Shown one piece after another: positions 1 through 64,000 of a stretch of DNA of 64,000 nucleotides. The translations under genes and the position numbers were made by a program. Under the pieces are notes generated by a model that saw only the letters and a list, made by a program, of their open reading frames with translations, was not told the DNA's origin and ran no database searches. The stretch is from positions 2,294,001 to 2,358,000 of the forward strand of contig NZ_CP051201.1 in assembly GCF_024181285.1 (NCBI RefSeq), given 5' to 3'. The stretch's first letter is position 1. Each line of letters starts with the position of its first letter. The stretch is from Treponema sp. OMZ 790 (lineage in GTDB: Bacteria; Spirochaetota; Spirochaetia; Treponematales; Treponemataceae).

Positions 1-641
1 ACAAAGTCAGGTCTTATATAATCTAAAACTTTATTATGATGGGTAATAATTAAGATTCCCATATCGGGGGTGCGTATTTTGGAAACGCCTTCAAAGACTA
101 TCTTTGTAGCATCGATATCCAACCCCGAATCCGTCTCATCAAGGATTGCGAGTTTCGGGTTTAAAATAGCAAGCTGTAAGATTTCGTTTTTCTTTTTTTC
201 TCCGCCCGAAAAGCCGACATTTAGGCTTCGGTTTGCGTATGCAGGGTTTATTTTAAGCTGCTTCATTGTGTCCGACAACAGCTTATGAAATTTTATCATA
301 GGGATTTTTTCACCCGTTACGGCTTCTTTTGAAGCCCTCAAAAACTCTTCAATTTTTAAGCCCGGCACCTCTTCAGGTATCTGAAAAGAAAGAAAAATGC
401 CTTTACGGGCCCGCTCATATACGGGAACATCGTTTATAAGTTCATCTTCAAAAAAGATTTTGCCTTCATCAATTGTGTATCTTGGATTTCCTACTATGGC
501 CGCCGCCAAGGTAGACTTCCCGGCTCCGTTGGGGCCCATGACTACATGAACCTCACCCTTGTTTATACTCAAATTAAGGTTTTTAAGAATCTGCTTCTCA
601 TCAACCGACATTTGAAGTCCTTGTATATCTAATAGTTTCAT
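1..641 (-). CDS. sufC: SufC, Fe-S cluster assembly ATPase (3' end outside window)
   Basis: ABC-type ATPase that energises the SufBCD scaffold in cytosolic Fe-S cluster assembly. Reading the minus strand from the ATG at 639-641 gives MKLLDIQGLQMSVDEK, then a Walker A motif GPNGAGKST near residue 37, the signature GFSGGEKKKNE near residue 150, and a Walker B region LAILDETDSGLD. The SGGEKKKNE form of the signature is typical of SufC rather than of transporter ABC proteins. About 213 of the usual 245-255 residues are present, and the C-terminus runs off the window edge. A GGAG ribosome site lies just upstream. The rest of a suf operon would be expected to the left. Family assignment is secure. 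Confidence 0.95.
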   Translation of the reverse strand, partial: MKLLDIQGLQMSVDEKQILKNLNLSINKGEVHVVMGPNGAGKSTLAAAIVGNPRYTIDEGKIFFEDELINDVPVYERARKGIFLSFQIPEEVPGLKIEEFLRASKEAVTGEKIPMIKFHKLLSDTMKQLKINPAYANRSLNVGFSGGEKKKNEILQLAILNPKLAILDETDSGLDIDATKIVFEGVSKIRTPDMGILIITHHNKVLDYIRPDF

Positions 642-665
642 CAAAACTCCTATAATCGTCCATAT

Positions 666-694
666 AATATACCAATTTGAGGGGTAATATTCAA
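666..694 (-). promoter_or_regulatory. Candidate sigma-70-type promoter of sufC
   Basis: On the minus strand TTGAAT (694-689) and TATATT (671-666) are separated by exactly 17 bp. They place a start site about 18 nt upstream of the sufC ATG and leave the GGAG ribosome site in the leader. Seen by eye only. Confidence 0.5.
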
Positions 695-732
695 TAAGAA
701 AATATATAAAATATTGCAACCGAATAATCTTG

Positions 733-785
733 TGGACAAATCATTTTAAACCTGTTAGAATATATTAAGGTATAATTTATATACC
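733..785 (+). promoter_or_regulatory. Candidate promoter and palindromic operator before the DAACS symporter gene
   Basis: TGGACA (733-738), 17 bp, TAGAAT (756-761) form a promoter-like pair. Just downstream, at 769-785, is a perfect dyad GGTATA-ATTTA-TATACC. It covers the expected early transcribed region and could be an operator. The role is inferred from position only. Confidence 0.4.
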
Positions 786-813
786 TAATCATAAAAATGT
801 GAGGAGTTTTTTT

Positions 814-1998
814 ATGGCAAAGGAAAAAAAGATTGGGCTTTTGCCCAAACTAGGTATCGGTATTGCGGCCGGTATTTTGCTGGGCCTTTTTGTCCCGGCA
901 TCTGTTATGGCCGTCATCAACACAATTAAGGCAATCTTAGGGTCGGTTATCTTCTTTATCGTACCTCTGGTTATCTTCGGCTTCATTGCTCCTGCAATCT
1001 GCGGCTTAAAGCACAATGCGGGAAAAATGCTTGGAACCTTTTTAGGTTTATCTTATATGTCTGCTGTAGGGGCATCAATCTTATCTGCTATTGTGGGATA
1101 TATTTTGATTCCCTTTTTGCATGTACCCGGTTCTATGAGTTCATTGGCAGACATTCCGAAAACGGCTTTCGTTTTATCTATTCCCCCTCTGATGCCTGTT
1201 ATGACAGCCTTGGTAATGGCCATCCTTGTAGGTATTTCCGTATTATGGACAAAGGCCGAAACCGTCGAAAAGGTTTTAGTAGAATTCCAAAAAATGATTT
1301 TGGAAATTGTAAACCGCATAGTTGTACCTATTCTGCCTTTCTTCATAGCAACTACCTTCGCAGAACTCGCATACAGCGGAAGTTTAACAAAGCAGCTGCC
1401 CGTATTTTTAAAGGTTATCATCATCGTTTTAATAGGGCACTTTATATGGCTTACTGTCCTTTACCTTATAGGAGGCGCCGTTTCAAAGAAAAACCCCTTC
1501 GACGTTATCAGACACTACGGCCCCGCTTATACCACCGCTGTAGGAACTATGTCCAGTGCAGCAACTCTTCCTGTAGCCTTGCGCTGTGCCCATAAATCCG
1601 ATGCTCTTCCTTCCGAAGTTGTGGATTTTGCGATTCCGCTAGGTGCTACAACACATCTTTGCGGTTCGGTTTTAACCGAAACTTTCTTCTGTATGACTAT
1701 AGCTCAAATGCTTTACGGCTCTCTTCCTTCTTTCGGAACAATGGTTTTATTCTCATTCTTGTTTGGTGTATTTGCAGTAGGAGCTCCCGGCGTACCCGGA
1801 GGAACGGTTATGGCCTCATTGGGTCTTGTTTTAAGCGTTTTAGGTTTTGACAGCACAGGAACGGGCTTACTCATAGCTATCTTTGCTCTCCAAGACAGTT
1901 TCGGTACTGCTTGTAACGTAACAGGCGACGGAGCCTTGGCATTGATTCTTAGAGGTATTTTCTACAAACCTGACGGAACCTTAAAAAAACAAGCCTAA
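814..1998 (+). CDS. Dicarboxylate/amino acid:cation symporter (DAACS family)
   Basis: Inner-membrane Na+- or H+-coupled symporter of the GltP/SstT type. The 394-aa protein is hydrophobic throughout. It shows the HP1 serine motif (GTMSSAATLP), the TM7-like segment IPLGATTHLCG and the TM8 motif D-SFGTAC-NVTGD. The Asp, Asn and second Asp of the TM8 motif are kept. The Arg that in acidic-amino-acid members binds the substrate side-chain carboxylate is replaced by Gly, and the usual NMDG is HLCG, so a neutral amino acid or another substrate is likely. The start is the ATG at 814: a GTG at 799 is in frame but overlaps the AGGAGT ribosome site. The gene stands alone and is followed by hairpins and a terminator-like stem. 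Confidence 0.9.
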   Translation: MAKEKKIGLLPKLGIGIAAGILLGLFVPASVMAVINTIKAILGSVIFFIVPLVIFGFIAPAICGLKHNAGKMLGTFLGLSYMSAVGASILSAIVGYILIPFLHVPGSMSSLADIPKTAFVLSIPPLMPVMTALVMAILVGISVLWTKAETVEKVLVEFQKMILEIVNRIVVPILPFFIATTFAELAYSGSLTKQLPVFLKVIIIVLIGHFIWLTVLYLIGGAVSKKNPFDVIRHYGPAYTTAVGTMSSAATLPVALRCAHKSDALPSEVVDFAIPLGATTHLCGSVLTETFFCMTIAQMLYGSLPSFGTMVLFSFLFGVFAVGAPGVPGGTVMASLGLVLSVLGFDSTGTGLLIAIFALQDSFGTACNVTGDGALALILRGIFYKPDGTLKKQA

Positions 1999-2003
1999 AT
2001 TAA

Positions 2004-2123
2004 ACTTGTTCAGAAACTTCAGCTTTCTGAACAAGTACCTTGAAATGCGATGTTCTAAATCGTGCTATTTGTGCGATTTAGAACTCGTCGGCCTGTTCGG
2101 ATAACACAGGTATCGAACAGGCC
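2004..2123. repeat. Triple hairpin module (minus-oriented copy of the CGAG...CATCGC family)
   Basis: Three consecutive perfect hairpins follow the symporter gene. Arms are 2004-2016/2024-2036 (13 bp), 2052-2062/2074-2084 (11 bp) and 2090-2099/2114-2123 (10 bp). The middle one, read on the minus strand, has the flanks CGAG and CATCGC around its stem. Those flanks recur around different stems at 46626, 50780, 50987, 52279, 54840, 57541 and 60977. Confidence 0.75.
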
Positions 2124-2147
2124 TATTATCGGCTGATTTTTAGCCAC

Positions 2148-2180
2148 AAACCCTCTTCGGTTTAAAATCGGAGAGGGTTT
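2148..2180 (+). terminator. Probable intrinsic terminator of the symporter gene
   Basis: A 9-bp stem, AAACCCTCT (2148-2156) with AGAGGGTTT (2172-2180), is followed by a T-rich run. It lies 150 nt beyond the stop codon, after the triple hairpin module. Confidence 0.5.
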
Positions 2181-2239
2181 TAATTTACGGAAAAACAAAT
2201 TACTGTCATACCGCCATATTCGCCGATAATATGTTTACT

Positions 2240-2455
2240 TTATAAGGCTTCTATTTCTTCTTTGCTTAGGCCCGATATTGTGCAAATATCACTAATCGGG
2301 TAATTCATACCTTTCATCAGTTTTGCTGTTTCGATAGCTTTTTGGTAAGAACCTCTTTCTTCGCCTTCGGCAAAGGCTATTTCTCGCTCTTCTGCACGCT
2401 GTACGGCTATATCTGTTTCATAATCATATTCGACTAGTAACATATTGATTACCAA
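2240..2455 (-). pseudogene. Orphan C-terminal fragment of an Rpn/PD-(D/E)XK family gene
   Basis: Seventy-one codons encode only the tail of this family: VINMLLVEYDYETDIAVQR, a short EER-rich linker, then SYQKAIETAKLMKGMNYP and ISDICTISGLSKEEIEAL. The fragment lies directly downstream of a complete paralogue (2462-3340) and in the same direction. The intact gene's tail is followed by a second, different tail. No nuclease domain is present, so it should have no catalytic function. It looks like a by-product of recombination between paralogues at the VINML block. Confidence 0.8.
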
Positions 2456-2461
2456 ACATCT

Positions 2462-3340
2462 TTACAGCGCTTCTACTTCCAATTCAGAGAGTCCTGTAAC
2501 TTGTGTAATTTTCTGAATTGAATCTCCAAACTGTTTTAATAACCTTGCCGTTTCGATAGCTTTTTGGTAAGAACCTTGTGTAATACCTTGTTCAATTCCT
2601 TGTTTGATTCCAATCATCAGACTTTCTTGTCTTTGTACTGCAATGTCCGTATCATAATCATATTCTGCTACTAACATGTTGATTACCTCCCTTGATTTTC
2701 TCATTAAATATTCTTTTAAGATTCCTTTTTCTATACACATCTTTACTGCATTGGTAAAGCCGTTTTCATGATCAAGCTGCATTTGCTTTCTTACCTCTTC
2801 TACAAATAGGCTGTATTCTTCAAGAGGTCTACAACGGCTTAATACTTCTGCTCCCTTATTTGTGTTTATGTTAAATACTTTTACTTCAAGTTCCAGCGGC
2901 ATCTGTTCAGGTCTCGTAATGAAGGCATCGGAGAGTTTTAGCGTTGCAGTTTCAGGATAATCGTCCGTACCGTTGTAAAAAACATAAAACTCAGGTGTCG
3001 GTATTTTTGACAACTTTTTTAAATACCTGTCGGTCGGTGCTTGAAGTTTTTCATACAGTCTTGCTATATATTGTAAAAAGCGTAAGGGCATATTTTCGTT
3101 TATTGTGGATTGATGCTCAGCCAATACGATGATTTTACCGTCTACAAGGCAGGATACATCATTGATTATGTTCATGTACATAACATTATCAAGCCTTATG
3201 TTTTCTACAGGACAAGATAATTGTAGATTTGTACCGTGCAAGGCATTATATAGCGACAAAAAGTTTTCTTTTGCTTTTTCGTCTTCTGCGAAAAGATCAA
3301 CGAATACCGAATCCTTATATTTTCTGTTTGCCGTACTCAT
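2462..3340 (-). CDS. Rpn-type PD-(D/E)XK nuclease family putative transposase (subtype 1)
   Basis: Member of the PDDEXK_2 / recombination-promoting nuclease family. The start is MSTANRKYKDS at 3340, behind AGAGGG; an upstream in-frame ATG lies inside the promoter. Visible features: the N-terminal block YKDSVFVDLFAEDEKAKENF, a nuclease core NDVSCLVDGKIIVLAEHQ with the D...E-x-Q arrangement, a middle helical region and a C-terminal tail (GSYQKAIETARLLKQF...TQVTGLSELEVEAL). It is close to the genes at 34309-35175 and 46544-47630 but carries a different tail. Active-site residues are present, so it may be functional. The role in recombination is family knowledge. Confidence 0.85.
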   Translation of the reverse strand: MSTANRKYKDSVFVDLFAEDEKAKENFLSLYNALHGTNLQLSCPVENIRLDNVMYMNIINDVSCLVDGKIIVLAEHQSTINENMPLRFLQYIARLYEKLQAPTDRYLKKLSKIPTPEFYVFYNGTDDYPETATLKLSDAFITRPEQMPLELEVKVFNINTNKGAEVLSRCRPLEEYSLFVEEVRKQMQLDHENGFTNAVKMCIEKGILKEYLMRKSREVINMLVAEYDYDTDIAVQRQESLMIGIKQGIEQGITQGSYQKAIETARLLKQFGDSIQKITQVTGLSELEVEAL

Positions 3341-3390
3341 AACTCTGCCCTCTAGTTTATATTCCGCCATGGACGGCGGTGGTTTCATAC

Positions 3391-3419
3391 ATTATAGCAT
3401 AGATTAACAGGTTTTGTAA
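3391..3419 (-). promoter_or_regulatory. Candidate promoter of the 2462-3340 Rpn gene
   Basis: On the minus strand TTACAA (3419-3414), 17 bp, TATAAT (3396-3391). The leader contains the CCGCC-gtccat-GGCGG hairpin (about 3366-3381), a repeat that recurs in the island at 46670 and 54880-58850. The same TTACAA-17-TATAAT arrangement precedes the paralogue at 46544. Confidence 0.65.
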
Positions 3420-3453
3420 GGGTATAAATTTTTAGGCCTTAGGACAGACTCTC

Positions 3454-3482
3454 TTGACGTTGCGACACGGATAATCTATACT
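3454..3482 (+). promoter_or_regulatory. Near-consensus promoter giving a near-leaderless mRNA
   Basis: TTGACG (3454-3459), 17 bp, TATACT (3477-3482). Only 8 nt separate the -10 box from the ATG at 3491 and there is no Shine-Dalgarno sequence, so the transcript should start at or 1-2 nt before the start codon. Confidence 0.65.
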
Positions 3483-3490
3483 TAACACCT

Positions 3491-4264
3491 ATGGAAAAAT
3501 TGATATTTACTTTTAATATTGCACAACTTGTCTTATTTTTAGTCGGTTTAATTTGTTTTGTTGTATTGTTCTTTGTACCGGCAGGTTACGGCAAGATGAT
3601 AAATAAAAAATGGGGATTTTCTTTTAACAATAAACTCGGCTGGTTTTTAATGGAAGTTCCTACACTCATTACTATGATCGTTTTAATGTGCGTGTGGGCC
3701 AAACCTGAAAATTTTGTGAGAATTATAATAGGGCTTTTTTTTGTACTGCACTATGCCCAGCGCGTTCTAATTTTTCCGTTTTTATTAAAAGGAAAGAGTA
3801 AAATGCCTCTTTTGATAGTTTCGATGGGCGTCTTGTTCAATACAATAAATACATTTTTAATAGGAGCATGGCTTTTTTACCTTTCACCTAAGACTATGTA
3901 TCATGTTTCGTGGTTATGCGATCCGCGTTTTATAATCGGAGCCATTATCTTTTTATTCGGAATGGCTGTCAACATCGATTCGGACAGATACATCCGCTCT
4001 TTGCGAAAACCGGGAGATAATTCCCACTATTTTCCGCACAAAAGGATGTACCGCTATGTTTCGAGTGCCAATTATTTCGGAGAAATATTGGAATGGTTCG
4101 GCTTTGCTCTTCTTTCATGGAGCTTCGTAGGCCTCCTCTTTGCCTTTTGGACTTGCGCAAACCTTGTTCCGCGGGCTTATGCCATAAACAAAAAATACAG
4201 AGAAGATTTTCCGGAAGAATTCACAGCGCTAAAACCTAAATGCGTATTCCCATTTATTTTTTAA
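3491..4264 (+). CDS. Steroid 5-alpha-reductase-like integral membrane protein
   Basis: A 257-aa polytopic protein related to 3-oxo-5-alpha-steroid 4-dehydrogenases. That family uses NADPH to reduce an enone double bond in isoprenoid or steroid-like lipids. Diagnostic motifs: LGWFLMEVP near residue 50, HYAQRVLIFPF near residue 90, NIDSDRYIRSLRKPGD near residue 160 and YVSSANYFGEILEWFGFAL near residue 190. These match the C-terminal NADPH-binding signature. About six or seven membrane segments are evident. The true substrate in a treponeme cannot be read from sequence. It appears monocistronic, with its own promoter and no ribosome site. Confidence 0.85.
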   Translation: MEKLIFTFNIAQLVLFLVGLICFVVLFFVPAGYGKMINKKWGFSFNNKLGWFLMEVPTLITMIVLMCVWAKPENFVRIIIGLFFVLHYAQRVLIFPFLLKGKSKMPLLIVSMGVLFNTINTFLIGAWLFYLSPKTMYHVSWLCDPRFIIGAIIFLFGMAVNIDSDRYIRSLRKPGDNSHYFPHKRMYRYVSSANYFGEILEWFGFALLSWSFVGLLFAFWTCANLVPRAYAINKKYREDFPEEFTALKPKCVFPFIF

Positions 4265-4344
4265 AATGTTCTAAATAGCTATCTTGAAAAAACATTAAAA
4301 ATCATTTATGCTGTTTAGTAAGTTTATCTTTACCGGATAAAATT

Positions 4345-5985
4345 ATGAAAAAATCGTTTCTTAGTATATTTTTTTGTCTTTTTGTTTTTTCTTTTAAGCT
4401 GCCGGCACAAACCCTTGATGCTCATTGGACTTTGGTTTTTGCAGGGAAGAATATAACTGTTCCTGTTTTTTGGAACGGAAATATCTATACAGCCGGAGAC
4501 GATAAAGCCTTAAACTGCATTACCTCGCAAGGAACTTTCTTATGGCGTAGAAATACGGGAGAATTCCCGGGCAATTTTTTATCTGTTTCCCAATCCGGAA
4601 TTGTATACATGGTTACCGCAAAGGGAAACATCGAAGTCTTCTCTTCACAAGGTATGCCGCTTTGGAGTTATCCTTTAAAAAAAAGACCTATTTTTCCGGT
4701 GCATACGGCAAGAGACGGTCGTATTTTTATAATTCAAGAGGATAATATAATTTGCCTTACCTCCGGCGGAAAACTAAAATGGTCTTTGCCCCTTGTTTCT
4801 TCTCCCATCTTTCAACCTTCAGAAACAGGTTCAAGAGATATCGTCTTGATTTTAAAGTCAGGCGATTTCTTGCGTATTTCTATCTTCGGCTCGATTGTAG
4901 AACAGCACAGACTTAAAAAGACCGTTTCGGCCATAGGAGAAGCCCCTGACGGATACATACTTGCCTGTACTGACGGCTCAATTTCATACTATAAAACGGG
5001 AGGAGGCTCCGAAGCCCTTTGGCAAATTATCGAGCCTGAAATATGCAAAAATATTTTTTATAAAAACGGAAAAGTTCTTTACATATTTGAAAGCGGCCGG
5101 CTCCTCTTTCGAGACCTAAAAAGCAACGAAACCGTGTGGGAAGAAAAAACTGCCGGAAATTTTTCCGGAGGAGTAAAATGCTACGCAATCGGCAACGAAT
5201 TCAATATTACCGCTAAGGGATTCGGCTGCCTTATTACCGATAAGGGGCGAATCAAATGGGAAAAAAAGATACCCGAAATCAATTTTTTCCCCATTATAAC
5301 CGAAAACGGACTTTTAGTCGGAATAACAAACGAAATTTTAAATGCCTACAGGGTCGAAACAAAGCTTTTAAGAAAGGGAACAAAACGGAGTGCCCCCGAG
5401 AATTTCTATTCCATCGTACAAAAAGACGATAAAGGAAAGGAAGACCTTCCTTTTTTTGTGGAATACGCTACTGCGGCAGAACTTTTGGATGTTATACAAA
5501 AAGAAATTGAAGACGGCAAGGTAGGAGAAAAAGAACCCCGCTATGCTTTCCAGCTAAAAACCATAATGGAAAACAAAAGAAAGGCCTCATATTTCTCGCA
5601 AGATTTTAACTCGCTTGACAGATCAAGAGCCGCAGAGCTTTTAGGCCGATTAGGTTCCTATGAGTATCGGGATATTTTGGTGGATGGAATTTACAGAGTA
5701 GACGATCCCGATGTTCTTGCCGGAATTTTAAGAGGTTTGGAATATCTTGCCTATGACCCCGATGACCGCACAATGGAAGGCGTAAAATTTATTATGAAAA
5801 GAGCTAAATATGATGATATAAATCTGATGATTGCCGTTTGCGATTGTTTGACGGCATTGATGAGATATGGTTCTAACGAAACTGCAAGTGCTGCAATTTC
5901 AAGTATTTTTTATATTATTAAAGGCCCTTATTCCAATATTATTCAAAATTATGCAAGACAAAAAATAAAAAATATAGTAAAATAG
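4345..5985 (+). CDS. Exported PQQ-type beta-propeller protein with C-terminal HEAT-like helices
   Basis: A 546-aa protein with a signal peptide (MKKSFLSIFFCLFVFSFKL, cleavage likely after PAQ). Residues 25-340 show repeated propeller blades of the form GNIYTAGDDKALNCIT...GTFLWRRN, GIVYMVTAKGNIEVFSSQG and GRIFIIQEDNIICLTSGG, as in BamB/PQQ-like proteins. Residues 400-546 are helical with HEAT-like spacing (DRSRAAELLGRLGSYEYRD, DPDVLAGILRGLEYLAYDP). It is probably periplasmic and a scaffold or assembly factor, not an enzyme. Only 20 nt separate it from the P83/100 gene, so the two may be co-transcribed. No specific function is claimed. Confidence 0.75.
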   Translation: MKKSFLSIFFCLFVFSFKLPAQTLDAHWTLVFAGKNITVPVFWNGNIYTAGDDKALNCITSQGTFLWRRNTGEFPGNFLSVSQSGIVYMVTAKGNIEVFSSQGMPLWSYPLKKRPIFPVHTARDGRIFIIQEDNIICLTSGGKLKWSLPLVSSPIFQPSETGSRDIVLILKSGDFLRISIFGSIVEQHRLKKTVSAIGEAPDGYILACTDGSISYYKTGGGSEALWQIIEPEICKNIFYKNGKVLYIFESGRLLFRDLKSNETVWEEKTAGNFSGGVKCYAIGNEFNITAKGFGCLITDKGRIKWEKKIPEINFFPIITENGLLVGITNEILNAYRVETKLLRKGTKRSAPENFYSIVQKDDKGKEDLPFFVEYATAAELLDVIQKEIEDGKVGEKEPRYAFQLKTIMENKRKASYFSQDFNSLDRSRAAELLGRLGSYEYRDILVDGIYRVDDPDVLAGILRGLEYLAYDPDDRTMEGVKFIMKRAKYDDINLMIAVCDCLTALMRYGSNETASAAISSIFYIIKGPYSNIIQNYARQKIKNIVK

Positions 5986-6005
5986 GAAGAACGGAGGATT
6001 TACTT

Positions 6006-7674
6006 ATGAGAAGGCTATTAGTTTTTTCGTTTTTTTCAATCATGGTAGTTTTTTCAGGATTTGCAATTGAGGTTGACAAGCCTGAAATTGATTCTGTAAA
6101 AAATAAAACTATAGAATTTATTAACTACACCGGACCCCATGATGTTGTCGATAGTGCCGACACAATAAGGGGTATAGGTTCAAATCTCGCAGGAGCCGTA
6201 AAAAGCGGACGTGCAGGAGATATGAATAGATATGCAATTATCCATTGCGTTGACCCTGCAGTAAAGGAAGGGCTTGACGCCGATATCTTCATTATCGGGA
6301 AAAATGCCGGTGTTGATCATATTAACAACGTCAGGCTGATAATTGCAGGATATTTGAAAGCCGCTTACGGATATTCCGATAAGGATGCCGCAACCCTTGC
6401 ACACTTTGTTACAATATATAATGCCGTCTACCGCGGAAATATGGATTTCTTTAATCAAAAATATAAGCCGATTGTTACAAAGAATTTAACGGCAGACAAG
6501 GCCGGTATCGCCTTGCGCTACGATGAATGGCCGGGCAGAACGCAAATCGTCATTCCTCTGACTGATCAAAAATATGCGGGAACAATAAGTACTGTAGATA
6601 CGACTTCAATCTCGGATAAAAAAGGTTGTCGAAAAAATGCGTGAAGATAAGAACAGAGACATCGAAAAACGCAAAGATATGGTAGACCTAAAAGAAAGAG
6701 AAAGCGAAGAAGCCGCTAAACGAGCCGATGTTGCAAAAAAAGAAGCCGTAAAGCAGCAAAAAGAAGCCGACAAACAAAAAAAGGAAGCCGATACAAAACA
6801 AAAAGCAGCGGAAAAACAAAAAAAACAGACCGAACAAAAACAAAAAGAAGCTAAAAAAGCTGAAGAAAAAGCCGCTAAAACAGGAAAACCTGAAGACAAA
6901 AAGGCTGCTGAAGAAAAACAAAAAGAGGTAGTAAAAGCTCAAAAAGAGACCGAAAAGAAAACCGAAGAGGCTAAAAAAGCCAAAGAAGCTGCCGAAGAAA
7001 AGCAAAAGGAAGCCGACAAGGCCAAAGAAGAAGTAAAACAAGAAGAAAAAATGGCCGAAAAAAAGACCGAAGAGGCTCAAACCGATAGAAAAGACATTGC
7101 TTCGGATACACAAAAAATCATAGAAGAAAAAAAGGCTGAAAAAAAGGCTGAAGGTGATGCTGCCATCGCTTCGTCAATTCCCGGTTACGGATTAAAAGTT
7201 GTAGATGAAACCAAATTGCTTTCGGAACTTGTTCTATTAGATCTTAAAACGGAAGAAGAACTTAGAACTTCGGGTATAGATACAATCAGAGGCAGAAACC
7301 TTTATATCGTCGGCAAAAACCTGATGGCTATAGCAGGAACTCAATCGGGCAATGCAGTTATAGCCCTTGTACTCATAGATGCAAAATCTTTAGAGATTGT
7401 TAAGCAGAGTAACGAAAATATTGCAGCCGCAAGTGTCTTGGTTAAAAATGAAAATAACTATTATGCCGTAATTGACAATAAAGGAAAATACTTCATTGGC
7501 CGATATAACGATAAACTTGAACTTCAAGCCAAATCTGCTGTAGAAGTTCTGCCCTATACCCCTATAACCGTAGGAGATAAGGGCTTATTGGTTCAGGACA
7601 GTAAAAACGCCATTAGATTGTTAAGGCTGACCGATCTGACCAATATAGTTATCTCTGAAGAAGAGTCAAAATAA
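6006..7674 (+). pseudogene. P83/100-family antigen, split by a frameshift
   Basis: Two overlapping reading frames, 6006-6644 and 6637-7674, together encode one P83/100-like protein of about 555 aa. Part 1 has a signal peptide (MRRLLVFSFFSIMVVFSGFA) and the conserved N-terminal domain. Part 2 has a long Lys/Glu/Ala coiled coil (residues about 210-390 of the fusion) and the C-terminal domain (SIPGYGLKVVDETKLLSELV and onward). The break is near AAAAAAGG at 6618-6625: dropping one base restores DKKVVEKMREDKNRD. A GGAGG ribosome site precedes 6006, and the second part has none of its own. It could be a real inactivation, slippage at the A6 tract or a sequencing error. Related proteins are known as antigens in Borrelia. 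Confidence 0.85.
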
Positions 7675-7686
7675 GGAGTTTATTTT

Positions 7687-8991
7687 ATGGTAAATGAAAG
7701 AAAAAAGTATGAAATTCTAGGTATGCCCCTCATACTTTTTGGTATTGTTGCAGCTGTTGTAATTGCGGCAACATGGTGGAATAAACTTCCGGGCGGAATG
7801 ATAGGAGCCCTTCTCTTGATGATGGTACTTGGTGAAGTACTAAACATTATCGGTGATAATACTCCTATAGTAAAAACATTTTTCGGCGGCGGACCGATTG
7901 TAATTATATTTGCATCAAGTGCCCTCGCTTATTACCATGTTTTGCCCGAAGGTATTTTAAAAAACACTTCGACATTTATGAAGGGCGGCGGTTTTCTGGA
8001 TTTTTACATTGCAGCCCTAATTACAGGTTCTATCTTGGGAATGGATAGAAAACTCCTGATAAAAGCAGCAATACGATATTTTCCGTGTATTGTAGGTTCT
8101 GTTGCGGCAGCATTAATCCTTGTTTCTTTAGGAGCCCCTATTTTCGGAATGAAAGCACCCGAAGCTATTGCCCATATCGGTATTCCGATTATGGGAGGAG
8201 GAATGGGAGCCGGAGCAGTACCTATTTCGCAAGTTTTTGCTTCTGCATTAAAAATTCCTGCAGAGCAAATTCTTTCCAAACTTGTGCCGGCGGTAGCCCT
8301 CGGCAATGCGCTTGCCATAGTCGCAGGCGGAATGCTTAACAAGCTCGGAAAAATTAAACCGGCTTGGACAGGAAACGGACAACTTCTTGCAAGCGGAACA
8401 TTTGAGGTGCCGAATGATGAAGCAATGCAAAAGAATTTTTCCTTGCAAGACTTCGGAATCGCCATAGTAATTGCAACTGCCTTCTTTACCTGGGGAACTA
8501 TAGTTTCTAATCTCTTCAAACTTATCGGTGTAAATATTCACACCTATGCTTGGATGATTATCAGCGTTGCTGTCGTAAAAGCTGTGAACATCTTACCTAA
8601 GACATTTGAAAATGCTTGTGCCTTATGGTATAAATTTGTTGCAAAGAATTTTACTGCAGCTCTCTTGGTCGGTATAGGTATAGGCTATACGAACCTCGGC
8701 GACATCATCGGAGCTTTCAGCCTGTCATACATTGTACTGGTACTATTGGTTGTAATAGGAGCAATAATCGGTGCCGGAGTAATAGGCAAATTTGTAGGCT
8801 TTTATCCTATTGAAGCTGCAATCACTGCAGGCCTTTGTATGGCAAACATGGGAGGAACAGGAGATGTTGCTGTTCTTACAGCTTCAAAGCGAATGGAGCT
8901 GATGCCCTTTGCTCAAATTTCATCCCGCTTGGGAGGGGCCTTTATAATCTTATTGGCCTCATTCTTAGTTCCGCTCTTTTTCGGCGGCTAA
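7687..8991 (+). CDS. 2-hydroxycarboxylate transporter family (CitS/MaeP-like) carrier
   Basis: A 434-aa inner-membrane carrier of the 2HCT family, which moves citrate or malate with Na+ or H+, or in exchange for a product. Both family signature loops are present: IPIMGGGMGAGAVPIS near residue 165 and CMANMGGTGDVAVLTASKRM near residue 385. Length matches the family norm. About eleven membrane segments can be drawn. The start ATG has AAGGAG 8 nt upstream. It lies 12 nt after the P83/100 stop and may share its transcript. A clear terminator follows. Exact substrate is not determinable. Confidence 0.92.
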   Translation: MVNERKKYEILGMPLILFGIVAAVVIAATWWNKLPGGMIGALLLMMVLGEVLNIIGDNTPIVKTFFGGGPIVIIFASSALAYYHVLPEGILKNTSTFMKGGGFLDFYIAALITGSILGMDRKLLIKAAIRYFPCIVGSVAAALILVSLGAPIFGMKAPEAIAHIGIPIMGGGMGAGAVPISQVFASALKIPAEQILSKLVPAVALGNALAIVAGGMLNKLGKIKPAWTGNGQLLASGTFEVPNDEAMQKNFSLQDFGIAIVIATAFFTWGTIVSNLFKLIGVNIHTYAWMIISVAVVKAVNILPKTFENACALWYKFVAKNFTAALLVGIGIGYTNLGDIIGAFSLSYIVLVLLVVIGAIIGAGVIGKFVGFYPIEAAITAGLCMANMGGTGDVAVLTASKRMELMPFAQISSRLGGAFIILLASFLVPLFFGG

Positions 8992-9014
8992 GATAAGACT
9001 TTTATAGAATAAAT

Positions 9015-9051
9015 AAAAACCTCCGAGTCTGTAACGGATTCGGAGGTTTTT
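9015..9051. terminator. Bidirectional intrinsic terminator between convergent transporter genes
   Basis: A 12-bp stem, AAAAACCTCCGA (9015-9026) with TCGGAGGTTTTT (9040-9051), has A-rich and T-rich tails on its two sides, so it can end both the 2HCT gene (plus) and the GPH transporter gene (minus). Confidence 0.9.
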
Positions 9052-9095
9052 ATTTTTGTTTTTGTTATCTTTGATTTTTATTGTGACAGCTTTTA

Positions 9096-10949
9096 TCAAG
9101 TTCTTCCGTAAGGCTCTCCAATCAAAAGCTCGCAAACCTGCTTGGTTTTTTCATCAGCATCTTCTTTTTTACCTCCGGCTTCCAATCTGCTTAACTCATC
9201 AAGAATTATTTTATGGTTTTCGGGGCTTACATTGAATTTAAGACCGAAGAAGATACCGAAAAGAATCATAAAGAGGGGCATTATTATAAAAGCAATTTTT
9301 ACACCGCGCAAGGTAGAATCCTTTTGCTGCGGCTTTTGAACCTGTCCTATACCTGAATATTTAAAATCGATCTTATCTAAAAGTTCCTTCAAATCGTAAA
9401 GATCATCTTTTGTATAAAAATCTTGCGGCATGATTTTTTTATAGACATCTCCCGATTTTAAATAAGAAGATTCGAGTAAAAATTTATCGTTTGTTTCATT
9501 AAAATCTTTTGCATTAAAAGAAGAAAGTAAACTTTCAAAAACAGCTTCGGGTATCTCATCAAAGTTGTCATTTACTTTTTTATCGATAGAGCTGATAATC
9601 TTATCAGTGTTTCGGCTCATGTATTTTAAATGGAAATTTCCGTCTTCCCGCAAAGAGTAATACTTGTTTATATTTTCAAAGTTTTCATTATGTTTTACGG
9701 CCAGATCTTGAGCTTCTTTAAATTGCTTTTGAGTCAAAACCGAGGGAACGGGATTTTTATAACCTATACCGCTTAAAACAAAACCTATTGTGGTCATTAT
9801 AACCAAACCCAAAAACAACTTTCGGGTAAGAGTCATAGCAGCCGAATAAGTTCCGGCACGGTTTTCTCCGCTCATAAGTTTATCTATATCTGCCAAAAAA
9901 GGAAGCAGCTGATGAGGAATCAGATTGTTTGCCGAAATTCCAACACCCATAAGCACCATGTTCAATATTAAAAAAACCGGATTTGTTTGAGGCGTATGAA
10001 AAGACATAAGAACTATAGAAACTGCAAAGATGATTAGGGCTGCAACATAGACAGGCTTGTGTCCCCTCTTGTTTATTATGCGGTTATGAATCGGCAGGGT
10101 TGCCATCATGGTTATCAAAAGAGAACCTTGGGCTATTACAAAAACGCTTCCTCGGTTTAAATAATCTACAATGTAGAAGAGAACCAAAGACATAACTATA
10201 TCCAAAGCTCCGTAGGAACAGACATACATAGCAATATGGATTCTACAAGACCTGCTTTTAAAAAGGGATAAAAAGTTTTTTATAAATTTGACTTCGGATT
10301 TTTTTTGAGGTTTTTCTTCAGGCAGTTCCCATGTTTCAAAATAAAGAGGAATCCACGGAAGGGCAAAGATGAGGGCAAAAACTATACTCATCACAAAATA
10401 GCCCATCATACTGCCATGAAAGGCATCGATAATCGGCTGAGCCAAAAGTCCGCCTAAAAGGGTTGCTATAAAAGAAAACATAAGGCGGGAACCGTTAAGT
10501 TTATTTCTTTCGGAAAAGTCCTTAGTTATTTCGGCTGAAAGAGCCGCATAAGGTATGTACGAAACAGTCGAAACCGTAAAGAAGATAATGTAGGCCACCG
10601 TATAAAAGATAAATTTCCCGGCCTGACTTTCGATTCCGGTCGGAAACCAAATTATGATAAATGAAAGGGCAATCGGGACAATCGAAACCAAAAACCAAAC
10701 CCTTCTTTTACCGAAACGGTTTTGCGGCGTATTATCGGCTATATAGCCCATCATAGGGTCCGATACAGCATCCCAAAACTTTCCGATTGCAGGTATAAGC
10801 CCGGCCAAAACAGGATGAAGCCCTATTACATTTACCAAATAGTACATTGCAAATGTAGTAACGATAAAAAAACAGCCTCCGCCGTATAAATCGGCAGCCC
10901 CATAGGCGAGGTAAGTCCGCCAAGTCATCTTTTTTTGCTTGTTTAACAT
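9096..10949 (-). CDS. GPH/MFS-type sugar:cation symporter-like protein
   Basis: Membrane transporter of the glycoside-pentoside-hexuronide (MelB-like) branch of the MFS. The N-terminus MTWRTYLAYGAADLYGGG, the loop PIAGKFWDAVSDPMMGYIAD-type motif (here AIGKFWDAVSDPMMGYIAD) and NRFGKRRVW are diagnostic. The protein is about 617 aa, longer than the usual 450-480. The extra 130 residues form a hydrophilic loop (about residues 420-550) before the last membrane segments, a feature seen in treponemal versions as far as I recall. The start is placed at the ATG at 10949: it sits 7 nt after a TATAAT box, while an in-frame ATG at 10985 lies inside the promoter. The solute is unknown. Confidence 0.85.
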   Translation of the reverse strand: MLNKQKKMTWRTYLAYGAADLYGGGCFFIVTTFAMYYLVNVIGLHPVLAGLIPAIGKFWDAVSDPMMGYIADNTPQNRFGKRRVWFLVSIVPIALSFIIIWFPTGIESQAGKFIFYTVAYIIFFTVSTVSYIPYAALSAEITKDFSERNKLNGSRLMFSFIATLLGGLLAQPIIDAFHGSMMGYFVMSIVFALIFALPWIPLYFETWELPEEKPQKKSEVKFIKNFLSLFKSRSCRIHIAMYVCSYGALDIVMSLVLFYIVDYLNRGSVFVIAQGSLLITMMATLPIHNRIINKRGHKPVYVAALIIFAVSIVLMSFHTPQTNPVFLILNMVLMGVGISANNLIPHQLLPFLADIDKLMSGENRAGTYSAAMTLTRKLFLGLVIMTTIGFVLSGIGYKNPVPSVLTQKQFKEAQDLAVKHNENFENINKYYSLREDGNFHLKYMSRNTDKIISSIDKKVNDNFDEIPEAVFESLLSSFNAKDFNETNDKFLLESSYLKSGDVYKKIMPQDFYTKDDLYDLKELLDKIDFKYSGIGQVQKPQQKDSTLRGVKIAFIIMPLFMILFGIFFGLKFNVSPENHKIILDELSRLEAGGKKEDADEKTKQVCELLIGEPYGRT

Positions 10950-10956
10950 AAGAGTT

Positions 10957-10985
10957 ATTATACAATAGCTTTTAAGGGAATGCAA
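10957..10985 (-). promoter_or_regulatory. Promoter predicting a leaderless transporter mRNA
   Basis: On the minus strand TTGCAT (10985-10980), 17 bp, TATAAT (10962-10957), then 7 nt to the ATG at 10949. There is no ribosome site between. Confidence 0.65.
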
Positions 10986-11132
10986 GCGTAAGTTATTACA
11001 AAATCATATGAAAAAAAGGTGAGAAAATTCCTATTTTATTAAAATTTTACTATCTATTACAAACAATTTCTATAATAATTATGAAAGGGGAAAAATTTTT
11101 CTTCTTTTCAAATAATTTTTATGGAGTTAAAA

Positions 11133-12023
11133 ATGAAGCAACTATTCAAAATAACCCTCCGCAACGACTATGCTTTTAAAAGAGTATTCGGAGTTGAAGA
11201 AAACAAAGATGTCTTACAGGACTTGCTCGAGTGTATCTTAGACATTCCGCCTGAAACCATCGCAGACTTGGAACTTCTCGATAAGGAGTTTCAGAAAGAA
11301 CTTTTGAGTGAAAAACTCGGTGTTTTGGACATCAAGTTAAAACTAAAAGATGGAACCTTTGTCGACATTGAAATTCAAAACAGTTGGCATTTTGATTTCC
11401 CTGAAAGAACTTTGTATTATTGGTCTAAGATGTATAATGAAAACATAAAACAAGGTCAAGACTATACAAAACTGCCAAAGTGTATTACAATAAACTTGAT
11501 AGGAAAAGGCTTTAATAAAAATAAGCGTTTGCACAATAAGTATCTTGTTCTTGAACAATATACAAAAGAGCCTTTAGCTTCAAAACTTGAGATTCATATA
11601 CTAAACCTTGCAAAAGCAAGACTCTTAAAGAAATCTCAATACAAGGATAATAAAACAAAACGCTTATTAAATTGGCTGAAATTTATCGAAACTGATAATG
11701 TGGAGGTACGTAATATGCTGGCACAAGAATCGCCGATGATGAGAAAGGCAAATACAACGATAGAAGTAATGGAAATGAGCCCTAAAGATAAATGGCTATA
11801 TGAGTCCCGTATGAAATATGAACATGACAGGGCATCATGTATAAGCGAAGGTTATCGACAGGGAATAGTACAGGGCGAAATAAAAGGAAGACAAGAAGGC
11901 TTTGCCGACGGCTCTTACCAAAAAGCTCTTGAAACGGCTAAACTGATGAAAGGTATGAACTATCCGATTAGCGATATTTGCACAGTATCGGGACTTTCCA
12001 AAGAAGAAATCGATACCTTATAA
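11133..12023 (+). CDS. Rpn-type PD-(D/E)XK nuclease family putative transposase (subtype 2)
   Basis: A 296-aa paralogue starting MKQLFKITLRNDYAFKRVFG, with GGAG 8 nt upstream. The nuclease core reads LDIKLKLKDGTFVDIEIQN, giving the D...E-x-Q residues. The tail GSYQKALETAKLMKGMNYP / ISDICTVSGLSKEEIDTL matches subtype 1 tails, although the body is clearly subtype 2. The body is nearly the same as that of 30654-31544, but the tails differ. About 90 nt of upstream DNA is also conserved between the two copies. Likely role is DNA transposition or recombination; not shown here. Confidence 0.85.
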   Translation: MKQLFKITLRNDYAFKRVFGVEENKDVLQDLLECILDIPPETIADLELLDKEFQKELLSEKLGVLDIKLKLKDGTFVDIEIQNSWHFDFPERTLYYWSKMYNENIKQGQDYTKLPKCITINLIGKGFNKNKRLHNKYLVLEQYTKEPLASKLEIHILNLAKARLLKKSQYKDNKTKRLLNWLKFIETDNVEVRNMLAQESPMMRKANTTIEVMEMSPKDKWLYESRMKYEHDRASCISEGYRQGIVQGEIKGRQEGFADGSYQKALETAKLMKGMNYPISDICTVSGLSKEEIDTL

Positions 12024-12052
12024 AAATAAGATACAAAGATTCCCCAAAAATT

Positions 12053-12117
12053 CCTTAGCGGCCTCCGCGGTTAAATACCTCGAAAATTAACCGCAAGGAA
12101 CGCCAAGAGCGCAAAGG
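12053..12117. repeat. Copy of the ACCGCAA/TTAGCGGTTAAAT repeat family
   Basis: Contains CCTTAGCGG...GCGGTTAAAT (12053-12076) and TTAACCGCAAGGAACGCC...GCGCAAAGG (12087-12117). An 8-bp inverted repeat pairs 12067-12074 with 12087-12094. Related copies are at 35592-35706 and 37527-37621. Confidence 0.6.
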
Positions 12118-12185
12118 CTAATCAGAAGCTATGTAAAAAGATTAAAAACCTCGGCATTTTCCGCGGTTTTCCGCATCACATAAAA

Positions 12186-12220
12186 AATCCCCCCCCGCCG
12201 GATAATCCGACGAGGGGAAG
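12186..12220 (-). terminator. Terminator of the giant Ig-repeat operon
   Basis: Read on the minus strand, CCCCTCGTCGG and CCGGCGGGGGGGGA form an imperfect GC-rich stem followed by TTTTTTA, about 25 nt after the stop codon. It contains a run of eight G (C on plus), which may vary in length. Confidence 0.7.
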
Positions 12221-12241
12221 ATTAATTGTTAAGCGAAATGC

Positions 12242-15200
12242 TTATTTTTGCAATACCGCCATCTCGTAATTCTTTGTTGTAAAGTATGCGGCGATAACCT
12301 TATTTGCATAATTACCGCTCGTAGGCGCCCCTTGGCAAATCGTGTACTGCTGAATACCGTTACTTGCCGGCACAGTCATAACCACCCAATTACCGGTAAA
12401 CTTACCGTTCTCAACGCCGTTTTTAACGTCGGCGGCAGAAGCAATACCGTCTTTAAGCCAGGCGATACGCGCTGCATTTGCGGAACCGTAAAAGCCGTTA
12501 TGATAGTAGCTGATGTATGGAACCTGCTTGCCGCTTTCTTTGCGCACACCAATTTTAAGAAGGGTACCGGGATTCATGTGGGTATCGACCTTAACAACTT
12601 TAAAGTCTGTAGAAGCAGGTTTCGTTGTCCCTGTTACTTTATTCGGCGGCAGGTAGGCGTATTTTACCCCGCCGTCACCGCTGGAATAATAGCCGATATG
12701 CAATCCGTCCGCATCGTCAATTGCCACATCAACATAGAGCGGTGCACCGGTATCAACAACTACGGCATTACCCTGCCATACCTCAGTTTTACGATCAGAG
12801 GCACCGGCAGCAGGTTCCGTATAACTGTTTACATCACGGTAACTGTATACCAATCGGCTGTTTACGGAATCATACCACACGGCAACGGCTCGTCCGGTAG
12901 AGGTAAGAGCAACGGCAGCATAGCCCCCGCTCTTATATACGGTTGCATTCGCATTATCCGCTATAACTTCATAGCCTTTGGCAGAGCCTGAATCGACAGG
13001 GTCGCTACCAGTTCCATACTGATCTACATTATGACCTAAACCGTTCGAAATGTTATTAGGAGCGGTAATGGAACCGTAACGGAATTTAATGGGAAGTGCG
13101 TTGTTATTTCTATCGTAATAGATAAGAGCAACCTTTGCATCGGAGGAGGGTCCTCTAACTGCCAACTTAGGTATCTGCACGCGGTTTACATCATAAACGC
13201 CTCTGCCTATATTATTATTATTTTCAAGACGGCGGCGGTTTGTCCCTCCATTATAATTTCCGCCTGTTCCTTGTGCATTGGTTCCCCGTTCACGAGAGAA
13301 GAACGTAAAACTGGTACTTCCCCCGGCTCTATCGGTATTGGTTGCACCTCCGTACATATTTTCGTTATCATCAAAGGCTATTACGGTATTATGATATTTA
13401 CTATAACACTGTTCAATAATATTGGAAGAAGCCATTTGTGTTGATGTATGATTTACAGTGCCGTTTTTCATCATATTGAAACTCATATCGCTTCCAGCCA
13501 AAGATCCGTACGACATATAATAATTACTCTTACTATCCATCACAAACTGAGGACTTTCCATAAAGTTGTTATTGATAATAGGTTCCATCTTCCATACAAA
13601 AAGCTTACGTCTTGCATTGAGGATATCGTTATTAATTCCGTTGCCTTCGATATTGTACGGTTTTGTAATATCCACCTTGTTGTTGACGGATTCGATAGAA
13701 CCGACCTTAACGGACAGATCGCCGCTCGTATGCGATGATACTATGGCTACACCGTTCAAATTCGTACCGAGCGAAGAGGTGCCGAGCATAACCGTTCCGC
13801 CTGCGAGGTTAAAGCCTTTTACTTTAATCGTTTCCCCAGCCCGTACCGGATATTCGCCGGTCGAAGCGCGAGAGAAGGCGCCTTTATGACTGCCGTCGGC
13901 ACCTGCCAATCCGGTTACCACCTCCGTAATATACGGAACAACGTTTACCGTTGTTTTCGGCTCGTTTGCAGTATAAGCGTACATAGAAACCGTAGTTGCT
14001 TCAACGGGAACATCATCTTCAAGGGTTACCTTATTGCCTGTTACGCTTCTTATACGTGTGAGATACTGCGTTTCGCCTTTTGTAAACACAACGAACTGTC
14101 CCGGCTTCTTATTTTCGAAAACGGCGTTTTCTGCAGATCTTTTTTCGCTCCTGGTAACGCCTGTTGTTTTGGCAGTAGTTACTCCGGTGTCGGAAAATGT
14201 TGTTGTTCCATCGTTCGCCGTTACTTTAATGTCTCGTGCAAGGCCTACGCCTATCTTTTCGGTATCCCAATCAATTTGCCATGTAACGTAATAACCGAGA
14301 TAGTCCGCTCCGAGTTTTTCAACGGTTAATACGATACCGTCTGTCGAAGCTATCGTTCCAACCGTCCACGGCCCATTGCCGGAAAGCGCAGCTGTTAACG
14401 TTTTACCGGATACCTCAGCCGTAATTGAATCGATTTTAACATTGTCATACGCAAAACCTCGTAGGGTAATTTTACCCGAAACGGAAGAGTAATTATTGCC
14501 TAAACTGTTGATCTTTGCAATTTCCACGTGACCATTTGCACGACTGTTTTGGTATAGAGAATTATCTGCTTCGCTGTTCCAATGGAACGGAAGAATGACC
14601 ACCGTCGGCGGTTTATCGTCAAGCGCATCGAAGAGCGTAGTAATATTGATTTTTGCAAAAGCGGAATCCGTGCCTTGTGTATAACCCGCCGCTTCGCCCC
14701 ACAACTCAAGGATAATTTTTGTCGGCGTACCGTTTGAATTGTTGATTTTATCTGTAGTCGTGCCAAAATGATTCTTTAAATCGATTTCACCGCCGCTTGT
14801 AATAGCGGTAAGTCCTCCTAATAGAGTACCGTTTTCTTTTTTAAGCTGATATTTTACCGTACCGTATCCGCCGGTAAAGTCAACCTTTATCTTTGAATTA
14901 TTCTTATTTTTAAAGGCAAATTCAGTGCTCGCAAAATCTGCGGTAAAGTCAAGATTACTGTCAGTCTTTACGTTTTTAAGCGCTTTATTTGTAGTGTTGT
15001 TTTCAAAGCTCTCAGGGCTGCCGGCTATGTCGGTAGAGAGCGTAACTTTAGAAACAACAATCGGCTTGTTTTTTACGACTATATCGGCATCGGGAACGTT
15101 ATATACGTTACCCTGCTCATCATAAATCTTGCAGCTCAGTTTTCCTTTACCGTCCTTTAGGGTGCTTAAATCGATCTCTCCTTCCCAGCTGACTTGCCCA

Positions 15201-18200
15201 CCGAGATGTTGCGTTATTTTATCTCCTGTAATTTCACCGCTTTGTGCCGTCTGCCCGTCAACAGTAACAGTCGCTTCGATCTTTTTTATACCTGATCCGT
15301 CGTCGTTTGCAACACCGCGCACAATCCAGTTTCCGCTGTCGTTCCGTATAATATATGGTGCTTTATATAAAAGACAATTGTATGTGCCCGCTCTATCAAG
15401 ATTGGGGGCAAAAGACACCGTACTTCCGCTTACGTTTGTTACCTTGCGGATCTTATCGTTAATTAAAAGATTCAGCTTGCTGTAATCGGGAGACGAGCCA
15501 GGTGCACAATTTTTTACTTCCTGTGCAAGCCTGGAGTCCGTTATGTAAGATATCCTAACGTTTCCGCTGTATCTGTAAATAAAGTCCCCTACATCACCTG
15601 CGGGAGGCATAATATCAAAGTTGAACTTTAATGTTTCTTCTCTCAACAAGTTTTGTCCCACATCAACTATTTTGATTTTTATCGTTATTTCACCTTTGCG
15701 TTTTGCTGCTTCGCTGAGAGTGTTCAAGTCCAGAGGGATTTGAAGCATATAATTTTTTGCTCCTGGAGAAGTAGGTGCATGAGCGGCATCTTCCGCAATC
15801 CAGCCCTGTGATAAAGCCTGCTGCAAATTATATTTTTGATTGCCCAGCAGTTCCAGAGATGAAATCTCGACGGTTTTTATTCCCGAATCGTCATATAAAG
15901 AACCGATAAGTTTTTTCCCGTCGGCGATCCACATACCCGATGTATAATTTATCGGGTCCAAACCATTCGATTTGTTTACCAGCTTTAACGGATCCGGGCT
16001 GCCGATGGTCGGATAGGCTTTATCAATGAAGATTTTTATCGGATTCGACCATGCGCCGTATTTATTGGTAGTTCCTTTCTTTATTGCGCGAAGTCTAAAA
16101 TAAATTTCCCAGTTTTGCCCATTCGGATTGTTAAATTCTCCATTTTCATTTATTGAAATTTGCCAATTGGATCCGCCTGAAGCGGTATTTGGAACAGCTT
16201 GACCTTTACCAGCTTTATACCAATCGGCATCATAACTGCCGCCGGATGTTCCGAAAGTCATATTCCCGTTTGCAGTATTTTCGAAGTTACCGTCTTTTGA
16301 AAACTGAATATATACTTCACCTACGTCTGCAAAACCGCCTAAACGGGTCGAGGCAGTACCAAATATTTGAATCGTGCCGCCCAAGGTTTGATTTTGCTGT
16401 GGAGAAAGCACTGTAATAACCGGTTTATCTCCGTCTGAATCATAGTTTACAGTGAATCTTTTAACACCTTTATTCCCTATGGTGTCTTCGGTTAAAATAT
16501 AAACAGGAATCTTATATACAGAGGTACTACCAACTTGATCGCCATAAGTCGACGGAGAAGAAGAAAAATCGTCCAAGTTATACGTAAACTCCCATGAAAC
16601 TACTTTGGTGTCATCCATAACACGCCAACCGGTAGTAGAGGCAGTCGGTTCGGAAGGCTGTTTTCCTATGATATACCTGGTACCGTCCTTATTTACACCG
16701 GCATGGGCATCGGTAACGGTTCCCCTAATCTTTACCGTCCCAGCCACTACATCATTGGACTCAGGATATGTTATATCCGACTCAGGAGCTTTTGTATCTT
16801 TAATAAAGTCTATACTAGCCATAGCTGTCTGATTTGTGCTATTCTTAGCCCAAAAATGAACTTTGTGTTCTCCTTCCGATAATGAAGCAAGCGAAACAGG
16901 CGCAGCGGTTTTCCATTCGGTTCCGGAAGAGTGCAGAAGCTCTGTATCGCTTTCTCCCGCCGCTCCATCCAATTTATAACATACCTTGGTAACCGGCTGC
17001 CCGGAAGAAACATTTGCAATAACATGAAAAGCTTCTTTTACAAATCCGGAAGGAGCACCGGGAAGTATCATGAGGTGGGTGCCTGCCGCTTCAAACTTGA
17101 TAACAAAAGAGCCTCCGGGTGAATTATTTCTGTCATAAGCAACAAAATCATTATTTTCGGTATCTTTTCCTTCTACTTCTATTACATAATATCCGGCGGA
17201 AAAAGTAGCAGGATTCGGTAGTTGCCATTGTACGGTCAATTCACTTGTACCGGTAACAACCTGATCGATCTCGTCCTGTGTCGATAAATCAGCAAATTTT
17301 AAAGAATAAGAAGGAACAGCGGACTGTGCCAAATTCAATATTTTTTTATCACCGGAAGTAACATACGAGACCGCAGTACACTTATACATATTGATGACAA
17401 TACCGCTTGCTCTGTATCCATTGTAATTGAAACTTTCTACCAATGGGGCGTTGTTTTTATTCGGAATGAGTTTGAGAGAAACTTTAGGCCGCACCGAACC
17501 GCTGAAAAACTCTACACCAGGATGAGGTAAATCCGCATCGGGAGTCGTCGCGGGATAGGATTGAGGAAAATTGGTTCCATTTGTTACTTTAAAACCTGGT
17601 GATTTATTCGGATCCAGCGTAAAAAAGGAAAATTTTTGATCAGTAACGCCAGGGTCAACTTTGGTCATGATGCGGGCATTTTCCAATATCTGCTTTACAG
17701 ACTGTCCTTCAGGATCCCCATCATCATATAATTTTGCCAAAAGCCGTTTGGTTTTATTTAACGAATAAGCAGAGCCTTTTTTACCTGCAAAATAATCGTT
17801 TATAACATCGGCGGTATACCCCTTTCCTAAAACCGATCGGATATCCCTATCCCGCAAATAATACCATTCTGAAGTATTCCCTTGACTCTCGTTTCCGTCG
17901 GCTTTAAAAAAACGCGCATTGTCTGTTAAAGATATATGTGCTTTAATTTTCGGACTCGCATTGTCGGCGTTATATTTATACAAGGGATCGGTAAACTCGG
18001 TAGCATTCTTTGTAGCAGTAGCTATTTCTTCGTTTATATTTTTTCCGACAAATTTTTTCGAAACGCTTATATTGGTACCGTCAACCGTTAAAGTAAGATC
18101 TTCTATTTTGCTTCGATCTTCCGCCTGTCCTACAACCATAAAAACCGAACCATAAGGGTCAGCCTGTGCAGTAATATCATCATTTACGATAATTGTCGAC

Positions 18201-18694
18201 GGTCTTGAAACGATAAACACAGGAGGAGTATTATCTATATCATACTCACGGCTAAAACTTGTTGTTCTACCTGTAATATCTGTAACAGTAACAGTAGCAA
18301 TATATTTACCATCAGGTATCGGATATTCTTTTACCAAGGGATGACCATCTCTTGTCCTTCCGGTAAATTCATTATTAACAGACAGAGTCCATGCTACAGA
18401 ACCATTAGTCATATTTGATAAGACAGCAGGATATGATGGAGATACCCAGTCTGTTTCAGTATTTTTAAATACAACAGAAACGTCTTTAACCCCCTCATCA
18501 TCACGAGCGTAACCTTTCATCACAAAACTACCCCTAATAGGAGTTTCTCCTGCATCCGGATAAGTAATTTCTCCGTTAGGGCGTTCAATATCGATGGTTC
18601 CGCCCAGACCTATGTTTTGTTTACAGGTTACGTTTAAAAATAGCGTAAACAAAATTAAAATCAAAAAAATTAAAAAATTTCTGTTCTTTTTCAT
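12242..18694 (-). CDS. Giant (2150 aa) Ig-like repeat surface lipoprotein
   Basis: A spirochaetal lipoprotein signal (MKKNRNFLIFLILILFTLF, LNVTC, Cys24) is followed by a long series of Ig-like/cadherin-like beta domains. They are marked by recurring phrases such as DNTPP, GYARDDEGVKDVSV, DTKAPESDITYPES...VKIRGTVTDAHAGV and LRGFAYDNVKIDSITAEVSG. Residues about 1720-2150 look like a propeller: repeated SDAKVALIYYDRNNN, GRAVAVWYDSVNSRLVYSY, GLHIGYYSSGDGGVKYAY and VPYISYYHNGFYG. It is the second gene of an operon, 24 nt after the barrel-bearing partner, with AGAGGT before the ATG. It is probably cell-surface exposed and involved in adhesion or envelope structure; no specific ligand can be proposed. 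Confidence 0.8.
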   Translation of the reverse strand: MKKNRNFLIFLILILFTLFLNVTCKQNIGLGGTIDIERPNGEITYPDAGETPIRGSFVMKGYARDDEGVKDVSVVFKNTETDWVSPSYPAVLSNMTNGSVAWTLSVNNEFTGRTRDGHPLVKEYPIPDGKYIATVTVTDITGRTTSFSREYDIDNTPPVFIVSRPSTIIVNDDITAQADPYGSVFMVVGQAEDRSKIEDLTLTVDGTNISVSKKFVGKNINEEIATATKNATEFTDPLYKYNADNASPKIKAHISLTDNARFFKADGNESQGNTSEWYYLRDRDIRSVLGKGYTADVINDYFAGKKGSAYSLNKTKRLLAKLYDDGDPEGQSVKQILENARIMTKVDPGVTDQKFSFFTLDPNKSPGFKVTNGTNFPQSYPATTPDADLPHPGVEFFSGSVRPKVSLKLIPNKNNAPLVESFNYNGYRASGIVINMYKCTAVSYVTSGDKKILNLAQSAVPSYSLKFADLSTQDEIDQVVTGTSELTVQWQLPNPATFSAGYYVIEVEGKDTENNDFVAYDRNNSPGGSFVIKFEAAGTHLMILPGAPSGFVKEAFHVIANVSSGQPVTKVCYKLDGAAGESDTELLHSSGTEWKTAAPVSLASLSEGEHKVHFWAKNSTNQTAMASIDFIKDTKAPESDITYPESNDVVAGTVKIRGTVTDAHAGVNKDGTRYIIGKQPSEPTASTTGWRVMDDTKVVSWEFTYNLDDFSSSPSTYGDQVGSTSVYKIPVYILTEDTIGNKGVKRFTVNYDSDGDKPVITVLSPQQNQTLGGTIQIFGTASTRLGGFADVGEVYIQFSKDGNFENTANGNMTFGTSGGSYDADWYKAGKGQAVPNTASGGSNWQISINENGEFNNPNGQNWEIYFRLRAIKKGTTNKYGAWSNPIKIFIDKAYPTIGSPDPLKLVNKSNGLDPINYTSGMWIADGKKLIGSLYDDSGIKTVEISSLELLGNQKYNLQQALSQGWIAEDAAHAPTSPGAKNYMLQIPLDLNTLSEAAKRKGEITIKIKIVDVGQNLLREETLKFNFDIMPPAGDVGDFIYRYSGNVRISYITDSRLAQEVKNCAPGSSPDYSKLNLLINDKIRKVTNVSGSTVSFAPNLDRAGTYNCLLYKAPYIIRNDSGNWIVRGVANDDGSGIKKIEATVTVDGQTAQSGEITGDKITQHLGGQVSWEGEIDLSTLKDGKGKLSCKIYDEQGNVYNVPDADIVVKNKPIVVSKVTLSTDIAGSPESFENNTTNKALKNVKTDSNLDFTADFASTEFAFKNKNNSKIKVDFTGGYGTVKYQLKKENGTLLGGLTAITSGGEIDLKNHFGTTTDKINNSNGTPTKIILELWGEAAGYTQGTDSAFAKINITTLFDALDDKPPTVVILPFHWNSEADNSLYQNSRANGHVEIAKINSLGNNYSSVSGKITLRGFAYDNVKIDSITAEVSGKTLTAALSGNGPWTVGTIASTDGIVLTVEKLGADYLGYYVTWQIDWDTEKIGVGLARDIKVTANDGTTTFSDTGVTTAKTTGVTRSEKRSAENAVFENKKPGQFVVFTKGETQYLTRIRSVTGNKVTLEDDVPVEATTVSMYAYTANEPKTTVNVVPYITEVVTGLAGADGSHKGAFSRASTGEYPVRAGETIKVKGFNLAGGTVMLGTSSLGTNLNGVAIVSSHTSGDLSVKVGSIESVNNKVDITKPYNIEGNGINNDILNARRKLFVWKMEPIINNNFMESPQFVMDSKSNYYMSYGSLAGSDMSFNMMKNGTVNHTSTQMASSNIIEQCYSKYHNTVIAFDDNENMYGGATNTDRAGGSTSFTFFSRERGTNAQGTGGNYNGGTNRRRLENNNNIGRGVYDVNRVQIPKLAVRGPSSDAKVALIYYDRNNNALPIKFRYGSITAPNNISNGLGHNVDQYGTGSDPVDSGSAKGYEVIADNANATVYKSGGYAAVALTSTGRAVAVWYDSVNSRLVYSYRDVNSYTEPAAGASDRKTEVWQGNAVVVDTGAPLYVDVAIDDADGLHIGYYSSGDGGVKYAYLPPNKVTGTTKPASTDFKVVKVDTHMNPGTLLKIGVRKESGKQVPYISYYHNGFYGSANAARIAWLKDGIASAADVKNGVENGKFTGNWVVMTVPASNGIQQYTICQGAPTSGNYANKVIAAYFTTKNYEMAVLQK

Positions 18695-18717
18695 AAAATT
18701 ACCTCTAAAAAGTTTTG

Positions 18718-21700
18718 TTAAAATATATCAACTCTTATACCTGCAGATATGTGCGGAATAACCGATTTGATTTTAGATTTTTTACTCTTAGAATCTACAT
18801 CGGTAGGTATAAACCATAACTGTCCTTCTGTAAAGAAAGAAAATGCACTAAAATATTTTTGCTTATGGAATTTCACTCTGGGAAATTCGATTTGCGTAAG
18901 CAAAGCCGATAATACTTGAGGACGTCCGCTTTGAGTATTCGTAAAAAGTGAAAACTGTGCGCCCAAAGCCACATCCAGATACAACCATTTCCAATCAGGA
19001 CCAAAATAATATCCGAAAGGCAGGTCAAAAACGTTGGCTAAAAGTTTCAAAGAAACGATATGCCCTCCGTATCTAATTTGCTGATTACCGTATATTGCTT
19101 TAAACTGACTTTGTAAAAACTGTCCGTAATGTATCTGCAATTTTACGTTATCATCAAAAAAGCTTAATCCTACACCTATGTTCCAAAGAGAGGCGCCCCA
19201 AAAAGCCGTTTCAAAATGCAGCCCCTGTATAAACTTAGGCACGCCATAAGTTGCCTTATCTCCCTTCCTTAACGAAGATTCAACCTTGGCCACCTCTATA
19301 TCGTCAGATGATAAGCCGTTGAAATCTATAGCTCCGTTATATCTTCCTCCTTCACCGGGAGATATCAATATTACATCCGGAGCGGTTTTATCAATCTTTA
19401 TTATTGTCCTGCAAACCGCAACTTCTTTATTTTCCATAACGGCTCTTAACAATAAAAAGTGATTGCCTTCAGGCATATCCTCAGTTTCAAGCCTGTATTT
19501 CCAATTAGCAGTTGACTTAACCGGAACAAAGGTCTTTCCGTTATCAAAGCTGATTTCTACTCTTTTTAGTTTTTTTGCTTTAAAAGCCCTCTTGTCTTCT
19601 GATGTTGCTTCTTTAGAAGCAGCATGAGCTTTTTCTTCCTCAGATACGCTGTATCCTGCACGGCCTTTAATATAAGGCCTTTCTATTGCAAAATCCCCCA
19701 TAGCAAAGTTGTCTATGGTAATCCAAGGGCCTGCTTCTTCATATTTTATTGTGTGGACTTCTGAAACAAGCGGTCCTCGCCCGGCCTGATTAGTCCTTAA
19801 TTCAAGCTTATGTTCTCCGCTTGTAATTTTTTCCCTATCTAATTTAAAACAAACGTAGCCTGTTTTAGATACAGTTACCTTTTCTATTTCTTTTCCGTCT
19901 ATATAAAGGCCGGCTTCTTCTGCCATCTTGTCCAATACAAGCCTTCCATAGACATTAAACTCTCCCCTTACGGTTTCTCCGTTTAAGGGATATAATAATT
20001 CTATCTTGTTTTTATCCTTTTTACGGTATACGTCAAAATTTATGGATGCCTCATTAGCATTATTTGCTTTATCGACTCCGCTTATTTCAAGATTGTATCT
20101 TCCCTCAGGCAGAGCACTTATGTCGATATCCTTTGAAAGAATTATTTCGTTTTCAAGTTTTATTTCGGATAACTTTTGAGGCACAGTTGTTCCGCTTAGG
20201 CTCTTTATTTTAAGCATTACACCTTCAAGTGAAATATTATCATAAACCTGTCCCGACACAAATAAATTTGCATCTAATTTAGATCCGGCCAAAGGATATT
20301 CGAGTTTTAAAACAGGAGGAGTGTTGTCTATGTTTACCAAGGTCGAGTATAAAAATACCTGGTCATATTTGTCCGTGGCCTTTATAAAAACTACATGAGT
20401 TCCGTCATTTATTATATGGGTATTTAATCGGTATTGCCAATTTTCGCTGCCTTCAGCAAGGTTATAAGTTTGGCCGTTATCAAGCGATACTTCTATCTGT
20501 TTGATTCCGTTTTTATCCGTTGCGGTTCCGCTTATTACACTTACGCCTTTTAACGTATCGTTTATAAGGGGATAAGCTACTCCAACCTGAGGTACTTGTA
20601 ATGAAACCCTTATCTTCCTTTTTACAGGAGTACTCGCAACTCCGTAAATATCTTCTGCATATATTGTAAGTTCATGTTCATTATCCGTCAGCTCGCTTAG
20701 CAATATAGGGATTGAAAAGCTGTTTTTAATTTCTGCCGGCTTATAAGCTCCATTGTCTATTTTATAATATATTTTTGCAGCTTCATCATCATCATATACC
20801 ATTCCGGAAATTTCAAAGTCGCCTGTCATTATTTCATTTTCATACGGAAGATGCAGTTCAACTACAGGAGCATCTTCTGAATTGTCTATCTCAAAACTGT
20901 AGCTGTTAAAAGTTCTGGAATTACCTGCAAGGTCGGTAAATCTAAACTGCATGTTCTTACTCAAAGGTTCTTTTGAAGACCCGATTATTAGGTTTGGAAG
21001 AGTGTTATAATCAAAACTTTGCCATTCTGCGCCTTTGCTTGCTCCCTTATATTCTGCCTTTACTCCCGGGAATCTATCCGTTACCTTAAAAGCAGAATAA
21101 ACTGAACCGTTTACCTTAACTCCCGGTTCGGGTAAAACCATTATTGTTTCGGGAGCTTCGCTGTCCTTATAAAAAACTCTGTATGCAAAACTTTCTCTTC
21201 CGGCCATATCTTCTGCTCTTACCGTAACAAGTATGGGGCCGTCAGGCTGTCCGCCTACGTTTATACTCTCATTAAAGCTGCCAGAAAGTTTTATATACCG
21301 GTCTCCGTCTCCAAGGCTGTATTCAACGGTTTTTACTCCGGCTCCATCCGAGACCTTACCTTTTAAAACGATAGCTTTATTTACGAAGGATGCGCCTTCG
21401 GCCATGTCAAGGTTTATCTGAGGGGATGCAGTATCCGAAAGGATATCTACTTGCGGGCTTGTATATACATTGCCTTCGTTGTCGGTAATTTTTACTCCTA
21501 CACCCTTGTATAAACCGTCAGCTTTTACACTTAGCCTTATTATGTCTCCTTCGAGTTCGGCTTCAATGTTTTTTCCGCCGATGACTTCTAAGGATTCTAT
21601 TACCATGCCTTCTCTAGGCTGATAAACACCTGAAAGGGGATTTCCATCCGTCAATATAATCTGATTATTTTCATTAACATCGCCTTTAGCCCAGACAAAA

Positions 21701-23388
21701 TTTTCTTCTGCACCTCCGCCCGACATATTTACAACACGAACAGCCAATGTCTGTTTACTGATCCTATCGTTCATATCGGCAGCCGTAACGGATACGGTGT
21801 ATATCCCCGGTACCGACTTAGAGTTTATGTTTGTTTTTATTAAATATTCTGTCTGTCCGGCTTTTATGGGTAATGCAGACTCTTCTTCTCCGTTAAATCC
21901 GGCACTTATATATTTTAAGCCTGAAGGAGCTTTTACATGTACCGATGTAGAAGCCTTAGATTGAGCGTTATAGACAGGTATTACGGTTTCGCCGTTATCA
22001 AAGCTTATACTTGGAGCCCTGCCTTCCACAGTGAATTTTAAGCTTATCGGAGCTCCTTGTATTCCTTTTTTGTTTACCGCATATATTGTTAATGTATGGC
22101 TTCCGGCACTTATTTCTTTTTCTATAACTCCAAATCCTGCCTCATTGGCATCTATGATTTTTTCTTCGCCCTTATCTATTCTGTATCTTATTTCACCTGC
22201 GCCGTATAAATCGTGTACTACTCCGGATATATAAAGCTCCTCGGAAACCTTTGCATCTATCGCAGGGCTTAACATTTCTATTACGGGTTTGCCTTTACTC
22301 TGATCTATCTGGATGGTTTTTTTTACATTTACAATGTTTCCGGCTATATCTTTTGCCGTTATTTCGACAACTGCTGTCTTTCCGCCGCCCTTTCCTGCAT
22401 CGAATTCTTTTATCCAATAAGGATTGCCGGGCGTAAGGGTAAATTCTCCTTTTTCATTATTGCACTTCCACGAAAGGCTTGCCAAACCGGCAGAGTCTGT
22501 TGCTTTTCCTGCGATCGAAAATACGGGCGGCATGGGTTGATCGGTATCAGGATAGATAAACTCGACTAAAGGAGCCGTATTATCCACAAAAAGTAAAAAT
22601 GTATGTATACCTACACTGCCCTGCTTATCTACCGCCTTAAACCAAATGACCTTAGGTCCGTCAGGTATTTTTTTTGTATCAAGTTTTAAATAAAAATTAG
22701 ACTGTTTTGTTTTTTTGTTATAGGAAAGTTTTACTTCTTCAAAATTTTCTCCATCATTTACGGAATATAGGAGTCTTTCTATTCCGTTTCCGTCTTCTAC
22801 GGTACCTTCAATATTGATTTTTCCTGAAACAAGTTCTCCGACGGTTCTATTGACTATATTTGTTACAGGCGAAAGGCTGTTCAGATAAAAAACCCGTTTT
22901 ATGGATTTTCCTTTTACTCCATTAACATCAACACCCCATGCTTCAATAGTGTGAGCACCTTCTTCCAAGTTTTTGGTGTTTATATAATATGACCAAAATT
23001 CTTTACCTTTAGCCCGATAGATGCTTTCTCCTCCGTCAATACGAATTTCAACATAGTCTACAGCATCATCATCTAAACATGTTCCTACGATGTTTAAGTT
23101 TCCCGATACAACCGCATCAATTTTAGGATTACTTATATTTACTATGGGTAAGTCGGAATTGGGATCTATATACATATTAAACGGGCCGACATATCCCTCA
23201 TTACCAGCTATGTCTGTGGCCGTTATTATAATATTGTATTTTCCTTTTTTCTTACCTGAAATATCTATAGATTGATGCCAGCTTTCGTTTGACTGCATCT
23301 GCACTGTATCAATATCTTTCGATCCGCCTGCATACAATGTACCGAATACACTGCATATAATTACAATATATATTACAATTTTTCTCAT
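18718..23388 (-). CDS. Giant (1556 aa) Ig-like repeat protein with C-terminal outer-membrane barrel
   Basis: The start ATG at 23388 follows AGGAGT; the signal peptide is MRKIVIYIVIICSVFGTLYA. Residues 40-1340 contain about a dozen Ig-like repeats of the form GVVYDDDEAAKIYYKIDNG and SGTATDKNGIKQIEVSLDNG, each joined by LYPLNGE- or PLINDTLKG-like strands. Residues about 1350-1556 change character: alternating aromatic strands (GLHFETAFWGASLWNIGVG, VKLQIHYGQFLQSQF, WLYLDVALGAQFSLF) and a C-terminal aromatic, as in an outer-membrane beta-barrel. The layout suggests Ig repeats anchored by a small barrel. It is the first gene of a two-gene operon with the 2150-aa lipoprotein. Confidence 0.8.
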   Translation of the reverse strand: MRKIVIYIVIICSVFGTLYAGGSKDIDTVQMQSNESWHQSIDISGKKKGKYNIIITATDIAGNEGYVGPFNMYIDPNSDLPIVNISNPKIDAVVSGNLNIVGTCLDDDAVDYVEIRIDGGESIYRAKGKEFWSYYINTKNLEEGAHTIEAWGVDVNGVKGKSIKRVFYLNSLSPVTNIVNRTVGELVSGKINIEGTVEDGNGIERLLYSVNDGENFEEVKLSYNKKTKQSNFYLKLDTKKIPDGPKVIWFKAVDKQGSVGIHTFLLFVDNTAPLVEFIYPDTDQPMPPVFSIAGKATDSAGLASLSWKCNNEKGEFTLTPGNPYWIKEFDAGKGGGKTAVVEITAKDIAGNIVNVKKTIQIDQSKGKPVIEMLSPAIDAKVSEELYISGVVHDLYGAGEIRYRIDKGEEKIIDANEAGFGVIEKEISAGSHTLTIYAVNKKGIQGAPISLKFTVEGRAPSISFDNGETVIPVYNAQSKASTSVHVKAPSGLKYISAGFNGEEESALPIKAGQTEYLIKTNINSKSVPGIYTVSVTAADMNDRISKQTLAVRVVNMSGGGAEENFVWAKGDVNENNQIILTDGNPLSGVYQPREGMVIESLEVIGGKNIEAELEGDIIRLSVKADGLYKGVGVKITDNEGNVYTSPQVDILSDTASPQINLDMAEGASFVNKAIVLKGKVSDGAGVKTVEYSLGDGDRYIKLSGSFNESINVGGQPDGPILVTVRAEDMAGRESFAYRVFYKDSEAPETIMVLPEPGVKVNGSVYSAFKVTDRFPGVKAEYKGASKGAEWQSFDYNTLPNLIIGSSKEPLSKNMQFRFTDLAGNSRTFNSYSFEIDNSEDAPVVELHLPYENEIMTGDFEISGMVYDDDEAAKIYYKIDNGAYKPAEIKNSFSIPILLSELTDNEHELTIYAEDIYGVASTPVKRKIRVSLQVPQVGVAYPLINDTLKGVSVISGTATDKNGIKQIEVSLDNGQTYNLAEGSENWQYRLNTHIINDGTHVVFIKATDKYDQVFLYSTLVNIDNTPPVLKLEYPLAGSKLDANLFVSGQVYDNISLEGVMLKIKSLSGTTVPQKLSEIKLENEIILSKDIDISALPEGRYNLEISGVDKANNANEASINFDVYRKKDKNKIELLYPLNGETVRGEFNVYGRLVLDKMAEEAGLYIDGKEIEKVTVSKTGYVCFKLDREKITSGEHKLELRTNQAGRGPLVSEVHTIKYEEAGPWITIDNFAMGDFAIERPYIKGRAGYSVSEEEKAHAASKEATSEDKRAFKAKKLKRVEISFDNGKTFVPVKSTANWKYRLETEDMPEGNHFLLLRAVMENKEVAVCRTIIKIDKTAPDVILISPGEGGRYNGAIDFNGLSSDDIEVAKVESSLRKGDKATYGVPKFIQGLHFETAFWGASLWNIGVGLSFFDDNVKLQIHYGQFLQSQFKAIYGNQQIRYGGHIVSLKLLANVFDLPFGYYFGPDWKWLYLDVALGAQFSLFTNTQSGRPQVLSALLTQIEFPRVKFHKQKYFSAFSFFTEGQLWFIPTDVDSKSKKSKIKSVIPHISAGIRVDIF

Positions 23389-23420
23389 AAAAAGACTCCT
23401 AAACAAATATCAAAAAATTA

Positions 23421-23550
23421 ACCGATAGATTATCGGTAAAATATTCCTAAAACTTTAATATATCTAAAATAAAGGAAGAAAATGAAGGGGATATACCGGA
23501 TACTAATATACACACAAAATATCAAAAATATCAACTATTTTTGATATTTT
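23421..23550. promoter_or_regulatory. Two palindromes in the divergent intergenic region
   Basis: The 246-bp gap between the Ig operon and the MATE gene is AT-rich. It holds a perfect 7-3-7 dyad ACCGATA-GAT-TATCGGT (23421-23437) and a perfect 15-5-15 inverted repeat (arms 23516-23530 and 23536-23550, loop TCAAC). Either could bind a regulator of the two divergent units; function is inferred. Confidence 0.45.
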
Positions 23551-23634
23551 TATACAAATTTATCAAAAACACCTAAAAAGGAGCCTGATATATATCTTCC
23601 ATATTTTTTGATAATAGAGTAAACTGTTTAGAAT

Positions 23635-24999
23635 ATGAAGCTAAAATTTATCGGACAGACTACGGCACAAAGGCGTGAACTTATTTTAACCGCTTCCCCT
23701 ATAAAAACCTTGCTTATACTTTCTTTGCCGGCCCTTATGATGGCAATGCTCCAAGCTATGATGCCGTTTACAGACGGTCTTTTTATAAACAGACTTACCG
23801 ACCACGTAACGGCAAGTGCAGTCAGCTTTTCCCAGCCGATTATCTTCATTGTTTTAGCCCTTGGGCAAGGTTTGAGTGTCGGTGCTACTGCAATCATAGG
23901 TCAGCTTAACGGGCGCGGAAATATAGATGAGAGTAAAAAGACCGCAACTCAAATTTTCGTATTCGGATTTTTGTTGGGGCTGGTCTCGATTCCCATTTTA
24001 TTTGTATTGGGCTCAGTAATAAGCTACAGTCTGAAAAGTGAGATAGCTCCGCTGGTTTTCCGCTATATTTCGCTTTATTGTCTGGTAATGCCGCTCAGCT
24101 TTATGGAGTCGATATATAACGGAATTAAGAATGCAAACGGAAAACCGGAAGCGCCTTTTTTTAGAATGATTATAATGCTTATAATCAAAATAATCGGAAA
24201 CTTTATATTTTTGTATTTTCTAAAAATGAAAATAGACGGCTGCGTTTTGGCTTCGCTTTTAGCCAACATAGTAGTCGCAGCATGGATGTTCTATGACCTT
24301 TTTTTAAAACAGACGCCCGATAAACTTACTTTAAAACAATTTAAATTTTCTCCTCCTGCAATATACGAACTATTACGGGTCGGCTTTCCTGCAATGATAA
24401 ATTATGCCTTTATATATGTAGGTTTCTTTTTGATAAACAGAGAAATGGAGCCTTACGGTGCAATAGTTTTAAACGGGCAGAGCATTGCAAGCAATATTTC
24501 GACAATTTGTTTCAATATACCCGGCTGTTTTAGTGCTGCCGTTACGACTATGGTCAGCATGAATATAGGCTCAGAAAATCCTCAAAAGGCGAAACGGTCA
24601 TGCCTTTTAGGCTGTATTACAAGTGCGATAAGCGGGGCAGTCCTTATAGCTATAATAGTACCCTCGTCAGCCTATTTGGTATCAATGTTTAAGCCGGAAA
24701 TGCCCCAAATAGGGGAAATCGCAGTAAAGGCCCTGCACATTTATACCTACTCGGTAATAGGCTTCGGTATTTGTATGACAATTCAGGGAGCTTTTATCGG
24801 CCTAGGAAAAACCAAGGTTCCATTAATGTTGGGTATTTTACGCATCTGGCTTTTGCGCTACATATTTATAATTACAACCGAAAAATATCTTTCCTATTAC
24901 TCGATATACTGGGGAAATCTTTTTTCGAACATAACGGCCGGTCTGATTGCCGTAATTTTAATCCTAAACACCAAATGGGTGTCGGGAATAAAAAAATAA
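23635..24999 (+). CDS. MATE family multidrug/cation antiporter
   Basis: A 454-aa, 12-TM inner-membrane efflux protein of the multi-antimicrobial extrusion family, which expels drugs in exchange for Na+ or H+. Family hallmarks are LSLPALMMAMLQAMMPFTDGLFI near the N-terminus, the two inverted halves, and VSFSQPIIFIVLALGQGLSVGATAIIGQLNGRG-type sequence after TM2. In the second half, LRVGFPAMINYAFIYVGFF mirrors the first. No strong ribosome site precedes the ATG. It stands alone between the divergent Ig operon and an Rpn gene. Confidence 0.92.
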   Translation: MKLKFIGQTTAQRRELILTASPIKTLLILSLPALMMAMLQAMMPFTDGLFINRLTDHVTASAVSFSQPIIFIVLALGQGLSVGATAIIGQLNGRGNIDESKKTATQIFVFGFLLGLVSIPILFVLGSVISYSLKSEIAPLVFRYISLYCLVMPLSFMESIYNGIKNANGKPEAPFFRMIIMLIIKIIGNFIFLYFLKMKIDGCVLASLLANIVVAAWMFYDLFLKQTPDKLTLKQFKFSPPAIYELLRVGFPAMINYAFIYVGFFLINREMEPYGAIVLNGQSIASNISTICFNIPGCFSAAVTTMVSMNIGSENPQKAKRSCLLGCITSAISGAVLIAIIVPSSAYLVSMFKPEMPQIGEIAVKALHIYTYSVIGFGICMTIQGAFIGLGKTKVPLMLGILRIWLLRYIFIITTEKYLSYYSIYWGNLFSNITAGLIAVILILNTKWVSGIKK

Positions 25000-25128
25000 A
25001 AGTTTTTTTAAAATTTTACTCTTAAATGAAATAAAATCCTACAATAATAATGATGATGAGGCATAAATCTTTTGTTTTATCCTAACCATTTATTTGGTAT
25101 GAAAATTATTATTTTTGAGGAGAAAAAT

Positions 25129-26061
25129 ATGTCGGAAGAAAAAATTTTAAACCCCAAAACCGATTGGGTATTTAAGCTGATGTTTTCTAAAGGCGAGGAA
25201 GGAAACAAGGCTCTTATCAGTTTTCTAAATGCCTTTTTGGAAGATTCTTACGGTAAAATCAAAAAGGCCGAAATCCTAAACACCGAGCTCATCCGCGACA
25301 GACCGTCGGGTGAAACCTACCGCCTAGACTTTTTAATTAAAACCGACACAGGCCTTCTTGTAGACCTTGAAATGCAGCAGTTTTGGAAAACCAACTATCC
25401 GAGGCGGAGTCAAATGTACCTTATGCGCCTCGCTTCACGCTTTTTAAAGACGGAGCCCAAAGAAGACGACTTTTTGTACGCCATAAGCCTTTCGGTCTTC
25501 GGCTGCGATGTTCCCAAAAACGCAGAGCTTGTCAGGATGCCTGAGGGCTCTGTAATTCAATATCTTTATGTTGAATTAAACGAGCTAATAGTTTATACTA
25601 TGAAAAAGAGACTTGAAGAGTATAACCTAAAAGATTTTTGGATAAGGTTTTTAGCCAACTATGAAGAAGATAAAAAAAGCGGGATGTTGGAAGAATTATG
25701 CAGATTAGAGGAGGGTATAAAAATGGCAGAAGCGACACTCTTTAGGGTAACGGATGAAGAGAGGCGAATGGCAATAGAGCTCTCTAACGAAAAATACGAG
25801 ATGTATGTCGAATGTGAAAGGAATGAAGCTAGAAGACTGGGATTAGAGGAAGGCCGTGCCGCAGGTTTAGAAGAAGGTTTAGCCGAAGGCCGAGCGGAGG
25901 GAAGAAATCTAGGTTTAGCAGAGGGCTTGGCTGAGGGTCGTGCAGCCGGTTCTCATCAAAAAGCCCTTGAAACGGCAAAAATTATGAAAAACATGAATTA
26001 TCCTCTAGAAGATATTTACACAATCACAGGACTTTCTGAAGAAGTAGTAGGAAAATTATAG
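25129..26061 (+). CDS. Rpn-type PD-(D/E)XK nuclease family putative transposase (subtype 3)
   Basis: A 310-aa paralogue starting MSEEKILNPKTDWVFKLMF after GAGGAG. The core RLDFLIKTDTGLLVDLEMQ supplies the D...E-x-Q catalytic set. Between body and tail is a run of degenerate repeats (LGLEEGRAAGLEEGLAEGRAEGR, 7- to 8-residue periodicity), much longer than in the other copies. The tail GSHQKALETAKIMKNMNYP / LEDIYTITGLSEEVVGKL is the common cassette. Divergent body, shared tail: this supports modular tail exchange in the family. Confidence 0.85.
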   Translation: MSEEKILNPKTDWVFKLMFSKGEEGNKALISFLNAFLEDSYGKIKKAEILNTELIRDRPSGETYRLDFLIKTDTGLLVDLEMQQFWKTNYPRRSQMYLMRLASRFLKTEPKEDDFLYAISLSVFGCDVPKNAELVRMPEGSVIQYLYVELNELIVYTMKKRLEEYNLKDFWIRFLANYEEDKKSGMLEELCRLEEGIKMAEATLFRVTDEERRMAIELSNEKYEMYVECERNEARRLGLEEGRAAGLEEGLAEGRAEGRNLGLAEGLAEGRAAGSHQKALETAKIMKNMNYPLEDIYTITGLSEEVVGKL

Positions 26062-26162
26062 ACTATAATTTTTGTGACTGATTTTAACTACCACTCATTG
26101 AAAAAAAACGGCAATAGGTGTAAAATCCTCGTTGAGTAAAAAAACTTTTGGGAGGTTGTTTT

Positions 26163-26690
26163 ATGAAAAATATAAAGATTGATTTTGATGTTTTAGAAAT
26201 GATGGTTTTCTTTTGGGAAAGCGTAGCTTCAAAGGATAAGATGGGAGATGATTACTTTGTGAGTATTGCCGAAAAGCCGCAGATGGAAGTTGTTTACAAC
26301 GAGGACTTTTCTAAGGATTCCGTCCGCAGGGTTATGTCTGCAATTTCCAATAGGGAAAGGCTTAACGACCGCACGATGAGCGAGAGCCGCTTTTGGAATA
26401 ACAATATGTGGATTTTGGAAGACTTACAGACCATGCACAATATGATGGCTCCGATTAAGACCTTAAACCTTGCAGAGCTTACCGAAAAATACAAGGATTC
26501 GGCAAAATTCGATGAGATCGAACTCATATTCATTCCGGCCCATGCAGAAGAATTCTATATAAAGGAAAATAAAATATATATTAACTTTTTTAAACTTATT
26601 CCGAATTATGAAGACCCGAAAGATATTAAGATTTCAGGCCTTCCTTTAAAAGAATATGTAATTAAAAAGATCGAAGATTTATTGCACTAA
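26163..26690 (+). CDS. Hypothetical protein, 175 aa
   Basis: No family recognised. The start is the ATG at 26163 behind GGGAGG; an in-frame TTG at 26148 overlaps that ribosome site. The protein is acidic, mixed alpha/beta and soluble-looking, with no signal peptide. Notable parts: an N-terminal helix ...LEMMVFFWESVASKD and a C-terminal strand pair IELIFIPAHAEEFYI / NKIYINFFKLIP. Its last 28 nt overlap the 3' end of the convergent rRNA methyltransferase gene, so the pair is likely a long-standing arrangement. Confidence 0.7.
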   Translation: MKNIKIDFDVLEMMVFFWESVASKDKMGDDYFVSIAEKPQMEVVYNEDFSKDSVRRVMSAISNRERLNDRTMSESRFWNNNMWILEDLQTMHNMMAPIKTLNLAELTEKYKDSAKFDEIELIFIPAHAEEFYIKENKIYINFFKLIPNYEDPKDIKISGLPLKEYVIKKIEDLLH

Positions 26691-27429
26691 GACTATGACA
26701 AAAAAGGGTTGCGGCTTGGGCGACGTTTAAGCTTTCTACATTGCCGCTTCCCTTTATTTTTACAAGATGGGAGCAAAGCTTTTTAGCTTCCTCGCTTATT
26801 CCCCTCTCTTCATTTCCTAGAACAATTACACAAGCCTCATCCTTTTCGATCAATCTTTCTATGTCGGCGATTTCGTGGTGGGCTTTTAAATCGGTGCCTA
26901 TGCAGGTGAGCCTTCCGCGGCATTGGCGCAAAAACCAAGCCGTTGACGAAACCTTAAAAATGTTTACAAATTCCATTCCGCCTTGAGCTACCCTGTAAGC
27001 CGAGGTAGTAATCGAAGCCTGTTTATCTTCCTTTGTTAAAACTATATTTTCAATACCGAAAAAGGCAGCGCTCCTTATTATCGCACCGAGGTTGTTTGCG
27101 TTTCCTATTTCATCCAGCATCAAAACCTGAGCCCTATTTTGAGCCCAAAGGTTTATCGTTTCATGTTCCAGTACAGGGATTTCGGGCTCAAAGATCATCG
27201 CCGTTACCCCCTGATGATGCACCGATTCGGAGAGCCTTTCCAACTCATCATCGGCGACTATTCTATATAATCTCTTATTGGAAGCCAGATACTTACAAAC
27301 CTCGCCGAACTGTTTTGCTCTTTTTTCCGAAAAAAACAGGCGTGAGATTTTTTCGGGATGATGTTTTGCCAAGGCAAGACAGCTTTCAAAGCCGCAAACC
27401 GGCAATTCTTTTTCAAATTTTTTACCCAT
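26662..27429 (-). CDS. TrmH/SpoU-family RNA 2'-O-methyltransferase
   Basis: AdoMet-dependent RNA ribose methyltransferase with a trefoil-knot fold. The three SpoU motifs are present: NANNLGAIIRSAAFFG (motif 1), VIVLGNEERGISEEA (motif 2) and IKGSGNVESLNVAQAATLF (motif 3). An N-terminal substrate-binding domain precedes them, as in the RlmB/TrmH subgroup. The start is set at the ATG at 27429; a TTG at 27453 is also in frame. A TATGAT box lies 6 nt before the ATG, so a leaderless message is possible. Target nucleotide unknown. Confidence 0.88.
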   Translation of the reverse strand: MGKKFEKELPVCGFESCLALAKHHPEKISRLFFSEKRAKQFGEVCKYLASNKRLYRIVADDELERLSESVHHQGVTAMIFEPEIPVLEHETINLWAQNRAQVLMLDEIGNANNLGAIIRSAAFFGIENIVLTKEDKQASITTSAYRVAQGGMEFVNIFKVSSTAWFLRQCRGRLTCIGTDLKAHHEIADIERLIEKDEACVIVLGNEERGISEEAKKLCSHLVKIKGSGNVESLNVAQAATLFCHSLSAINLRSF

Positions 27430-27519
27430 GTGTTCATCATACACCAAAAACAAAACATATGGAAGCGGACTCCTTCAAGGCAACCGCACAAGAATGATTA
27501 TGAAGCGGCTAACTTCTTT

Positions 27520-27699
27520 ACTGTGCGAAATTTTGAACAAAATTTCGCACAGTTTTCAAAAAAGGGCAAACACATCATGAGGGTAAATAAAATAGCAAAA
27601 AAATAGGCTGTGAATACCCCTCTTGCAGCCGCATAGCGGCGAAAGGCGGGTTGAACAGCCTATGTTTTTTGCGAAGATAAAACTCTGATGCGTTTGCCC
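27520..27699. repeat. Nested inverted-repeat element between trmH-like and HAD genes
   Basis: A 301-bp gap holds a 15-bp hairpin (27520-27534/27539-27553) followed by a nested structure. The outer arms are GGGCAAACACATCA (27564-27577) and TGATGCGTTTGCCC (27686-27699). The middle arms are 27595-27611 and 27655-27672 (about 17 bp). The inner stem is GCCGC-ata-GCGGC (27628-27640). It could form a three-tier cruciform or an RNA structure. It does not resemble a tRNA or a known riboswitch to me. Confidence 0.65.
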
Positions 27700-27715
27700 T
27701 GACTCTTTTTTGACC

Positions 27716-27744
27716 TTGCAGAAATTTTCTATTTTTGTTAGAAT
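27716..27744 (+). promoter_or_regulatory. Candidate promoter of the HAD phosphatase gene
   Basis: TTGCAG (27716-27721), 17 bp, TAGAAT (27739-27744), then 9 nt to the ATG. The expected start site leaves only about 3 nt of leader. Confidence 0.5.
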
Positions 27745-27753
27745 GAGGGCCTT

Positions 27754-28410
27754 ATGAAAAAAGCATGTATTTTTGATTTGGACGGAACCTTAACCAATTC
27801 CCTTTACTCGATAGCTCATTTTTTAAATGCTGAAACGGCCAAGTACGGCATACCGGCTGTCGATCCTGAAGAATTTAAAATTTTAACAGGGAACGGAGCA
27901 AGAAAGCTGGTACAAAGAGTGCTTGAACGGTCAGGAAAAAACAGCAAAGAATTGGAAGAAAAAATACTTAAAGGTTATAATGCAGTCTATGATGCAGACC
28001 CTGTTTATCTTTGTGAAGCCTACCCGGGAATCAAAGAGCTTTTATCCGGCTTAATCAAAAACGGAATTTCGGTAAATGTGCTTTCAAATAAACCCCACTC
28101 GACAACCGAAAAAGTTGTTAAGACCATCTTCGGCGAGAACACCTTTTCGTGTATCCTGGGAGCCCGGGATTCGGTACCCCTGAAACCTGACCCCGCAGGC
28201 GTTTATGAAATTTTAAAAATGCTCAACCTCGAAAAAAAAGATTTTCTTTACATAGGAGACACAGCAACGGATGTTCAAACCGGGAAAAATGCAGGTCTTT
28301 TTACAATAGGCGTTTTATGGGGTTTTAGAAAGCGTCCCGAATTGGAAAACGCAGGAGCTGATGCGATAATCTCAAGCCCTGAAGAAATCCTAAAGATTGC
28401 CTTAGCGTAA
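27754..28410 (+). CDS. HAD-superfamily phosphatase (phosphoglycolate phosphatase-like)
   Basis: A 218-aa cytosolic hydrolase. Motif I DLDGTLTNS (residues 8-16) carries the nucleophile and acid Asp. Motif II is NVLSNKPH (around 108). The motif III lysine is in PLKPDP, and motif IV GDTATDVQTGKNAG binds Mg2+. The helical cap between motifs I and II (residues 18-85) is of the C1 type seen in Gph, beta-phosphoglucomutase and PPi phosphatases. Exact substrate cannot be chosen. A strong inverted-repeat element lies just upstream. Confidence 0.88.
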   Translation: MKKACIFDLDGTLTNSLYSIAHFLNAETAKYGIPAVDPEEFKILTGNGARKLVQRVLERSGKNSKELEEKILKGYNAVYDADPVYLCEAYPGIKELLSGLIKNGISVNVLSNKPHSTTEKVVKTIFGENTFSCILGARDSVPLKPDPAGVYEILKMLNLEKKDFLYIGDTATDVQTGKNAGLFTIGVLWGFRKRPELENAGADAIISSPEEILKIALA

Positions 28411-28450
28411 ACCTGTAATCTGCCGTCAATTTCTATAGGCTAGACTCTGC

Positions 28451-29077
28451 TTACACTCCAAATATGAGAGCAGCTCCGGCACAAACCAGAGGAATCAGTA
28501 TATTATCAAAGTCTTTTAGAGGCAGGGCTTCCGTTCCTGCAGCGATGCCGGCAATAAACAAGCTTTTTACAAGACTCAGACTTATTACGAAGGTAGAAAT
28601 AAAAACCGCCATAAAACAGGCTATGCTTCCTGCTATGGTTTTATCCTTGGAAATATTTAAGTGATGCCTTCCCCAAAATTTTCCGACAAGGCTTGCAAGT
28701 CCGTCGCCTAGGGCCAAAGCCATAATTCCTATACTTGCATCCCTAAACGGAAAGATAAGAAGAGTGGTGATAACCCCAACCGAAAGAGTTACGGGACCTA
28801 AGACAAATTTTCCCTTATCCCTTTCTCTTGCCGCGAAGCCCGTAATGCTTGAAATCATAAAAATCGTGTAGCCCTTTAATCTTAAAATTTCAAAAACTAT
28901 ATAAAGACATGTTATTACGGACAAGGCTAAAACCGTGGGATAAAAAAAGTATCTTGCAAAGAGGGGAACAAGGGCCGCACAAAGGTGTATAGCTTTGCGG
29001 AAGGTTTCCTTGACCAGATCTTCTACGCGCGCATTTTGAGAAAGCTTTTTATACCGTAGATCTCTTAAAAAACTCAT
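28451..29077 (-). CDS. CTP-dependent lipid kinase / dolichol kinase-like membrane protein
   Basis: A 208-aa membrane protein of the SEC59/phytol-kinase/phosphatidate-cytidylyltransferase-like group, which uses CTP to phosphorylate a lipid alcohol or diacylglycerol. Evidence: an N-terminal ETFRKAIHLCAALVPL (Arg-Lys-x-x-His) motif, the central MALALGDGLASLVGK and the conserved SKDKTIAGSIACF. About six TM helices. It begins 3 nt after the stop of mgtE and is surely in the same operon, which may reflect convenience more than function. Confidence 0.75.
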   Translation of the reverse strand: MSFLRDLRYKKLSQNARVEDLVKETFRKAIHLCAALVPLFARYFFYPTVLALSVITCLYIVFEILRLKGYTIFMISSITGFAARERDKGKFVLGPVTLSVGVITTLLIFPFRDASIGIMALALGDGLASLVGKFWGRHHLNISKDKTIAGSIACFMAVFISTFVISLSLVKSLFIAGIAAGTEALPLKDFDNILIPLVCAGAALIFGV

Positions 29078-29080
29078 AAG

Positions 29081-30439
29081 CTAAAACATTCCTGCACACA
29101 AAACTGCGGCTATCTTAAAATAGATAATCAAACTCACCGTATCCACAATGGTTGTAATTAAGGGGCCTGCCATAATTGCAGGGTCAAGCCTCAATTTTTT
29201 TGCCATAATAGGTAGAAGACCTCCCGTAATCTTTGCGATAGTTACGGTTGCAACAAGGGTTACACCTACAGTGAGGGCTATCATAGGGTTCTTTCCTCCG
29301 AGGAATACCGATTTCAAAAAACTAAAAAGACCTAAGATAAGACCTACCAAAACGGCAATACCCAGTTCTTTAAAAAACACCTTTTTCCAATCCTTTAAGT
29401 CGATTTCTCCCGTGGCTAAACCGCGGATAATGAGGGTGGAAGACTGATTGCCTGAGTTCCCTCCAGTATCCATCAGCATGGGAATAAAGGCTGTCAAAAT
29501 AGTCATAGAAGCAAGCAAGTGGGTATACCGCTCGATTATGGTTCCCGTAAAGGTTTCGGATACCATGAGCAAAAGAAGCCAGCCAATTCTGTGCTTTGCA
29601 AGTTTAAAGATTCCGGTCTCGAGGTAGGTTTCTTCGTTGGGCTGCATACCGGCCATCCTCTGAAAGTCCTCGGTAGCCTCCTGTTCCATAACGTCCATTA
29701 TGTCGTCGACGGTAATAATACCTATGAGGCGGTTTTCGTTATCGACAACGGGGAGGGCCAAAAAGCCGTACTTCTTAAAAGTGAAGGCAACCTTTTCCTG
29801 ATCGTCATGGGTGTTCACGCAGATGTACTCTTTATTAAAAATCTGCTCAATCTTTTTATCCCCATCGGCAAGCACCAATTCTTTTAAAGAAATAAAACCT
29901 TCAAGAATGCGGTTTTTATCGGTAACATAGCAGGTGTAAATAGTCTCACTTTCCAAGCCTATCTTGCGGATATAGGCAAGGGCCTGTTCAACGGTCATTC
30001 CTTTTTTTAAGCCAACGTACTCGATGGTCATAAGGCTTCCCGCCGAATCTTTGGGATATTTTAAAAACTGATTTATGAGCATCCGCTCTTCACTGCCGGT
30101 ATTTTTTAGGATTTTTTTTACGACATTTGCAGGCATCTCTTCAACAATATCGACCATATCGTCCAAGAAGATTTCATCCAAGATAGAAACCAACTCCTTG
30201 TCGGTGGCAGCAGCTATAAAACGGCTTTGCTGTTCTGTAGGGAGGAGCGTAAAAACTTCGGCAGCCATGCTCTTAGGCAGCATTCTGAACATAAGAATAG
30301 CATTTTGGGCAGGTTCCGTTTCAAGGAATTCGGCTATGTCTACCTCGTTTAAATCTGCCAAAGTGCGCTGCACTTCAATATACCGTTTTTCGGATAATAA
30401 ATATTCAATTTGTTCAAACTTATTTTCTTCCAATTCCAT
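29081..30439 (-). CDS. mgtE: MgtE-type magnesium transporter
   Basis: A 452-aa Mg2+ channel. The order of domains is classical: an N-terminal superhelical domain (1-130), two CBS domains (132-255; SLMTIEYVGLKKGMTVEQAL and YICVNTHDDQEKVAFTF...LPVVDNENRLIGIITVDDIMD), a plug helix, and five TM helices. The ion-path signature PMLMDTGGNSGNQSSTL is present around residue 330, and AIMAGPLITTIVDTVSL around 420. Intracellular Mg2+ closes the channel through the N and CBS domains in studied members. First gene of a two-gene operon. Confidence 0.95.
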   Translation of the reverse strand: MELEENKFEQIEYLLSEKRYIEVQRTLADLNEVDIAEFLETEPAQNAILMFRMLPKSMAAEVFTLLPTEQQSRFIAAATDKELVSILDEIFLDDMVDIVEEMPANVVKKILKNTGSEERMLINQFLKYPKDSAGSLMTIEYVGLKKGMTVEQALAYIRKIGLESETIYTCYVTDKNRILEGFISLKELVLADGDKKIEQIFNKEYICVNTHDDQEKVAFTFKKYGFLALPVVDNENRLIGIITVDDIMDVMEQEATEDFQRMAGMQPNEETYLETGIFKLAKHRIGWLLLLMVSETFTGTIIERYTHLLASMTILTAFIPMLMDTGGNSGNQSSTLIIRGLATGEIDLKDWKKVFFKELGIAVLVGLILGLFSFLKSVFLGGKNPMIALTVGVTLVATVTIAKITGGLLPIMAKKLRLDPAIMAGPLITTIVDTVSLIIYFKIAAVLCAGMF

Positions 30440-30653
30440 AAGATACCCTCCGAACGATATAATTCTTGAGAGTATATCACATTTTTAAGAAAAAATATAG
30501 GGGCAGAAAAAAAGCTTATACAGCTATTCGAGTTTTTTATATTAAATTAATCAACAATTTTTTAAATTTTACTATTTATTACAAACTTTTTATACAATAA
30601 TTATGAAAGGGGAAAATTTTTCCTCTTTTAAAAAACTATTAGAGAGATTAAAC

Positions 30654-31544
30654 ATGGAAAAACTATTTAAAATCACTCTCCGCAACGACTATGCCTTTAA
30701 ACGAGTGTTCGGAGTGGAAGAAAACAAGGACGTACTACAGGATTTTCTGGAATGTATACTGGACATTCCGCCTGAGACCATAGCCGATTTAGAACTCTTG
30801 GATAAGGAGTTTCACAAAGAACTTTTAAATGAAAAGTTAGGTATCTTGGATATAAAACTAAGATTAAAAGACGAAACTTTTATTGATATTGAGATTCAAA
30901 ACAGATGGCATTTTGATTTTCCTGAAAGAACCTTGTATTATTGGTCTAAGATGTACAATGAAGGTGTAAAACAAGGTCAAGACTATACAAAACTTCCAAA
31001 GTGTATTACAATAAACTTGATAGGAAAAGGCTTTAATAAAAATAAGCGTTTGCACAATCGATATTTTATCCTTGAACAAGAGACAAAGGAGCCTTTAGTT
31101 TCAAAACTTGAGATTCATATACTGAACCTTGAAAAAGCAAGGCTATTAAAAGAAAGTCAATGTAAGGATGATAAAACGAAGCGCTTATTAAACTGGTTAA
31201 AATTTATTGAAACTGATGATCCGGAGGTAAGAAAAATGTTGGCAGAAACTTCTAAAGTAATGGCAAAAGCAAATGATAAAATTATAATAATGGAAATGAG
31301 CCCTCGAGATAAATGGCTATACGACGCCCGCATGAAATACGAACACGACAGGGCATCATGTATAAGTGAAGGTTATCGGGAAGGAATATTAGATGGTGAA
31401 ATAAAAGGCAGACAAGAAGGTTTTGCTGACGGCTCCTACCAAAAAGCTCTTGAAACGGCTGCAGCATTTAAAAAACTTGGAATTGATATTGATAAAATAG
31501 CCCAAGGAACAGGTTTAAGCATTAAGGAAATCCAAGCCCTATAA
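30654..31544 (+). CDS. Rpn-type PD-(D/E)XK nuclease family putative transposase (subtype 2, alternative tail)
   Basis: Starts MEKLFKITLRNDYAFKRVFG after AGAGAG. The body is nearly identical to 11133-12023 (core LDIKLRLKDETFIDIEIQN), and about 90 nt of 5' DNA is shared as well. The last 30 residues are not: KALETAAAFKKLGIDIDKIA / QGTGLSIKEIQAL instead of the common LMKGMNYP cassette. Two copies differing chiefly in the tail argue for recombination between tail modules. Catalytic residues are intact. Confidence 0.85.
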   Translation: MEKLFKITLRNDYAFKRVFGVEENKDVLQDFLECILDIPPETIADLELLDKEFHKELLNEKLGILDIKLRLKDETFIDIEIQNRWHFDFPERTLYYWSKMYNEGVKQGQDYTKLPKCITINLIGKGFNKNKRLHNRYFILEQETKEPLVSKLEIHILNLEKARLLKESQCKDDKTKRLLNWLKFIETDDPEVRKMLAETSKVMAKANDKIIIMEMSPRDKWLYDARMKYEHDRASCISEGYREGILDGEIKGRQEGFADGSYQKALETAAAFKKLGIDIDKIAQGTGLSIKEIQAL

Positions 31545-31595
31545 AAATCGGCGTTTTTAAAATGAACTTATATGGCGGGGTTAAGCCCAATGGCC

Positions 31596-32459
31596 CTATC
31601 CCCAAAAGCCGTTATTTGCAAGGAGAACGGCTAAGGCAGAGGTGATGGCCGTTTCGGTGCGTAAGATGCGCTTTCCCATAGAGTAAGAAACAAAGCCTTC
31701 AGCTAAAAAGGTTTCCCTCTCGTTTTGAGTCCAGCCCCTTTCGCTTCCGATTGCTATAGTTAAATCTTCACCTTCCTGCATCTTAAATGTAGAAAGTGAA
31801 GGAAAGTCTCCTATGTCGAGAAGAACCTTGCTTCCGCTGAATGAGGTATCGCTTAAATCTTTTAAGGCTTCTTTTACCGAATTGCAAAAAGAAAATTCAG
31901 GCATCAGAGTTTGGCCTGCTTGCGAGATTCCGTCGATAATGTATTTTTTTATTTCTTCGGGGCTTGAAAGGTTTGACCTTAAATAGGAACGCTCTCCCAA
32001 TTCCGTTCCGCATAATATGATTTCTGCAAAGCCCAAACTCGCCGCATCCCGCAAGATGCGCCTCAACTGAATGGGACGGGGAAAACCCAAGATTATTTTT
32101 ATCGGCGGAAGAGGCAGCGGTTTTCTTTCAATTCTGTCGGCATCTGTGCGATCCTCAATTTTATCGGCTCTATTCGGAGAAAAAGAAAAAACTATTTTTT
32201 CTTCGGAAAGGTGAGAGATAAGAGCCTCTCCTATGTTTCCGTTTATAAGACCTGCTTTAAAAGCATCACCTTCCTTTAGGTGCAAGACCTTTTTTATGTG
32301 CTGATAGCGTTCATCGTTTTTATAAAAAACGCAGCACCCATCTTCGGCATTTTGAAGAAATCTTTTTCCAATTAAATCGGATAAATCGGAGTTTACACAA
32401 TAAGATTGTACGCAATCACCGTTTAAAAAATCATCAGCCGAAAACAAAACAATATTCAT
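31596..32459 (-). CDS. rsmE: RsmE, 16S rRNA m3U1498 methyltransferase
   Basis: SPOUT-family enzyme methylating N3 of U1498 in 16S rRNA. The N-terminal PUA-like domain is followed by the knot domain with LPPIKIILGFPRPIQLRRIL, ELGERSYLRSN, DGISQAGQTLMPEF, and AIGSERGWTQNERETF with SYSMGKRILRTETAITSALAVL at the C-terminus; GSERG and LG-RILR-ETA are the family signatures. Length 287 aa is slightly above the norm of about 245 because of an N-terminal extension and an inserted basic/acidic stretch (residues 95-115). It lies 15 nt downstream of the XPB helicase gene in the same direction. Confidence 0.92.
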   Translation of the reverse strand: MNIVLFSADDFLNGDCVQSYCVNSDLSDLIGKRFLQNAEDGCCVFYKNDERYQHIKKVLHLKEGDAFKAGLINGNIGEALISHLSEEKIVFSFSPNRADKIEDRTDADRIERKPLPLPPIKIILGFPRPIQLRRILRDAASLGFAEIILCGTELGERSYLRSNLSSPEEIKKYIIDGISQAGQTLMPEFSFCNSVKEALKDLSDTSFSGSKVLLDIGDFPSLSTFKMQEGEDLTIAIGSERGWTQNERETFLAEGFVSYSMGKRILRTETAITSALAVLLANNGFWG

Positions 32460-32474
32460 CTATCTCTTCCTAAA

Positions 32475-34241
32475 TTAAGATGAGCTTCCGGCACAATCAT
32501 CCAGTTCAGCTTCGGTAAGAATCGAATAGTCATAGCCCTGTTCGGCCAAAAACTTTTGACGCTTTTCGGCAAAGCCCTCTTCTATGGTTTGGCGGGTTAC
32601 GATGCTGTAAAAATGAGAATCGCATTCCTTAGGCCGCAAGATTCTGCCCAAGCGCTGAGCCTCTTCTTGTCGGCTCCCGAACACACCGGACACCTGAATA
32701 GCAACCGAGGCATCGGGCAAGTCAATAGCAAAATTTGCAACCTTAGAGACCACCAAAACATTTATCTCCCCCTTTCTAAAGGCATCATACAAAACCTCCC
32801 TCTCGGCATTTGTATTTTTCCCGGTAATAAGGGGAGCCTTTATTTCTTTTGCAATTGTTTCAAGTTGGGAAAGGTACTGCCCGATTATAAGAGTCTGATT
32901 TTCCTTGTGCCTGGCCAAAAGTTTTTTGACTATTTCGAGCTTTGCAGGATTTTCACTTGCAATGCGGTGCTTTTCTCGCGTTGTACCCACAGCGTACTCT
33001 ATCTCCTTTGAAGGAGCAATGTTTACACGGATTTCGGTACAATAGGCCCTTGCTATCCAGCCCTTTTGCTCCAGGTCCTTCCACGGCACATCGAAGCGTT
33101 TAGGTCCGACAAGGCTGAACACATCTCCCTCGCAGCCGTCTTCCCTCACAAGGGTTGCAGTAAGCCCGAGTCTTCTTATAACTTGAAGCTCAGCCGTAAT
33201 TCTAAAAACGGGAGCAGGCAATAGGTGAACCTCATCATAGATTATAAGCCCCCAGGCCCTTTCCCTAAAAATCTTAAAATGAGGAAAGGCAGAGTCGGTG
33301 TTTGGCCTCCAAGTGAGCACCTGATAGGTCGCTATAGTAATAGGACTTATCTCCTTTACCTCGCCCGTGTATAAGCCTATATCTTCTTCGCTTATATTTG
33401 TCTTATCCAAAAGCTCCCGCCTCCACTGGTAAACGGCAGCCACATTGGGAGTAAGAATAAGAGTGCTTGTTTTAAGAAGGCTCATCGTGAGCATTCCGAC
33501 TATAGTTTTTCCTGAACCGCAGGGAAGAACAATAGTGCCGAAGCCCGTCCCTGCCGACTTATCGCCCACAAAGGAAGAGGCCGCATCCCTTTGATAATCT
33601 CTGATTTCGAATTCGGCCCCGCTCGAAGTTTTTTCTTTTAGAGAAATATCTAAGGGCTCGCCGTCGCGGAGGGGAACCTCATCTTTCACGGGCCAGCCCT
33701 GTTTTAAAAGAGCCTGCTTTACCGTTCCTCTGTTTAAAAGAGAAATCAAAAAGGAGTTTTCTTCATCGGAGTCTTCTATTAAATATTTTGAAAGAAGCTT
33801 ACTGCTTTTTAGTTCTTTAAAGATAAGAGAGTTTTCAGTCTTTAGCCGCAAGAATTCCGCCTCAACAGTTTCGAGATTTGCAGCGCCGGTTTCTTTTTCT
33901 TCGGTAACATCAGCATTGTCCTCTTGAGGCTTTTCGAGAGGGAGGAGCTTTATCTTCCCGTAACGCCCCATCGTTTCTTTCATCCAAACCAAGATCGATT
34001 CGGGAACCTTAAAGCGGGAAAAACTGGTGAGAGTTTTCATAATAGAATCGGCTGAAAGCCCGACCCCTGCCGCATTCCAAAGCGAGAGGGGAGTCAGCCT
34101 GTAAGTGTGAAGATGTTCAGGCGACTTTTCAAGCTCTGCAAAGGGTATAAGGGCAAAGCGGGCCTCATCTGCCTCCGGGTCGTGAATGTCCAAAAGAATG
34201 GAGCGGTCTCCTTGAATTATAAGCGGTTTCGATTCTTGCAT
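32475..34241 (-). CDS. XPB/Rad25-type DNA repair helicase
   Basis: A 588-aa superfamily 2 helicase of the bacterial XPB group known from spirochaetes and some other lineages. Residues 1-130 form an XPB damage-recognition-like domain, then a linker. The helicase motifs are YQRDAASSF (Q-like), LPCGSGKTIVGM (Walker A), IIYDEVHLL (DEVH box), LTATLVREDG (motif III), and AQRLGRILRPK (motif VI). It probably unwinds DNA during repair; in bacteria it is sometimes paired with a Bax1-like nuclease, which is not seen here. The ATG lies 8 nt after a TATAAT box. Confidence 0.92.
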   Translation of the reverse strand: MQESKPLIIQGDRSILLDIHDPEADEARFALIPFAELEKSPEHLHTYRLTPLSLWNAAGVGLSADSIMKTLTSFSRFKVPESILVWMKETMGRYGKIKLLPLEKPQEDNADVTEEKETGAANLETVEAEFLRLKTENSLIFKELKSSKLLSKYLIEDSDEENSFLISLLNRGTVKQALLKQGWPVKDEVPLRDGEPLDISLKEKTSSGAEFEIRDYQRDAASSFVGDKSAGTGFGTIVLPCGSGKTIVGMLTMSLLKTSTLILTPNVAAVYQWRRELLDKTNISEEDIGLYTGEVKEISPITIATYQVLTWRPNTDSAFPHFKIFRERAWGLIIYDEVHLLPAPVFRITAELQVIRRLGLTATLVREDGCEGDVFSLVGPKRFDVPWKDLEQKGWIARAYCTEIRVNIAPSKEIEYAVGTTREKHRIASENPAKLEIVKKLLARHKENQTLIIGQYLSQLETIAKEIKAPLITGKNTNAEREVLYDAFRKGEINVLVVSKVANFAIDLPDASVAIQVSGVFGSRQEEAQRLGRILRPKECDSHFYSIVTRQTIEEGFAEKRQKFLAEQGYDYSILTEAELDDCAGSSS

Positions 34242-34249
34242 AGCCTGAC

Positions 34250-34278
34250 ATTATACACGTTTAAAGAGGACAGTTCAA
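34250..34278 (-). promoter_or_regulatory. Promoter predicting a leaderless XPB mRNA
   Basis: On the minus strand TTGAAC (34278-34273), 17 bp, TATAAT (34255-34250), then 8 nt to the ATG at 34241. Confidence 0.65.
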
Positions 34279-34308
34279 GTTAGGGGAAATGAAGAAGAGC
34301 GATCGACC

Positions 34309-35175
34309 CTATAATGCTTTTACTTCTTCAATGCTTAAGCCCGATATTGTACAAATATCGGTAATCGGATAATTCATCCCCTTCATCAACTTTGCCGTTT
34401 CAAGTTTGGTTTGATAAGAGCCTCGCTCAATTCCTTGTTGTATTCCAATCATCAGGCTTTCTTCTCGTTGTACTGCTATATCTGTTTCGTAATCATATTC
34501 GGCCAGCAACATATTTATTACCTCCTTGGTCTTGCGTTTTAGATAATCACGCAAAATATTATTTTGTATACATTCATCGATGGCTTTTTGAAAGCCGTTT
34601 TGAGGGTCTTCTTTTTTCCATCTGCGCACCGTTTCCACAAATACGGTGTATTCATACATCGTCTTGCAGTTTTCCAATAAAGGATGGCGGTTTTGTTGGT
34701 TGATATTTATTACTTTAACGGTTAATTCAAGACTAGGCAATGAAGATTTTTCGATAAAAGCATCCGATAGTTTCAGAGTTTTATCGGAAGGATAAGTTTC
34801 TTCTCCATTATAAAAAACATAAAACTCCGGTGTCGGAATATTTAGGAGTTTACGGCTGTATTTTTCCTTTGATTCAAAGAGAGTTTCATACAGGCGTCCG
34901 ATATATTCAAGACACCGCAAAGGCATATTAGGATTGATAGTAGATTGATGTTCCGCGAGCACTATTATTTTGTTATCGACCAGATAAGACACATCGTTAT
35001 AGAAGGCCATATAGAGAACCTGATCCAATCGGATATTTTTCAAATCTTCAGTAGCCGTAAGCGAAGTACCGTGCAAGGCATTATAGAGCGACAAAAAGTT
35101 TTCCTTGGCCTTTTCGTCTTCTGCAAAAAGGTCAACGAATACCGAATCTTTATAGCTGCGTTTATGCTTAGACAT
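34309..35175 (-). CDS. Rpn-type PD-(D/E)XK nuclease family putative transposase (subtype 1)
   Basis: A 288-aa full-length member: MSKHKRSYKDSVFVDLFAED..., core NDVSYLVDNKIIVLAEHQ with the D...E-x-Q set, and the common tail (LETAKLMKGMNYP / ITDICTISGLSIEEVKAL). A GAGGAGG ribosome site lies 11 nt before the ATG and a promoter with perfect spacing is upstream. Its tail is the one most like the orphan fragment at 2240-2455, more so than the tail of that fragment's own neighbour. Confidence 0.87.
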   Translation of the reverse strand: MSKHKRSYKDSVFVDLFAEDEKAKENFLSLYNALHGTSLTATEDLKNIRLDQVLYMAFYNDVSYLVDNKIIVLAEHQSTINPNMPLRCLEYIGRLYETLFESKEKYSRKLLNIPTPEFYVFYNGEETYPSDKTLKLSDAFIEKSSLPSLELTVKVININQQNRHPLLENCKTMYEYTVFVETVRRWKKEDPQNGFQKAIDECIQNNILRDYLKRKTKEVINMLLAEYDYETDIAVQREESLMIGIQQGIERGSYQTKLETAKLMKGMNYPITDICTISGLSIEEVKAL

Positions 35176-35198
35176 TTTCTTGCGCCTCCTCGCCCATT

Positions 35199-35227
35199 AT
35201 TATAACATAAATTATTAAAATTGACAA
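35199..35227 (-). promoter_or_regulatory. Promoter of the 34309-35175 Rpn gene
   Basis: On the minus strand TTGTCA (35227-35222), 17 bp, TATAAT (35204-35199). The leader carries a GAGGAGG ribosome site. Confidence 0.65.
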
Positions 35228-35292
35228 AGGGCAAAGTACGAAGTTCGGCATTTCCCCTTTTCCAAAATAAATTAAAAAACTTTTCCAAAAAC

Positions 35293-35321
35293 TTGTTATT
35301 CTCAAAAACTTGAACTATAAT
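35293..35321 (+). promoter_or_regulatory. Promoter predicting a leaderless mRNA for the heptad-repeat gene
   Basis: TTGTTA (35293-35298), 17 bp, TATAAT (35316-35321), then 7 nt to the ATG at 35329. Confidence 0.6.
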
Positions 35322-35328
35322 GTATAGT

Positions 35329-35559
35329 ATGAAGGGGGAAATAAACCGCTTAAACAGTACAATAAAGGGTTCTCAAAAAAGTTTGGAAAAGTCGGCAAAA
35401 CTACTTGACAAAGCCGAACGCGCCCCCATAATTACTCAGCACTCAGCACTCAGCACTCAGCACTCAGCACTCAGCACTCAGCACTCAGCACTCAGCACTC
35501 AGCACTCAGCACTCAGCACTCAGCACTCAGCACTCAGCACTCAGCACTCTTTTAAATAA
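35329..35559 (+). CDS. Small protein with 16-copy heptanucleotide-encoded repeat
   Basis: A 76-codon frame. The first 33 residues (MKGEINRLNSTIKGSQKSLE...) form a charged helix. The rest is encoded by sixteen ACTCAGC units and reads as repeated TQHSALS, ending HSFK. Because 7 is not a multiple of 3, all three frames of the array encode the same heptapeptide in rotation. Gain or loss of a unit would therefore leave the repeat unchanged but swap the C-terminal tail; one alternative frame continues past 35580. No homology recognised. Coding status rests on the promoter and start alone. Confidence 0.5.
   Translation: MKGEINRLNSTIKGSQKSLEKSAKLLDKAERAPIITQHSALSTQHSALSTQHSALSTQHSALSTQHSALSTQHSFK
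35434..35545 (+). repeat. Perfect (ACTCAGC)16 tandem repeat
   Basis: Exactly 112 nt, sixteen identical 7-mers, followed by a partial ACTC. Heptanucleotide tandem repeats of this type are known from cyanobacteria (STRR) and are prone to copy-number change. Confidence 0.95.
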
Positions 35560-35591
35560 ACCGCACACACAGCACAATCTTCTCACACCGT

Positions 35592-35706
35592 TTAAAGAAC
35601 CGCAAAGACCGCCAAGCGTTGAGCTTCGCTCAACTTCGCAAAGGATAATTAAAAAATACCTTACAACATCTCCCTCAAATATCTTTGCGCCCTTAGCGGT
35701 TAAATT
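35592..35706. repeat. Copy of the ACCGCAA/TTAGCGGTTAAAT repeat family
   Basis: Left end AACCGCAAAGACCGCC (35592 onward), an internal hairpin GTTGAGC-TTC-GCTCAAC (about 35618-35634), then GCAAAGGATAATT, and right end CTTTGCGCCCTTAGCGG with TTAAAT. The ends are roughly inverted relative to each other. This is the size and form of a non-coding MITE-like element; compare 37527-37621. Confidence 0.65.
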
Positions 35707-35729
35707 ACACAATTATAAGGAGGTTTGAT

Positions 35730-36887
35730 ATGAAAAACTCAAACACAAACAAAATCGGAAGCGCACAGCGTTTCACACATTGGGCGGCAGTCCTCACACT
35801 TGCCGCATCGTTAGTGATTATGGGGCTCTTTACCGCCTGCCCCAACTCCGCAGGAGGCGGCGGAACAAGTTCCGGCGGAACGGGCGGGGGCACAACGCTT
35901 ACAACAGCCGTCTACCTTGCAGGCTCTATAACAACAGGCGGGAATGAAAAGCCCTGTTATTGGAAAAACGGCACCAAGTACGAGCTGTCTATGGATGAAG
36001 GATATCCAAATTCCCTTACCCTTAAAGACGGAAAAGCCTACAGTGCAGGGAATCAACAAGAATACGGGATACTAACCGCCCTTGTATGGGAGGGAAGCTC
36101 CCTGTATTGGAAAAGCCCCGAACAATGGACCGACGCACATGCAATTTTAAGCGAAGGCGCTTCCCTCTACATAGCGGGAGTGCTCGAAAAAGACGGAGCG
36201 TGGGAAGCCTCCGTTGCCGACATAACGGACAAAAACGCGGTGCGCATCGCTCATCTGCGTACAAGAGAGGGAACGGAGAATGATTCGGAGGTCTTCGGCT
36301 TGTGCGCCTCGCCTTTCACCTTGTATGCCGTAGGAAAAATAAACAACAGCAACTCCTCCCAAAAAAAAGGTGCCTTATGGACAATAAACAAAGCTCTTGA
36401 CGAAGCCTCGCGCACCGAAACGGTACTGGCTACGGGAAGCTCTGTCTGGCCCAAGGCGGTATGCTTTTTGGACAGCGCAGTCTACGCTGCAGGATGGAAT
36501 GCGGCACAGAAAGCTGCGGTATGGAAGGTTACGGGCTCAAGTGCAGCGGAAACGGAACTTGGAATCGGCAGCTCTGAAGCAAACGCCGCCTGCACAAAAG
36601 ACAACCTTGTTTTTATAGGCGGGGAAAACAGCGGCAGCCCCTGTATTTGGAAGGGAACGGACGGCTCTTTTACAGCCATACCTTTAAGTATCGAGAACGG
36701 CATGGTGAATGCCCTCTACGCTTTCGGAAACGACATCTATGCGGCAGGTTATATTCAAGAAAGCGGTGTAAAAAAAGCCGCCTATTGGAAGTTCACTTCC
36801 GCCATTTCTTCTGCCTCCGATGCCGACATAACCGTCCTTACCGACAACAACGCTGAAGCATACGGCATTGTTGTAACGATGGAGTAG
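35730..36887 (+). CDS. Surface lipoprotein with propeller-like repeats
   Basis: A 385-aa lipoprotein: basic N-terminus, hydrophobic stretch AAVLTLAASLVIM, lipobox LFTAC (Cys37), then the linker PNSAGGGGTSSGGTGGGTT. The same CPNSAGG export module is used by the FGE-fold lipoproteins at 51-59 kb. The mature part repeats units of about 45-55 residues with an AVYLAGSITTGGNEKPCYWKNG-like pattern (YIAGVLEKDGAWEA, LYAVGKINNSN...GALWTI, VYAAGWNAAQKAAVWKV, IYAAGYIQESGVKKAAYWKF), which suggests a beta-propeller. AAGGAGG lies upstream of the ATG and a terminator follows. Ligand unknown. Confidence 0.78.
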   Translation: MKNSNTNKIGSAQRFTHWAAVLTLAASLVIMGLFTACPNSAGGGGTSSGGTGGGTTLTTAVYLAGSITTGGNEKPCYWKNGTKYELSMDEGYPNSLTLKDGKAYSAGNQQEYGILTALVWEGSSLYWKSPEQWTDAHAILSEGASLYIAGVLEKDGAWEASVADITDKNAVRIAHLRTREGTENDSEVFGLCASPFTLYAVGKINNSNSSQKKGALWTINKALDEASRTETVLATGSSVWPKAVCFLDSAVYAAGWNAAQKAAVWKVTGSSAAETELGIGSSEANAACTKDNLVFIGGENSGSPCIWKGTDGSFTAIPLSIENGMVNALYAFGNDIYAAGYIQESGVKKAAYWKFTSAISSASDADITVLTDNNAEAYGIVVTME

Positions 36888-36891
36888 GTTT

Positions 36892-36918
36892 AAAAACCGC
36901 ACGTCCTGTGCGGTTTTT
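36892..36918 (+). terminator. Intrinsic terminator of the 35730-36887 lipoprotein
   Basis: Perfect 11-bp stem AAAAACCGCAC (36892-36902) with GTGCGGTTTTT (36908-36918), 5-nt loop, 5 nt after the stop codon. Confidence 0.9.
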
Positions 36919-36923
36919 AACTT

Positions 36924-37146
36924 GAGTTTTGGGCTTTGCCCAAAACTCATTACTAACGGCTTTGCCGAACGTCCTGTTCGGGACTTGAAACAAGATGTTT
37001 TATATGCGGCATTATGCCCGTCAAAACATCGCGGATAACCGGCTTTAAGTTCGCACATTTGAAAATGTGCTCACACTTAAAGATAATATCGAACGTACAG
37101 CTGTCAGCTGTATAGGCCGGGTTCTTAGGGCTGGCTAAGCCCTAAG
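36924..37146. repeat. Hairpin string in a gene-free stretch
   Basis: Successive stems: GAGTTTTGGGC/GCCCAAAACTC (36924-36948); GATGTTTT...AAAACATC (about 36993-37030); GTTCGCA-CATTT-gaa-AATG-TGC (about 37048-37071); CAGCTG-t-CAGCTG (about 37098-37110); CTTAGGGCT/AGCCCTAAG (37124-37146). The segment from about 37040 to 37155 is a diverged copy of the module at 50811-50920 with the same constant parts and different stem sequences. Confidence 0.75.
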
Positions 37147-37188
37147 CGGTTCTTTTGAAGATGGGAGGGGTTATAGGGGAGGGAAGAA

Positions 37189-37512
37189 AACCTGAACAAG
37201 TTTAGCAAAGCTCCCGTTATCCCTGCAAGCGTTAGGATTATGGATTCTTGTTTTAACAGCTGCACAAGTTTAACTCAAGGCCCGGACATTCCTGCTCTCG
37301 TTACGAATATGAAAAGCTGTTTTTCGGGTTGTTCAGCTTTAAAAGAGGTAAAACTTAACTGCCCTTACACCAGCACCGATTTTAGAAGTACCTTTTTCGG
37401 GTGTACCGGTTTAAAAGCAGGCGGCATACAGGTACCGAGTGCCGAGCTTGAAACCTACAAAACAAACGCCGCCGCTATGGGAACCACGGAGGAGAAATTC
37501 GCAGGGTTTTAG
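37189..37512 (+). pseudogene. Remnant of a cysteine-rich LRR (BspA-like) surface protein
   Basis: An open frame runs ...LNKFSKAPVIPASVRIMDSC and continues FNSCTSLTQGPDIPALVTNM, KSCFSGCSALKEVKLNC, ending KFAGF. These are 22-23-residue leucine-rich repeats with CF..C.SL.. spacing, as in treponemal and Bacteroidetes BspA-type proteins. There is no signal peptide and no convincing start (the first ATG is 37240). The fragment abuts a hairpin string on its left. It is likely the 3' relic of a longer lipoprotein gene. Confidence 0.7.
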
Positions 37513-37526
37513 CTTCGAGTTAAAAA

Positions 37527-37621
37527 ATGAACCGCAAGGAACGCAAAGGATAATTTAAGGATGGTCTTACAAAGACACCCTTAAAAACCTTTGCGTCCTT
37601 GGCGCTCTTTGCGGTTAAATA
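37527..37621. repeat. Large imperfect palindrome of the ACCGCAA family
   Basis: GAACCGCAAGGAACGCAAAGG at the left (37527-37547) is answered by CCTTTGCGTCCTTGGCGCTC and TTTGCGGTTAAAT at the right (to 37621). Between them sits an inner stem GGTCTT...GACACC. The unit of about 95 bp is fully non-coding. Confidence 0.65.
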
Positions 37622-37633
37622 AAAAAATGCAAA

Positions 37634-38839
37634 TCAAAAAGACGCTATTCCATCGGCGGCTTCGCTTATCGATGCATAGGTTTTAAGAGAAGTAAAAACT
37701 ATTGCGGCGTTGCCCAAGAGCTCGGCGTCGGCTATTTGCAGCACCTTAAATTCTCTGCCCGTAATTTCGGCCTTTAGTTCCCGCCAAAGTTTGTTATTGG
37801 CCTGCCCGCCCGAGAGTGTATACACAGGGCGAAAGCCTGCGGCCTTTTCAAGCAAATCCATTCCCTCTTTTACCTTAAAAGCAAGAGCCTCGATGATAGC
37901 CCTTCCTTCCGCTTCATTTTCTTTATAGGACTCGATAGTATTTATACTGTGCACAAAGGCATCAAAGTCCATAAAACTCCCCCCGTGCTTTTTTATATAT
38001 TCGTAAAAAAGGCTGCCCGAATCCTCTATTATGTACGAAAGATTCCAAAGGTCAGAAATGAGAGAAGGAAGAAGGCGTAAGCCTTTCAGTTTGGAGCTTT
38101 CAGGAGGAGCTTCGATACAGATATTTATTCCCTCGCTTGAACCGGCCCTGTCGCAGGCCCTTCCCGGCTTCAAGGTGTTTGTGCCGATGAGGGCTGCTAT
38201 AAAATCGGGAGGCCCTGCAAAAACCGGGATATTACGGTAAAGGCCGCAATGCTCGCCTAGCGGAACAAAGGGTGGGATCTTTTTTTTGGGTATTGATAAG
38301 GCCTTTAGCTCTTCATCCGACCAATAAGCGGATACATATCTCTTTTCGGGTAAAACGGTCACCGCATTTTTTGTAAGCTTATAAATTAAATATTCGGGGC
38401 CCGATAAAATATATTTTGCATTATCGAATATTTCCGGGTAAGAGTTTCGGAATAAATCCAGGCGCGGCAAAAAAATGGACTTACCGTAAAGAAGATTTTT
38501 CTCCTTGGCGTTTCCGTCAGAGGCTTCGGGAGAAGCCTTGTTCCACAAAAGCAAAAAATCCCTGCTTCCGCTTTTGTCTGATACGGCAACCAAGCTCGGC
38601 CCATTCCCCGAAATGCAGATACCGCAAATCTTAATGCCTTTTATTTCCGCAAAGTCGGAAAACTGTTTAAAAAGGTTTTCAAAAGAAACAAGCCATGTTT
38701 CGGCTTCAAGGTTTTGAGGAAAAAATAAGCGGCCTTGAGTATGAACCTTGCCGTCTTCGGCTATGAGGGCTCCTTTGAGGGAGGAAGTTCCTATGTCAAA
38801 GACGGCAGCACAAAAATTATTTTTTAGGCATTGACGCAT
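37634..38839 (-). CDS. FGGY-family carbohydrate kinase (xylulokinase-like)
   Basis: A 401-aa cytosolic ATP-dependent sugar kinase. The N-terminal FGGY domain has AVFDIGTSSLKGALIAEDG (phosphate 1 motif), a central CGICISGNGPSLVAV, and AGPPDFIAALIGTNTLKPGRACDRAGSSEGIN. The C-terminal domain has the adenosine motif TLSGGQANNKLWRELKAEITG. The start is placed at the ATG at 38839, so it overlaps the end of prs by about 23 nt: translational coupling is likely. It is shorter than typical xylulokinases (480-500 aa). Which pentose or polyol it phosphorylates is not clear; the neighbouring PRPP synthetase fits pentose phosphate use. Confidence 0.85.
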   Translation of the reverse strand: MRQCLKNNFCAAVFDIGTSSLKGALIAEDGKVHTQGRLFFPQNLEAETWLVSFENLFKQFSDFAEIKGIKICGICISGNGPSLVAVSDKSGSRDFLLLWNKASPEASDGNAKEKNLLYGKSIFLPRLDLFRNSYPEIFDNAKYILSGPEYLIYKLTKNAVTVLPEKRYVSAYWSDEELKALSIPKKKIPPFVPLGEHCGLYRNIPVFAGPPDFIAALIGTNTLKPGRACDRAGSSEGINICIEAPPESSKLKGLRLLPSLISDLWNLSYIIEDSGSLFYEYIKKHGGSFMDFDAFVHSINTIESYKENEAEGRAIIEALAFKVKEGMDLLEKAAGFRPVYTLSGGQANNKLWRELKAEITGREFKVLQIADAELLGNAAIVFTSLKTYASISEAADGIASF

Positions 38840-40073
38840 TTTTAAGCAATTTTTCGATAATATCCCTGTTATCGAGGAGGCTCGAAAGCGAGAGATTTTC
38901 GTGAAGCCGCGTGATAACTTGAGCAAAGAGACCCGACACATCGGTTTCGATATACCATTCTTTTTGTTTTAACTCGGTGTGGTAAACGGCGTTTGTACCT
39001 ATAACCCTGTAAAAAAGCCCCTTGGAATAGGCCTCATCAAATTGCTGAATGGCATCTCCCGTAAAGAAGGGAAGACTTACTGCGGCTATAACCTTTTTTG
39101 CTCCCTTGCTCTTCAAGAATTCCATAGCCTTTAAAAGAGTTCCTCCCGTACCCAACATGTCGTCTGCGAGGAAGGCGTTTTTTCCTTCAACATCGCCCAA
39201 AAGTTTAATGCTTACAATATTCGACTGTTTGGCATTTTGGGTAACGACGGAATAATCCCTTTCCTTATATATCATGGCGAGGGGTTTTTGCAAGCCCGAC
39301 GAATAGAATTTGTTTCGGTCAACAGCCCCGGAATCGGGAGAAACGACTACAAATTGTTCTTCCGAGTCGGCACTCAAATCGAGTATTCTCGTAAGCTCAC
39401 GGATAATCTGATAGCTTGCATGAAGGTTTTGTAAGCGCGCGGAATGGAAGGAATTTTCAATTTCACGGGAGTGAATATCGAGGGTTATAATCTGCTCTAC
39501 ATCGAGGTCTTCATAAATATGGCCGAGTAAGCTGGCTGTTAAGCCTTCCCTTCCCTTCTTTTTATGCTGGCGGCTGTAAGGATAAACCGGAAGAACCAAG
39601 GATATTCTTCCTGCACCGGCATGGCGCACTGCATCTATGGTTACGATGAGGGACATAAGGTGATCATTTACCGAAAATACTACCTTGTTTTTCCCTTCAT
39701 TGATGGTAATTTCCTGTTTGTTTTCAACATCCTGAAAAATATAAACGTCTTTTCCGCGGACTGTTTCAAGGAGTTCGGTTTTAAACTCCCCATTCATAAA
39801 ATATGTAAAGCGGGCATCTACCTTAAATTTAGGTACATGGATTTTATTTGTATCTTTGTTTACCGACATTCTGCCTGCAAACAAATCGTTATAAAAGTTA
39901 AACTTTTGAATCATATCCTCAGCGGAGGTATTGTACCTCTTTGCAAGTTTTTCGCTTTGCTGGTACAACTTACGGGCATAGATATGCTTCAAATTCCTAA
40001 TCGTTAAATTTGCAAACTCTTCTCCTCCCGGACAAGCGATAATTGCGAGGTTGTTCGATTCAAGATAATTCAT
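38817..40073 (-). CDS. prs: Ribose-phosphate pyrophosphokinase (PRPP synthetase), long form
   Basis: Makes PRPP from ribose 5-phosphate and ATP for nucleotide synthesis. Diagnostic motifs: VVSPDSGAVDR, the PRPP loop FLADDMLGTGGTLLKAM, and the catalytic region PVYPYSRQHKKKGREGLTAS. At 418 aa it is about 100 residues longer than classical enzymes. Extra sequence lies mainly at the N-terminus (residues 1-100, including KVDARFTYFMNGEFKTE) and at the C-terminus (LHENLSLSSLLDNRDIIEKL). GGAGG precedes the ATG. It is the first gene of an operon with the FGGY kinase. Confidence 0.92.
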   Translation of the reverse strand: MNYLESNNLAIIACPGGEEFANLTIRNLKHIYARKLYQQSEKLAKRYNTSAEDMIQKFNFYNDLFAGRMSVNKDTNKIHVPKFKVDARFTYFMNGEFKTELLETVRGKDVYIFQDVENKQEITINEGKNKVVFSVNDHLMSLIVTIDAVRHAGAGRISLVLPVYPYSRQHKKKGREGLTASLLGHIYEDLDVEQIITLDIHSREIENSFHSARLQNLHASYQIIRELTRILDLSADSEEQFVVVSPDSGAVDRNKFYSSGLQKPLAMIYKERDYSVVTQNAKQSNIVSIKLLGDVEGKNAFLADDMLGTGGTLLKAMEFLKSKGAKKVIAAVSLPFFTGDAIQQFDEAYSKGLFYRVIGTNAVYHTELKQKEWYIETDVSGLFAQVITRLHENLSLSSLLDNRDIIEKLLKNASMPKK

Positions 40074-40158
40074 TTTGCCTCCAAAAAGAACATAAAAAAA
40101 TTTTACTCGGCTTACTTTATCACTTGTTGAGGAAAATTACAATAGGGGGAAGATGCGG

Positions 40159-41127
40159 CTATTTTTGATAAACGGAAACTCTGTTTCTTCCCGATTCTTT
40201 CGCCGCGTAAAGAGCTGTATCGGCAAATTTTAAAAGTTCAGATGCGGATATTTTTTCATCATAAGAAGCAAGACCTATTGAACATGAAACGCGCAGTTCC
40301 GGGTGTTCTTGAAAAGTCAGGGCATTAACCTCAGCACAAACTTTTTTGCATTGGAGCTCGGCTCTTTCCATAATTCCTCTTATGATAAATGAAAACTCAT
40401 CGCCGCCGTACCGGATTAAAATATCATCGGTGTCAAAATTATGTTTAAAAACTTCGACAATGGCTAATAAAACCTTGTCGCAAAAAACAGCTCCGTAATC
40501 TTTATTAAGCTGCCCGAAATGATCAACATCGACCATGGCAAAATTTACTCCCAGATGCTGGCGGACACATCGCTTAAGAAGCCCTTCGAAAGATTCGTCC
40601 AGATACCTTCTGTTATAAAGCCCCGTAAACTCATCCGTAATGGCTCGTTTTTTTGCATCATCACCCCATCTGATTATCTGGGAAAGAAGACCGTCAGTTT
40701 TGCTTAAACGGCTTCCCGTAATTTTAAGCATATTATACAAAACCGTTGAAGCGATTTTCGGCTGGTCTATAATAAGAGAAGAAAAATCTTGGGACTTTAA
40801 AACAAGACAAGAGGTCGGTTCTACCGCCTTACAGGTCGCCGAGCGGTGCTCTTGTTCAAGCATAGCCATCTCACCGAAAAAGTCTCCTGCTCCAAGGCAG
40901 ACAAGCTCGATCTCTTTTCCTTCAGATTTTACCGAAACCGAAATATAACCTTTTACAATGATAAAAAGTTCATTACCCGATTCTCCTTCATAAACCAAGG
41001 CCTGTCCTGCCTCAAATTCGGAATAAAACATGGCTTCGGCCAAAACCTGAATCTCCGGTATAGAAAGATGAGCGAAAAGCCGAGCTGTCTGTAATATTTC
41101 AAGCCATTTTTGTTTCGAGCTATTCAT
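40159..41127 (-). CDS. Cyclic-nucleotide-binding domain / GGDEF diguanylate cyclase
   Basis: A 322-aa cytosolic signalling protein. Residues 15-125 form a cNMP-binding fold (AGQALVYEGESGNELFIIVKG, GDFFGEMAMLEQEHRSATCKA). Residues 160-320 form a GGDEF domain with the catalytic motif RYGGDEF intact (FAMVDVDHFGQLNKDYG upstream), so c-di-GMP synthesis is plausible. It is the second gene of a pair: its ATG overlaps the last 8 nt of the upstream paralogue, whose 3' end supplies its GAGGAGG ribosome site. Ligand of the sensor domain unknown. Confidence 0.9.
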   Translation of the reverse strand: MNSSKQKWLEILQTARLFAHLSIPEIQVLAEAMFYSEFEAGQALVYEGESGNELFIIVKGYISVSVKSEGKEIELVCLGAGDFFGEMAMLEQEHRSATCKAVEPTSCLVLKSQDFSSLIIDQPKIASTVLYNMLKITGSRLSKTDGLLSQIIRWGDDAKKRAITDEFTGLYNRRYLDESFEGLLKRCVRQHLGVNFAMVDVDHFGQLNKDYGAVFCDKVLLAIVEVFKHNFDTDDILIRYGGDEFSFIIRGIMERAELQCKKVCAEVNALTFQEHPELRVSCSIGLASYDEKISASELLKFADTALYAAKESGRNRVSVYQK

Positions 41128-42088
41128 TTATGTCCTCCTCAAAAAGAATGAGAGAACCGCCTCGGGATCTTCCTATAAGCGGAATTTCGGAACACTGCTT
41201 TATAAAATCGGCTTGATCTATCTTAGTATCGGGATAGAGCAATACGCCCAGACTCATGCTTAGCTTAAAATGTTTTTGCAGCACTGGAGAAATATCCAAA
41301 TTTTCAAGCTCTGCCTTTATCTTTTCGGCTAAACTTGCAGCTCCGTCACGCCCTAACTCGGGAGTTAAGACTGCAAATTCGTTTCCCTGATATCGGATTA
41401 AAACCGAATCGGTATCTAAAAACCGGCTCAGGTGATTACCGATAAAGGTAAGACACGCATCTCCTTTTTCGTGGCCGTAGGTGTCGTTAATAGCCTTAAA
41501 ATTATCCGGCTTCATCATGATAAGAGAAAAAGAGCTTTTCATAAAATTTTTAATATTTTCTTCAAGATAAGCTTTATTTAAAAGTCCGGTCAATTTATCT
41601 CCGTAAACCTGTTTTTGTAATTCCTGCATGATTGGGGAGTTTTCTTTTATTAGCGAGTTCGCCTTTCGGGTTCTTCTTGAAACCATAACCAGATAGGACT
41701 TTAATAATTGGGCATAGGTTATAGGATTATTTTTAAAAACTTCTTCCATAGGAATTCCGTCTTTAGGAAAAGAAAGAATGACAGAATCTTCATTTGCAGA
41801 AGCGATAGCCTTTTGTTCTTCCGCGGTAAGCATAGCCGTTTCACCGAACATTTCTCCTTTTACAAATTCGGCAAGAACCGACTTATCTTCAGGAGATACA
41901 ATGATAACATTTCCTTCTACAATAATATAAAAACGGTCGCCTTTTGTATCCTGCCTAAAAATAACATCACCTTTCTGATAGCTGTCTATACCGGCATTAT
42001 CGGCTATGTCTTTTAAGTAAACTTCATCCCAGCCTGCAAAAAGAGGAGTATTACTTAAAGTCTCCATCTTCTGTCTATCACTAATCAT
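41120..42088 (-). CDS. Cyclic-nucleotide-binding domain / degenerate GGDEF protein
   Basis: A paralogue of the next gene with the same layout: a cNMP-binding fold (residues 15-130, GDVIFRQDTKGDRFYIIVEG, GEMFGETAMLTAEEQKAIASA) and a GGDEF-type domain. Here the signature is RYQGNEF, with the first and third positions of GGDEF changed. Catalysis is therefore doubtful, and it may act as a GTP- or c-di-GMP-sensing or dimerising partner of its neighbour. The start is the ATG at 42088: a GTG at 42097 is in frame but lies in the AGGTGG ribosome site. A TATAAT box lies upstream. Confidence 0.87.
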   Translation of the reverse strand: MISDRQKMETLSNTPLFAGWDEVYLKDIADNAGIDSYQKGDVIFRQDTKGDRFYIIVEGNVIIVSPEDKSVLAEFVKGEMFGETAMLTAEEQKAIASANEDSVILSFPKDGIPMEEVFKNNPITYAQLLKSYLVMVSRRTRKANSLIKENSPIMQELQKQVYGDKLTGLLNKAYLEENIKNFMKSSFSLIMMKPDNFKAINDTYGHEKGDACLTFIGNHLSRFLDTDSVLIRYQGNEFAVLTPELGRDGAASLAEKIKAELENLDISPVLQKHFKLSMSLGVLLYPDTKIDQADFIKQCSEIPLIGRSRGGSLILFEEDINE

Positions 42089-42172
42089 GCATACCACCTG
42101 AAAGAATTATAGCACATTTTCGGCAAAAGAAAAACACATATTGAAAAAAAATCGGGAAAGAACTAAAAAAAC

Positions 42173-43267
42173 TTATTCATAAAGCAGCTCATCCAAATCT
42201 TTTTTAAAGGTTTGTTTTATATTTTTCTTTTCTTTAAAGCGCCTTTTTGCCGACTTGGATTTTTCTTCCTTCCTTGTTAAGAATTTTTCCTGCCGTTTTT
42301 CCCGTCTTATTTTTCTTCTATCCTCTTTTAATAATTGCAGGTAGAGTTCATACCTGTTTTTATCCAGTAAGCCCGTTTTAAGAGCTTCTAAAACGGCACA
42401 GCCTTTTTCGCATGTATGCGTACAGTCGCTAAAAAGACACTTGGATTTTAGCTCGGTAATATCGGCAAAAGAATTTTCCCCGCTGTCCGAATCCCAGATA
42501 CCCAGAACCTTCATGCCGGGAGTATCCATTATAACGCCCGAATCTTCTCCTAAAGAAATTATCTGACGGTTCGTTGTAGTATGAACGCCCTTATCTATCT
42601 TTTTATTTGTTTCGTTTGTGCGTAAAATTTCTTTCCCGGTTAAGCTGTTTACAAGGCTCGATTTTCCAACGCCGGAAGAACCGATCAGCACCGAAGTCTT
42701 TCCCTTTTTAAAATAATGCTTTATATTTTTTAAACTTTCAGGTTCAAAAATACTTATGCAATAAACTTTTAAATGGGGATAAATCTTTTTTATTAAATTT
42801 TCGGCATCTCCCCTTGTTTCGGATAAGTCCGCCTTAGTTAAAAGCAAAACGGTTTCGATATTTTGCAGGGCAAAAACATATCTAGCCAAACGGTTTAAAT
42901 TAAAATCCTTATTTAAGGACATACATATAAAAGCTGTATCAATATTGGCAGCAATAATTTGTTCAAGCTCAATGCCTGACCTAGGGTCTGTCCTCGAAAT
43001 CTTATTTTTGCGCTCATATAAAAAATCTATAAGTACAATAAAAGAATTTTCTTGAGATTCAAAACCGATCCAGTCTCCTACCGTAGGATAAGTACCGGAT
43101 ACCTCGCATTCTTTTTTAAAAGCACCTTTTAAGCGAGCTTCTTTTTCACCATCTTTACATATTATTTTATAGGAAGTCCCGCCAAAAAAAATAATACGCC
43201 CAACCTCTTTTTCAATTTTTTTATCCTTAAAAAAATCTTCAAACCCGAAATTTAAAATTGTTTCCAT
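42173..43267 (-). CDS. rsgA: RsgA (YjeQ), ribosome small-subunit-dependent GTPase
   Basis: A circularly permuted GTPase that acts in late 30S maturation. Order: N-terminal OB-like domain (residues 1-85), then G4 LLLTKADL before G1 GSSGVGKSSLVNSL and G3 IMDTPGMK. The permutation is the family hallmark. The C-terminal zinc knuckle is seen in CLFSDCTHTCEKGCAVLEAL. A basic C-terminal extension (KRRFKEKKNIKQTFKKDL) probably contacts rRNA. Length is 364 aa, normal to slightly long. Confidence 0.95.
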   Translation of the reverse strand: METILNFGFEDFFKDKKIEKEVGRIIFFGGTSYKIICKDGEKEARLKGAFKKECEVSGTYPTVGDWIGFESQENSFIVLIDFLYERKNKISRTDPRSGIELEQIIAANIDTAFICMSLNKDFNLNRLARYVFALQNIETVLLLTKADLSETRGDAENLIKKIYPHLKVYCISIFEPESLKNIKHYFKKGKTSVLIGSSGVGKSSLVNSLTGKEILRTNETNKKIDKGVHTTTNRQIISLGEDSGVIMDTPGMKVLGIWDSDSGENSFADITELKSKCLFSDCTHTCEKGCAVLEALKTGLLDKNRYELYLQLLKEDRRKIRREKRQEKFLTRKEEKSKSAKRRFKEKKNIKQTFKKDLDELLYE

Positions 43268-43423
43268 AATGTTTCCTTATACATAGAGAATTATTTTCTC
43301 CCGGAACATACATCACAAAAAATTCGGATTTAAAAATTTGCAAACTTGAGCAAAAATAAAAATTAAGCAAGTGAATTTAAGGTGAGAATCTTTATAAATA
43401 AAATTGATTTGATAAAATGCGGT

Positions 43424-43483
43424 TTATAAAGAGCTTCCGGGAGTAAGATCTTTGCCGCTTGTTAAAAGTAATACTATAGTCAT
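43424..43483 (-). CDS. 19-residue ORF with consensus promoter and ribosome site
   Basis: On the minus strand ATG at 43483-43481 opens MTIVLLLTSGKDLTPGSSL and stops at 43424. It is preceded by GGGAGG (43495-43490) with 6-nt spacing. It is also preceded by one of the best promoters in the window (TTGACA-17-TAGTAT at 43549-43521). The peptide is hydrophobic at its N-terminus. It could be a leader peptide, a small membrane protein or a toxin-like peptide. The surrounding 487-bp gap (43268-43753) contains no longer gene. Coding is inferred from signals only. Confidence 0.5.
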   Translation of the reverse strand: MTIVLLLTSGKDLTPGSSL

Positions 43484-43520
43484 AGAGCACCTCCCATAAA
43501 TTTTAAAATTTGATATTCGG

Positions 43521-43549
43521 ATACTAGCGTAAAATATAAATTTTGTCAA
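43521..43549 (-). promoter_or_regulatory. Near-consensus promoter of the 19-codon ORF
   Basis: On the minus strand TTGACA (43549-43544), 17 bp, TAGTAT (43526-43521). It predicts a leader of about 30 nt containing GGGAGG. Confidence 0.65.
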
Positions 43550-43753
43550 GAAGCTATTTTCATAAACATCTTGCCCCATTTTAGATTTTTGCGTATTTCC
43601 GCATTTTTCTAAAATAGAATTATGCCATATATTGTTATAAAGAGCAATACCAATTTATCTAAAAAACATCCTAATATCGGCTGTGCAAAAATTAAGCGGC
43701 ACCGGATAAGAGTCTTAACCGCTGCCGCTTCTCAAGCTGAGAGTTTTAAACCC

Positions 43754-44455
43754 TTAGGCTCCTATAATTCCTATAGCACCGAATACGATTAAAAGTTGGG
43801 CAATAATATAGGTTTTCATAATAATAAAGCGGGTCGCGATTCTGCTTCCCAAAAAATATTGGGATGCAACAAAGGTATCAGATATTACAAAGAAAAGACT
43901 GCCTATCGCTGCCAGTATGAGTCCTACCACAGGATTTGCAAATGCAAATACTATAAAAACCCAGCTCATCGATGAAATTATAAGCCCGTAAAGAACCACA
44001 ATGGGTTTAAGACCTTTTAATTGTTTTTTTGTTATCATTACGGCATAAATAATTGCAGTTAAAAAAATAACTGCTGAAACAATTCCGGGAATAAGGGGAA
44101 TAGAATCAACCTTAGCACCGAGTATTGCAAAAACTATGTAACAGATTTGGGTAATCGCAAAAAATAAAATTCCAAGCGCAAAGTTTTGTTTTTCCCTATC
44201 AAAAAGAAGAGCAACATCCCCAAAAAAGCTGGATATCAGAGCAATAATTATTAAAATGTGTAAAATAGAGAAGTTTTGAACATTAACAAAAGTGAAAGCC
44301 AAAAAGAATAAAAGCAAAGACGGCATCAGCATAAACTTTGTAATATCTGCCCATTTTTGTTTTTGCTTAAAACACTTAATCAAATGGATTGTCGAAATAA
44401 CAACAAACAAAACGATAGTTGCTATACACCAAGGATCTAAACATTGATTATACAT
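43754..44455 (-). CDS. YhhN-family (lysoplasmalogenase-like) membrane protein
   Basis: A 233-aa protein with about eight TM helices. Family motifs: LISSFFGDVALLFD near residue 78, GSLFFVISDTFVASQYFLG near residue 185, and IMKTYIIAQLLIVFGAIG at the C-terminus. Studied members (TMEM86B and some bacterial YhhN proteins) hydrolyse the vinyl-ether bond of lysoplasmalogens; this would fit a treponeme that makes or meets plasmalogens, but that is inference. GGAGGT lies just before the ATG. Confidence 0.85.
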   Translation of the reverse strand: MYNQCLDPWCIATIVLFVVISTIHLIKCFKQKQKWADITKFMLMPSLLLFFLAFTFVNVQNFSILHILIIIALISSFFGDVALLFDREKQNFALGILFFAITQICYIVFAILGAKVDSIPLIPGIVSAVIFLTAIIYAVMITKKQLKGLKPIVVLYGLIISSMSWVFIVFAFANPVVGLILAAIGSLFFVISDTFVASQYFLGSRIATRFIIMKTYIIAQLLIVFGAIGIIGA

Positions 44456-44563
44456 AATATACCTCCAAAAATATACCTACATAATAATCATATACCGAAA
44501 TCATCAAAAAAGCAAGATATTTTTATTATTAACATAAATTATTGACAATTTTTAGAATTTAAG

Positions 44564-44592
44564 TTGACGATTACGCTTTTCTATGCTATTCT
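44564..44592 (+). promoter_or_regulatory. Promoter of the tatD-dusB operon
   Basis: TTGACG (44564-44569), 17 bp, TATTCT (44587-44592). The leader of about 65 nt contains a small inverted repeat TTACCT...AGGTAA (about 44610-44629) and a GGAAG ribosome site. Confidence 0.6.
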
Positions 44593-44662
44593 GTAAAAGA
44601 CGGTAGTGTTACCTTAGTTAATAGGTAAAAATTTATAACATCAGTTTACATGGAAGAATAAT

Positions 44663-45436
44663 ATGCAGATTTTTGATACTCATGCTCATCTCGGCTTGAT
44701 ATATTCTGATCCGATTGAGCAGTTGCGTGTTGTACAAGAAGCCAGACAAGGCTCTGTAACAAGGATAGTAAGTATATGTAACAGTCTCCACGATTTCTCA
44801 AAGGTATACGAAACCCTTAGGTTTTCACCTGCGGTATACCATGCCGTAGGCGTATCTCCCTCCGAAGTTACATCTCCGGGAAAGGACTGGCAAAAAATAA
44901 TCGAAGAAAGCTTAAAATTACCAAATGTCATTGCCGTAGGAGAGATAGGTCTTGATTATTGCAAAAAATACGGCGATAAGCGCTCGCAGATTGAGCTTTT
45001 TATAGCTCAGCTTGATATTGCTTCAAAAGCGGGATTTCCTGTAATTATCCATAACAGAGAAGCCGGAAAGGACCTTCTTGATATATTAAAGGAAAGAATC
45101 CCTAAAGAGGGCGGTGTTTTACATTGCTACTCCGAAGACGATATTTATGCAAAAGAGGCTTTAAAGCTGCCTCTGTATTTCTCCTTTGCAGGAAATTTGA
45201 CCTACCGCAATGCAAGAAACTTGCATGATACGGTCTTGGCCCTTCCTCTTGACCGCATCGTCGTCGAATCCGAAAGCCCCTTTATGCCTCCTTCGGTATA
45301 CCGAGGCCAAAGGAACATGCCTGCCAATACCATAGAAACCGTAAAGTTTATGGCGGAAATGCTTTCTATGGATATTGAAGAACTTGCCGATCAGCTATGG
45401 AAAAACAGCTGTAAGCTATTCAGGCTGCCGGAATAA
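44663..45436 (+). CDS. TatD-family metal-dependent hydrolase (DNase)
   Basis: A 257-aa TIM-barrel amidohydrolase-like enzyme; characterised TatD proteins are Mg2+-dependent 3'-5' exonucleases. Motifs: FDTHAHLG (metal-binding His pair), VGEIGLDYCK (bridging Glu), PVIIHNREAG (His) and VLHCYSED (His). The usual terminal E-T-D-x-P motif reads VESESPFMPP, so the metal-binding Asp seems replaced by Glu. It is followed after 1 nt by dusB. Confidence 0.9.
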   Translation: MQIFDTHAHLGLIYSDPIEQLRVVQEARQGSVTRIVSICNSLHDFSKVYETLRFSPAVYHAVGVSPSEVTSPGKDWQKIIEESLKLPNVIAVGEIGLDYCKKYGDKRSQIELFIAQLDIASKAGFPVIIHNREAGKDLLDILKERIPKEGGVLHCYSEDDIYAKEALKLPLYFSFAGNLTYRNARNLHDTVLALPLDRIVVESESPFMPPSVYRGQRNMPANTIETVKFMAEMLSMDIEELADQLWKNSCKLFRLPE

Positions 45437-45437
45437 A

Positions 45438-46451
45438 ATGCCGGAAATGTCGCTTTACAAGCCCGTCTCAATAGGCGGGCTTCTTTTATCTGGAAACATA
45501 TTTTTGGCCCCTGTTGCAGGCTACTCTGACAAGGCCTTCCGCTCAATCTGCGTGGACTGCGGTGCCGATTTTACATACACCGAAATGGTCTCCTCAGAGG
45601 CCCTTGTGAGGGATTCCGATAAAACCGAAAGCCTAATCGGAAGGGCACCGAACGAAAAGGCCTATGCCGTGCAGATTTTCGGCTCAAACCCCGAATACAT
45701 GGCAAAAACAGCCGTAATAATCGCCGAAAAATATTCTCCCGAATGTATCGATATAAATTCGGGCTGCCCTATGGCAAAGATTACCAAAAACGGAGCAGGT
45801 TCGGCTTTGATGACGGACATCCCGCTTTTATACAAAATTGTAAAGGCGGTAAATGATGCAATGGCTCCATATAAGATACCCGTAACTCTTAAAATAAGGT
45901 CGGGCTTTACCGCCGATAAACTCAACTGGAAAGAAGCTGCTTCAGCCGCAATTGATGCCGGGGTTAAAATGCTCACCCTCCATCCGCGCACCCGTGCACA
46001 GGTGTATTCGGGGAAGGCCGATTGGAACATCCTTGCAGAGCTGGTTCAATTTGCAAAGCCTTATCAAATTCCTATTTTTGGATCGGGAGATCTTTTTTCG
46101 CCTGAGGATGCCAAAAAAATGCTTGAAGAAACCGGCTGCACCGGCATAATGTTTGCCCGCGGGGCTATGGGAAACCCCTTTATCTTTACCCAAACAAGGG
46201 AGCTTTTGACCAAGGGTTCATACGGGGAAATAAGCACCGAACAAAAAATCCGCACAGGCTTTAAAGAGCTTGTCTTTTTATGCGATGAAAAGGGAGAAGA
46301 AAAAGGCTGCCGCGAAATGCGTAAACGCTTCGCCGCATACACCAAGGGCATACCTGACGGCTCAAAACTCCGCCAAGAATTGGTACAAGCCTCAACAATC
46401 GAGGAGTATAAAGCTATAATTCAAAGTGCTTTTAATATTTCTTGCTTTTAA
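45438..46451 (+). CDS. dusB: tRNA-dihydrouridine synthase (DusB-like)
   Basis: An FMN enzyme reducing uridine to dihydrouridine in tRNA. Motifs: APVAGYSDKAFRSICVDCGA, the FMN loop FGSNPEYM, DINSGCPMAKITKNGAGSAL (catalytic Cys in GCP), LHPRTRAQVYSGKADW, and MFARGAMGNPFIF. The start ATG at 45438 lies 1 nt after the tatD stop. The last 63 codons (DNA 46236-46425) are duplicated almost exactly at 59371-59560; the two copies then diverge, ending SAFNISCF here and NYFNPKTL there. The 3' end here may have been supplied by the inserted island. Confidence 0.93.
   Translation: MPEMSLYKPVSIGGLLLSGNIFLAPVAGYSDKAFRSICVDCGADFTYTEMVSSEALVRDSDKTESLIGRAPNEKAYAVQIFGSNPEYMAKTAVIIAEKYSPECIDINSGCPMAKITKNGAGSALMTDIPLLYKIVKAVNDAMAPYKIPVTLKIRSGFTADKLNWKEAASAAIDAGVKMLTLHPRTRAQVYSGKADWNILAELVQFAKPYQIPIFGSGDLFSPEDAKKMLEETGCTGIMFARGAMGNPFIFTQTRELLTKGSYGEISTEQKIRTGFKELVFLCDEKGEEKGCREMRKRFAAYTKGIPDGSKLRQELVQASTIEEYKAIIQSAFNISCF
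46236..46425 (+). repeat. Left direct repeat: dusB 3' end (candidate island boundary)
   Basis: This 190-nt segment aligns without gaps to 59371-59560, with about six mismatches by eye. It is the DNA for TEQKIRTGFKELVFLCDEKG through STIEEYKAIIQ. Both copies have the same orientation and flank 12.9 kb of accessory genes. Confidence 0.85.
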
Positions 46452-46493
46452 ATAAAAATGTCTGAAACATTGAAACAATTAAAAAATATTCTC

Positions 46494-46522
46494 TTACAAA
46501 ATTGCAGTAATTGTGATATAAT
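46494..46522 (+). promoter_or_regulatory. Promoter of the interrupted Rpn gene
   Basis: TTACAA (46494-46499), 17 bp, TATAAT (46517-46522), then GAGGGG before the ATG at 46544. The same arrangement as at 3391-3419. Confidence 0.65.
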
Positions 46523-46543
46523 ACAATCAATGAGGGGATGGCT

Positions 46544-47630
46544 ATGAGTACTTCAAACAGAAAATACAAAGACTCCGTTTTTGTCGACCGTCAACGACTG
46601 TACATCCGTGTACAGTCGTTGACTTCGAGTTTTGAGCAAAGCTCAAAACATCGCATTTGCGTGGAACCACCGCCATCCGTGGCGGTTATATAGTATGAGC
46701 ACTTTTGCAAATAGGCGGAGCAGATGCAAGGAGTTAGGCAAAAAAGTACCGCAGGCGTATCGGGTATACGTCGAGGACACTTTTTTGCCGTGCGACGCAG
46801 CAGATGCCCGCATATTTGCAAAAGAAAATTTCTTATCTCTTTACAACGCCTTGCACGGTACACACCTTCCGCTTTCGTCTCCGGTTGAAAATATAAGACT
46901 CGATAATGTTATGTACATGAATATAATCAATGACGTTTCCTGCCTTATAGACGGTAAAATCATCGTGCTGGCAGAACATCAATCCTCTATAAATGAAAAT
47001 ATGCCTCTACGATTTTTACAATATATAGCTAGGCTCTATGAAAAACTGCAAGCACCGACAGACAGGTATTTAAGAAAGCTGTCTAAAATACCTACGCCTG
47101 AGTTTTATGTCTTTTACAACGGCACGGAAGACTATCCCGAAACTACGGTTCTAAAACTATCCGATGCGTTTATCACAAAACCTGAACAAGTGCCGCTGGA
47201 GTTGACGGTGCGGGTTCTCAATATCAACACAGACAAAGCAAATAAAGTCTTAGCAGCCTGCAAACCACTTGAAGAATACAGCCTCTTTGTAGAAGAGGTA
47301 AGAAAACAAACACAACTCGACCCAGAAAGCGGCTTTACCAATGCGGTAAAGATATGTATAGAAAAAGGAATCTTAAAAGAATATTTACAGAGAAAATCAC
47401 GGGAGGTAATCAATATGCTAGTAGCCGAATACGATTATGATACGGACATCGCAGTACAAAGAGAAGAAAGTCTAAGGATTGGCATACAACAGGGAATACA
47501 ACAAGGTTTTTCTGACGGCTCATACAAAACAAAGCTTGAAACGGCAAAGCTGATGAAAGGTATGAATTATCCAATCAATGATATTTGTACAATATCAGGG
47601 CTTTCCGTTGAAGAAATAAAAGCTCTATAA
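46544..47630 (+). pseudogene. Rpn-type transposase gene interrupted by a hairpin-rich insert
   Basis: The gene begins normally (MSTSNRKYKDSVFVD, ATG 46544, GAGGGG upstream). After codon 15 (46588) it runs into about 228 bp of palindromic DNA. Homology resumes at AKENFLSLYNALHGT (about 46817) in another frame and continues to the common tail (LMKGMNYP / INDICTISGLSVEEIKAL). About seven codons (LFAEDEK) are missing. A frame from the ATG at 46695 (MSTFANRRSRCKELG...) could still express the nuclease core (NDVSCLIDGKIIVLAEHQ) with a new N-terminus. Probably inactive or altered. Confidence 0.82.
46589..46816. repeat. Compound palindromic insert within the Rpn gene
   Basis: Left to right: CAACGACTGTACA-tccg-TGTACAGTCGTTG (about 46591-46622); CGAGTTTTGAGC-aaa-GCTCAAAAC-ATCGC (46626-46654); CCACCGCC-atcc-GTGGCGG (about 46667-46687). 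Then an extended palindrome begins CTTTTGCAAATA (about 46700) and ends TATTTGCAAAAG, with inner arms GGCAAAAAAGT and ACTTTTTTGCC and a central CGTAT...ATACG. The motif TTTTGCAAATAGGCGGAG recurs at about 47640, just after the same gene. Confidence 0.8.
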
Positions 47631-48102
47631 GAGTCAGCCTTTTTGCAAATAGGCGGAGTAGATTCAAAAAAAACACGAAGCCCGCAAAGTAAAACCATGC
47701 TATACCGTACACTTAATAACAGAGAAGCTCACCCATAGCAGTTACAAACAATTCTCAAACTGAGCCGTTATCGTAAAAGTGAAGTAAAACATCGCATGAC
47801 AAAATCACCGTACACCCTGTACGGCGCGTAAAACCAGCGGCGGACAGGACGTCCGCCCAAAACACATCGCACGAGTTTTTGCGTATGCAAAAACTCGAAG
47901 CTGAAAAATGTACACGGATGTACATTTTTCAGCAGGTAACCAAAGTTCTTTTTTGGTAACCTTGGTTCTTTTTACCCGTACAAGCTCTTTTTTATGGATA
48001 ATATACTAAAATTGTACTATTATGATGGACAATTATTAATTGGGTAATTGGATAATTCGATTAAAATTGAAAAACAAACAACTTTTTATGGAGGTTTTCA
48101 AA
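47631..48102. repeat. Gene-free stretch with five hairpins
   Basis: CCGTACA/TGTACGG (47808-47824); GGCGGAC-aggac-GTCCGCC (47839-47857); CGAGTTTTTGC/GCAAAAACTCG (47872-47897); GCTGAAAAATGTACA-cgga-TGTACATTTTTCAGC (47900-47933); GGTAACC...GGTAACC direct repeat (47935-47961). The fourth is the reverse orientation of the ACA-TCCG-TGT hairpin found elsewhere with other stems. I see no gene here. Confidence 0.75.
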
Positions 48103-49614
48103 ATGAAAACAAACAACTCAAAAACTAAGACAAAAGCCTTTTTGGGAGCGGCTCTCATGCTGCTCATCGCACTTATCTTTACAGCCTGCCCGCAAAAGGT
48201 AAAACCTAAGGCAGAGGAACCGCCGGCACCGCCCAAACACGCCATTACATTCGGCGTGGAAGGCGGGAGCGGCACGCTCAAAGCAAAGGCATACGGAGTC
48301 GCCGAGACGACAACCAGCCCCATAAACGTGGAAGAAGGCAAGGCGGTAATATTCACGGCTAAAGCCAACGACGGCTACAGGGTGAAAGGCTGGACGCTAG
48401 ACGGTAAGCCTATTACCGAAGCAGGCACAAACACGGAGTACAAGCTCAAGGTGAGCAAGCCTGCAACAGTCAAAGTGAGCTTTGAAGCCATACCGCCAAC
48501 CAAATACACGGTAACGCTCACTCAAACGGAGCACGGCAAAGTAACAGCGTCGCCTGAAATCCCTGAAGATAAACAAGTGGCTAAAGACACTTTAATCACC
48601 TTCACGGCAAAGGCTGACGACGGCTACAAAGTTGACAAGTGGACGGTAACGCCTGCCGAAGCACTACAAGCTGGAGGAGCTGACGAAAGCCTGACCGCAA
48701 AAGTGAAAATCACTGCCGACACAACGGTAAGCGTGAGCTTTATTAAAAAAACCTACGCCATCACCTTTAGCGTGGAAGGCGGCACAGGCGGCACGCTTGA
48801 AGCAAAAGTTGACGGAAAAGAAATCAGCTCAGGCGACATGGTTGAACACGGCAAAAAGGTAGAATTCACACCTAAAGAGGAGAAAGGCTATAGGGTGAAA
48901 AAGTGGACGCTCGACGGCGAGAACATAGGTGGCATGGCGTATTTCACGCTCGGAGTAAGCCAAGCTGCAACAGTTACCGTGAGCTTTGAGCTAAGACCTG
49001 TCAAAGGCGGAGCTGTGTTTATCTTGAGCCCAAATAAGCTCACCATCGAAGTCAAGGCTAAGACGGAGGACGGCTCTGATATAACGGTGGAAGGTTGCAA
49101 CGAGACAACACTCAAAAGTGATAAGTATACAGAGCTACAGGCAAAGGGGACTGTCGTCATTCTCAAAGGCAACATCACCGAGCTTTCCTGCGGAGGCAAT
49201 CAGCTCACCGCCCTTAACGTGCAGGGCTTAACCGCTTTGCAAGAGCTGTGGTGCTCAGGTAATCAGCTCACTGAGCTCAACGTGCAAGGCTTAACCGCAT
49301 TGCAAACGCTTTTCTGTGAAGGCAATAAGCTCACTGAGCTTAACGTGCAAGGCTGCGCCGCATTGCAAAAGCTTGGTTGCTACAGCAACAAGCTTAACGC
49401 CCAAGCAATGACAGAGATATTAAACGCATTGCCAGCTCGTGAGGCAGGCGATTATGCAAGGGCTTATCTTTACACTGAGGAAACAGACGAACCCGAAGGC
49501 AACCACAAAGACTTCACCCAGCCCGCCGAGTTGAAAGCAGCCCTTGACGGTGCAAAGAAGAGGAACTGGAAGCTAGGGAAAATAAATGAAAGCGGAAACT
49601 GGGAAGACATTTAG
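48103..49614 (+). CDS. Surface lipoprotein with InlB-type B repeats and leucine-rich repeats
   Basis: A 503-aa lipoprotein, ATG 48103 after GGAGG. Signal: MKTNNSKTKTKAFLGAALML, lipobox IFTAC (Cys29), then PQKVKPKAEEPPAPPK. Residues 45-300 hold three or four beta repeats of the bacterial (InlB B-type) class: ITFGVEGGSGTLKAKAYG...GYRVKGWTLDG, YTVTLTQTEHGKVTASPE...GYKVDKWTVTP, ITFSVEGGTGGTLEAKV...GYRVKKWTLDG. Residues 345-440 hold LRRs (LTALNVQGLTALQELWCSGN, LTELNVQGLTALQTLFCEGN). Likely surface adhesin; LRR proteins of this kind mediate binding in oral treponemes. Signal shared in style with the FGE-fold array. Confidence 0.82.
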   Translation: MKTNNSKTKTKAFLGAALMLLIALIFTACPQKVKPKAEEPPAPPKHAITFGVEGGSGTLKAKAYGVAETTTSPINVEEGKAVIFTAKANDGYRVKGWTLDGKPITEAGTNTEYKLKVSKPATVKVSFEAIPPTKYTVTLTQTEHGKVTASPEIPEDKQVAKDTLITFTAKADDGYKVDKWTVTPAEALQAGGADESLTAKVKITADTTVSVSFIKKTYAITFSVEGGTGGTLEAKVDGKEISSGDMVEHGKKVEFTPKEEKGYRVKKWTLDGENIGGMAYFTLGVSQAATVTVSFELRPVKGGAVFILSPNKLTIEVKAKTEDGSDITVEGCNETTLKSDKYTELQAKGTVVILKGNITELSCGGNQLTALNVQGLTALQELWCSGNQLTELNVQGLTALQTLFCEGNKLTELNVQGCAALQKLGCYSNKLNAQAMTEILNALPAREAGDYARAYLYTEETDEPEGNHKDFTQPAELKAALDGAKKRNWKLGKINESGNWEDI

Positions 49615-49616
49615 AC

Positions 49617-49800
49617 ACCCCAGCCCACACCCCAGCAACAACTGGGGTTTCCAAAGGGGTGTCCCCTTTGGCAGACGGAAAAGGAAGGAGGGGTTTGGGG
49701 AGGAAGGTTCTGCCAGCGGAGCTTCGAGGCAAACCTGTTCTGTCGGGGTGTCCTTCCTCCCCAAAAACAGTTGGGGGTCTAAGGGGATACCTCCCCTTAA
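49617..49800. repeat. GC-rich palindromic element
   Basis: CCCCAG...CTGGGG, then CCAAAGGGG-tgt-CCCCTTTGG (49651-49671), then a perfect 14-bp inverted repeat TTTGGGGAGGAAGG (49694-49707) and CCTTCCTCCCCAAA (49752-49765), then AGGGG-ata-CCTCCCCTT. It is far richer in G+C than its surroundings. Open frames across it look like artefacts of composition. Confidence 0.75.
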
Positions 49801-49822
49801 AAAACATTTTTAGGAGGAAGCT

Positions 49823-50533
49823 ATGCTGAAATACTCGCTTCGCGAAAACTTACTCACCCCTGCGCCGGACGATTACATGGCGCAGGTGGCGGATGTGCGC
49901 TCGTACACGCTTGACGAGATTATCGACCTTATGATGGACAAGGGCACCACGCTTACGAGAGCGGATGTGGCGGCAACGCTGCAAGTCTACGGAGAAGTCT
50001 GCTCGAGCCTTATCAAAGACGGCTCGGCTGTTAACACACCGCTTATGAACACTGCTTTGAGCATATCGGGTGTTTTCAATGGAGCAAACGATATCTTCGA
50101 CAAAAAGCGGCATACGGTCAATTTGAACATAACCGCCGGCACCCTGCTTCGCGACGCGGCTTCAAAAGTTAAGTGCGAAAAGACCGAAGGAGCGAGTACC
50201 GACCCCTACATCACCGAAGTAACCGACATCGTAACGGGAACGGTAAACACAACACTGACCAAAGGCGGGGTGGTTCAACTGGTCGGAAGCCGCCTCAAAT
50301 TCGATGCCAAAGATAAAGCACAAGGTATCTTCTTTGTGCCCGAAACCGGAGAGGCCGTCCGCGCAGCAGTCATCGCCGAAAACAAACCCGCACGGGTTAT
50401 GGCAATCATCCCCGCCGACTTGCCGGCCGGTACGTATTATATCGAGGTGAGAACAAAGTATGCCAATGCGACAAAGCAGCTTAAAACGCTGAAAGTAGGC
50501 AGATTTGCCAAACCGCTTACTCTTAACGCATAA
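49823..50533 (+). CDS. HU-like DNA-binding / DUF4469 (Ig-like) protein
   Basis: A 236-aa protein with two parts. Residues 1-125 (MLKYSLRENLLTPAPDDYMA..., TLDEIIDLMMDKGTTLTRAD, NTPLMNTALSISGVF, KKRHTVNLNITAG) match the HU-like domain found with DUF4469. Residues 135-232 (DPYITEVTDIVTGTVNTTLT, GGVVQLVGSRLKFD, RVMAIIPADLPAGTYYIEVR) form an Ig/IPT-like DUF4469 domain. No signal peptide. Such proteins are common in Bacteroidetes and some spirochaetes; their role is not well established. The ATG has AGGAGG upstream. The end of the gene merges with a tandem repeat array. Confidence 0.8.
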   Translation: MLKYSLRENLLTPAPDDYMAQVADVRSYTLDEIIDLMMDKGTTLTRADVAATLQVYGEVCSSLIKDGSAVNTPLMNTALSISGVFNGANDIFDKKRHTVNLNITAGTLLRDAASKVKCEKTEGASTDPYITEVTDIVTGTVNTTLTKGGVVQLVGSRLKFDAKDKAQGIFFVPETGEAVRAAVIAENKPARVMAIIPADLPAGTYYIEVRTKYANATKQLKTLKVGRFAKPLTLNA

Positions 50534-50541
50534 GGCGCGGC

Positions 50542-50635
50542 GGACTTACCGCATAAGGTAGCTCCGGCTTACTGCATAGGGTAAGTCTGAGTTACTACAT
50601 AGGGTAAGCCGAACTTACTGCATAAGGTAAGCCTG
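50542..50635 (+). repeat. Four tandem ~23-bp units, each a small palindrome
   Basis: Units have the form (G)CTTAC-tgcatag-GGTAAG(C/T)C and run without spacers from just after the preceding stop codon. The gene's own last bases (TTAACGCATAAGG) look like a degenerate first unit. Each unit can fold by CTTAC/GTAAG pairing. Confidence 0.75.
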
Positions 50636-50779
50636 ACGTACCGAGATAAAACACGGTACTGATAAAGGATTTATTTAAGGTGATAAACGGTCAGTGGGCA
50701 CGAATGGGGTTCCGACCCGTAAAAAATTCTGCACAAGGGTGTAAACACACGATACAAATGGTATCGCGCGTTTACACGC

Positions 50780-51016
50780 CGAGTTTGCCTGCGGCAAACA
50801 TCGCATACATACAGCTTTAAGTTCGCAATTCTGAAGAATTGCTCACACTTGAAGATACTATTGAATATACAGCTGTCAGCTGTACAATCGGGATTCTTAA
50901 GGGCAGCGCCCTTAAGCGTTATTTGGAAAAAGGGATGGGTTTTAGGGAAGGTTTGAAAATCGGACATCCGTGTCCGATTTTCAACTCGAGTTTTAGGCTA
51001 ACGCCTAAAACATCGC
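50780..51016. repeat. Hairpin string before the variable lipoprotein array
   Basis: CGAG-TTTGCC-tgc-GGCAAA-CATCGC (50780-50804); a second module with constant parts CTTTAAGTTCGCA and TGCTCACACTT around a variable stem ATTC-tga-AGAAT (50815-50851); CAGCTG-t-CAGCTG (about 50871-50883); CTTAAGGGC/GCCCTTAAG (50897-50917); AAAATCGGACA-tccg-TGTCCGATTTT (50956-50981); CGAG-TTTTAGGC-taac-GCCTAAAA-CATCGC (50987-51016). The last two recur with the next gene. Confidence 0.8.
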
Positions 51017-51136
51017 TTACCTGCAGCTTTTACCGGCCTCCGTGCCGGGATTATAAAACTGCTTTTCCTACGGAAGAGCGAAAGAGGGCGGAGTGACCCT
51101 ATCCCCGCCCGCTATCGATATTCAAGGAGGTCTTAT

Positions 51137-52219
51137 ATGACACACTTACACAAAAGAGGAGCCGCGGCACTCATCATAGCCGCAATATTGGCACTGGTCT
51201 TTACAGGCTGCCCGAATAGCGCGGGCGGTTCGGGCGCGGGCGGCGGAACAACACCGCCCACACCGCCCGCACCCCCTGAAATTGTATACGAGTTTGTAGC
51301 AATTCCCGAGGCAACCATCACAGGCGTTGACCCTGACTACACCTTACCAGGAAATCAAGATTATTGGAAAGGCGTATTTATTAAAGACCGGAAGGTAAAA
51401 TTAAGCCCCTATAAGCTCGGCAAGACAGAGGTAACGTACGAGTTATGGCACGAGGTACTGACATGGGCAGAAGGTAAAGGCTACACCTTTGCAAACAAGG
51501 GAAGAGAAGGCAGTGCCGGAACCGTAGGAGCAGCTCCCACAGATGAAGGAAAAGAAGAGCCTGTAACGACTATAAGCTGGCGGGACTGTATTGTGTGGTG
51601 TAATGCGTATACGGAAATGAAGCTGGGCTCCGATGAGCAATGCGTATACCGCAAAAAGGACGATCATAATGCTGTATTAAAAGACGCGACGGCAACAGCT
51701 GATTGTGATGCAGCGTATGCTGAGATGGGTAAAAAAGGCTTTAGACTTCCGACTGAAGCCGAGTGGGAATATGCTGCCCGTTGGCAGGGAAGCGATAAAA
51801 CAAATGCGGAACAATACGGCGATGTATACCTTACCAAATTAAACAGTGCAAGCGGAGCGAAAGCTGACTGGAATACGGCGGAAACAGGAGAGGTTGCGTG
51901 GTATAGTGGTAATTCAGGAGGAAAAACTCATCCTGTAGGAAAAAAGAGAGCGAATGCACTTGGCTTACACGATATGAGCGGTAATGTCTGGGAATGGTGT
52001 TTTGATTGGCATAAGGATGACCCTGCATCAAACGATGCTGCTTATATGCAAGGCGGTATTGTTACCGATCCTCAGGGTGGTGCGTCGGGTCTTAGCCGTG
52101 TTAGACGCGGCGGCAGCTGTGGCAACTACGCGAGCAACTGCACTGTAGGCGGACGGTACGTCAGCAGTCCTGCCAGCAGGCGCGACGATCTTGGCTTCCG
52201 CCTGGCTTGTCTGCCTTAA
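51137..52219 (+). CDS. FGE/C-type-lectin-fold lipoprotein with DGR-type variable region (copy 1)
   Basis: A 360-aa TvpA-like lipoprotein. Signal MTHLHKRGAAALIIAAILAL, lipobox VFTGC (Cys25), linker PNSAGGSGAGGGTTPPTPP. Residues about 60-360 form a formylglycine-generating-enzyme (SUMF1) type domain: KLGKTEVTYELWHEVLTWAE, TTISWRDCIVWCNAYTE, KKGFRLPTEAEWEYAARWQG, DMSGNVWEWCFDW, ending GFRLACLP. Residues 319-351 (52091-52189) are the 33-codon variable region: constant R-V-x-R-G-G-S frame with variable codons ctt agc, aga, ggc aac tac, agc aac and so on. It is likely a surface binding protein. AAGGAGGT precedes the ATG; a hairpin follows the stop by 28 nt. Confidence 0.87.
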   Translation: MTHLHKRGAAALIIAAILALVFTGCPNSAGGSGAGGGTTPPTPPAPPEIVYEFVAIPEATITGVDPDYTLPGNQDYWKGVFIKDRKVKLSPYKLGKTEVTYELWHEVLTWAEGKGYTFANKGREGSAGTVGAAPTDEGKEEPVTTISWRDCIVWCNAYTEMKLGSDEQCVYRKKDDHNAVLKDATATADCDAAYAEMGKKGFRLPTEAEWEYAARWQGSDKTNAEQYGDVYLTKLNSASGAKADWNTAETGEVAWYSGNSGGKTHPVGKKRANALGLHDMSGNVWEWCFDWHKDDPASNDAAYMQGGIVTDPQGGASGLSRVRRGGSCGNYASNCTVGGRYVSSPASRRDDLGFRLACLP

Positions 52220-52247
52220 GTTCACACATTTTGCCGGAGAGGTACTC

Positions 52248-52308
52248 AAAATCGGACATCCGTGTCCGATTTTCAACTCGAGTTTTAGGCTAACGCCTAA
52301 AACATCGC
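52248..52308 (+). repeat. Post-VR hairpin pair downstream of copy 1
   Basis: AAAATCGGACA-tccg-TGTCCGATTTT (52248-52273), then CGAG-TTTTAGGC-taac-GCCTAAAA-CATCGC (52279-52308). Nearly identical to 50956-51016. The repeat unit that includes the 5' part of the lipoprotein gene is offset by exactly 1292 bp, which shows a tandem duplication. Confidence 0.85.
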
Positions 52309-52428
52309 TTACCTGCAGCTTTTACCGGCCTCCGTGCCGGGATTATAAAACCGCTTTTCCTACGGAAGAGCGGAAGCGGGCGGAGTGACCCTATCCCCGC
52401 CCGCTATCGATATTCAAGGAGGTCTTAT

Positions 52429-53379
52429 ATGACACACTTACACAAAAGAGGAGCCGCGGCGCTCATCACAGCCGCAACTTTAACACTGGCACTGCTGTTT
52501 ACCGCCTGCCCCAATAGCGCAGGCGGTTCGGGCGGCGGAACAACACCGCCCGCACCGTCTGCCGACAAAACCTACACGGTAGGCGGCGTACAATTTACAA
52601 TGAAAGGCATCGCCGCCGTAACGAACGGAACCGTAGGGCACACCGATAACACCGACAACAATGCACCGCACACGGTAAGCCTGACTGCCTACCGGATAGG
52701 AGAGACCGAAGTAACGCAGGAACTGTGGCAGGCGGTAATGGGGAATAATCCGAGTGTTTTTGGCGGCAGCCCTGAAGGCGGCGAAGTGCAGGAGAAGCGG
52801 CCGGTAGAGAATGTAAACTGGTATCAGTGTATAGCATTTTGCAATAAGTTGAGTAAGTTGTGCAATCTTGATCCGTGTTACACGGTTACCGGCATAAACT
52901 TCGATGCACTGAACTTTGGCGATATACCGACATCGAATGATACAAACTGGAATAATGCCGTATGCGACCGGAGTAAAAAGGGCTTCCGCTTACCGACGGA
53001 GGCCGAATGGGAATGGGCTGCCAAGGGCGGCACAAACGACAAATGGGCAGGAACGAATGAGGAAGCACAGCTCGTAAACTATGCGTGGTATGATGCAAAC
53101 AGCGGTAACAAAACACACCAAGTAAAGCTGAAATCGGCGAACGGCTACGGGTTATACGACATGAGCGGGAACGTATGGGAATGGTGCTGGGACTGGAGCG
53201 ATAGCTTATCCTATCCGCTGCCGCCTGATTATGAGGGTGCTGCGTCCGGTGATGACCGTGTCCTTCGCGGCGGCGGCTGGGACATTGTTGCGGGTTACGC
53301 TGCTCGTGCGTTTCGGGTCAGCGGCAGCCCCGACAACCGCGGCAACAGTGTTGGCTTGCGGCTGGTCTCGCGTCCCTAG
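52429..53379 (+). CDS. FGE-fold lipoprotein with DGR-type variable region (copy 2, class B 3' end)
   Basis: A 316-aa relative of the array with the same first 14 residues and 5' flank as copy 1. Its lipobox is LLFTAC (Cys27) and its FGE domain is distinct and shorter (YRIGETEVTQELWQAVMGNN, PVENVNWYQCIAFCNKLSKL, FRLPTEAEWEWAAKGG, DMSGNVWEWCWDW). The variable region is residues 275-307 (53251-53349). Its constant codons differ from class A: A-A-R-A replaces C-T-V-G, and the end is VGLRLVSRP. The same class B ending is found in the orphan cassette at 58979-59122. The mosaic of shared signal and different body suggests domain swapping after duplication. Confidence 0.85.
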   Translation: MTHLHKRGAAALITAATLTLALLFTACPNSAGGSGGGTTPPAPSADKTYTVGGVQFTMKGIAAVTNGTVGHTDNTDNNAPHTVSLTAYRIGETEVTQELWQAVMGNNPSVFGGSPEGGEVQEKRPVENVNWYQCIAFCNKLSKLCNLDPCYTVTGINFDALNFGDIPTSNDTNWNNAVCDRSKKGFRLPTEAEWEWAAKGGTNDKWAGTNEEAQLVNYAWYDANSGNKTHQVKLKSANGYGLYDMSGNVWEWCWDWSDSLSYPLPPDYEGAASGDDRVLRGGGWDIVAGYAARAFRVSGSPDNRGNSVGLRLVSRP

Positions 53380-53389
53380 GGTTTACACA

Positions 53390-53465
53390 GCATTTTTTCG
53401 TAAGCAAGGCGGTGAAGCGGGCGCAGCGTAAGCCGCCCGCAAGCAGCCTTGTGTCGAAAAAATGC
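53390..53465 (+). repeat. Long hairpin after the class B variable region
   Basis: GCATTTTTTCG (53390-53400) pairs with CGAAAAAATGC (53455-53465). Inside are GCAAGGC with GCAGCCTTG, and GCGGGCG (53417-53423) with CGCCCGC (53434-53440). The right half from 53417 is repeated at 56172 without its left arm. Confidence 0.8.
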
Positions 53466-53700
53466 GCCGGCAGCGGGAAGGCTGTTGAGCAGTTGTACCT
53501 CCGTGTACACTTCGCATAATGCGGAAGGAGAAAAAATGACTAGATCATTTAGTTATGATGATAATTTGAAGGGTATGGTCGATATCAGTTCTGACGGACT
53601 TGAAACAGCATATCATTTTTTAGGAGAAAATATATGATAAAATTAAATTTGAACAAGAGCTCAGCCGCTTCAAGCGGCAGGCTCTGTGCACTGAAAAGAG
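53417..53700 (+). repeat. 284-bp direct repeat, first copy
   Basis: Identical by eye to 56172-56455 (offset 2755 bp). It covers half a hairpin, the 33-codon ORF, and the first 22 codons of the lipoprotein gene. It marks a two-gene segmental duplication. Confidence 0.85.
53536..53637 (+). CDS. 33-residue ORF coupled to lipoprotein copy 3
   Basis: ATG 53536 after AAGGAG encodes MTRSFSYDDNLKGMVDISSD and continues GLETAYHFLGENI. Its TGA overlaps the ATG of the next gene (ATGA), so translation is probably coupled. An identical copy precedes lipoprotein copy 5 at 56291-56392. It has no signal peptide and is acidic. No family recognised. It may be the fossil N-terminus of another gene or a true leader; the good ribosome site favours translation. 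Confidence 0.6.
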   Translation: MTRSFSYDDNLKGMVDISSDGLETAYHFLGENI

Positions 53701-54779
53701 CGGCGGCGCTCATCATAGCCGCATTACTGCTTGCCGCAGTGCTGCTGTTTACCGGCTGCCCGAATAATGCGGGCGGAAGCGGTTCGGGCAGTGCCACGCC
53801 GCCTGCACCGCCCGATGTAGGTTTTTTTGAAGATACAGGCGACGGCTTTATAAAAATAACCCCTCCTGCAAAAGGCATTGTAGGCGTTGACCCTGACTAC
53901 ACCTTACCCGGATCTCAAGATTATTGGAAAGGCGTATTTATTAAAGACCGAAAGGTAAAATTAAGCCCCTACAAGCTCGGCAAGACAGAGGTAGCATACG
54001 AGTTATGGCACGAGGTACTGACATGGGCAGAAGGTAAAGGCTACACCTTTGCAAACAAGGGAAAAGAAGGCAGTGCCGGAACCGTAGGAGCCGCTCCCAC
54101 AGATGAAGGAAAAAAAGAGCCTGTAACTGAAATAAACTGGCGGGACTGCATTGTGTGGTGTAATGCGTATACGGAAAAAGAAAAAGGAATAGGCGAATGC
54201 GTCTACCGCAAAAAGGACAATCATACGGTTGTATTAAAAGATGCGACGGCAACAGCTGATTGTGATGCCGCCTATGCCGATATGAGTAAAAAAGGCTTTA
54301 GACTTCCGACTGAAGCTGAGTGGGAATATGCGGCCCGTTGGCAGGGAAGCGATAAAACAAATGCAGCACAATACGGCGATGTATGGCTGACCAAATTGAA
54401 CAGTGCAAGCGGAGCGAAAGCTGACTGGAATGATGCTGCGGAAACAGGAGCGGTTGCGTGGTATAGTGGTAATTCAGGCTACAAAACTCATCCTGTAGGA
54501 AAAAAGCGGGCAAATGCACTTGGCTTACACGATATGAGCGGGAATGTCTGGGAATGGTGTTTTGATTGGTATGCTGATAATCCTGCATCAAACGATAGTA
54601 CTTATGTGCAAGGCGGTATTGTTACCGATCCTCAAGGGGCCGCGTCGGGTACTAACCGCGTCAGGCGTGGCGGCAGTTGGCTCTACGACGCGAACCTCTG
54701 CCCTGTAGGCAAGCGGGACTACAGCAGTCCTGACCGCAGGAGCCACAATCTTGGCTTCCGCCTGGCTTGTCTGCCCTAA
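53634..54779 (+). CDS. FGE/C-type-lectin-fold lipoprotein with DGR-type variable region (copy 3)
   Basis: A 381-aa member. Its N-terminus (MIKLNLNKSSAASSGRLCAL) is longer than in copies 1 and 2; lipobox LLFTGC (Cys42). The FGE domain closely follows copy 1 (YKLGKTEVAYELWHEVLTWA, EINWRDCIVWCNAYTEKEKG, KKGFRLPTEAEWEYAARWQG, DMSGNVWEWCFDWYADNPAS). The variable region is residues 340-372 (54651-54749): act aac, agg, ctc tac gac, aac ctc, aag, gac tac agc, gac cgc, agc cac aat. It ends GFRLACLP. A 15-bp hairpin begins 25 nt after the stop. Confidence 0.87.
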   Translation: MIKLNLNKSSAASSGRLCALKRAAALIIAALLLAAVLLFTGCPNNAGGSGSGSATPPAPPDVGFFEDTGDGFIKITPPAKGIVGVDPDYTLPGSQDYWKGVFIKDRKVKLSPYKLGKTEVAYELWHEVLTWAEGKGYTFANKGKEGSAGTVGAAPTDEGKKEPVTEINWRDCIVWCNAYTEKEKGIGECVYRKKDNHTVVLKDATATADCDAAYADMSKKGFRLPTEAEWEYAARWQGSDKTNAAQYGDVWLTKLNSASGAKADWNDAAETGAVAWYSGNSGYKTHPVGKKRANALGLHDMSGNVWEWCFDWYADNPASNDSTYVQGGIVTDPQGAASGTNRVRRGGSWLYDANLCPVGKRDYSSPDRRSHNLGFRLACLP

Positions 54780-54803
54780 GTTCACACATTTTGCCGCAGA
54801 GGT

Positions 54804-54896
54804 ACTCAAAATCGGACATCCGTGTCCGATTTTGAGTTTCGAGTTTTGCCTCACGGCAAAACATCGTAATGCTGGAACCACCGCCGTCCGTGGCGG
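54804..54896 (+). repeat. Post-VR hairpin triplet downstream of copy 3
   Basis: ACTCAAAATCGGACA-tccg-TGTCCGATTTTGAGT (54804-54837), CGAG-TTTTGCC-tcac-GGCAAAA-CATCG (54840-54866), and CCACCGCC-gtcc-GTGGCGG (about 54878-54896). Close copies follow lipoprotein copies 4 (56075-56166), 5 (57505-57596, with a different first stem) and 6 (58757-58848). Confidence 0.85.
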
Positions 54897-54961
54897 TAAA
54901 GCGGTGAAACCGAACTATATAATTACAAATTGATAAAACTTTAATTAAGGAGATTTTCAAG

Positions 54962-56050
54962 ATGAAAACAATCAACAACAAGAAAAAAGGTGCTGCGGCG
55001 CTCATCACAGCCGCAATATTGGCAGTAGGGCTGCTTTTTACAGGCTGTCCCAATAGTGCGGGCGGTTCGGGCGGCGGAACGACACCGCCCACACCGCCCG
55101 CTGTAGGTTCTTTTGAAGATACAGGCGACGGCTTTGTAAAAATAATACCTCCTGCAAAAGGCATTGTAGGCGTTGCTCCCGGATGCACCTTACCCGGAAC
55201 TGACAATTATTGGAAAGGTGTATTTATTAAAGACCGGAAGGTAAAATTAAGCCCCTACAAGCTCGGCAAAACAGAGGTAACGTACAAACTTTGGAAAGAA
55301 GTTTACGATTGGGCGGTAAAACCTGAACATGGGTATGTATTTGCCAATGTAGGAGTAAAAGGCAGTTCCGGAAGCGGAACTGACGATGAGCCTGTAACAA
55401 TGATAAGTTGGCGGGACTGTATTGTGTGGTGTAATGCGTATACGGAAATGAAGCTGGGCTCCGATGAGCAATGCGTCTACCGCAAAAAAGACAATCATAC
55501 GGTTGTATTAAAAAACGCGACTGATACAGCTGCTTGCGATGCAGCCTATGCCGATATGGGTAAAAAAGGCTTTAGGCTGCCGACCGAAGCGGAATGGGAA
55601 TACGCAGCCCGCTGGCAGGGAAGCGATACTGAAAATGCGGCACAATACGGCGATGTATGGCTGACCAAATTAAACAGTGCAAGCGGAGCGAAAGCTGACT
55701 GGAATACGGCGGAAACAGGAGAGGTTGCGTGGTATAATGGTAATTCAGTAGGAAAAACTCATCCTGTAGGAAAAAAGAGAGCGAATGCACTCGGTTTATA
55801 TGACATGAGCGGTAATGTCTGGGAATGGTATTGGGATTTGTATAAGGATGACCCTGCATCAAACGATGCTGCTTATATGCAAGGCGGTATTGTTACCGAT
55901 CCTCAGGGTGGTGCGTCGGGTGCTTACCGTGGTAGGCGCGGCGGCAGCTGGCGCGATATCGCGGACTTCTGCACTGTAGGCCTACGGATCCGCAACAGTC
56001 CTGACGGCAGGAACAACGATCTTGGTTTCCGCCTGGCTTGTCTGCCCTAA
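54962..56050 (+). CDS. FGE/C-type-lectin-fold lipoprotein with DGR-type variable region (copy 4)
   Basis: A 362-aa member. N-terminus MKTINNKKKGAAALITAAIL, lipobox LLFTGC (Cys29). The FGE domain differs from copy 3 in the first third (YKLWKEVYDWAVKPEHGYVF) but keeps MISWRDCIVWCNAYTEMKLG, FRLPTEAEWEYAARWQG and DMSGNVWEWYWDLYKDDPAS. The variable region is residues 321-353 (55922-56020): gct tac, agg, cgc gat atc, gac ttc, cta, atc cgc aac, gac ggc, aac aac gat. It ends GFRLACLP. AAGGAG lies before the ATG. A hairpin triplet follows. Confidence 0.87.
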   Translation: MKTINNKKKGAAALITAAILAVGLLFTGCPNSAGGSGGGTTPPTPPAVGSFEDTGDGFVKIIPPAKGIVGVAPGCTLPGTDNYWKGVFIKDRKVKLSPYKLGKTEVTYKLWKEVYDWAVKPEHGYVFANVGVKGSSGSGTDDEPVTMISWRDCIVWCNAYTEMKLGSDEQCVYRKKDNHTVVLKNATDTAACDAAYADMGKKGFRLPTEAEWEYAARWQGSDTENAAQYGDVWLTKLNSASGAKADWNTAETGEVAWYNGNSVGKTHPVGKKRANALGLYDMSGNVWEWYWDLYKDDPASNDAAYMQGGIVTDPQGGASGAYRGRRGGSWRDIADFCTVGLRIRNSPDGRNNDLGFRLACLP

Positions 56051-56171
56051 GTTCACACATTTTGCCGGAGAGGTACTCAAAATCGGACATCCGTGTCCGA
56101 TTTTGAGTTTCGAGTTTTGCCTCACGGCAAAACATCGTAATGCTGGAACCACCGCCGTCCATGGCGGTAAA

Positions 56172-56455
56172 GCGGGCGCAGCGTAAGCCGCCCGCAAGCA
56201 GCCTTGTGTCGAAAAAATGCGCCGGCAGCGGGAAGGCTGTTGAGCAGTTGTACCTCCGTGTACACTTCGCATAATGCGGAAGGAGAAAAAATGACTAGAT
56301 CATTTAGTTATGATGATAATTTGAAGGGTATGGTCGATATCAGTTCTGACGGACTTGAAACAGCATATCATTTTTTAGGAGAAAATATATGATAAAATTA
56401 AATTTGAACAAGAGCTCAGCCGCTTCAAGCGGCAGGCTCTGTGCACTGAAAAGAG
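56172..56455 (+). repeat. 284-bp direct repeat, second copy
   Basis: Same sequence as 53417-53700, here joined on its left to the GGCGG hairpin instead of to the left arm of the long hairpin. The junction falls within a palindrome, which suggests that palindromes were the exchange points. Confidence 0.85.
56291..56392 (+). CDS. 33-residue ORF coupled to lipoprotein copy 5
   Basis: Second identical copy of the ORF at 53536-53637, with the same AAGGAG and the same ATGA overlap with the downstream lipoprotein gene. Preservation of both signals in both copies cannot by itself prove selection, because the whole 284-bp repeat is identical. Confidence 0.55.
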   Translation: MTRSFSYDDNLKGMVDISSDGLETAYHFLGENI

Positions 56456-57480
56456 CCGCGGCACTCATCACAGCCGCAATATTGGCACTGGTCTTTACAG
56501 GCTGCCCGAATAATGCGGGCGGAAGCGGTTCGGGCAGTGCCACACCGCCTGCCCCGCCCGATGTAGGTTCTTTTGAAGACGCAGGCGACGGCTTTGTAAA
56601 AATAATACCGCCTGCAAACGGCATCACAGGCGTTGCCCCTAACTACGACTTACCCGGAAGTGAAGCTTTGTGGAAAGGCGTATTCCGTGCAGGCCGAAAG
56701 GTAAAATTAAATCCCTACAAGCTCGGCAAGACGGAGGTAACGTACAAACTTTGGAAAGAAGTTTACGATTTGGCGACTGGTCATGGATATACATTTGCCA
56801 ATCCGGGAGTAAAAGGTAAAGACGGAAGCGGAACTGACGATGAGCCTGTAACGACTATAAGCTGGCGGGACTGCATAGTATGGTGTAATGCGTATACTCA
56901 AATAAAGCTGGGCTCCGATGAGCAATGCGTATACCGCAAAAAAGACGATCATACGGTTGTATTAAAAAACGCGACTGATACAGCTGCTTGCGATGCAGCC
57001 TATGCCGATATGAGTAAAAAAGGCTTTAGACTTCCTACCGAAGCCGAGTGGGAATATGCTGCCCGCTGGCAGGGAAGCGATACAACAAATGCGGTGCAAT
57101 ACGACGATGTATGGCTGACCAAATTAAACAGTGCAAGCGGAGCAAAAGCTGACTGGAATGATGCTGCGGAAACAGGAGCGGTTACGTGGTATAGTGGTAA
57201 TTCAGGTAGCAAAACTCATCCTGTTGGAAAAAAGCGGGCGAATGCACTCGGTTTATGTGATATGAGCGGAAATGTCTGGGAATGGTGTTTTGATTGGTAC
57301 GGCGATATAGAGGCTAACACAGTTACCGATCCTCAAGGTGGTGCGTCGGGTACTTACCGTGTTTATCGCGGCGGCAGCTGGGACTCCGACGCGGACGGCT
57401 GCACTGTAGGCATTCGGGACTACAGCAGTCCTGCCGGCAGGAGCAACTTTCGTGGCTTCCGGCTGGCTTGTCGGCCTTGA
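56389..57480 (+). CDS. FGE/C-type-lectin-fold lipoprotein with DGR-type variable region (copy 5)
   Basis: A 363-aa member. It shares the N-terminus of copy 3 (MIKLNLNKSSAASSGRLCAL) but its body resembles copies 4 and 6 (YKLWKEVYDLATGHGYTFAN). Lipobox LVFTGC (Cys39). FGE landmarks TTISWRDCIVWCNAYTQIKL, KKGFRLPTEAEWEYAARWQG, DMSGNVWEWCFDWYGD. The variable region is residues 322-354 (57352-57450): act tac, tat, gac tcc gac, gac ggc, att, gac tac agc, gcc ggc, agc aac ttt. It ends GFRLACRP. The head-to-body combination again indicates recombination within the array. Confidence 0.87.
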   Translation: MIKLNLNKSSAASSGRLCALKRAAALITAAILALVFTGCPNNAGGSGSGSATPPAPPDVGSFEDAGDGFVKIIPPANGITGVAPNYDLPGSEALWKGVFRAGRKVKLNPYKLGKTEVTYKLWKEVYDLATGHGYTFANPGVKGKDGSGTDDEPVTTISWRDCIVWCNAYTQIKLGSDEQCVYRKKDDHTVVLKNATDTAACDAAYADMSKKGFRLPTEAEWEYAARWQGSDTTNAVQYDDVWLTKLNSASGAKADWNDAAETGAVTWYSGNSGSKTHPVGKKRANALGLCDMSGNVWEWCFDWYGDIEANTVTDPQGGASGTYRVYRGGSWDSDADGCTVGIRDYSSPAGRSNFRGFRLACRP

Positions 57481-57504
57481 GTTCACACATTTTGCCGGAG
57501 AGCT

Positions 57505-57596
57505 GCTCAAAAATGTACATCCGTGTACATTTTTGAGCTTCGAGTTTTGCCCACGGCAAAACATCGCAAGAATAGAACCACCGCCGTCCATGGCGG
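57505..57596 (+). repeat. Post-VR hairpin triplet downstream of copy 5 (alternative stem)
   Basis: Here the first hairpin is GCTCAAAAATGTACA-tccg-TGTACATTTTTGAGC (57505-57538). The stem sequence differs from the neighbours on both arms at once, while the ACA-TCCG-TGT apex stays the same. Then CGAG-TTTTGCC-cac-GGCAAAA-CATCGC (57541-57567) and the GGCGG hairpin. Confidence 0.85.
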
Positions 57597-57661
57597 TAAA
57601 GCGGTGTAGCCGAACTATATAATTACAAATTGATAAAACTTTAATTAAGGAGATTTTCAAG

Positions 57662-58732
57662 ATGAAAACAATCAACAACAAGAAAAAAGGTGCTGCGGTG
57701 CTCATCACAGCCGCAATATTGGCAGTAGGGCTGCTTTTTACCGGCTGTCCCAATAGCGCGGGCGGTTCGGGCAGTGCCACACCGCCCGCACCGCCCGCAC
57801 CGCCCGATGTAGGTTCTTTTGAAGACACAGGCGACGGCTTTATAAAAATAACCCCTCCTGCAAAAGGCATTGTAGGCGTTGCTCCAGGATGTACCTTACC
57901 CGGAACTGACGCTAAGTGGAAAGGCGTATTTATTGACGGGCGTAAGGTAAAATTAAGCCCCTACAAGCTGGGCAAAACAGCGGTAACGTACAAACTTTGG
58001 AAAGAAGTTTACGATTGGGCGGTAAAAGCTGAAAACGGATACAAGTTTGCCAATGAAGGAGTAAAAGGCAGTGATGGAACCGGAAATGACGAAGAGCAGC
58101 CTGTAACGACTATAAGCTGGCGGGACTGCATTGTGTGGTGTAATGCGTATACGGAAAAAGAAAAAGGAATAGACGCATGTGTATACCGCAACAAAGACAA
58201 TCACGATTTGGTATTAAAAGACGCAACGGCAGAAGCTGCTTGTGATGCAGCCTATGCCGATATGAGTAAAAAAGGCTTTAGACTTCCTACCGAAGCTGAG
58301 TGGGAATATGCTGCCCGCTGGCAGGGAAGCGATACAACAAATGCGGTGCAATACGGCGATGTATGGCTGACCAAATTAAACAGTGCAAGCGGAGCAAAAG
58401 CTGACTGGAATAATGCGGATGAGACAAAAGCCGTTGCGTGGTATAGTGTTAATTCAGGTAGCAAAACTCATCCTGTTGGAAAAAAGCGGGCGAATGCACT
58501 CGGTTTATGTGATATGAGCGGAAATGTCTGGGAATGGTGTTTTGATTGGTACGGCGATATAGAGGCTAACACAGTTACCGATCCTCAAGGTGGTGCGTCG
58601 GGTCCTGCCCGTGTTTTACGCGGCGGCTGCTGGCGCAACTTCGCGCGCGACTGCACTGTAGGCAAACGGTACTACTACAGTCCTGGCAGCAGGCACAGCA
58701 GTGTTGGCTTCCGGTTGGCTTGTCGGCCTTGA
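57662..58732 (+). CDS. FGE/C-type-lectin-fold lipoprotein with DGR-type variable region (copy 6)
   Basis: A 356-aa member with the head of copy 4 (MKTINNKKKGAAVLITAAIL, lipobox LLFTGC, Cys29; 2700 bp offset from copy 4). FGE landmarks YKLGKTAVTYKLWKEVYDWA, TTISWRDCIVWCNAYTEKEK, FRLPTEAEWEYAARWQG, DMSGNVWEWCFDWYGD. The variable region is residues 315-347 (58604-58702): cct gcc, tta, cgc aac ttc, cgc gac, aaa, tac tac tac, ggc agc, cac agc agt. It ends GFRLACRP. A hairpin triplet begins 25 nt after the stop. Confidence 0.87.
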   Translation: MKTINNKKKGAAVLITAAILAVGLLFTGCPNSAGGSGSATPPAPPAPPDVGSFEDTGDGFIKITPPAKGIVGVAPGCTLPGTDAKWKGVFIDGRKVKLSPYKLGKTAVTYKLWKEVYDWAVKAENGYKFANEGVKGSDGTGNDEEQPVTTISWRDCIVWCNAYTEKEKGIDACVYRNKDNHDLVLKDATAEAACDAAYADMSKKGFRLPTEAEWEYAARWQGSDTTNAVQYGDVWLTKLNSASGAKADWNNADETKAVAWYSVNSGSKTHPVGKKRANALGLCDMSGNVWEWCFDWYGDIEANTVTDPQGGASGPARVLRGGCWRNFARDCTVGKRYYYSPGSRHSSVGFRLACRP

Positions 58733-58756
58733 GTTCACACATTTTGCCGGAGAGGT

Positions 58757-58848
58757 ACTCAAAATCGGACATCCGTGTCCGATTTTGAGTTTCGAGTTTT
58801 GCCTCACGGCAAAACATCGTAATGCTGGAACCACCGCCGTCCATGGCG
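58757..58848 (+). repeat. Post-VR hairpin triplet downstream of copy 6
   Basis: ACTCAAAATCGGACA-tccg-TGTCCGATTTTGAGT (58757-58790), CGAG-TTTTGCC-tcac-GGCAAAA-CATCG (58793-58818), then the CCACCGCC/GGCGG hairpin. Confidence 0.85.
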
Positions 58849-58925
58849 GTAAAGCGGTGAAACCGAACAGGCAAAATGTGTTTTGTGGTGCAGTGTATTT
58901 TTGAAAATAAAACTGCACTGTGTCA

Positions 58926-59155
58926 GCCGCTTTAGCGGCTCGAAAATTTTTGAGTAAAAAACGGTATGGACTTTATAAGGTGGTGCGTCGGGTACTAACC
59001 GTGTTAAACGCGGCGGCAGCTGGTACGATGATGCGGATAGCGCTGCTCGTGCGATTCGGAACGACGGCGACCCCGACGCCCGCGTCAGCATTCTTGGCTT
59101 GCGGCTGGTCTCGCGTCCCTAGGGTTCACACATTTTGCCGCTTTAGCGGCTCGAA
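58926..59155 (+). repeat. Direct repeats flanking the orphan variable cassette
   Basis: A 19-nt sequence, GCCGCTTTAGCGGCTCGAA, occurs at 58926-58944 and 59137-59155, on either side of the orphan cassette. Each copy contains the small palindrome GCCGC-ttta-GCGGC. This is the arrangement expected if the cassette arrived with, or by exchange between, a shared 3' hairpin. Confidence 0.75.
58979..59122 (+). pseudogene. Orphan variable-region cassette (class B) without a gene body
   Basis: An open stretch of 48 codons reads GGASGTNRVKRGGSWYDDAD, SAARAIRNDGDPDARVSILG, LRLVSRP and stops at TAG. It is immediately preceded by an in-frame TAA and has no start. It is the last part of an FGE-fold gene only, with a 99-nt variable region (58994-59092) aligning codon for codon with the six genes. 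It is not a template repeat: the variable codons are tac gat gat, gat agc and so on, not AAC-rich. It may serve as a donor for recombination or be debris. Confidence 0.85.
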
Positions 59156-59184
59156 GTTTTTTGTAATTTAAGGAGTTTTAGACT

Positions 59185-59586
59185 ATGAATTTATTTGATT
59201 CTATGAAAGACAAACACATCTTAATTCAAGATGTCGGTAATATTGAGGAATTGCAGCGGTTTATCGGGCATAACATCTACCGCAGAGATCAACCGCCGGC
59301 ACCGTCTGAGTACACACCCGTTGCCTACGACAAACTTAAAGACTACCTGCAAAAACTGCCTGCAGGCGATACCGAACAAAAAATTCGCACAGGCTTTAAA
59401 GAGCTCGTCTTTTTATGCGATGAAAAGGGAGAAGAAAAAGGCTGCCGCGAAATGCGTAAACGCTTCGCCGCATACACCAAGGGCATACCTGACGGCTCTC
59501 GCCTCCGCCAAGAATTGGTACAAGCCTCAACAATCGAGGAGTATAAAGCTATAATTCAAAATTATTTTAATCCAAAAACTTTATAG
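59185..59586 (+). CDS. Chimeric ORF: unknown N-terminus fused to dusB C-terminal fragment
   Basis: A 133-aa frame after AAGGAG. Residues 1-62 (MNLFDSMKDKHILIQDVGNI..., DQPPAPSEYTPVAYDKLKDY) match nothing I know. Residues 63-125 are the C-terminal segment of DusB (TEQKIRTGFKELVFLCDEKG, CREMRKRFAAYTKGIPDGS, STIEEYKAIIQ), the helical tRNA-contacting part, without the catalytic barrel. It ends NYFNPKTL. The DNA of the dusB part is about 97% identical to 46236-46425. Its 3' end overlaps the convergent DUF4097 gene by 20 nt. It may be translated, but any tRNA role is speculation. Confidence 0.7.
   Translation: MNLFDSMKDKHILIQDVGNIEELQRFIGHNIYRRDQPPAPSEYTPVAYDKLKDYLQKLPAGDTEQKIRTGFKELVFLCDEKGEEKGCREMRKRFAAYTKGIPDGSRLRQELVQASTIEEYKAIIQNYFNPKTL
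59371..59560 (+). repeat. Right direct repeat: dusB 3' end (candidate island boundary)
   Basis: Counterpart of 46236-46425. Differences by eye: one in atcCgc/attCgc, one in gagctT/gagctC, and a cluster of four in ctcaaaac/ctctcgcc. Confidence 0.85.
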
Positions 59587-60826
59587 AAAAACTTCCGTTT
59601 CCGCCTTTTATATGTAAGGTGTTTTTTGCATTTTGATTTCCGACAGTAAAAATGGACTCTCCATTAATTTTTATATTTGAGCGGGAGGCGTCTTCAAAAA
59701 AAACACCGTAGTTGTTTCTTGAATCTTTAATATGCAAATTAACGGAACCTATAGACCTTTCAATTGAACAGGCTCCTTTTAATATGCCGGAAAAATCGAA
59801 TTTTCCTATACTAAGATTAATAGCAGCATCTTTTAAAATACAGTTATCTAAATATGTACTCCCATTGCTTGTCTCAATAAACGCCTTATCTGCTAGAACA
59901 TTTTTTATTTTTGTTTTGCCGACGGAAAATTTCATTTTTAACATATTTGCAGTAAAGTTTTTAAGCTCAATATTCCCTACTGAACCGTTTATATCGAACT
60001 CGTCTATTTTGTTTGAATTTTGTAAATCCATATCTACATGGCCTATGCCGCTTTCAATTTTTACCTTACCTTCAAAAGTTCCTTTAAAATTAAAACCTCC
60101 GTTTATTGAAAGTCCGGGATTTTTAAAATTACCGTTTTCCACAGTAATTGAACCTACTGAAGTTTTTAAAGCCGTTTTATTTTCTACCGATATATTTTCT
60201 ATTCGGGTGTCTCCTACACTCGTTTCTATTTTACAATCATCACACAAAATATTTTTCATTTCAAGAAAACCTATGCTTCCTTCCACATCAAGATTTTTAC
60301 ATTTAACATCGGAAACCTTGACTTGATTTATTCCTGCGTTTAGAGCAAATGAAGTACAAGACATCCCAGTAATCTCGGCTCTGCCAATGCTCGAGTTCAC
60401 AATCAGACTATCGATGGAAGCTGAAGCAGGGATGACAAGATCAATATACGCAATAATCCTGTCTTTCTTTTTTCCTGATCTTCTATTTTTCGGTCTGATT
60501 TCTTCTTCGGTAATTACAAGTTCTGAAGAAGATCTTTTCACCTTTACGGCATGTTCCGGTAAGCCTTTTATACTGTAATGCAGGGAAGCCGCCGATACAT
60601 GGGTATGGATAGTTAATTTTGCATTGCAATTTTCTACTTTAATTATTTTAGGAATTTTATCCGGCGGAAGCTCTGCACTTATTACGTTATCAAGCCATTT
60701 TTCATTATAACACACTCCCGGATCATCAAGATTATCTTCATCAAATGCCCCGCTGCAAAACAGCCTTAAACCTGAAATGCCGATTAAAGAAACAGCAATA
60801 AAAAAAATTATTCTCTTTTTTTTCAT
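59567..60826 (-). CDS. DUF4097-type beta-helix putative adhesin/envelope protein
   Basis: A 419-aa exported protein, ATG 60826 after GAGGAG. The N-terminus MKKKRIIFFIAVSLIGISGL is a signal or anchor. The rest is repeating short strands of the head-GIN/DUF4097 type: DSLIVNSSIGRAEITGMSC, KIETSVGDTRIENISVENK, ALKTSVGSITVENGNFK, EFDINGSVGNIELKNFTAN, AFIETSNGSTYLDNCILKD, each about 20-22 residues with S-V/I-G turns, giving a right-handed beta-solenoid. Function of the family is not established. Convergent with, and 20 nt overlapping, the dusB remnant. Confidence 0.78.
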   Translation of the reverse strand: MKKKRIIFFIAVSLIGISGLRLFCSGAFDEDNLDDPGVCYNEKWLDNVISAELPPDKIPKIIKVENCNAKLTIHTHVSAASLHYSIKGLPEHAVKVKRSSSELVITEEEIRPKNRRSGKKKDRIIAYIDLVIPASASIDSLIVNSSIGRAEITGMSCTSFALNAGINQVKVSDVKCKNLDVEGSIGFLEMKNILCDDCKIETSVGDTRIENISVENKTALKTSVGSITVENGNFKNPGLSINGGFNFKGTFEGKVKIESGIGHVDMDLQNSNKIDEFDINGSVGNIELKNFTANMLKMKFSVGKTKIKNVLADKAFIETSNGSTYLDNCILKDAAINLSIGKFDFSGILKGACSIERSIGSVNLHIKDSRNNYGVFFEDASRSNIKINGESIFTVGNQNAKNTLHIKGGNGSFSIKFLD

Positions 60827-60934
60827 AGAATTCTCCTCAAGCATTAGTCTAAGCGATTTTTTACAGTTTGTCCAGTATAAAAATTAGTTTCCCGGCCTTC
60901 AATTGACATAAGATGATTTCTTCTATATACTTAT

Positions 60935-61077
60935 GGGCATCTCTAAAAACTCGGTTAGATTTTTAGAGATGCCCGACGAGTTTTTAATAAGTCCTTATGT
61001 AATAATGACTTATTAAAAACATCGCAAATAAGATTAAGGGAAACCTCTAAAAAGCTGAAGTTTTTAGAGGTTCCCTT
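60935..61077. repeat. Triple hairpin module before the M3 peptidase gene
   Basis: GGGCATCTCTAAAAA/TTTTTAGAGATGCCC (60935-60974, 15 bp); GACGAG-TTTTTAATAAGTC...GACTTATTAAAAA-CATCGC (60975-61025, 14-bp stem counting G/C); AAGGGAaACCTCTAAAAA/TTTTTAGAGGTTCCCTT (61036-61077). The same plan as the module at 2004-2123 but with different stems. The outer two stems here resemble each other (CTCTAAAAA). Confidence 0.8.
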
Positions 61078-61130
61078 ATTTTTGTAAAAAATTCGGAAAC
61101 TTCTGTTTCCTCAATATCTTAGGAGTACTT

Positions 61131-62861
61131 ATGTCAGACACATGCACAGTAAAAGCACTGCCTTTGGTTCCGTTTAAGGAAATGCCTTATACGCGGCCGG
61201 ATATGAAGGCGATTGAAAAGGGCTTTGCCGATGCCCTATCTAAATTTAAGGCAGCAGCTTCGGTAAAAGAACAAATCGAAGCTATCGATATGGTGCAGAC
61301 CATAAACCGCGAGTACAGCACTATGGCTTCACTGGCCTCTGTCAGGCACACCATCGATACAAGGGACGAATTCTACGATAAAGAAAACGATTTTTATGAT
61401 GAAGCAGGGCCTCTTTTTAGTAAGCTTTCAAACGAATTCGGCGCAGAAATGGTCAAGTCCAAATTCAGAGCCGAGCTCGAAAAAGAATTCGGTCATCAGG
61501 TTTTTGATTTAACAGATCTATCCTTAAAGGTATTCAGCCCCGAAATTATGGACGACCTCATGGCCGAAAACAAGCTTACCAGTAAATACAGTAAACTCAT
61601 CGCCTCTGCCCAGATCGAATTCCAAGGCGAAAAACGAACCCTTTCACAGTTAAGTCCCTTTATGCAGGACATGGACAGGGAGGTAAGAAAGGCAGCTGCA
61701 AAAGCCTATTACGGTTTTTTTGAAGAAAACGAAGCCGAATTCGATTCAATCTATGATGAGCTTGTAAAGATACGCACAAAGATAGCCAAAAAACTCGGCT
61801 ACAAGAACTTTGTTCAGCTTGCCTATGACCGACTCGGAAGAACCGAGTACAATGCCGAAATGGTTGCAAAATACCGAAAGCAGATTTATGAGCTTGTTGT
61901 TCCGATTGCCCAAGACTTAAAAAAGCGCCAAAGCAAGAGATTAAAGCTCGATAAGGTCTATTATTACGATACGGGTCTCAAATACCTTACGGGAAATGCC
62001 GTTCCGCAAGGCGAGCCTGATTGGATTGTTGAGCAGGCAAAGAAAATGTACAACGAGCTTTCGCCGGAAACAAGCGAGTTCTTTACAATGATGACAGGCT
62101 ACGGCCTTATGGACTTGCTTTCAACCAAGGGAAAAGCAGGCGGAGGCTATTGCACGGGTTTCCCCATGTACAAGGTTCCCTTTATCTTTGCAAACTTTAA
62201 CAAGACCCAGCACGATGTCGAGGTTATGACCCACGAAGCAGGCCATGCCTTCCAAGCCTATCAAAGCAGGGATGCCCGTCTTCTCGAATACGGATGGCCC
62301 ACCCTTGAAGCTTGCGAAATTCACTCGATGAGTATGGAATTTTTCACATGGCCCTGGATGGAGCTTTTCTTTAAGCACCAGACAGAAAAGTTTAAGTTTA
62401 CCCATCTTTCAGGCGCCTTCGAATTCCTCCCCTACGGAGCCACAGTAGACGAATTCCAGCACTGGGTATATGAAAACCCCGAAACAACTCCTGCCGAAAG
62501 AAAGGCGGAATGGCATAAGATAGAATTAAAGTACAATCCCTCAATCGATTATGCCGATAACGACTACCTTAACCGCGGCGGTTTTTGGGTAAAACAGGGG
62601 CACATCTTTGCTTCTCCTTTCTATTATATAGATTACACCTTGGCCCAAGTTTGCGCCCTACAGTTTTGGGTAAAGGCCAATGCCGACCGCAAAACGGCAT
62701 GGGAAGATTATTTACGCCTCTGCAAGGCAGGCGGAAGCCTCCCCTTCTTGGAGCTTTTAAAACTTGCAAACCTAAAAAATCCCTTTGAAGAAGACTGCAT
62801 CGCTTCGGTAACCCCCGAATGCGAAAAATGGCTCAATTCGATAGACGATTCAAAACTGTAG
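61131..62861 (+). CDS. M3-family oligoendopeptidase (PepF-like)
   Basis: A 576-aa cytosolic zinc metallopeptidase cleaving short peptides. The zinc site HEAGH is at residues 368-372, in VEVMTHEAGHAFQAYQS; the third ligand Glu lies downstream in EACEIHSMSMEFF. The conserved GGYCTGF segment and C-terminal NRGGFWVKQGHIFASPFYYIDYTLAQ agree with the M3 group close to PepF/Pz-peptidase (about 560-600 aa). AGGAG precedes the ATG. It would serve amino-acid acquisition in a peptide-fermenting treponeme. Confidence 0.92.
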   Translation: MSDTCTVKALPLVPFKEMPYTRPDMKAIEKGFADALSKFKAAASVKEQIEAIDMVQTINREYSTMASLASVRHTIDTRDEFYDKENDFYDEAGPLFSKLSNEFGAEMVKSKFRAELEKEFGHQVFDLTDLSLKVFSPEIMDDLMAENKLTSKYSKLIASAQIEFQGEKRTLSQLSPFMQDMDREVRKAAAKAYYGFFEENEAEFDSIYDELVKIRTKIAKKLGYKNFVQLAYDRLGRTEYNAEMVAKYRKQIYELVVPIAQDLKKRQSKRLKLDKVYYYDTGLKYLTGNAVPQGEPDWIVEQAKKMYNELSPETSEFFTMMTGYGLMDLLSTKGKAGGGYCTGFPMYKVPFIFANFNKTQHDVEVMTHEAGHAFQAYQSRDARLLEYGWPTLEACEIHSMSMEFFTWPWMELFFKHQTEKFKFTHLSGAFEFLPYGATVDEFQHWVYENPETTPAERKAEWHKIELKYNPSIDYADNDYLNRGGFWVKQGHIFASPFYYIDYTLAQVCALQFWVKANADRKTAWEDYLRLCKAGGSLPFLELLKLANLKNPFEEDCIASVTPECEKWLNSIDDSKL

Positions 62862-62884
62862 CAGCACAAATGAAGCCCCAGCCT

Positions 62885-62922
62885 GTCGCCGCATTTGATG
62901 ACAAGGCATTAAATGAGGCGAC
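62885..62922. repeat. Inverted repeat after the M3 peptidase gene
   Basis: GTCGCCGCATTT (62885-62896) pairs with AAATGAGGCGAC (62911-62922), one mismatch. It lacks a T-tract, so termination is uncertain. Confidence 0.6.
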
Positions 62923-62992
62923 GCATCCAAAGCCGTTCCTATCGATAAATTATTGGTTTTGTAAGACGACCCCTGTACCGAAAAGAATATGA

Positions 62993-63583
62993 CATAATTG
63001 TTATTATCAAAAATATACCGATGGCTGCGAGGAAAATATTTCTGATGAAATTCCGTTTACCGTACCGGAAGGATGGATGTGGTGTAGGTTGGGAGAGATT
63101 TATTATCATACTACAGGAAAAGCATTAAAAAAATCTAATGAAAAAGGTTCCCTAAAAAAATATATCACTACATCAAACTTATACTGGGATACTTTTGATC
63201 TTTCAGAAGTGAGAACCATGTATTTTACAGATGACGAACTTGATAAATATACAATAAAAAAAGGCGATTTAGTATTATGCAATGGTGGTGATGTTGGTAG
63301 AGCAGCTATTTGGAGTTATGACAAAGATATTTGTTATCAGAACCATATTTCTAGGATGCGTCCAAAGACCAACGGTATAGAAAATAGATTCTTCTTATAC
63401 GTCTTAATGTTCTATAAAGAACAAAATATGCTTAACGGAAAAGGAATTGGCATTTCATCTCTTTCAGCAAGTGACTTATTATCAATAATCATTCCGCTCC
63501 CCCCACTCGCCGAACAAAAACGAATCGTTGCCAAAATTGAAGAACTGTTTGCTAAGCTTGATTTTATCACAACTGCGCTTTGA
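62993..63583 (+). pseudogene. Truncated type I restriction specificity subunit (hsdS remnant)
   Basis: An open frame from just after a TGA at 62990-62992 encodes a single target-recognition domain and the following conserved helix. It begins CYYQKYTDGCEENISDEIPF, TVPEGWMWCRLGEIYYHTTG, runs through VLCNGGDVGRAAIWSYDKDI, and ends PLPPLAEQKRIVAKIEELFA KLDF. The last block is the classic HsdS repeat helix. A full HsdS is about 400 aa with two such halves; here the first half is gone and no good start exists (the first ATG is 63077). No hsdM or hsdR is seen in the window. It may be a silent specificity cassette. Confidence 0.8.
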
Positions 63584-63714
63584 CACATACACGTAATACG
63601 GTTATAATACCAATACGATAAAGAGTGTTGCGGATAAAGAAACAGAACTTGTTTATAATGATAATAGACAATGCAAAATAGAAATTTACACCGCAACTTG
63701 AAGAAATAAAGACT

Positions 63715-63734
63715 TATTCTTATGCATAAGAATA
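63715..63734. promoter_or_regulatory. Perfect 20-bp palindrome upstream of the TPR gene
   Basis: TATTCTTATG followed by CATAAGAATA, no spacer. It lies 22 bp before the start codon and just before the ribosome site. A candidate operator or hairpin. Confidence 0.55.
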
Positions 63735-63756
63735 GAATATATAGGAGGACAAGCAA

Positions 63757-64000
63757 ATGACTGATATCTTAGATTTCCCTGACTTTCCATTTGAATTTGA
63801 ACAGAATAATGAAGAAAAAGCTCAAGATATAGTTTATGATGCATGGGACTGTAATTCATCCGCACAAAGAAAACGATTAGCACAAAAAGCACTTGAACTT
63901 GATCCAAACTGTGCAGATGCATACTGCATTCTGGCAGCAGAGTATACATCATATAAAAAGAAAAATGAGTATTACAAAAAAGGAATAGAAGTATTCAGAA
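63757..64000 (+). CDS. Tetratricopeptide-repeat-type protein (3' end outside window)
   Basis: ATG 63757 with AGGAGG 10 nt upstream. The visible 81 residues start MTDILDFPDFPFEFEQNNEE and continue AQDIVYDAWDCNSSAQRKRL, AQKALELDPNCADAYCILAA. The block ALELDPNCADAYCILA is a clear TPR-like helix pair. No signal peptide, so cytosolic. The rest lies beyond the window and the partner is unknown. Confidence 0.75.
   Translation, partial: MTDILDFPDFPFEFEQNNEEKAQDIVYDAWDCNSSAQRKRLAQKALELDPNCADAYCILAAEYTSYKKKNEYYKKGIEVFR

What the first reader, a model, noticed from the sequence alone, without database searches (positions are those of the whole stretch)
51137..59122. Array of six lipoprotein genes plus an orphan cassette with adenine-directed (DGR-type) hypervariable 3' segments
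Seen: all seven copies align without gaps over 99 nt: 52091-52189, 53251-53349, 54651-54749, 55922-56020, 57352-57450, 58604-58702 and 58994-59092. Sixteen of the 33 codons are nearly constant within each 3'-end class (e.g. cgt gtt, cgc ggc ggc agc tgg, gcg, cgg). Seventeen codons vary: 1, 2, 5, 11-13, 15, 16, 21, 23-25, 28, 29, 31-33. At most of these, the first two bases can be any nucleotide but the last stays C or T (A-class codon 11: ggc, ctc, cgc, gac, cgc; codon 33: gat, aat, gat, ttt, agt). That is what A-to-N change on AAC/AAT/AAA template codons would leave. A few exceptions (tgg to tgt in copy 1, gat at codon 12 in copy 4) are noted. Known: DGRs mutate adenines during retrohoming, the FGE/C-type-lectin fold is their usual display scaffold, and TvpA of T. 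denticola is a studied example. Inference: one locus with six tandem targets is an unusually expanded surface-diversification system.
Basis: partly seen in the sequence, partly recalled or inferred. Interest (0 to 1): 0.95.

Follow-up and report, generated by a model that had tools for sequence, protein, structure and literature searches.

The report
Six-gene DGR array, overwritten template
A relative of the gum-disease spirochete Treponema denticola carries six side-by-side predicted surface-lipoprotein genes; in five of them the 3' ends differ almost only where a known retroelement template has adenines, the template copy beside them has been overwritten by a variable end, and the enzyme that would rewrite them is likely lost, so a known diversity-generating system was likely expanded and then frozen.

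Summary
All seven 99-nt segments are where stated. The predicted AAC-rich template exists in relatives (T. denticola ATCC 35405, T. putidum, G021). Against it, the five class-A copies change at 97 of 195 adenines and 11 of 330 other bases. Copies 5 and 6 are identical for 154 nt before the variable region, then differ at 27 of 39 adenine sites and 2 of 66 others: retargeting followed duplication or homogenisation. Copy 2 and the orphan body are a second class.

It has the template leader and first 45 nt unmutated, then a class-B variable region with a target-type 3' flank: a template overwritten, most likely by recombination. G021 shows a second case. tblastn found no DGR reverse transcriptase in the window. 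The contig inferred to hold the window encodes an accessory-protein fragment with a tail like a reverse-transcriptase C-terminus, so the enzyme is likely deleted there; an intact copy elsewhere is not excluded.

Multi-target DGRs, in T. denticola and elsewhere, are published. The tandem array beside an overwritten template is the new part; a frozen repertoire is the likeliest state.

The parts
49823..50533 (+). HU-like DNA-binding / DUF4469 protein gene at the head of the target cluster; same relative place in T. putidum and other relatives
   Evidence: PF14848 and PF14734; alignment order in L144, L145, L146; 9 of 22 copies in five genomes within 3 kb of a target, 0.3 expected by random placement
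51137..52219 (+). target gene 1, class A; variable region 52091-52189
52429..53379 (+). target gene 2, class B; variable region 53251-53349
53634..54779 (+). target gene 3, class A; variable region 54651-54749
54962..56050 (+). target gene 4, class A; variable region 55922-56020; matches TvpA 2y3c
56389..57480 (+). target gene 5, class A; variable region 57352-57450
57662..58732 (+). target gene 6, class A; variable region 58604-58702
53405..58857 (+). two-gene unit (genes 3-4) repeated as genes 5-6
   Evidence: 53405-56175 aligns to 56160-58857 at 83.6% over 2792 columns
58852..58978 (+). template (TR) leader as found upstream of templates in relatives
   Evidence: 58852-59026 (leader plus first 48 nt of the template site) is 98.3% identical to T. 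putidum over 175 nt and 87% to ATCC 35405 over 182 columns; leader motif 58955-58982 without mismatch, 0 expected in 100 shuffles
58979..59023 (+). first 45 nt of the class-A template, unmutated
   Evidence: 45 of 45 identical to the T. putidum template
59024..59132 (+). class-B variable region and target-type 3' flank in place of the rest of the template
   Evidence: 58979-59132 aligns to a T. putidum class-B target end at 85%
54804..54837 (.). palindrome downstream of variable region 3; similar ones after genes 1, 4, 5, 6 (52248, 56075, 57505, 58757), none of that size after gene 2; possible homing hairpin, not specific to targets
   Evidence: which also shows similar palindromes away from variable regions at 46590, 47900, 50953
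59371..59571 (+). second copy of the dusB 3' end, bounding the block that holds the array
   Evidence: 95.5% over 201 nt to 46236-46436; G021 has no counterpart of 46434-60897 at this site

Best explanation
This is a tandem array of six diversity-generating-retroelement (DGR) target genes, the five class-A copies of which differ in their 3' ends almost only at template adenines, lying beside a template site that has been overwritten by a variable region, so that the array is likely a frozen repertoire in an organism that has likely lost the reverse transcriptase. Shown: adenine-restricted change relative to templates of close relatives; change inside the variable region of copies 5 and 6 while the flanks stayed identical; the orphan at the template position, with leader and first 45 nt intact, followed by a class-B variable region and a target-type flank. 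Inferred: the changes were made by mutagenic retrohoming (error-prone copying of an AAC-rich template RNA, the cDNA replacing the 3' end of the target); the overwriting was homologous recombination at the invariant CGCGGCGGCAGCTGG block, because it also carried sequence from downstream of the variable region, which retrohoming is not known to transfer; the RT of this genome was removed by an internal deletion; the proteins are surface lipoproteins with a variable C-type-lectin-fold binding face like TvpA.
For: Class A: 97/195 A sites against 11/330 others, p 1e-37; 16 class-A variable regions of five other genomes, 268/528 against 22/912. Copies 5/6: 154/154 nt identical before the VR, 27/39 A sites against 2/66 others different inside. 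Class B: 26 variable positions among three sequences, none at codon position 3, 24 at class-A template adenines; copy 2 plus orphan 33/54 against 15/126 relative to a T. vincentii class-B template-like repeat, p 4e-11. Template site. Second overwritten template in G021, beside an RT reduced to its two ends. No RT or HRDC match in the window by tblastn. P0261, on a contig of the same length and contig count as five of the six window proteins, joins an accessory N-terminus to an RT-like C-terminus.
Against: The window's genome is not held, so an RT or intact template elsewhere cannot be excluded; the protein search lists 120 of 3828 hits and only cluster representatives' contigs. Linking P0261 to the window rests on contig length and contig count, and the RT-like tail is only 12 residues, matched in G010 and G013 but not in ATCC 35405 at E 0.01. 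Non-A changes in the class-A core (7/285) are no more frequent than in RT-bearing ATCC 35405 (11/285; both summed from rows), so there is no sign of long decay. The palindromes after the variable regions also occur away from targets. Two of ten class-A pairs share longer runs of A-site states than 95% of a random null.
Confidence: 0.75

Rival explanations
1. The array is still active: an RT and an intact template elsewhere in the genome rewrite the targets in trans, and the overwritten template is one dead copy.
For: Dispersed targets with one core per genome are published for T. denticola (PMC4891356). A genome can hold one A-rich template site and one overwritten (G021). The inferred contig has at least two more target proteins, P0003 and P0084. 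No excess of non-A change.
Against: The only core relic found on that contig is the accessory-RT remnant. None of the 120 RT clusters listed has its representative on it (not conclusive). Five of the six window proteins were listed, each as one sequence on three contigs, so no variation is seen among those contigs, which may however be clonal.
Confidence: 0.2
2. Variation comes from gene conversion with silent cassettes such as the orphan (vlsE-like), not from reverse transcription.
For: Recombination has clearly moved variable-region sequence into the template site. Two of ten class-A pairs (3/4 and 3/5) share runs of 6 and 7 A-site states, above the 95% level of 5.
Against: Conversion does not predict change confined to template adenines. 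Eight of ten pairs share runs within the null. The orphan body is class B and matches none of the five class-A genes.
Confidence: 0.03
3. The orphan is still a template, now delivering a mostly fixed class-B cassette to targets.
For: Leader intact.
Against: It has 13 adenines in the 75-nt body against 32 in the intact class-A template, and a VR-type end. Copy 2 does not match it at adenine-derived sites.
Confidence: 0.02

Closest known systems
Treponema denticola DGR, ATCC35405 type (TvpA; target-TR-HRDC-RT; Nimkulrat et al. 2016, PMC4891356, parts 1-5 of 6 read; Le Coq and Ghosh 2011, not held)
   Same: Near-identical template, same FGE/C-type-lectin target family with lipoprotein signals, two to seven targets per genome, strains with leftover targets but no RT/TR
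   Different: There the seven targets of ATCC 35405 are dispersed and the template is intact; here six stand in tandem beside an overwritten template
Multi-VR DGRs elsewhere (PMC3521204: up to four VRs; PMC6642488: Stenotrophomonas SKA14 with two TRs and six VRs in different ORFs; passages only)
   Same: Several paralogous targets per DGR, ascribed to gene duplication
   Different: Other target families; in the passages I saw, no overwritten template
Bordetella phage BPP-1 DGR (PMC3240598, passages)
   Same: Adenine-directed change of a 3' variable region; inverted repeat downstream of the target
   Different: Its hairpins have 7-10 bp GC-rich stems with GRNA loops; here longer stems with TCCG loops that also occur away from targets

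Membership tests
DGR target (variable protein) | 3' variable region matching a template except at template adenines | tested here: met
   Five class-A genes. Gene 2 (class B) against a T. vincentii template-like repeat only:
DGR target (variable protein) | C-type-lectin (FGE-type) fold | tested here: met
   By sequence: PF03781 in 6 of 6; gene 4 to TvpA 2y3c, E 1.4e-35. No structure predicted
Complete DGR | intact adenine-rich template repeat | tested here: not met
   In the 64-kb window: the one leader site is overwritten. Rest of the genome not testable
Complete DGR | DGR reverse transcriptase gene | tested here: inconclusive
   None in the window by tblastn; accessory-RT remnant on the inferred contig; genome not held
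Active DGR | new adenine-site changes arising in a population | not testable with these tools
   needs reads or passaged cultures
Surface lipoprotein | lipoprotein signal peptide and surface exposure | tested here: inconclusive
   lipobox-like motif seen in 6 of 6 (motif recalled); exposure not testable

The most novel reading that the evidence does not exclude
Recombination of a variable region into the template is a recurrent off-switch for DGRs: once targets multiply, homology between targets and template makes template overwriting and RT deletion likely, which turns a hypermutable surface system into a fixed multi-gene repertoire of once-random binders. Two of the ten template-leader sites examined show the overwriting.
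Probability: 0.35. Interest if true: 0.65.

Novelty: new variant of a known kind. Interest (0 to 1): 0.5.

Why it matters
DGRs are studied as engines of diversity; how they stop is little described. This locus seems to show it in one place: targets duplicated in tandem, diversified independently, and a template overwritten by a variable region. If right, multi-target strains without an RT carry fixed, once-random binding proteins, which matters when variable regions are read as evidence of ongoing surface variation in periodontal treponemes.

Tried and rejected
Silent-cassette gene conversion as the main source of variation: 8 of 10 class-A pairs lie within a random null for shared runs, two (3/4, 3/5) exceed its 95% level; the adenine restriction argues against it. 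Phage origin: one viral contig (L165) holds a class-A target end, 66% identical over 77 of 381 residues, and no viral contig holds the exact 30-nt template core; not pursued further. Hairpins as a DGR-specific mark: similar palindromes occur away from targets. Whole genome of the window: not held. The RT protein search lists 120 of 3828 hits and only representatives' contigs, so the lack of the 3,093,697-bp contig there is no proof. Strain identity through papers: nothing found. No structure was predicted.

Papers: PMC4891356, parts 1-5 of 6 read; PMC3240598, PMC6642488, PMC3521204, PMC7517822, PMC8144416 and PMC10907252 by found passages only; others only as listings; PMC3167528 not held. In nine paper searches and these passages I saw no description of an overwritten template.

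Full report
Identity of the host. A gene downstream of the array (61131-62861) is 95% identical to genome G021 and 90-91% to G001 (T. putidum), G016 (taken as T. denticola ATCC 35405), G017 and G018; 7 of 8 genomes of that genus set matched. Longer alignments to G021 are 88-94% identical. The window is therefore from a T. denticola-group treponeme. Its own genome is not held. Five of its six target proteins (genes 1, 3, 4, 5, 6) are among the 120 hits listed, each as one sequence on three contigs, the longest 3,093,697 bp; gene 2 was not listed. Two further targets on a contig of that length, P0003 and P0084, are named 'MULTISPECIES ... [unclassified Treponema]'.

The observation. The seven segments and six ORFs are as described. 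All six proteins match PF03781; gene 4 matches the solved T. denticola variable protein TvpA, 2y3c, E 1.4e-35.

The template. AAC-rich templates with the predicted sequence lie in G016 and T. putidum, and with a cut 3' end in G021. Relative to it, class-A copies 1, 3, 4, 5 and 6 have 97 of 195 adenines changed and 11 of 330 other bases (Fisher p 1e-37). Sixteen class-A variable regions from five other genomes (G001, G016, G017, G018, G021) give 268 of 528 and 22 of 912; two template rows and three rows of other classes or truncated were left out, and one of the 16 is the overwritten template site of G021. Only loci already fetched were used, so this is not every target of those genomes. Copies 5 and 6 are identical for 154 nt before the variable region, then differ at 27 of 39 adenine sites and 2 of 66 others. 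Retargeting therefore came after these flanks were made identical by duplication or conversion.

Two classes. Copy 2, the orphan body and a T. putidum gene form class B: 26 variable positions in 90, none at codon position 3, 24 at class-A template adenines. A class-B template-like repeat exists in T. vincentii OMZ 806 (L203). Against it copy 2 and the orphan change at 33 of 54 A and 15 of 126 other positions, 10 of those 15 at third codon positions. Of three further class-B sequences, T. putidum fits about as well (15/27 against 7/63); those of G014 and T. vincentii fit less well (16/27 against 11/63; 18/27 against 19/63, the last not well aligned).

The orphan is the template site. The stretch 58852-59026, leader plus the first 48 nt of the site, is 98.3% identical to T. 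putidum and 87% to ATCC 35405. The first 45 nt are the unmutated template; then a class-B variable region begins and continues into a target-type 3' flank. A leader-pattern search of 18 genomes found nine sites in four of them; with the window, ten. Two are intact, one is intact but for its 3' end, one is truncated, four diverge within about 20 nt, and two are overwritten: the window and G021. In G021 the overwritten site shares 3'-end markers with the neighbouring target (GGCATCC, VR-type end), then returns to template-type flank; over 110 nt it differs from that neighbour at 24 positions, 22 of them template adenines. Transfer of the end region points to recombination more than to retrohoming (inference; retrohoming boundaries partly from passages of PMC3240598, partly recalled).

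The reverse transcriptase. G016 has target, template, HRDC accessory gene and RT in a row. PF00078 was found in 4 of 13 genomes and 4 of 9 (G001 in both); among G001, G016, G017, G018 and G021 only in G016. With the RT protein as query 8 of 18 genomes matched, several only as fragments. tblastn of RT and HRDC against the window gave nothing. In G021 RT residues 1-18 are followed directly by the last 28, and the accessory gene is broken. On a contig of 3,093,697 bp the accessory relative P0261 (110 aa) aligns over residues 1-93 to T. vincentii-group accessory proteins at 75% identity, then carries 12 residues 92% identical to RT C-termini in G010 and G013, in frame with the RT matches there (E 5e-4); the tail gave no match to the ATCC 35405 RT at E 0.01. 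The simplest reading is an internal deletion of the RT in the window's genome. An intact RT elsewhere is not excluded.

Array growth and setting. The unit of genes 3-4 is repeated as genes 5-6 (83.6% over 2792 columns). The order HU gene, A, B, A, template is shared with T. putidum at another chromosomal place. The array lies between dusB and a 201-nt copy of the dusB 3' end (95.5%). G021 has no counterpart of 46434-60897 at this site; ATCC 35405 holds other DNA there, including an HU-gene relative. HU-like genes lie within 3 kb of targets in 9 of 22 cases in five genomes against 0.3 expected.

Known and new. Multi-target T. denticola DGRs, losses of RT/TR and leftover targets are published (PMC4891356), as are DGRs with up to six VRs elsewhere (PMC3521204, PMC6642488, passages). 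Not seen in my nine paper searches and the passages read: a six-target tandem array in a treponeme, two template classes in one array, and a template overwritten by a variable region, found here twice.

Noticed in passing
window 49823-50533: HU-like/DUF4469 gene family travels with DGR target clusters (9 of 22 copies within 3 kb, 0.3 expected): an unrecognised accessory or just a mobile neighbour.
   Followed up: partly
window 46236-46436 and 59371-59571: Direct repeat of the dusB 3' end around the array; G021 lacks 46434-60897 at this site. No integrase among the ORFs of the block that I scanned.
   Followed up: partly
L203, about position 940, minus strand (T. vincentii OMZ 806): A second, class-B template-like repeat about 0.7 kb from a class-B variable region, besides the template next to the RT of that genome.
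   Followed up: partly
window 46590, 47900, 50953 and after target genes 1, 3, 4, 5, 6: Family of long palindromes with TCCG or CGGA loops, often beside a second hairpin; REP-like, may act as terminators or recombination sites.
   Followed up: no
window 2462-3388, 34309-35175, 46632-47630: Three putative transposase/nuclease genes (Transposase_31 in all three; TIGR01784 for the third), one at the edge of the block with the array.
   Followed up: no
window 48040-49614: Predicted protein with InlB-type and leucine-rich repeats in the same block.
   Followed up: no
L165 5001-5228: A viral-collection contig holds the 3' end of a class-A target with its own variable region; prophage cargo or mis-binned bacterial DNA.
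   Followed up: partly
G016, G001, G018 template-leader sites (L190, L192, L187, L194): Four leader sites without template: decayed copies of the core are common in this group.
   Followed up: partly
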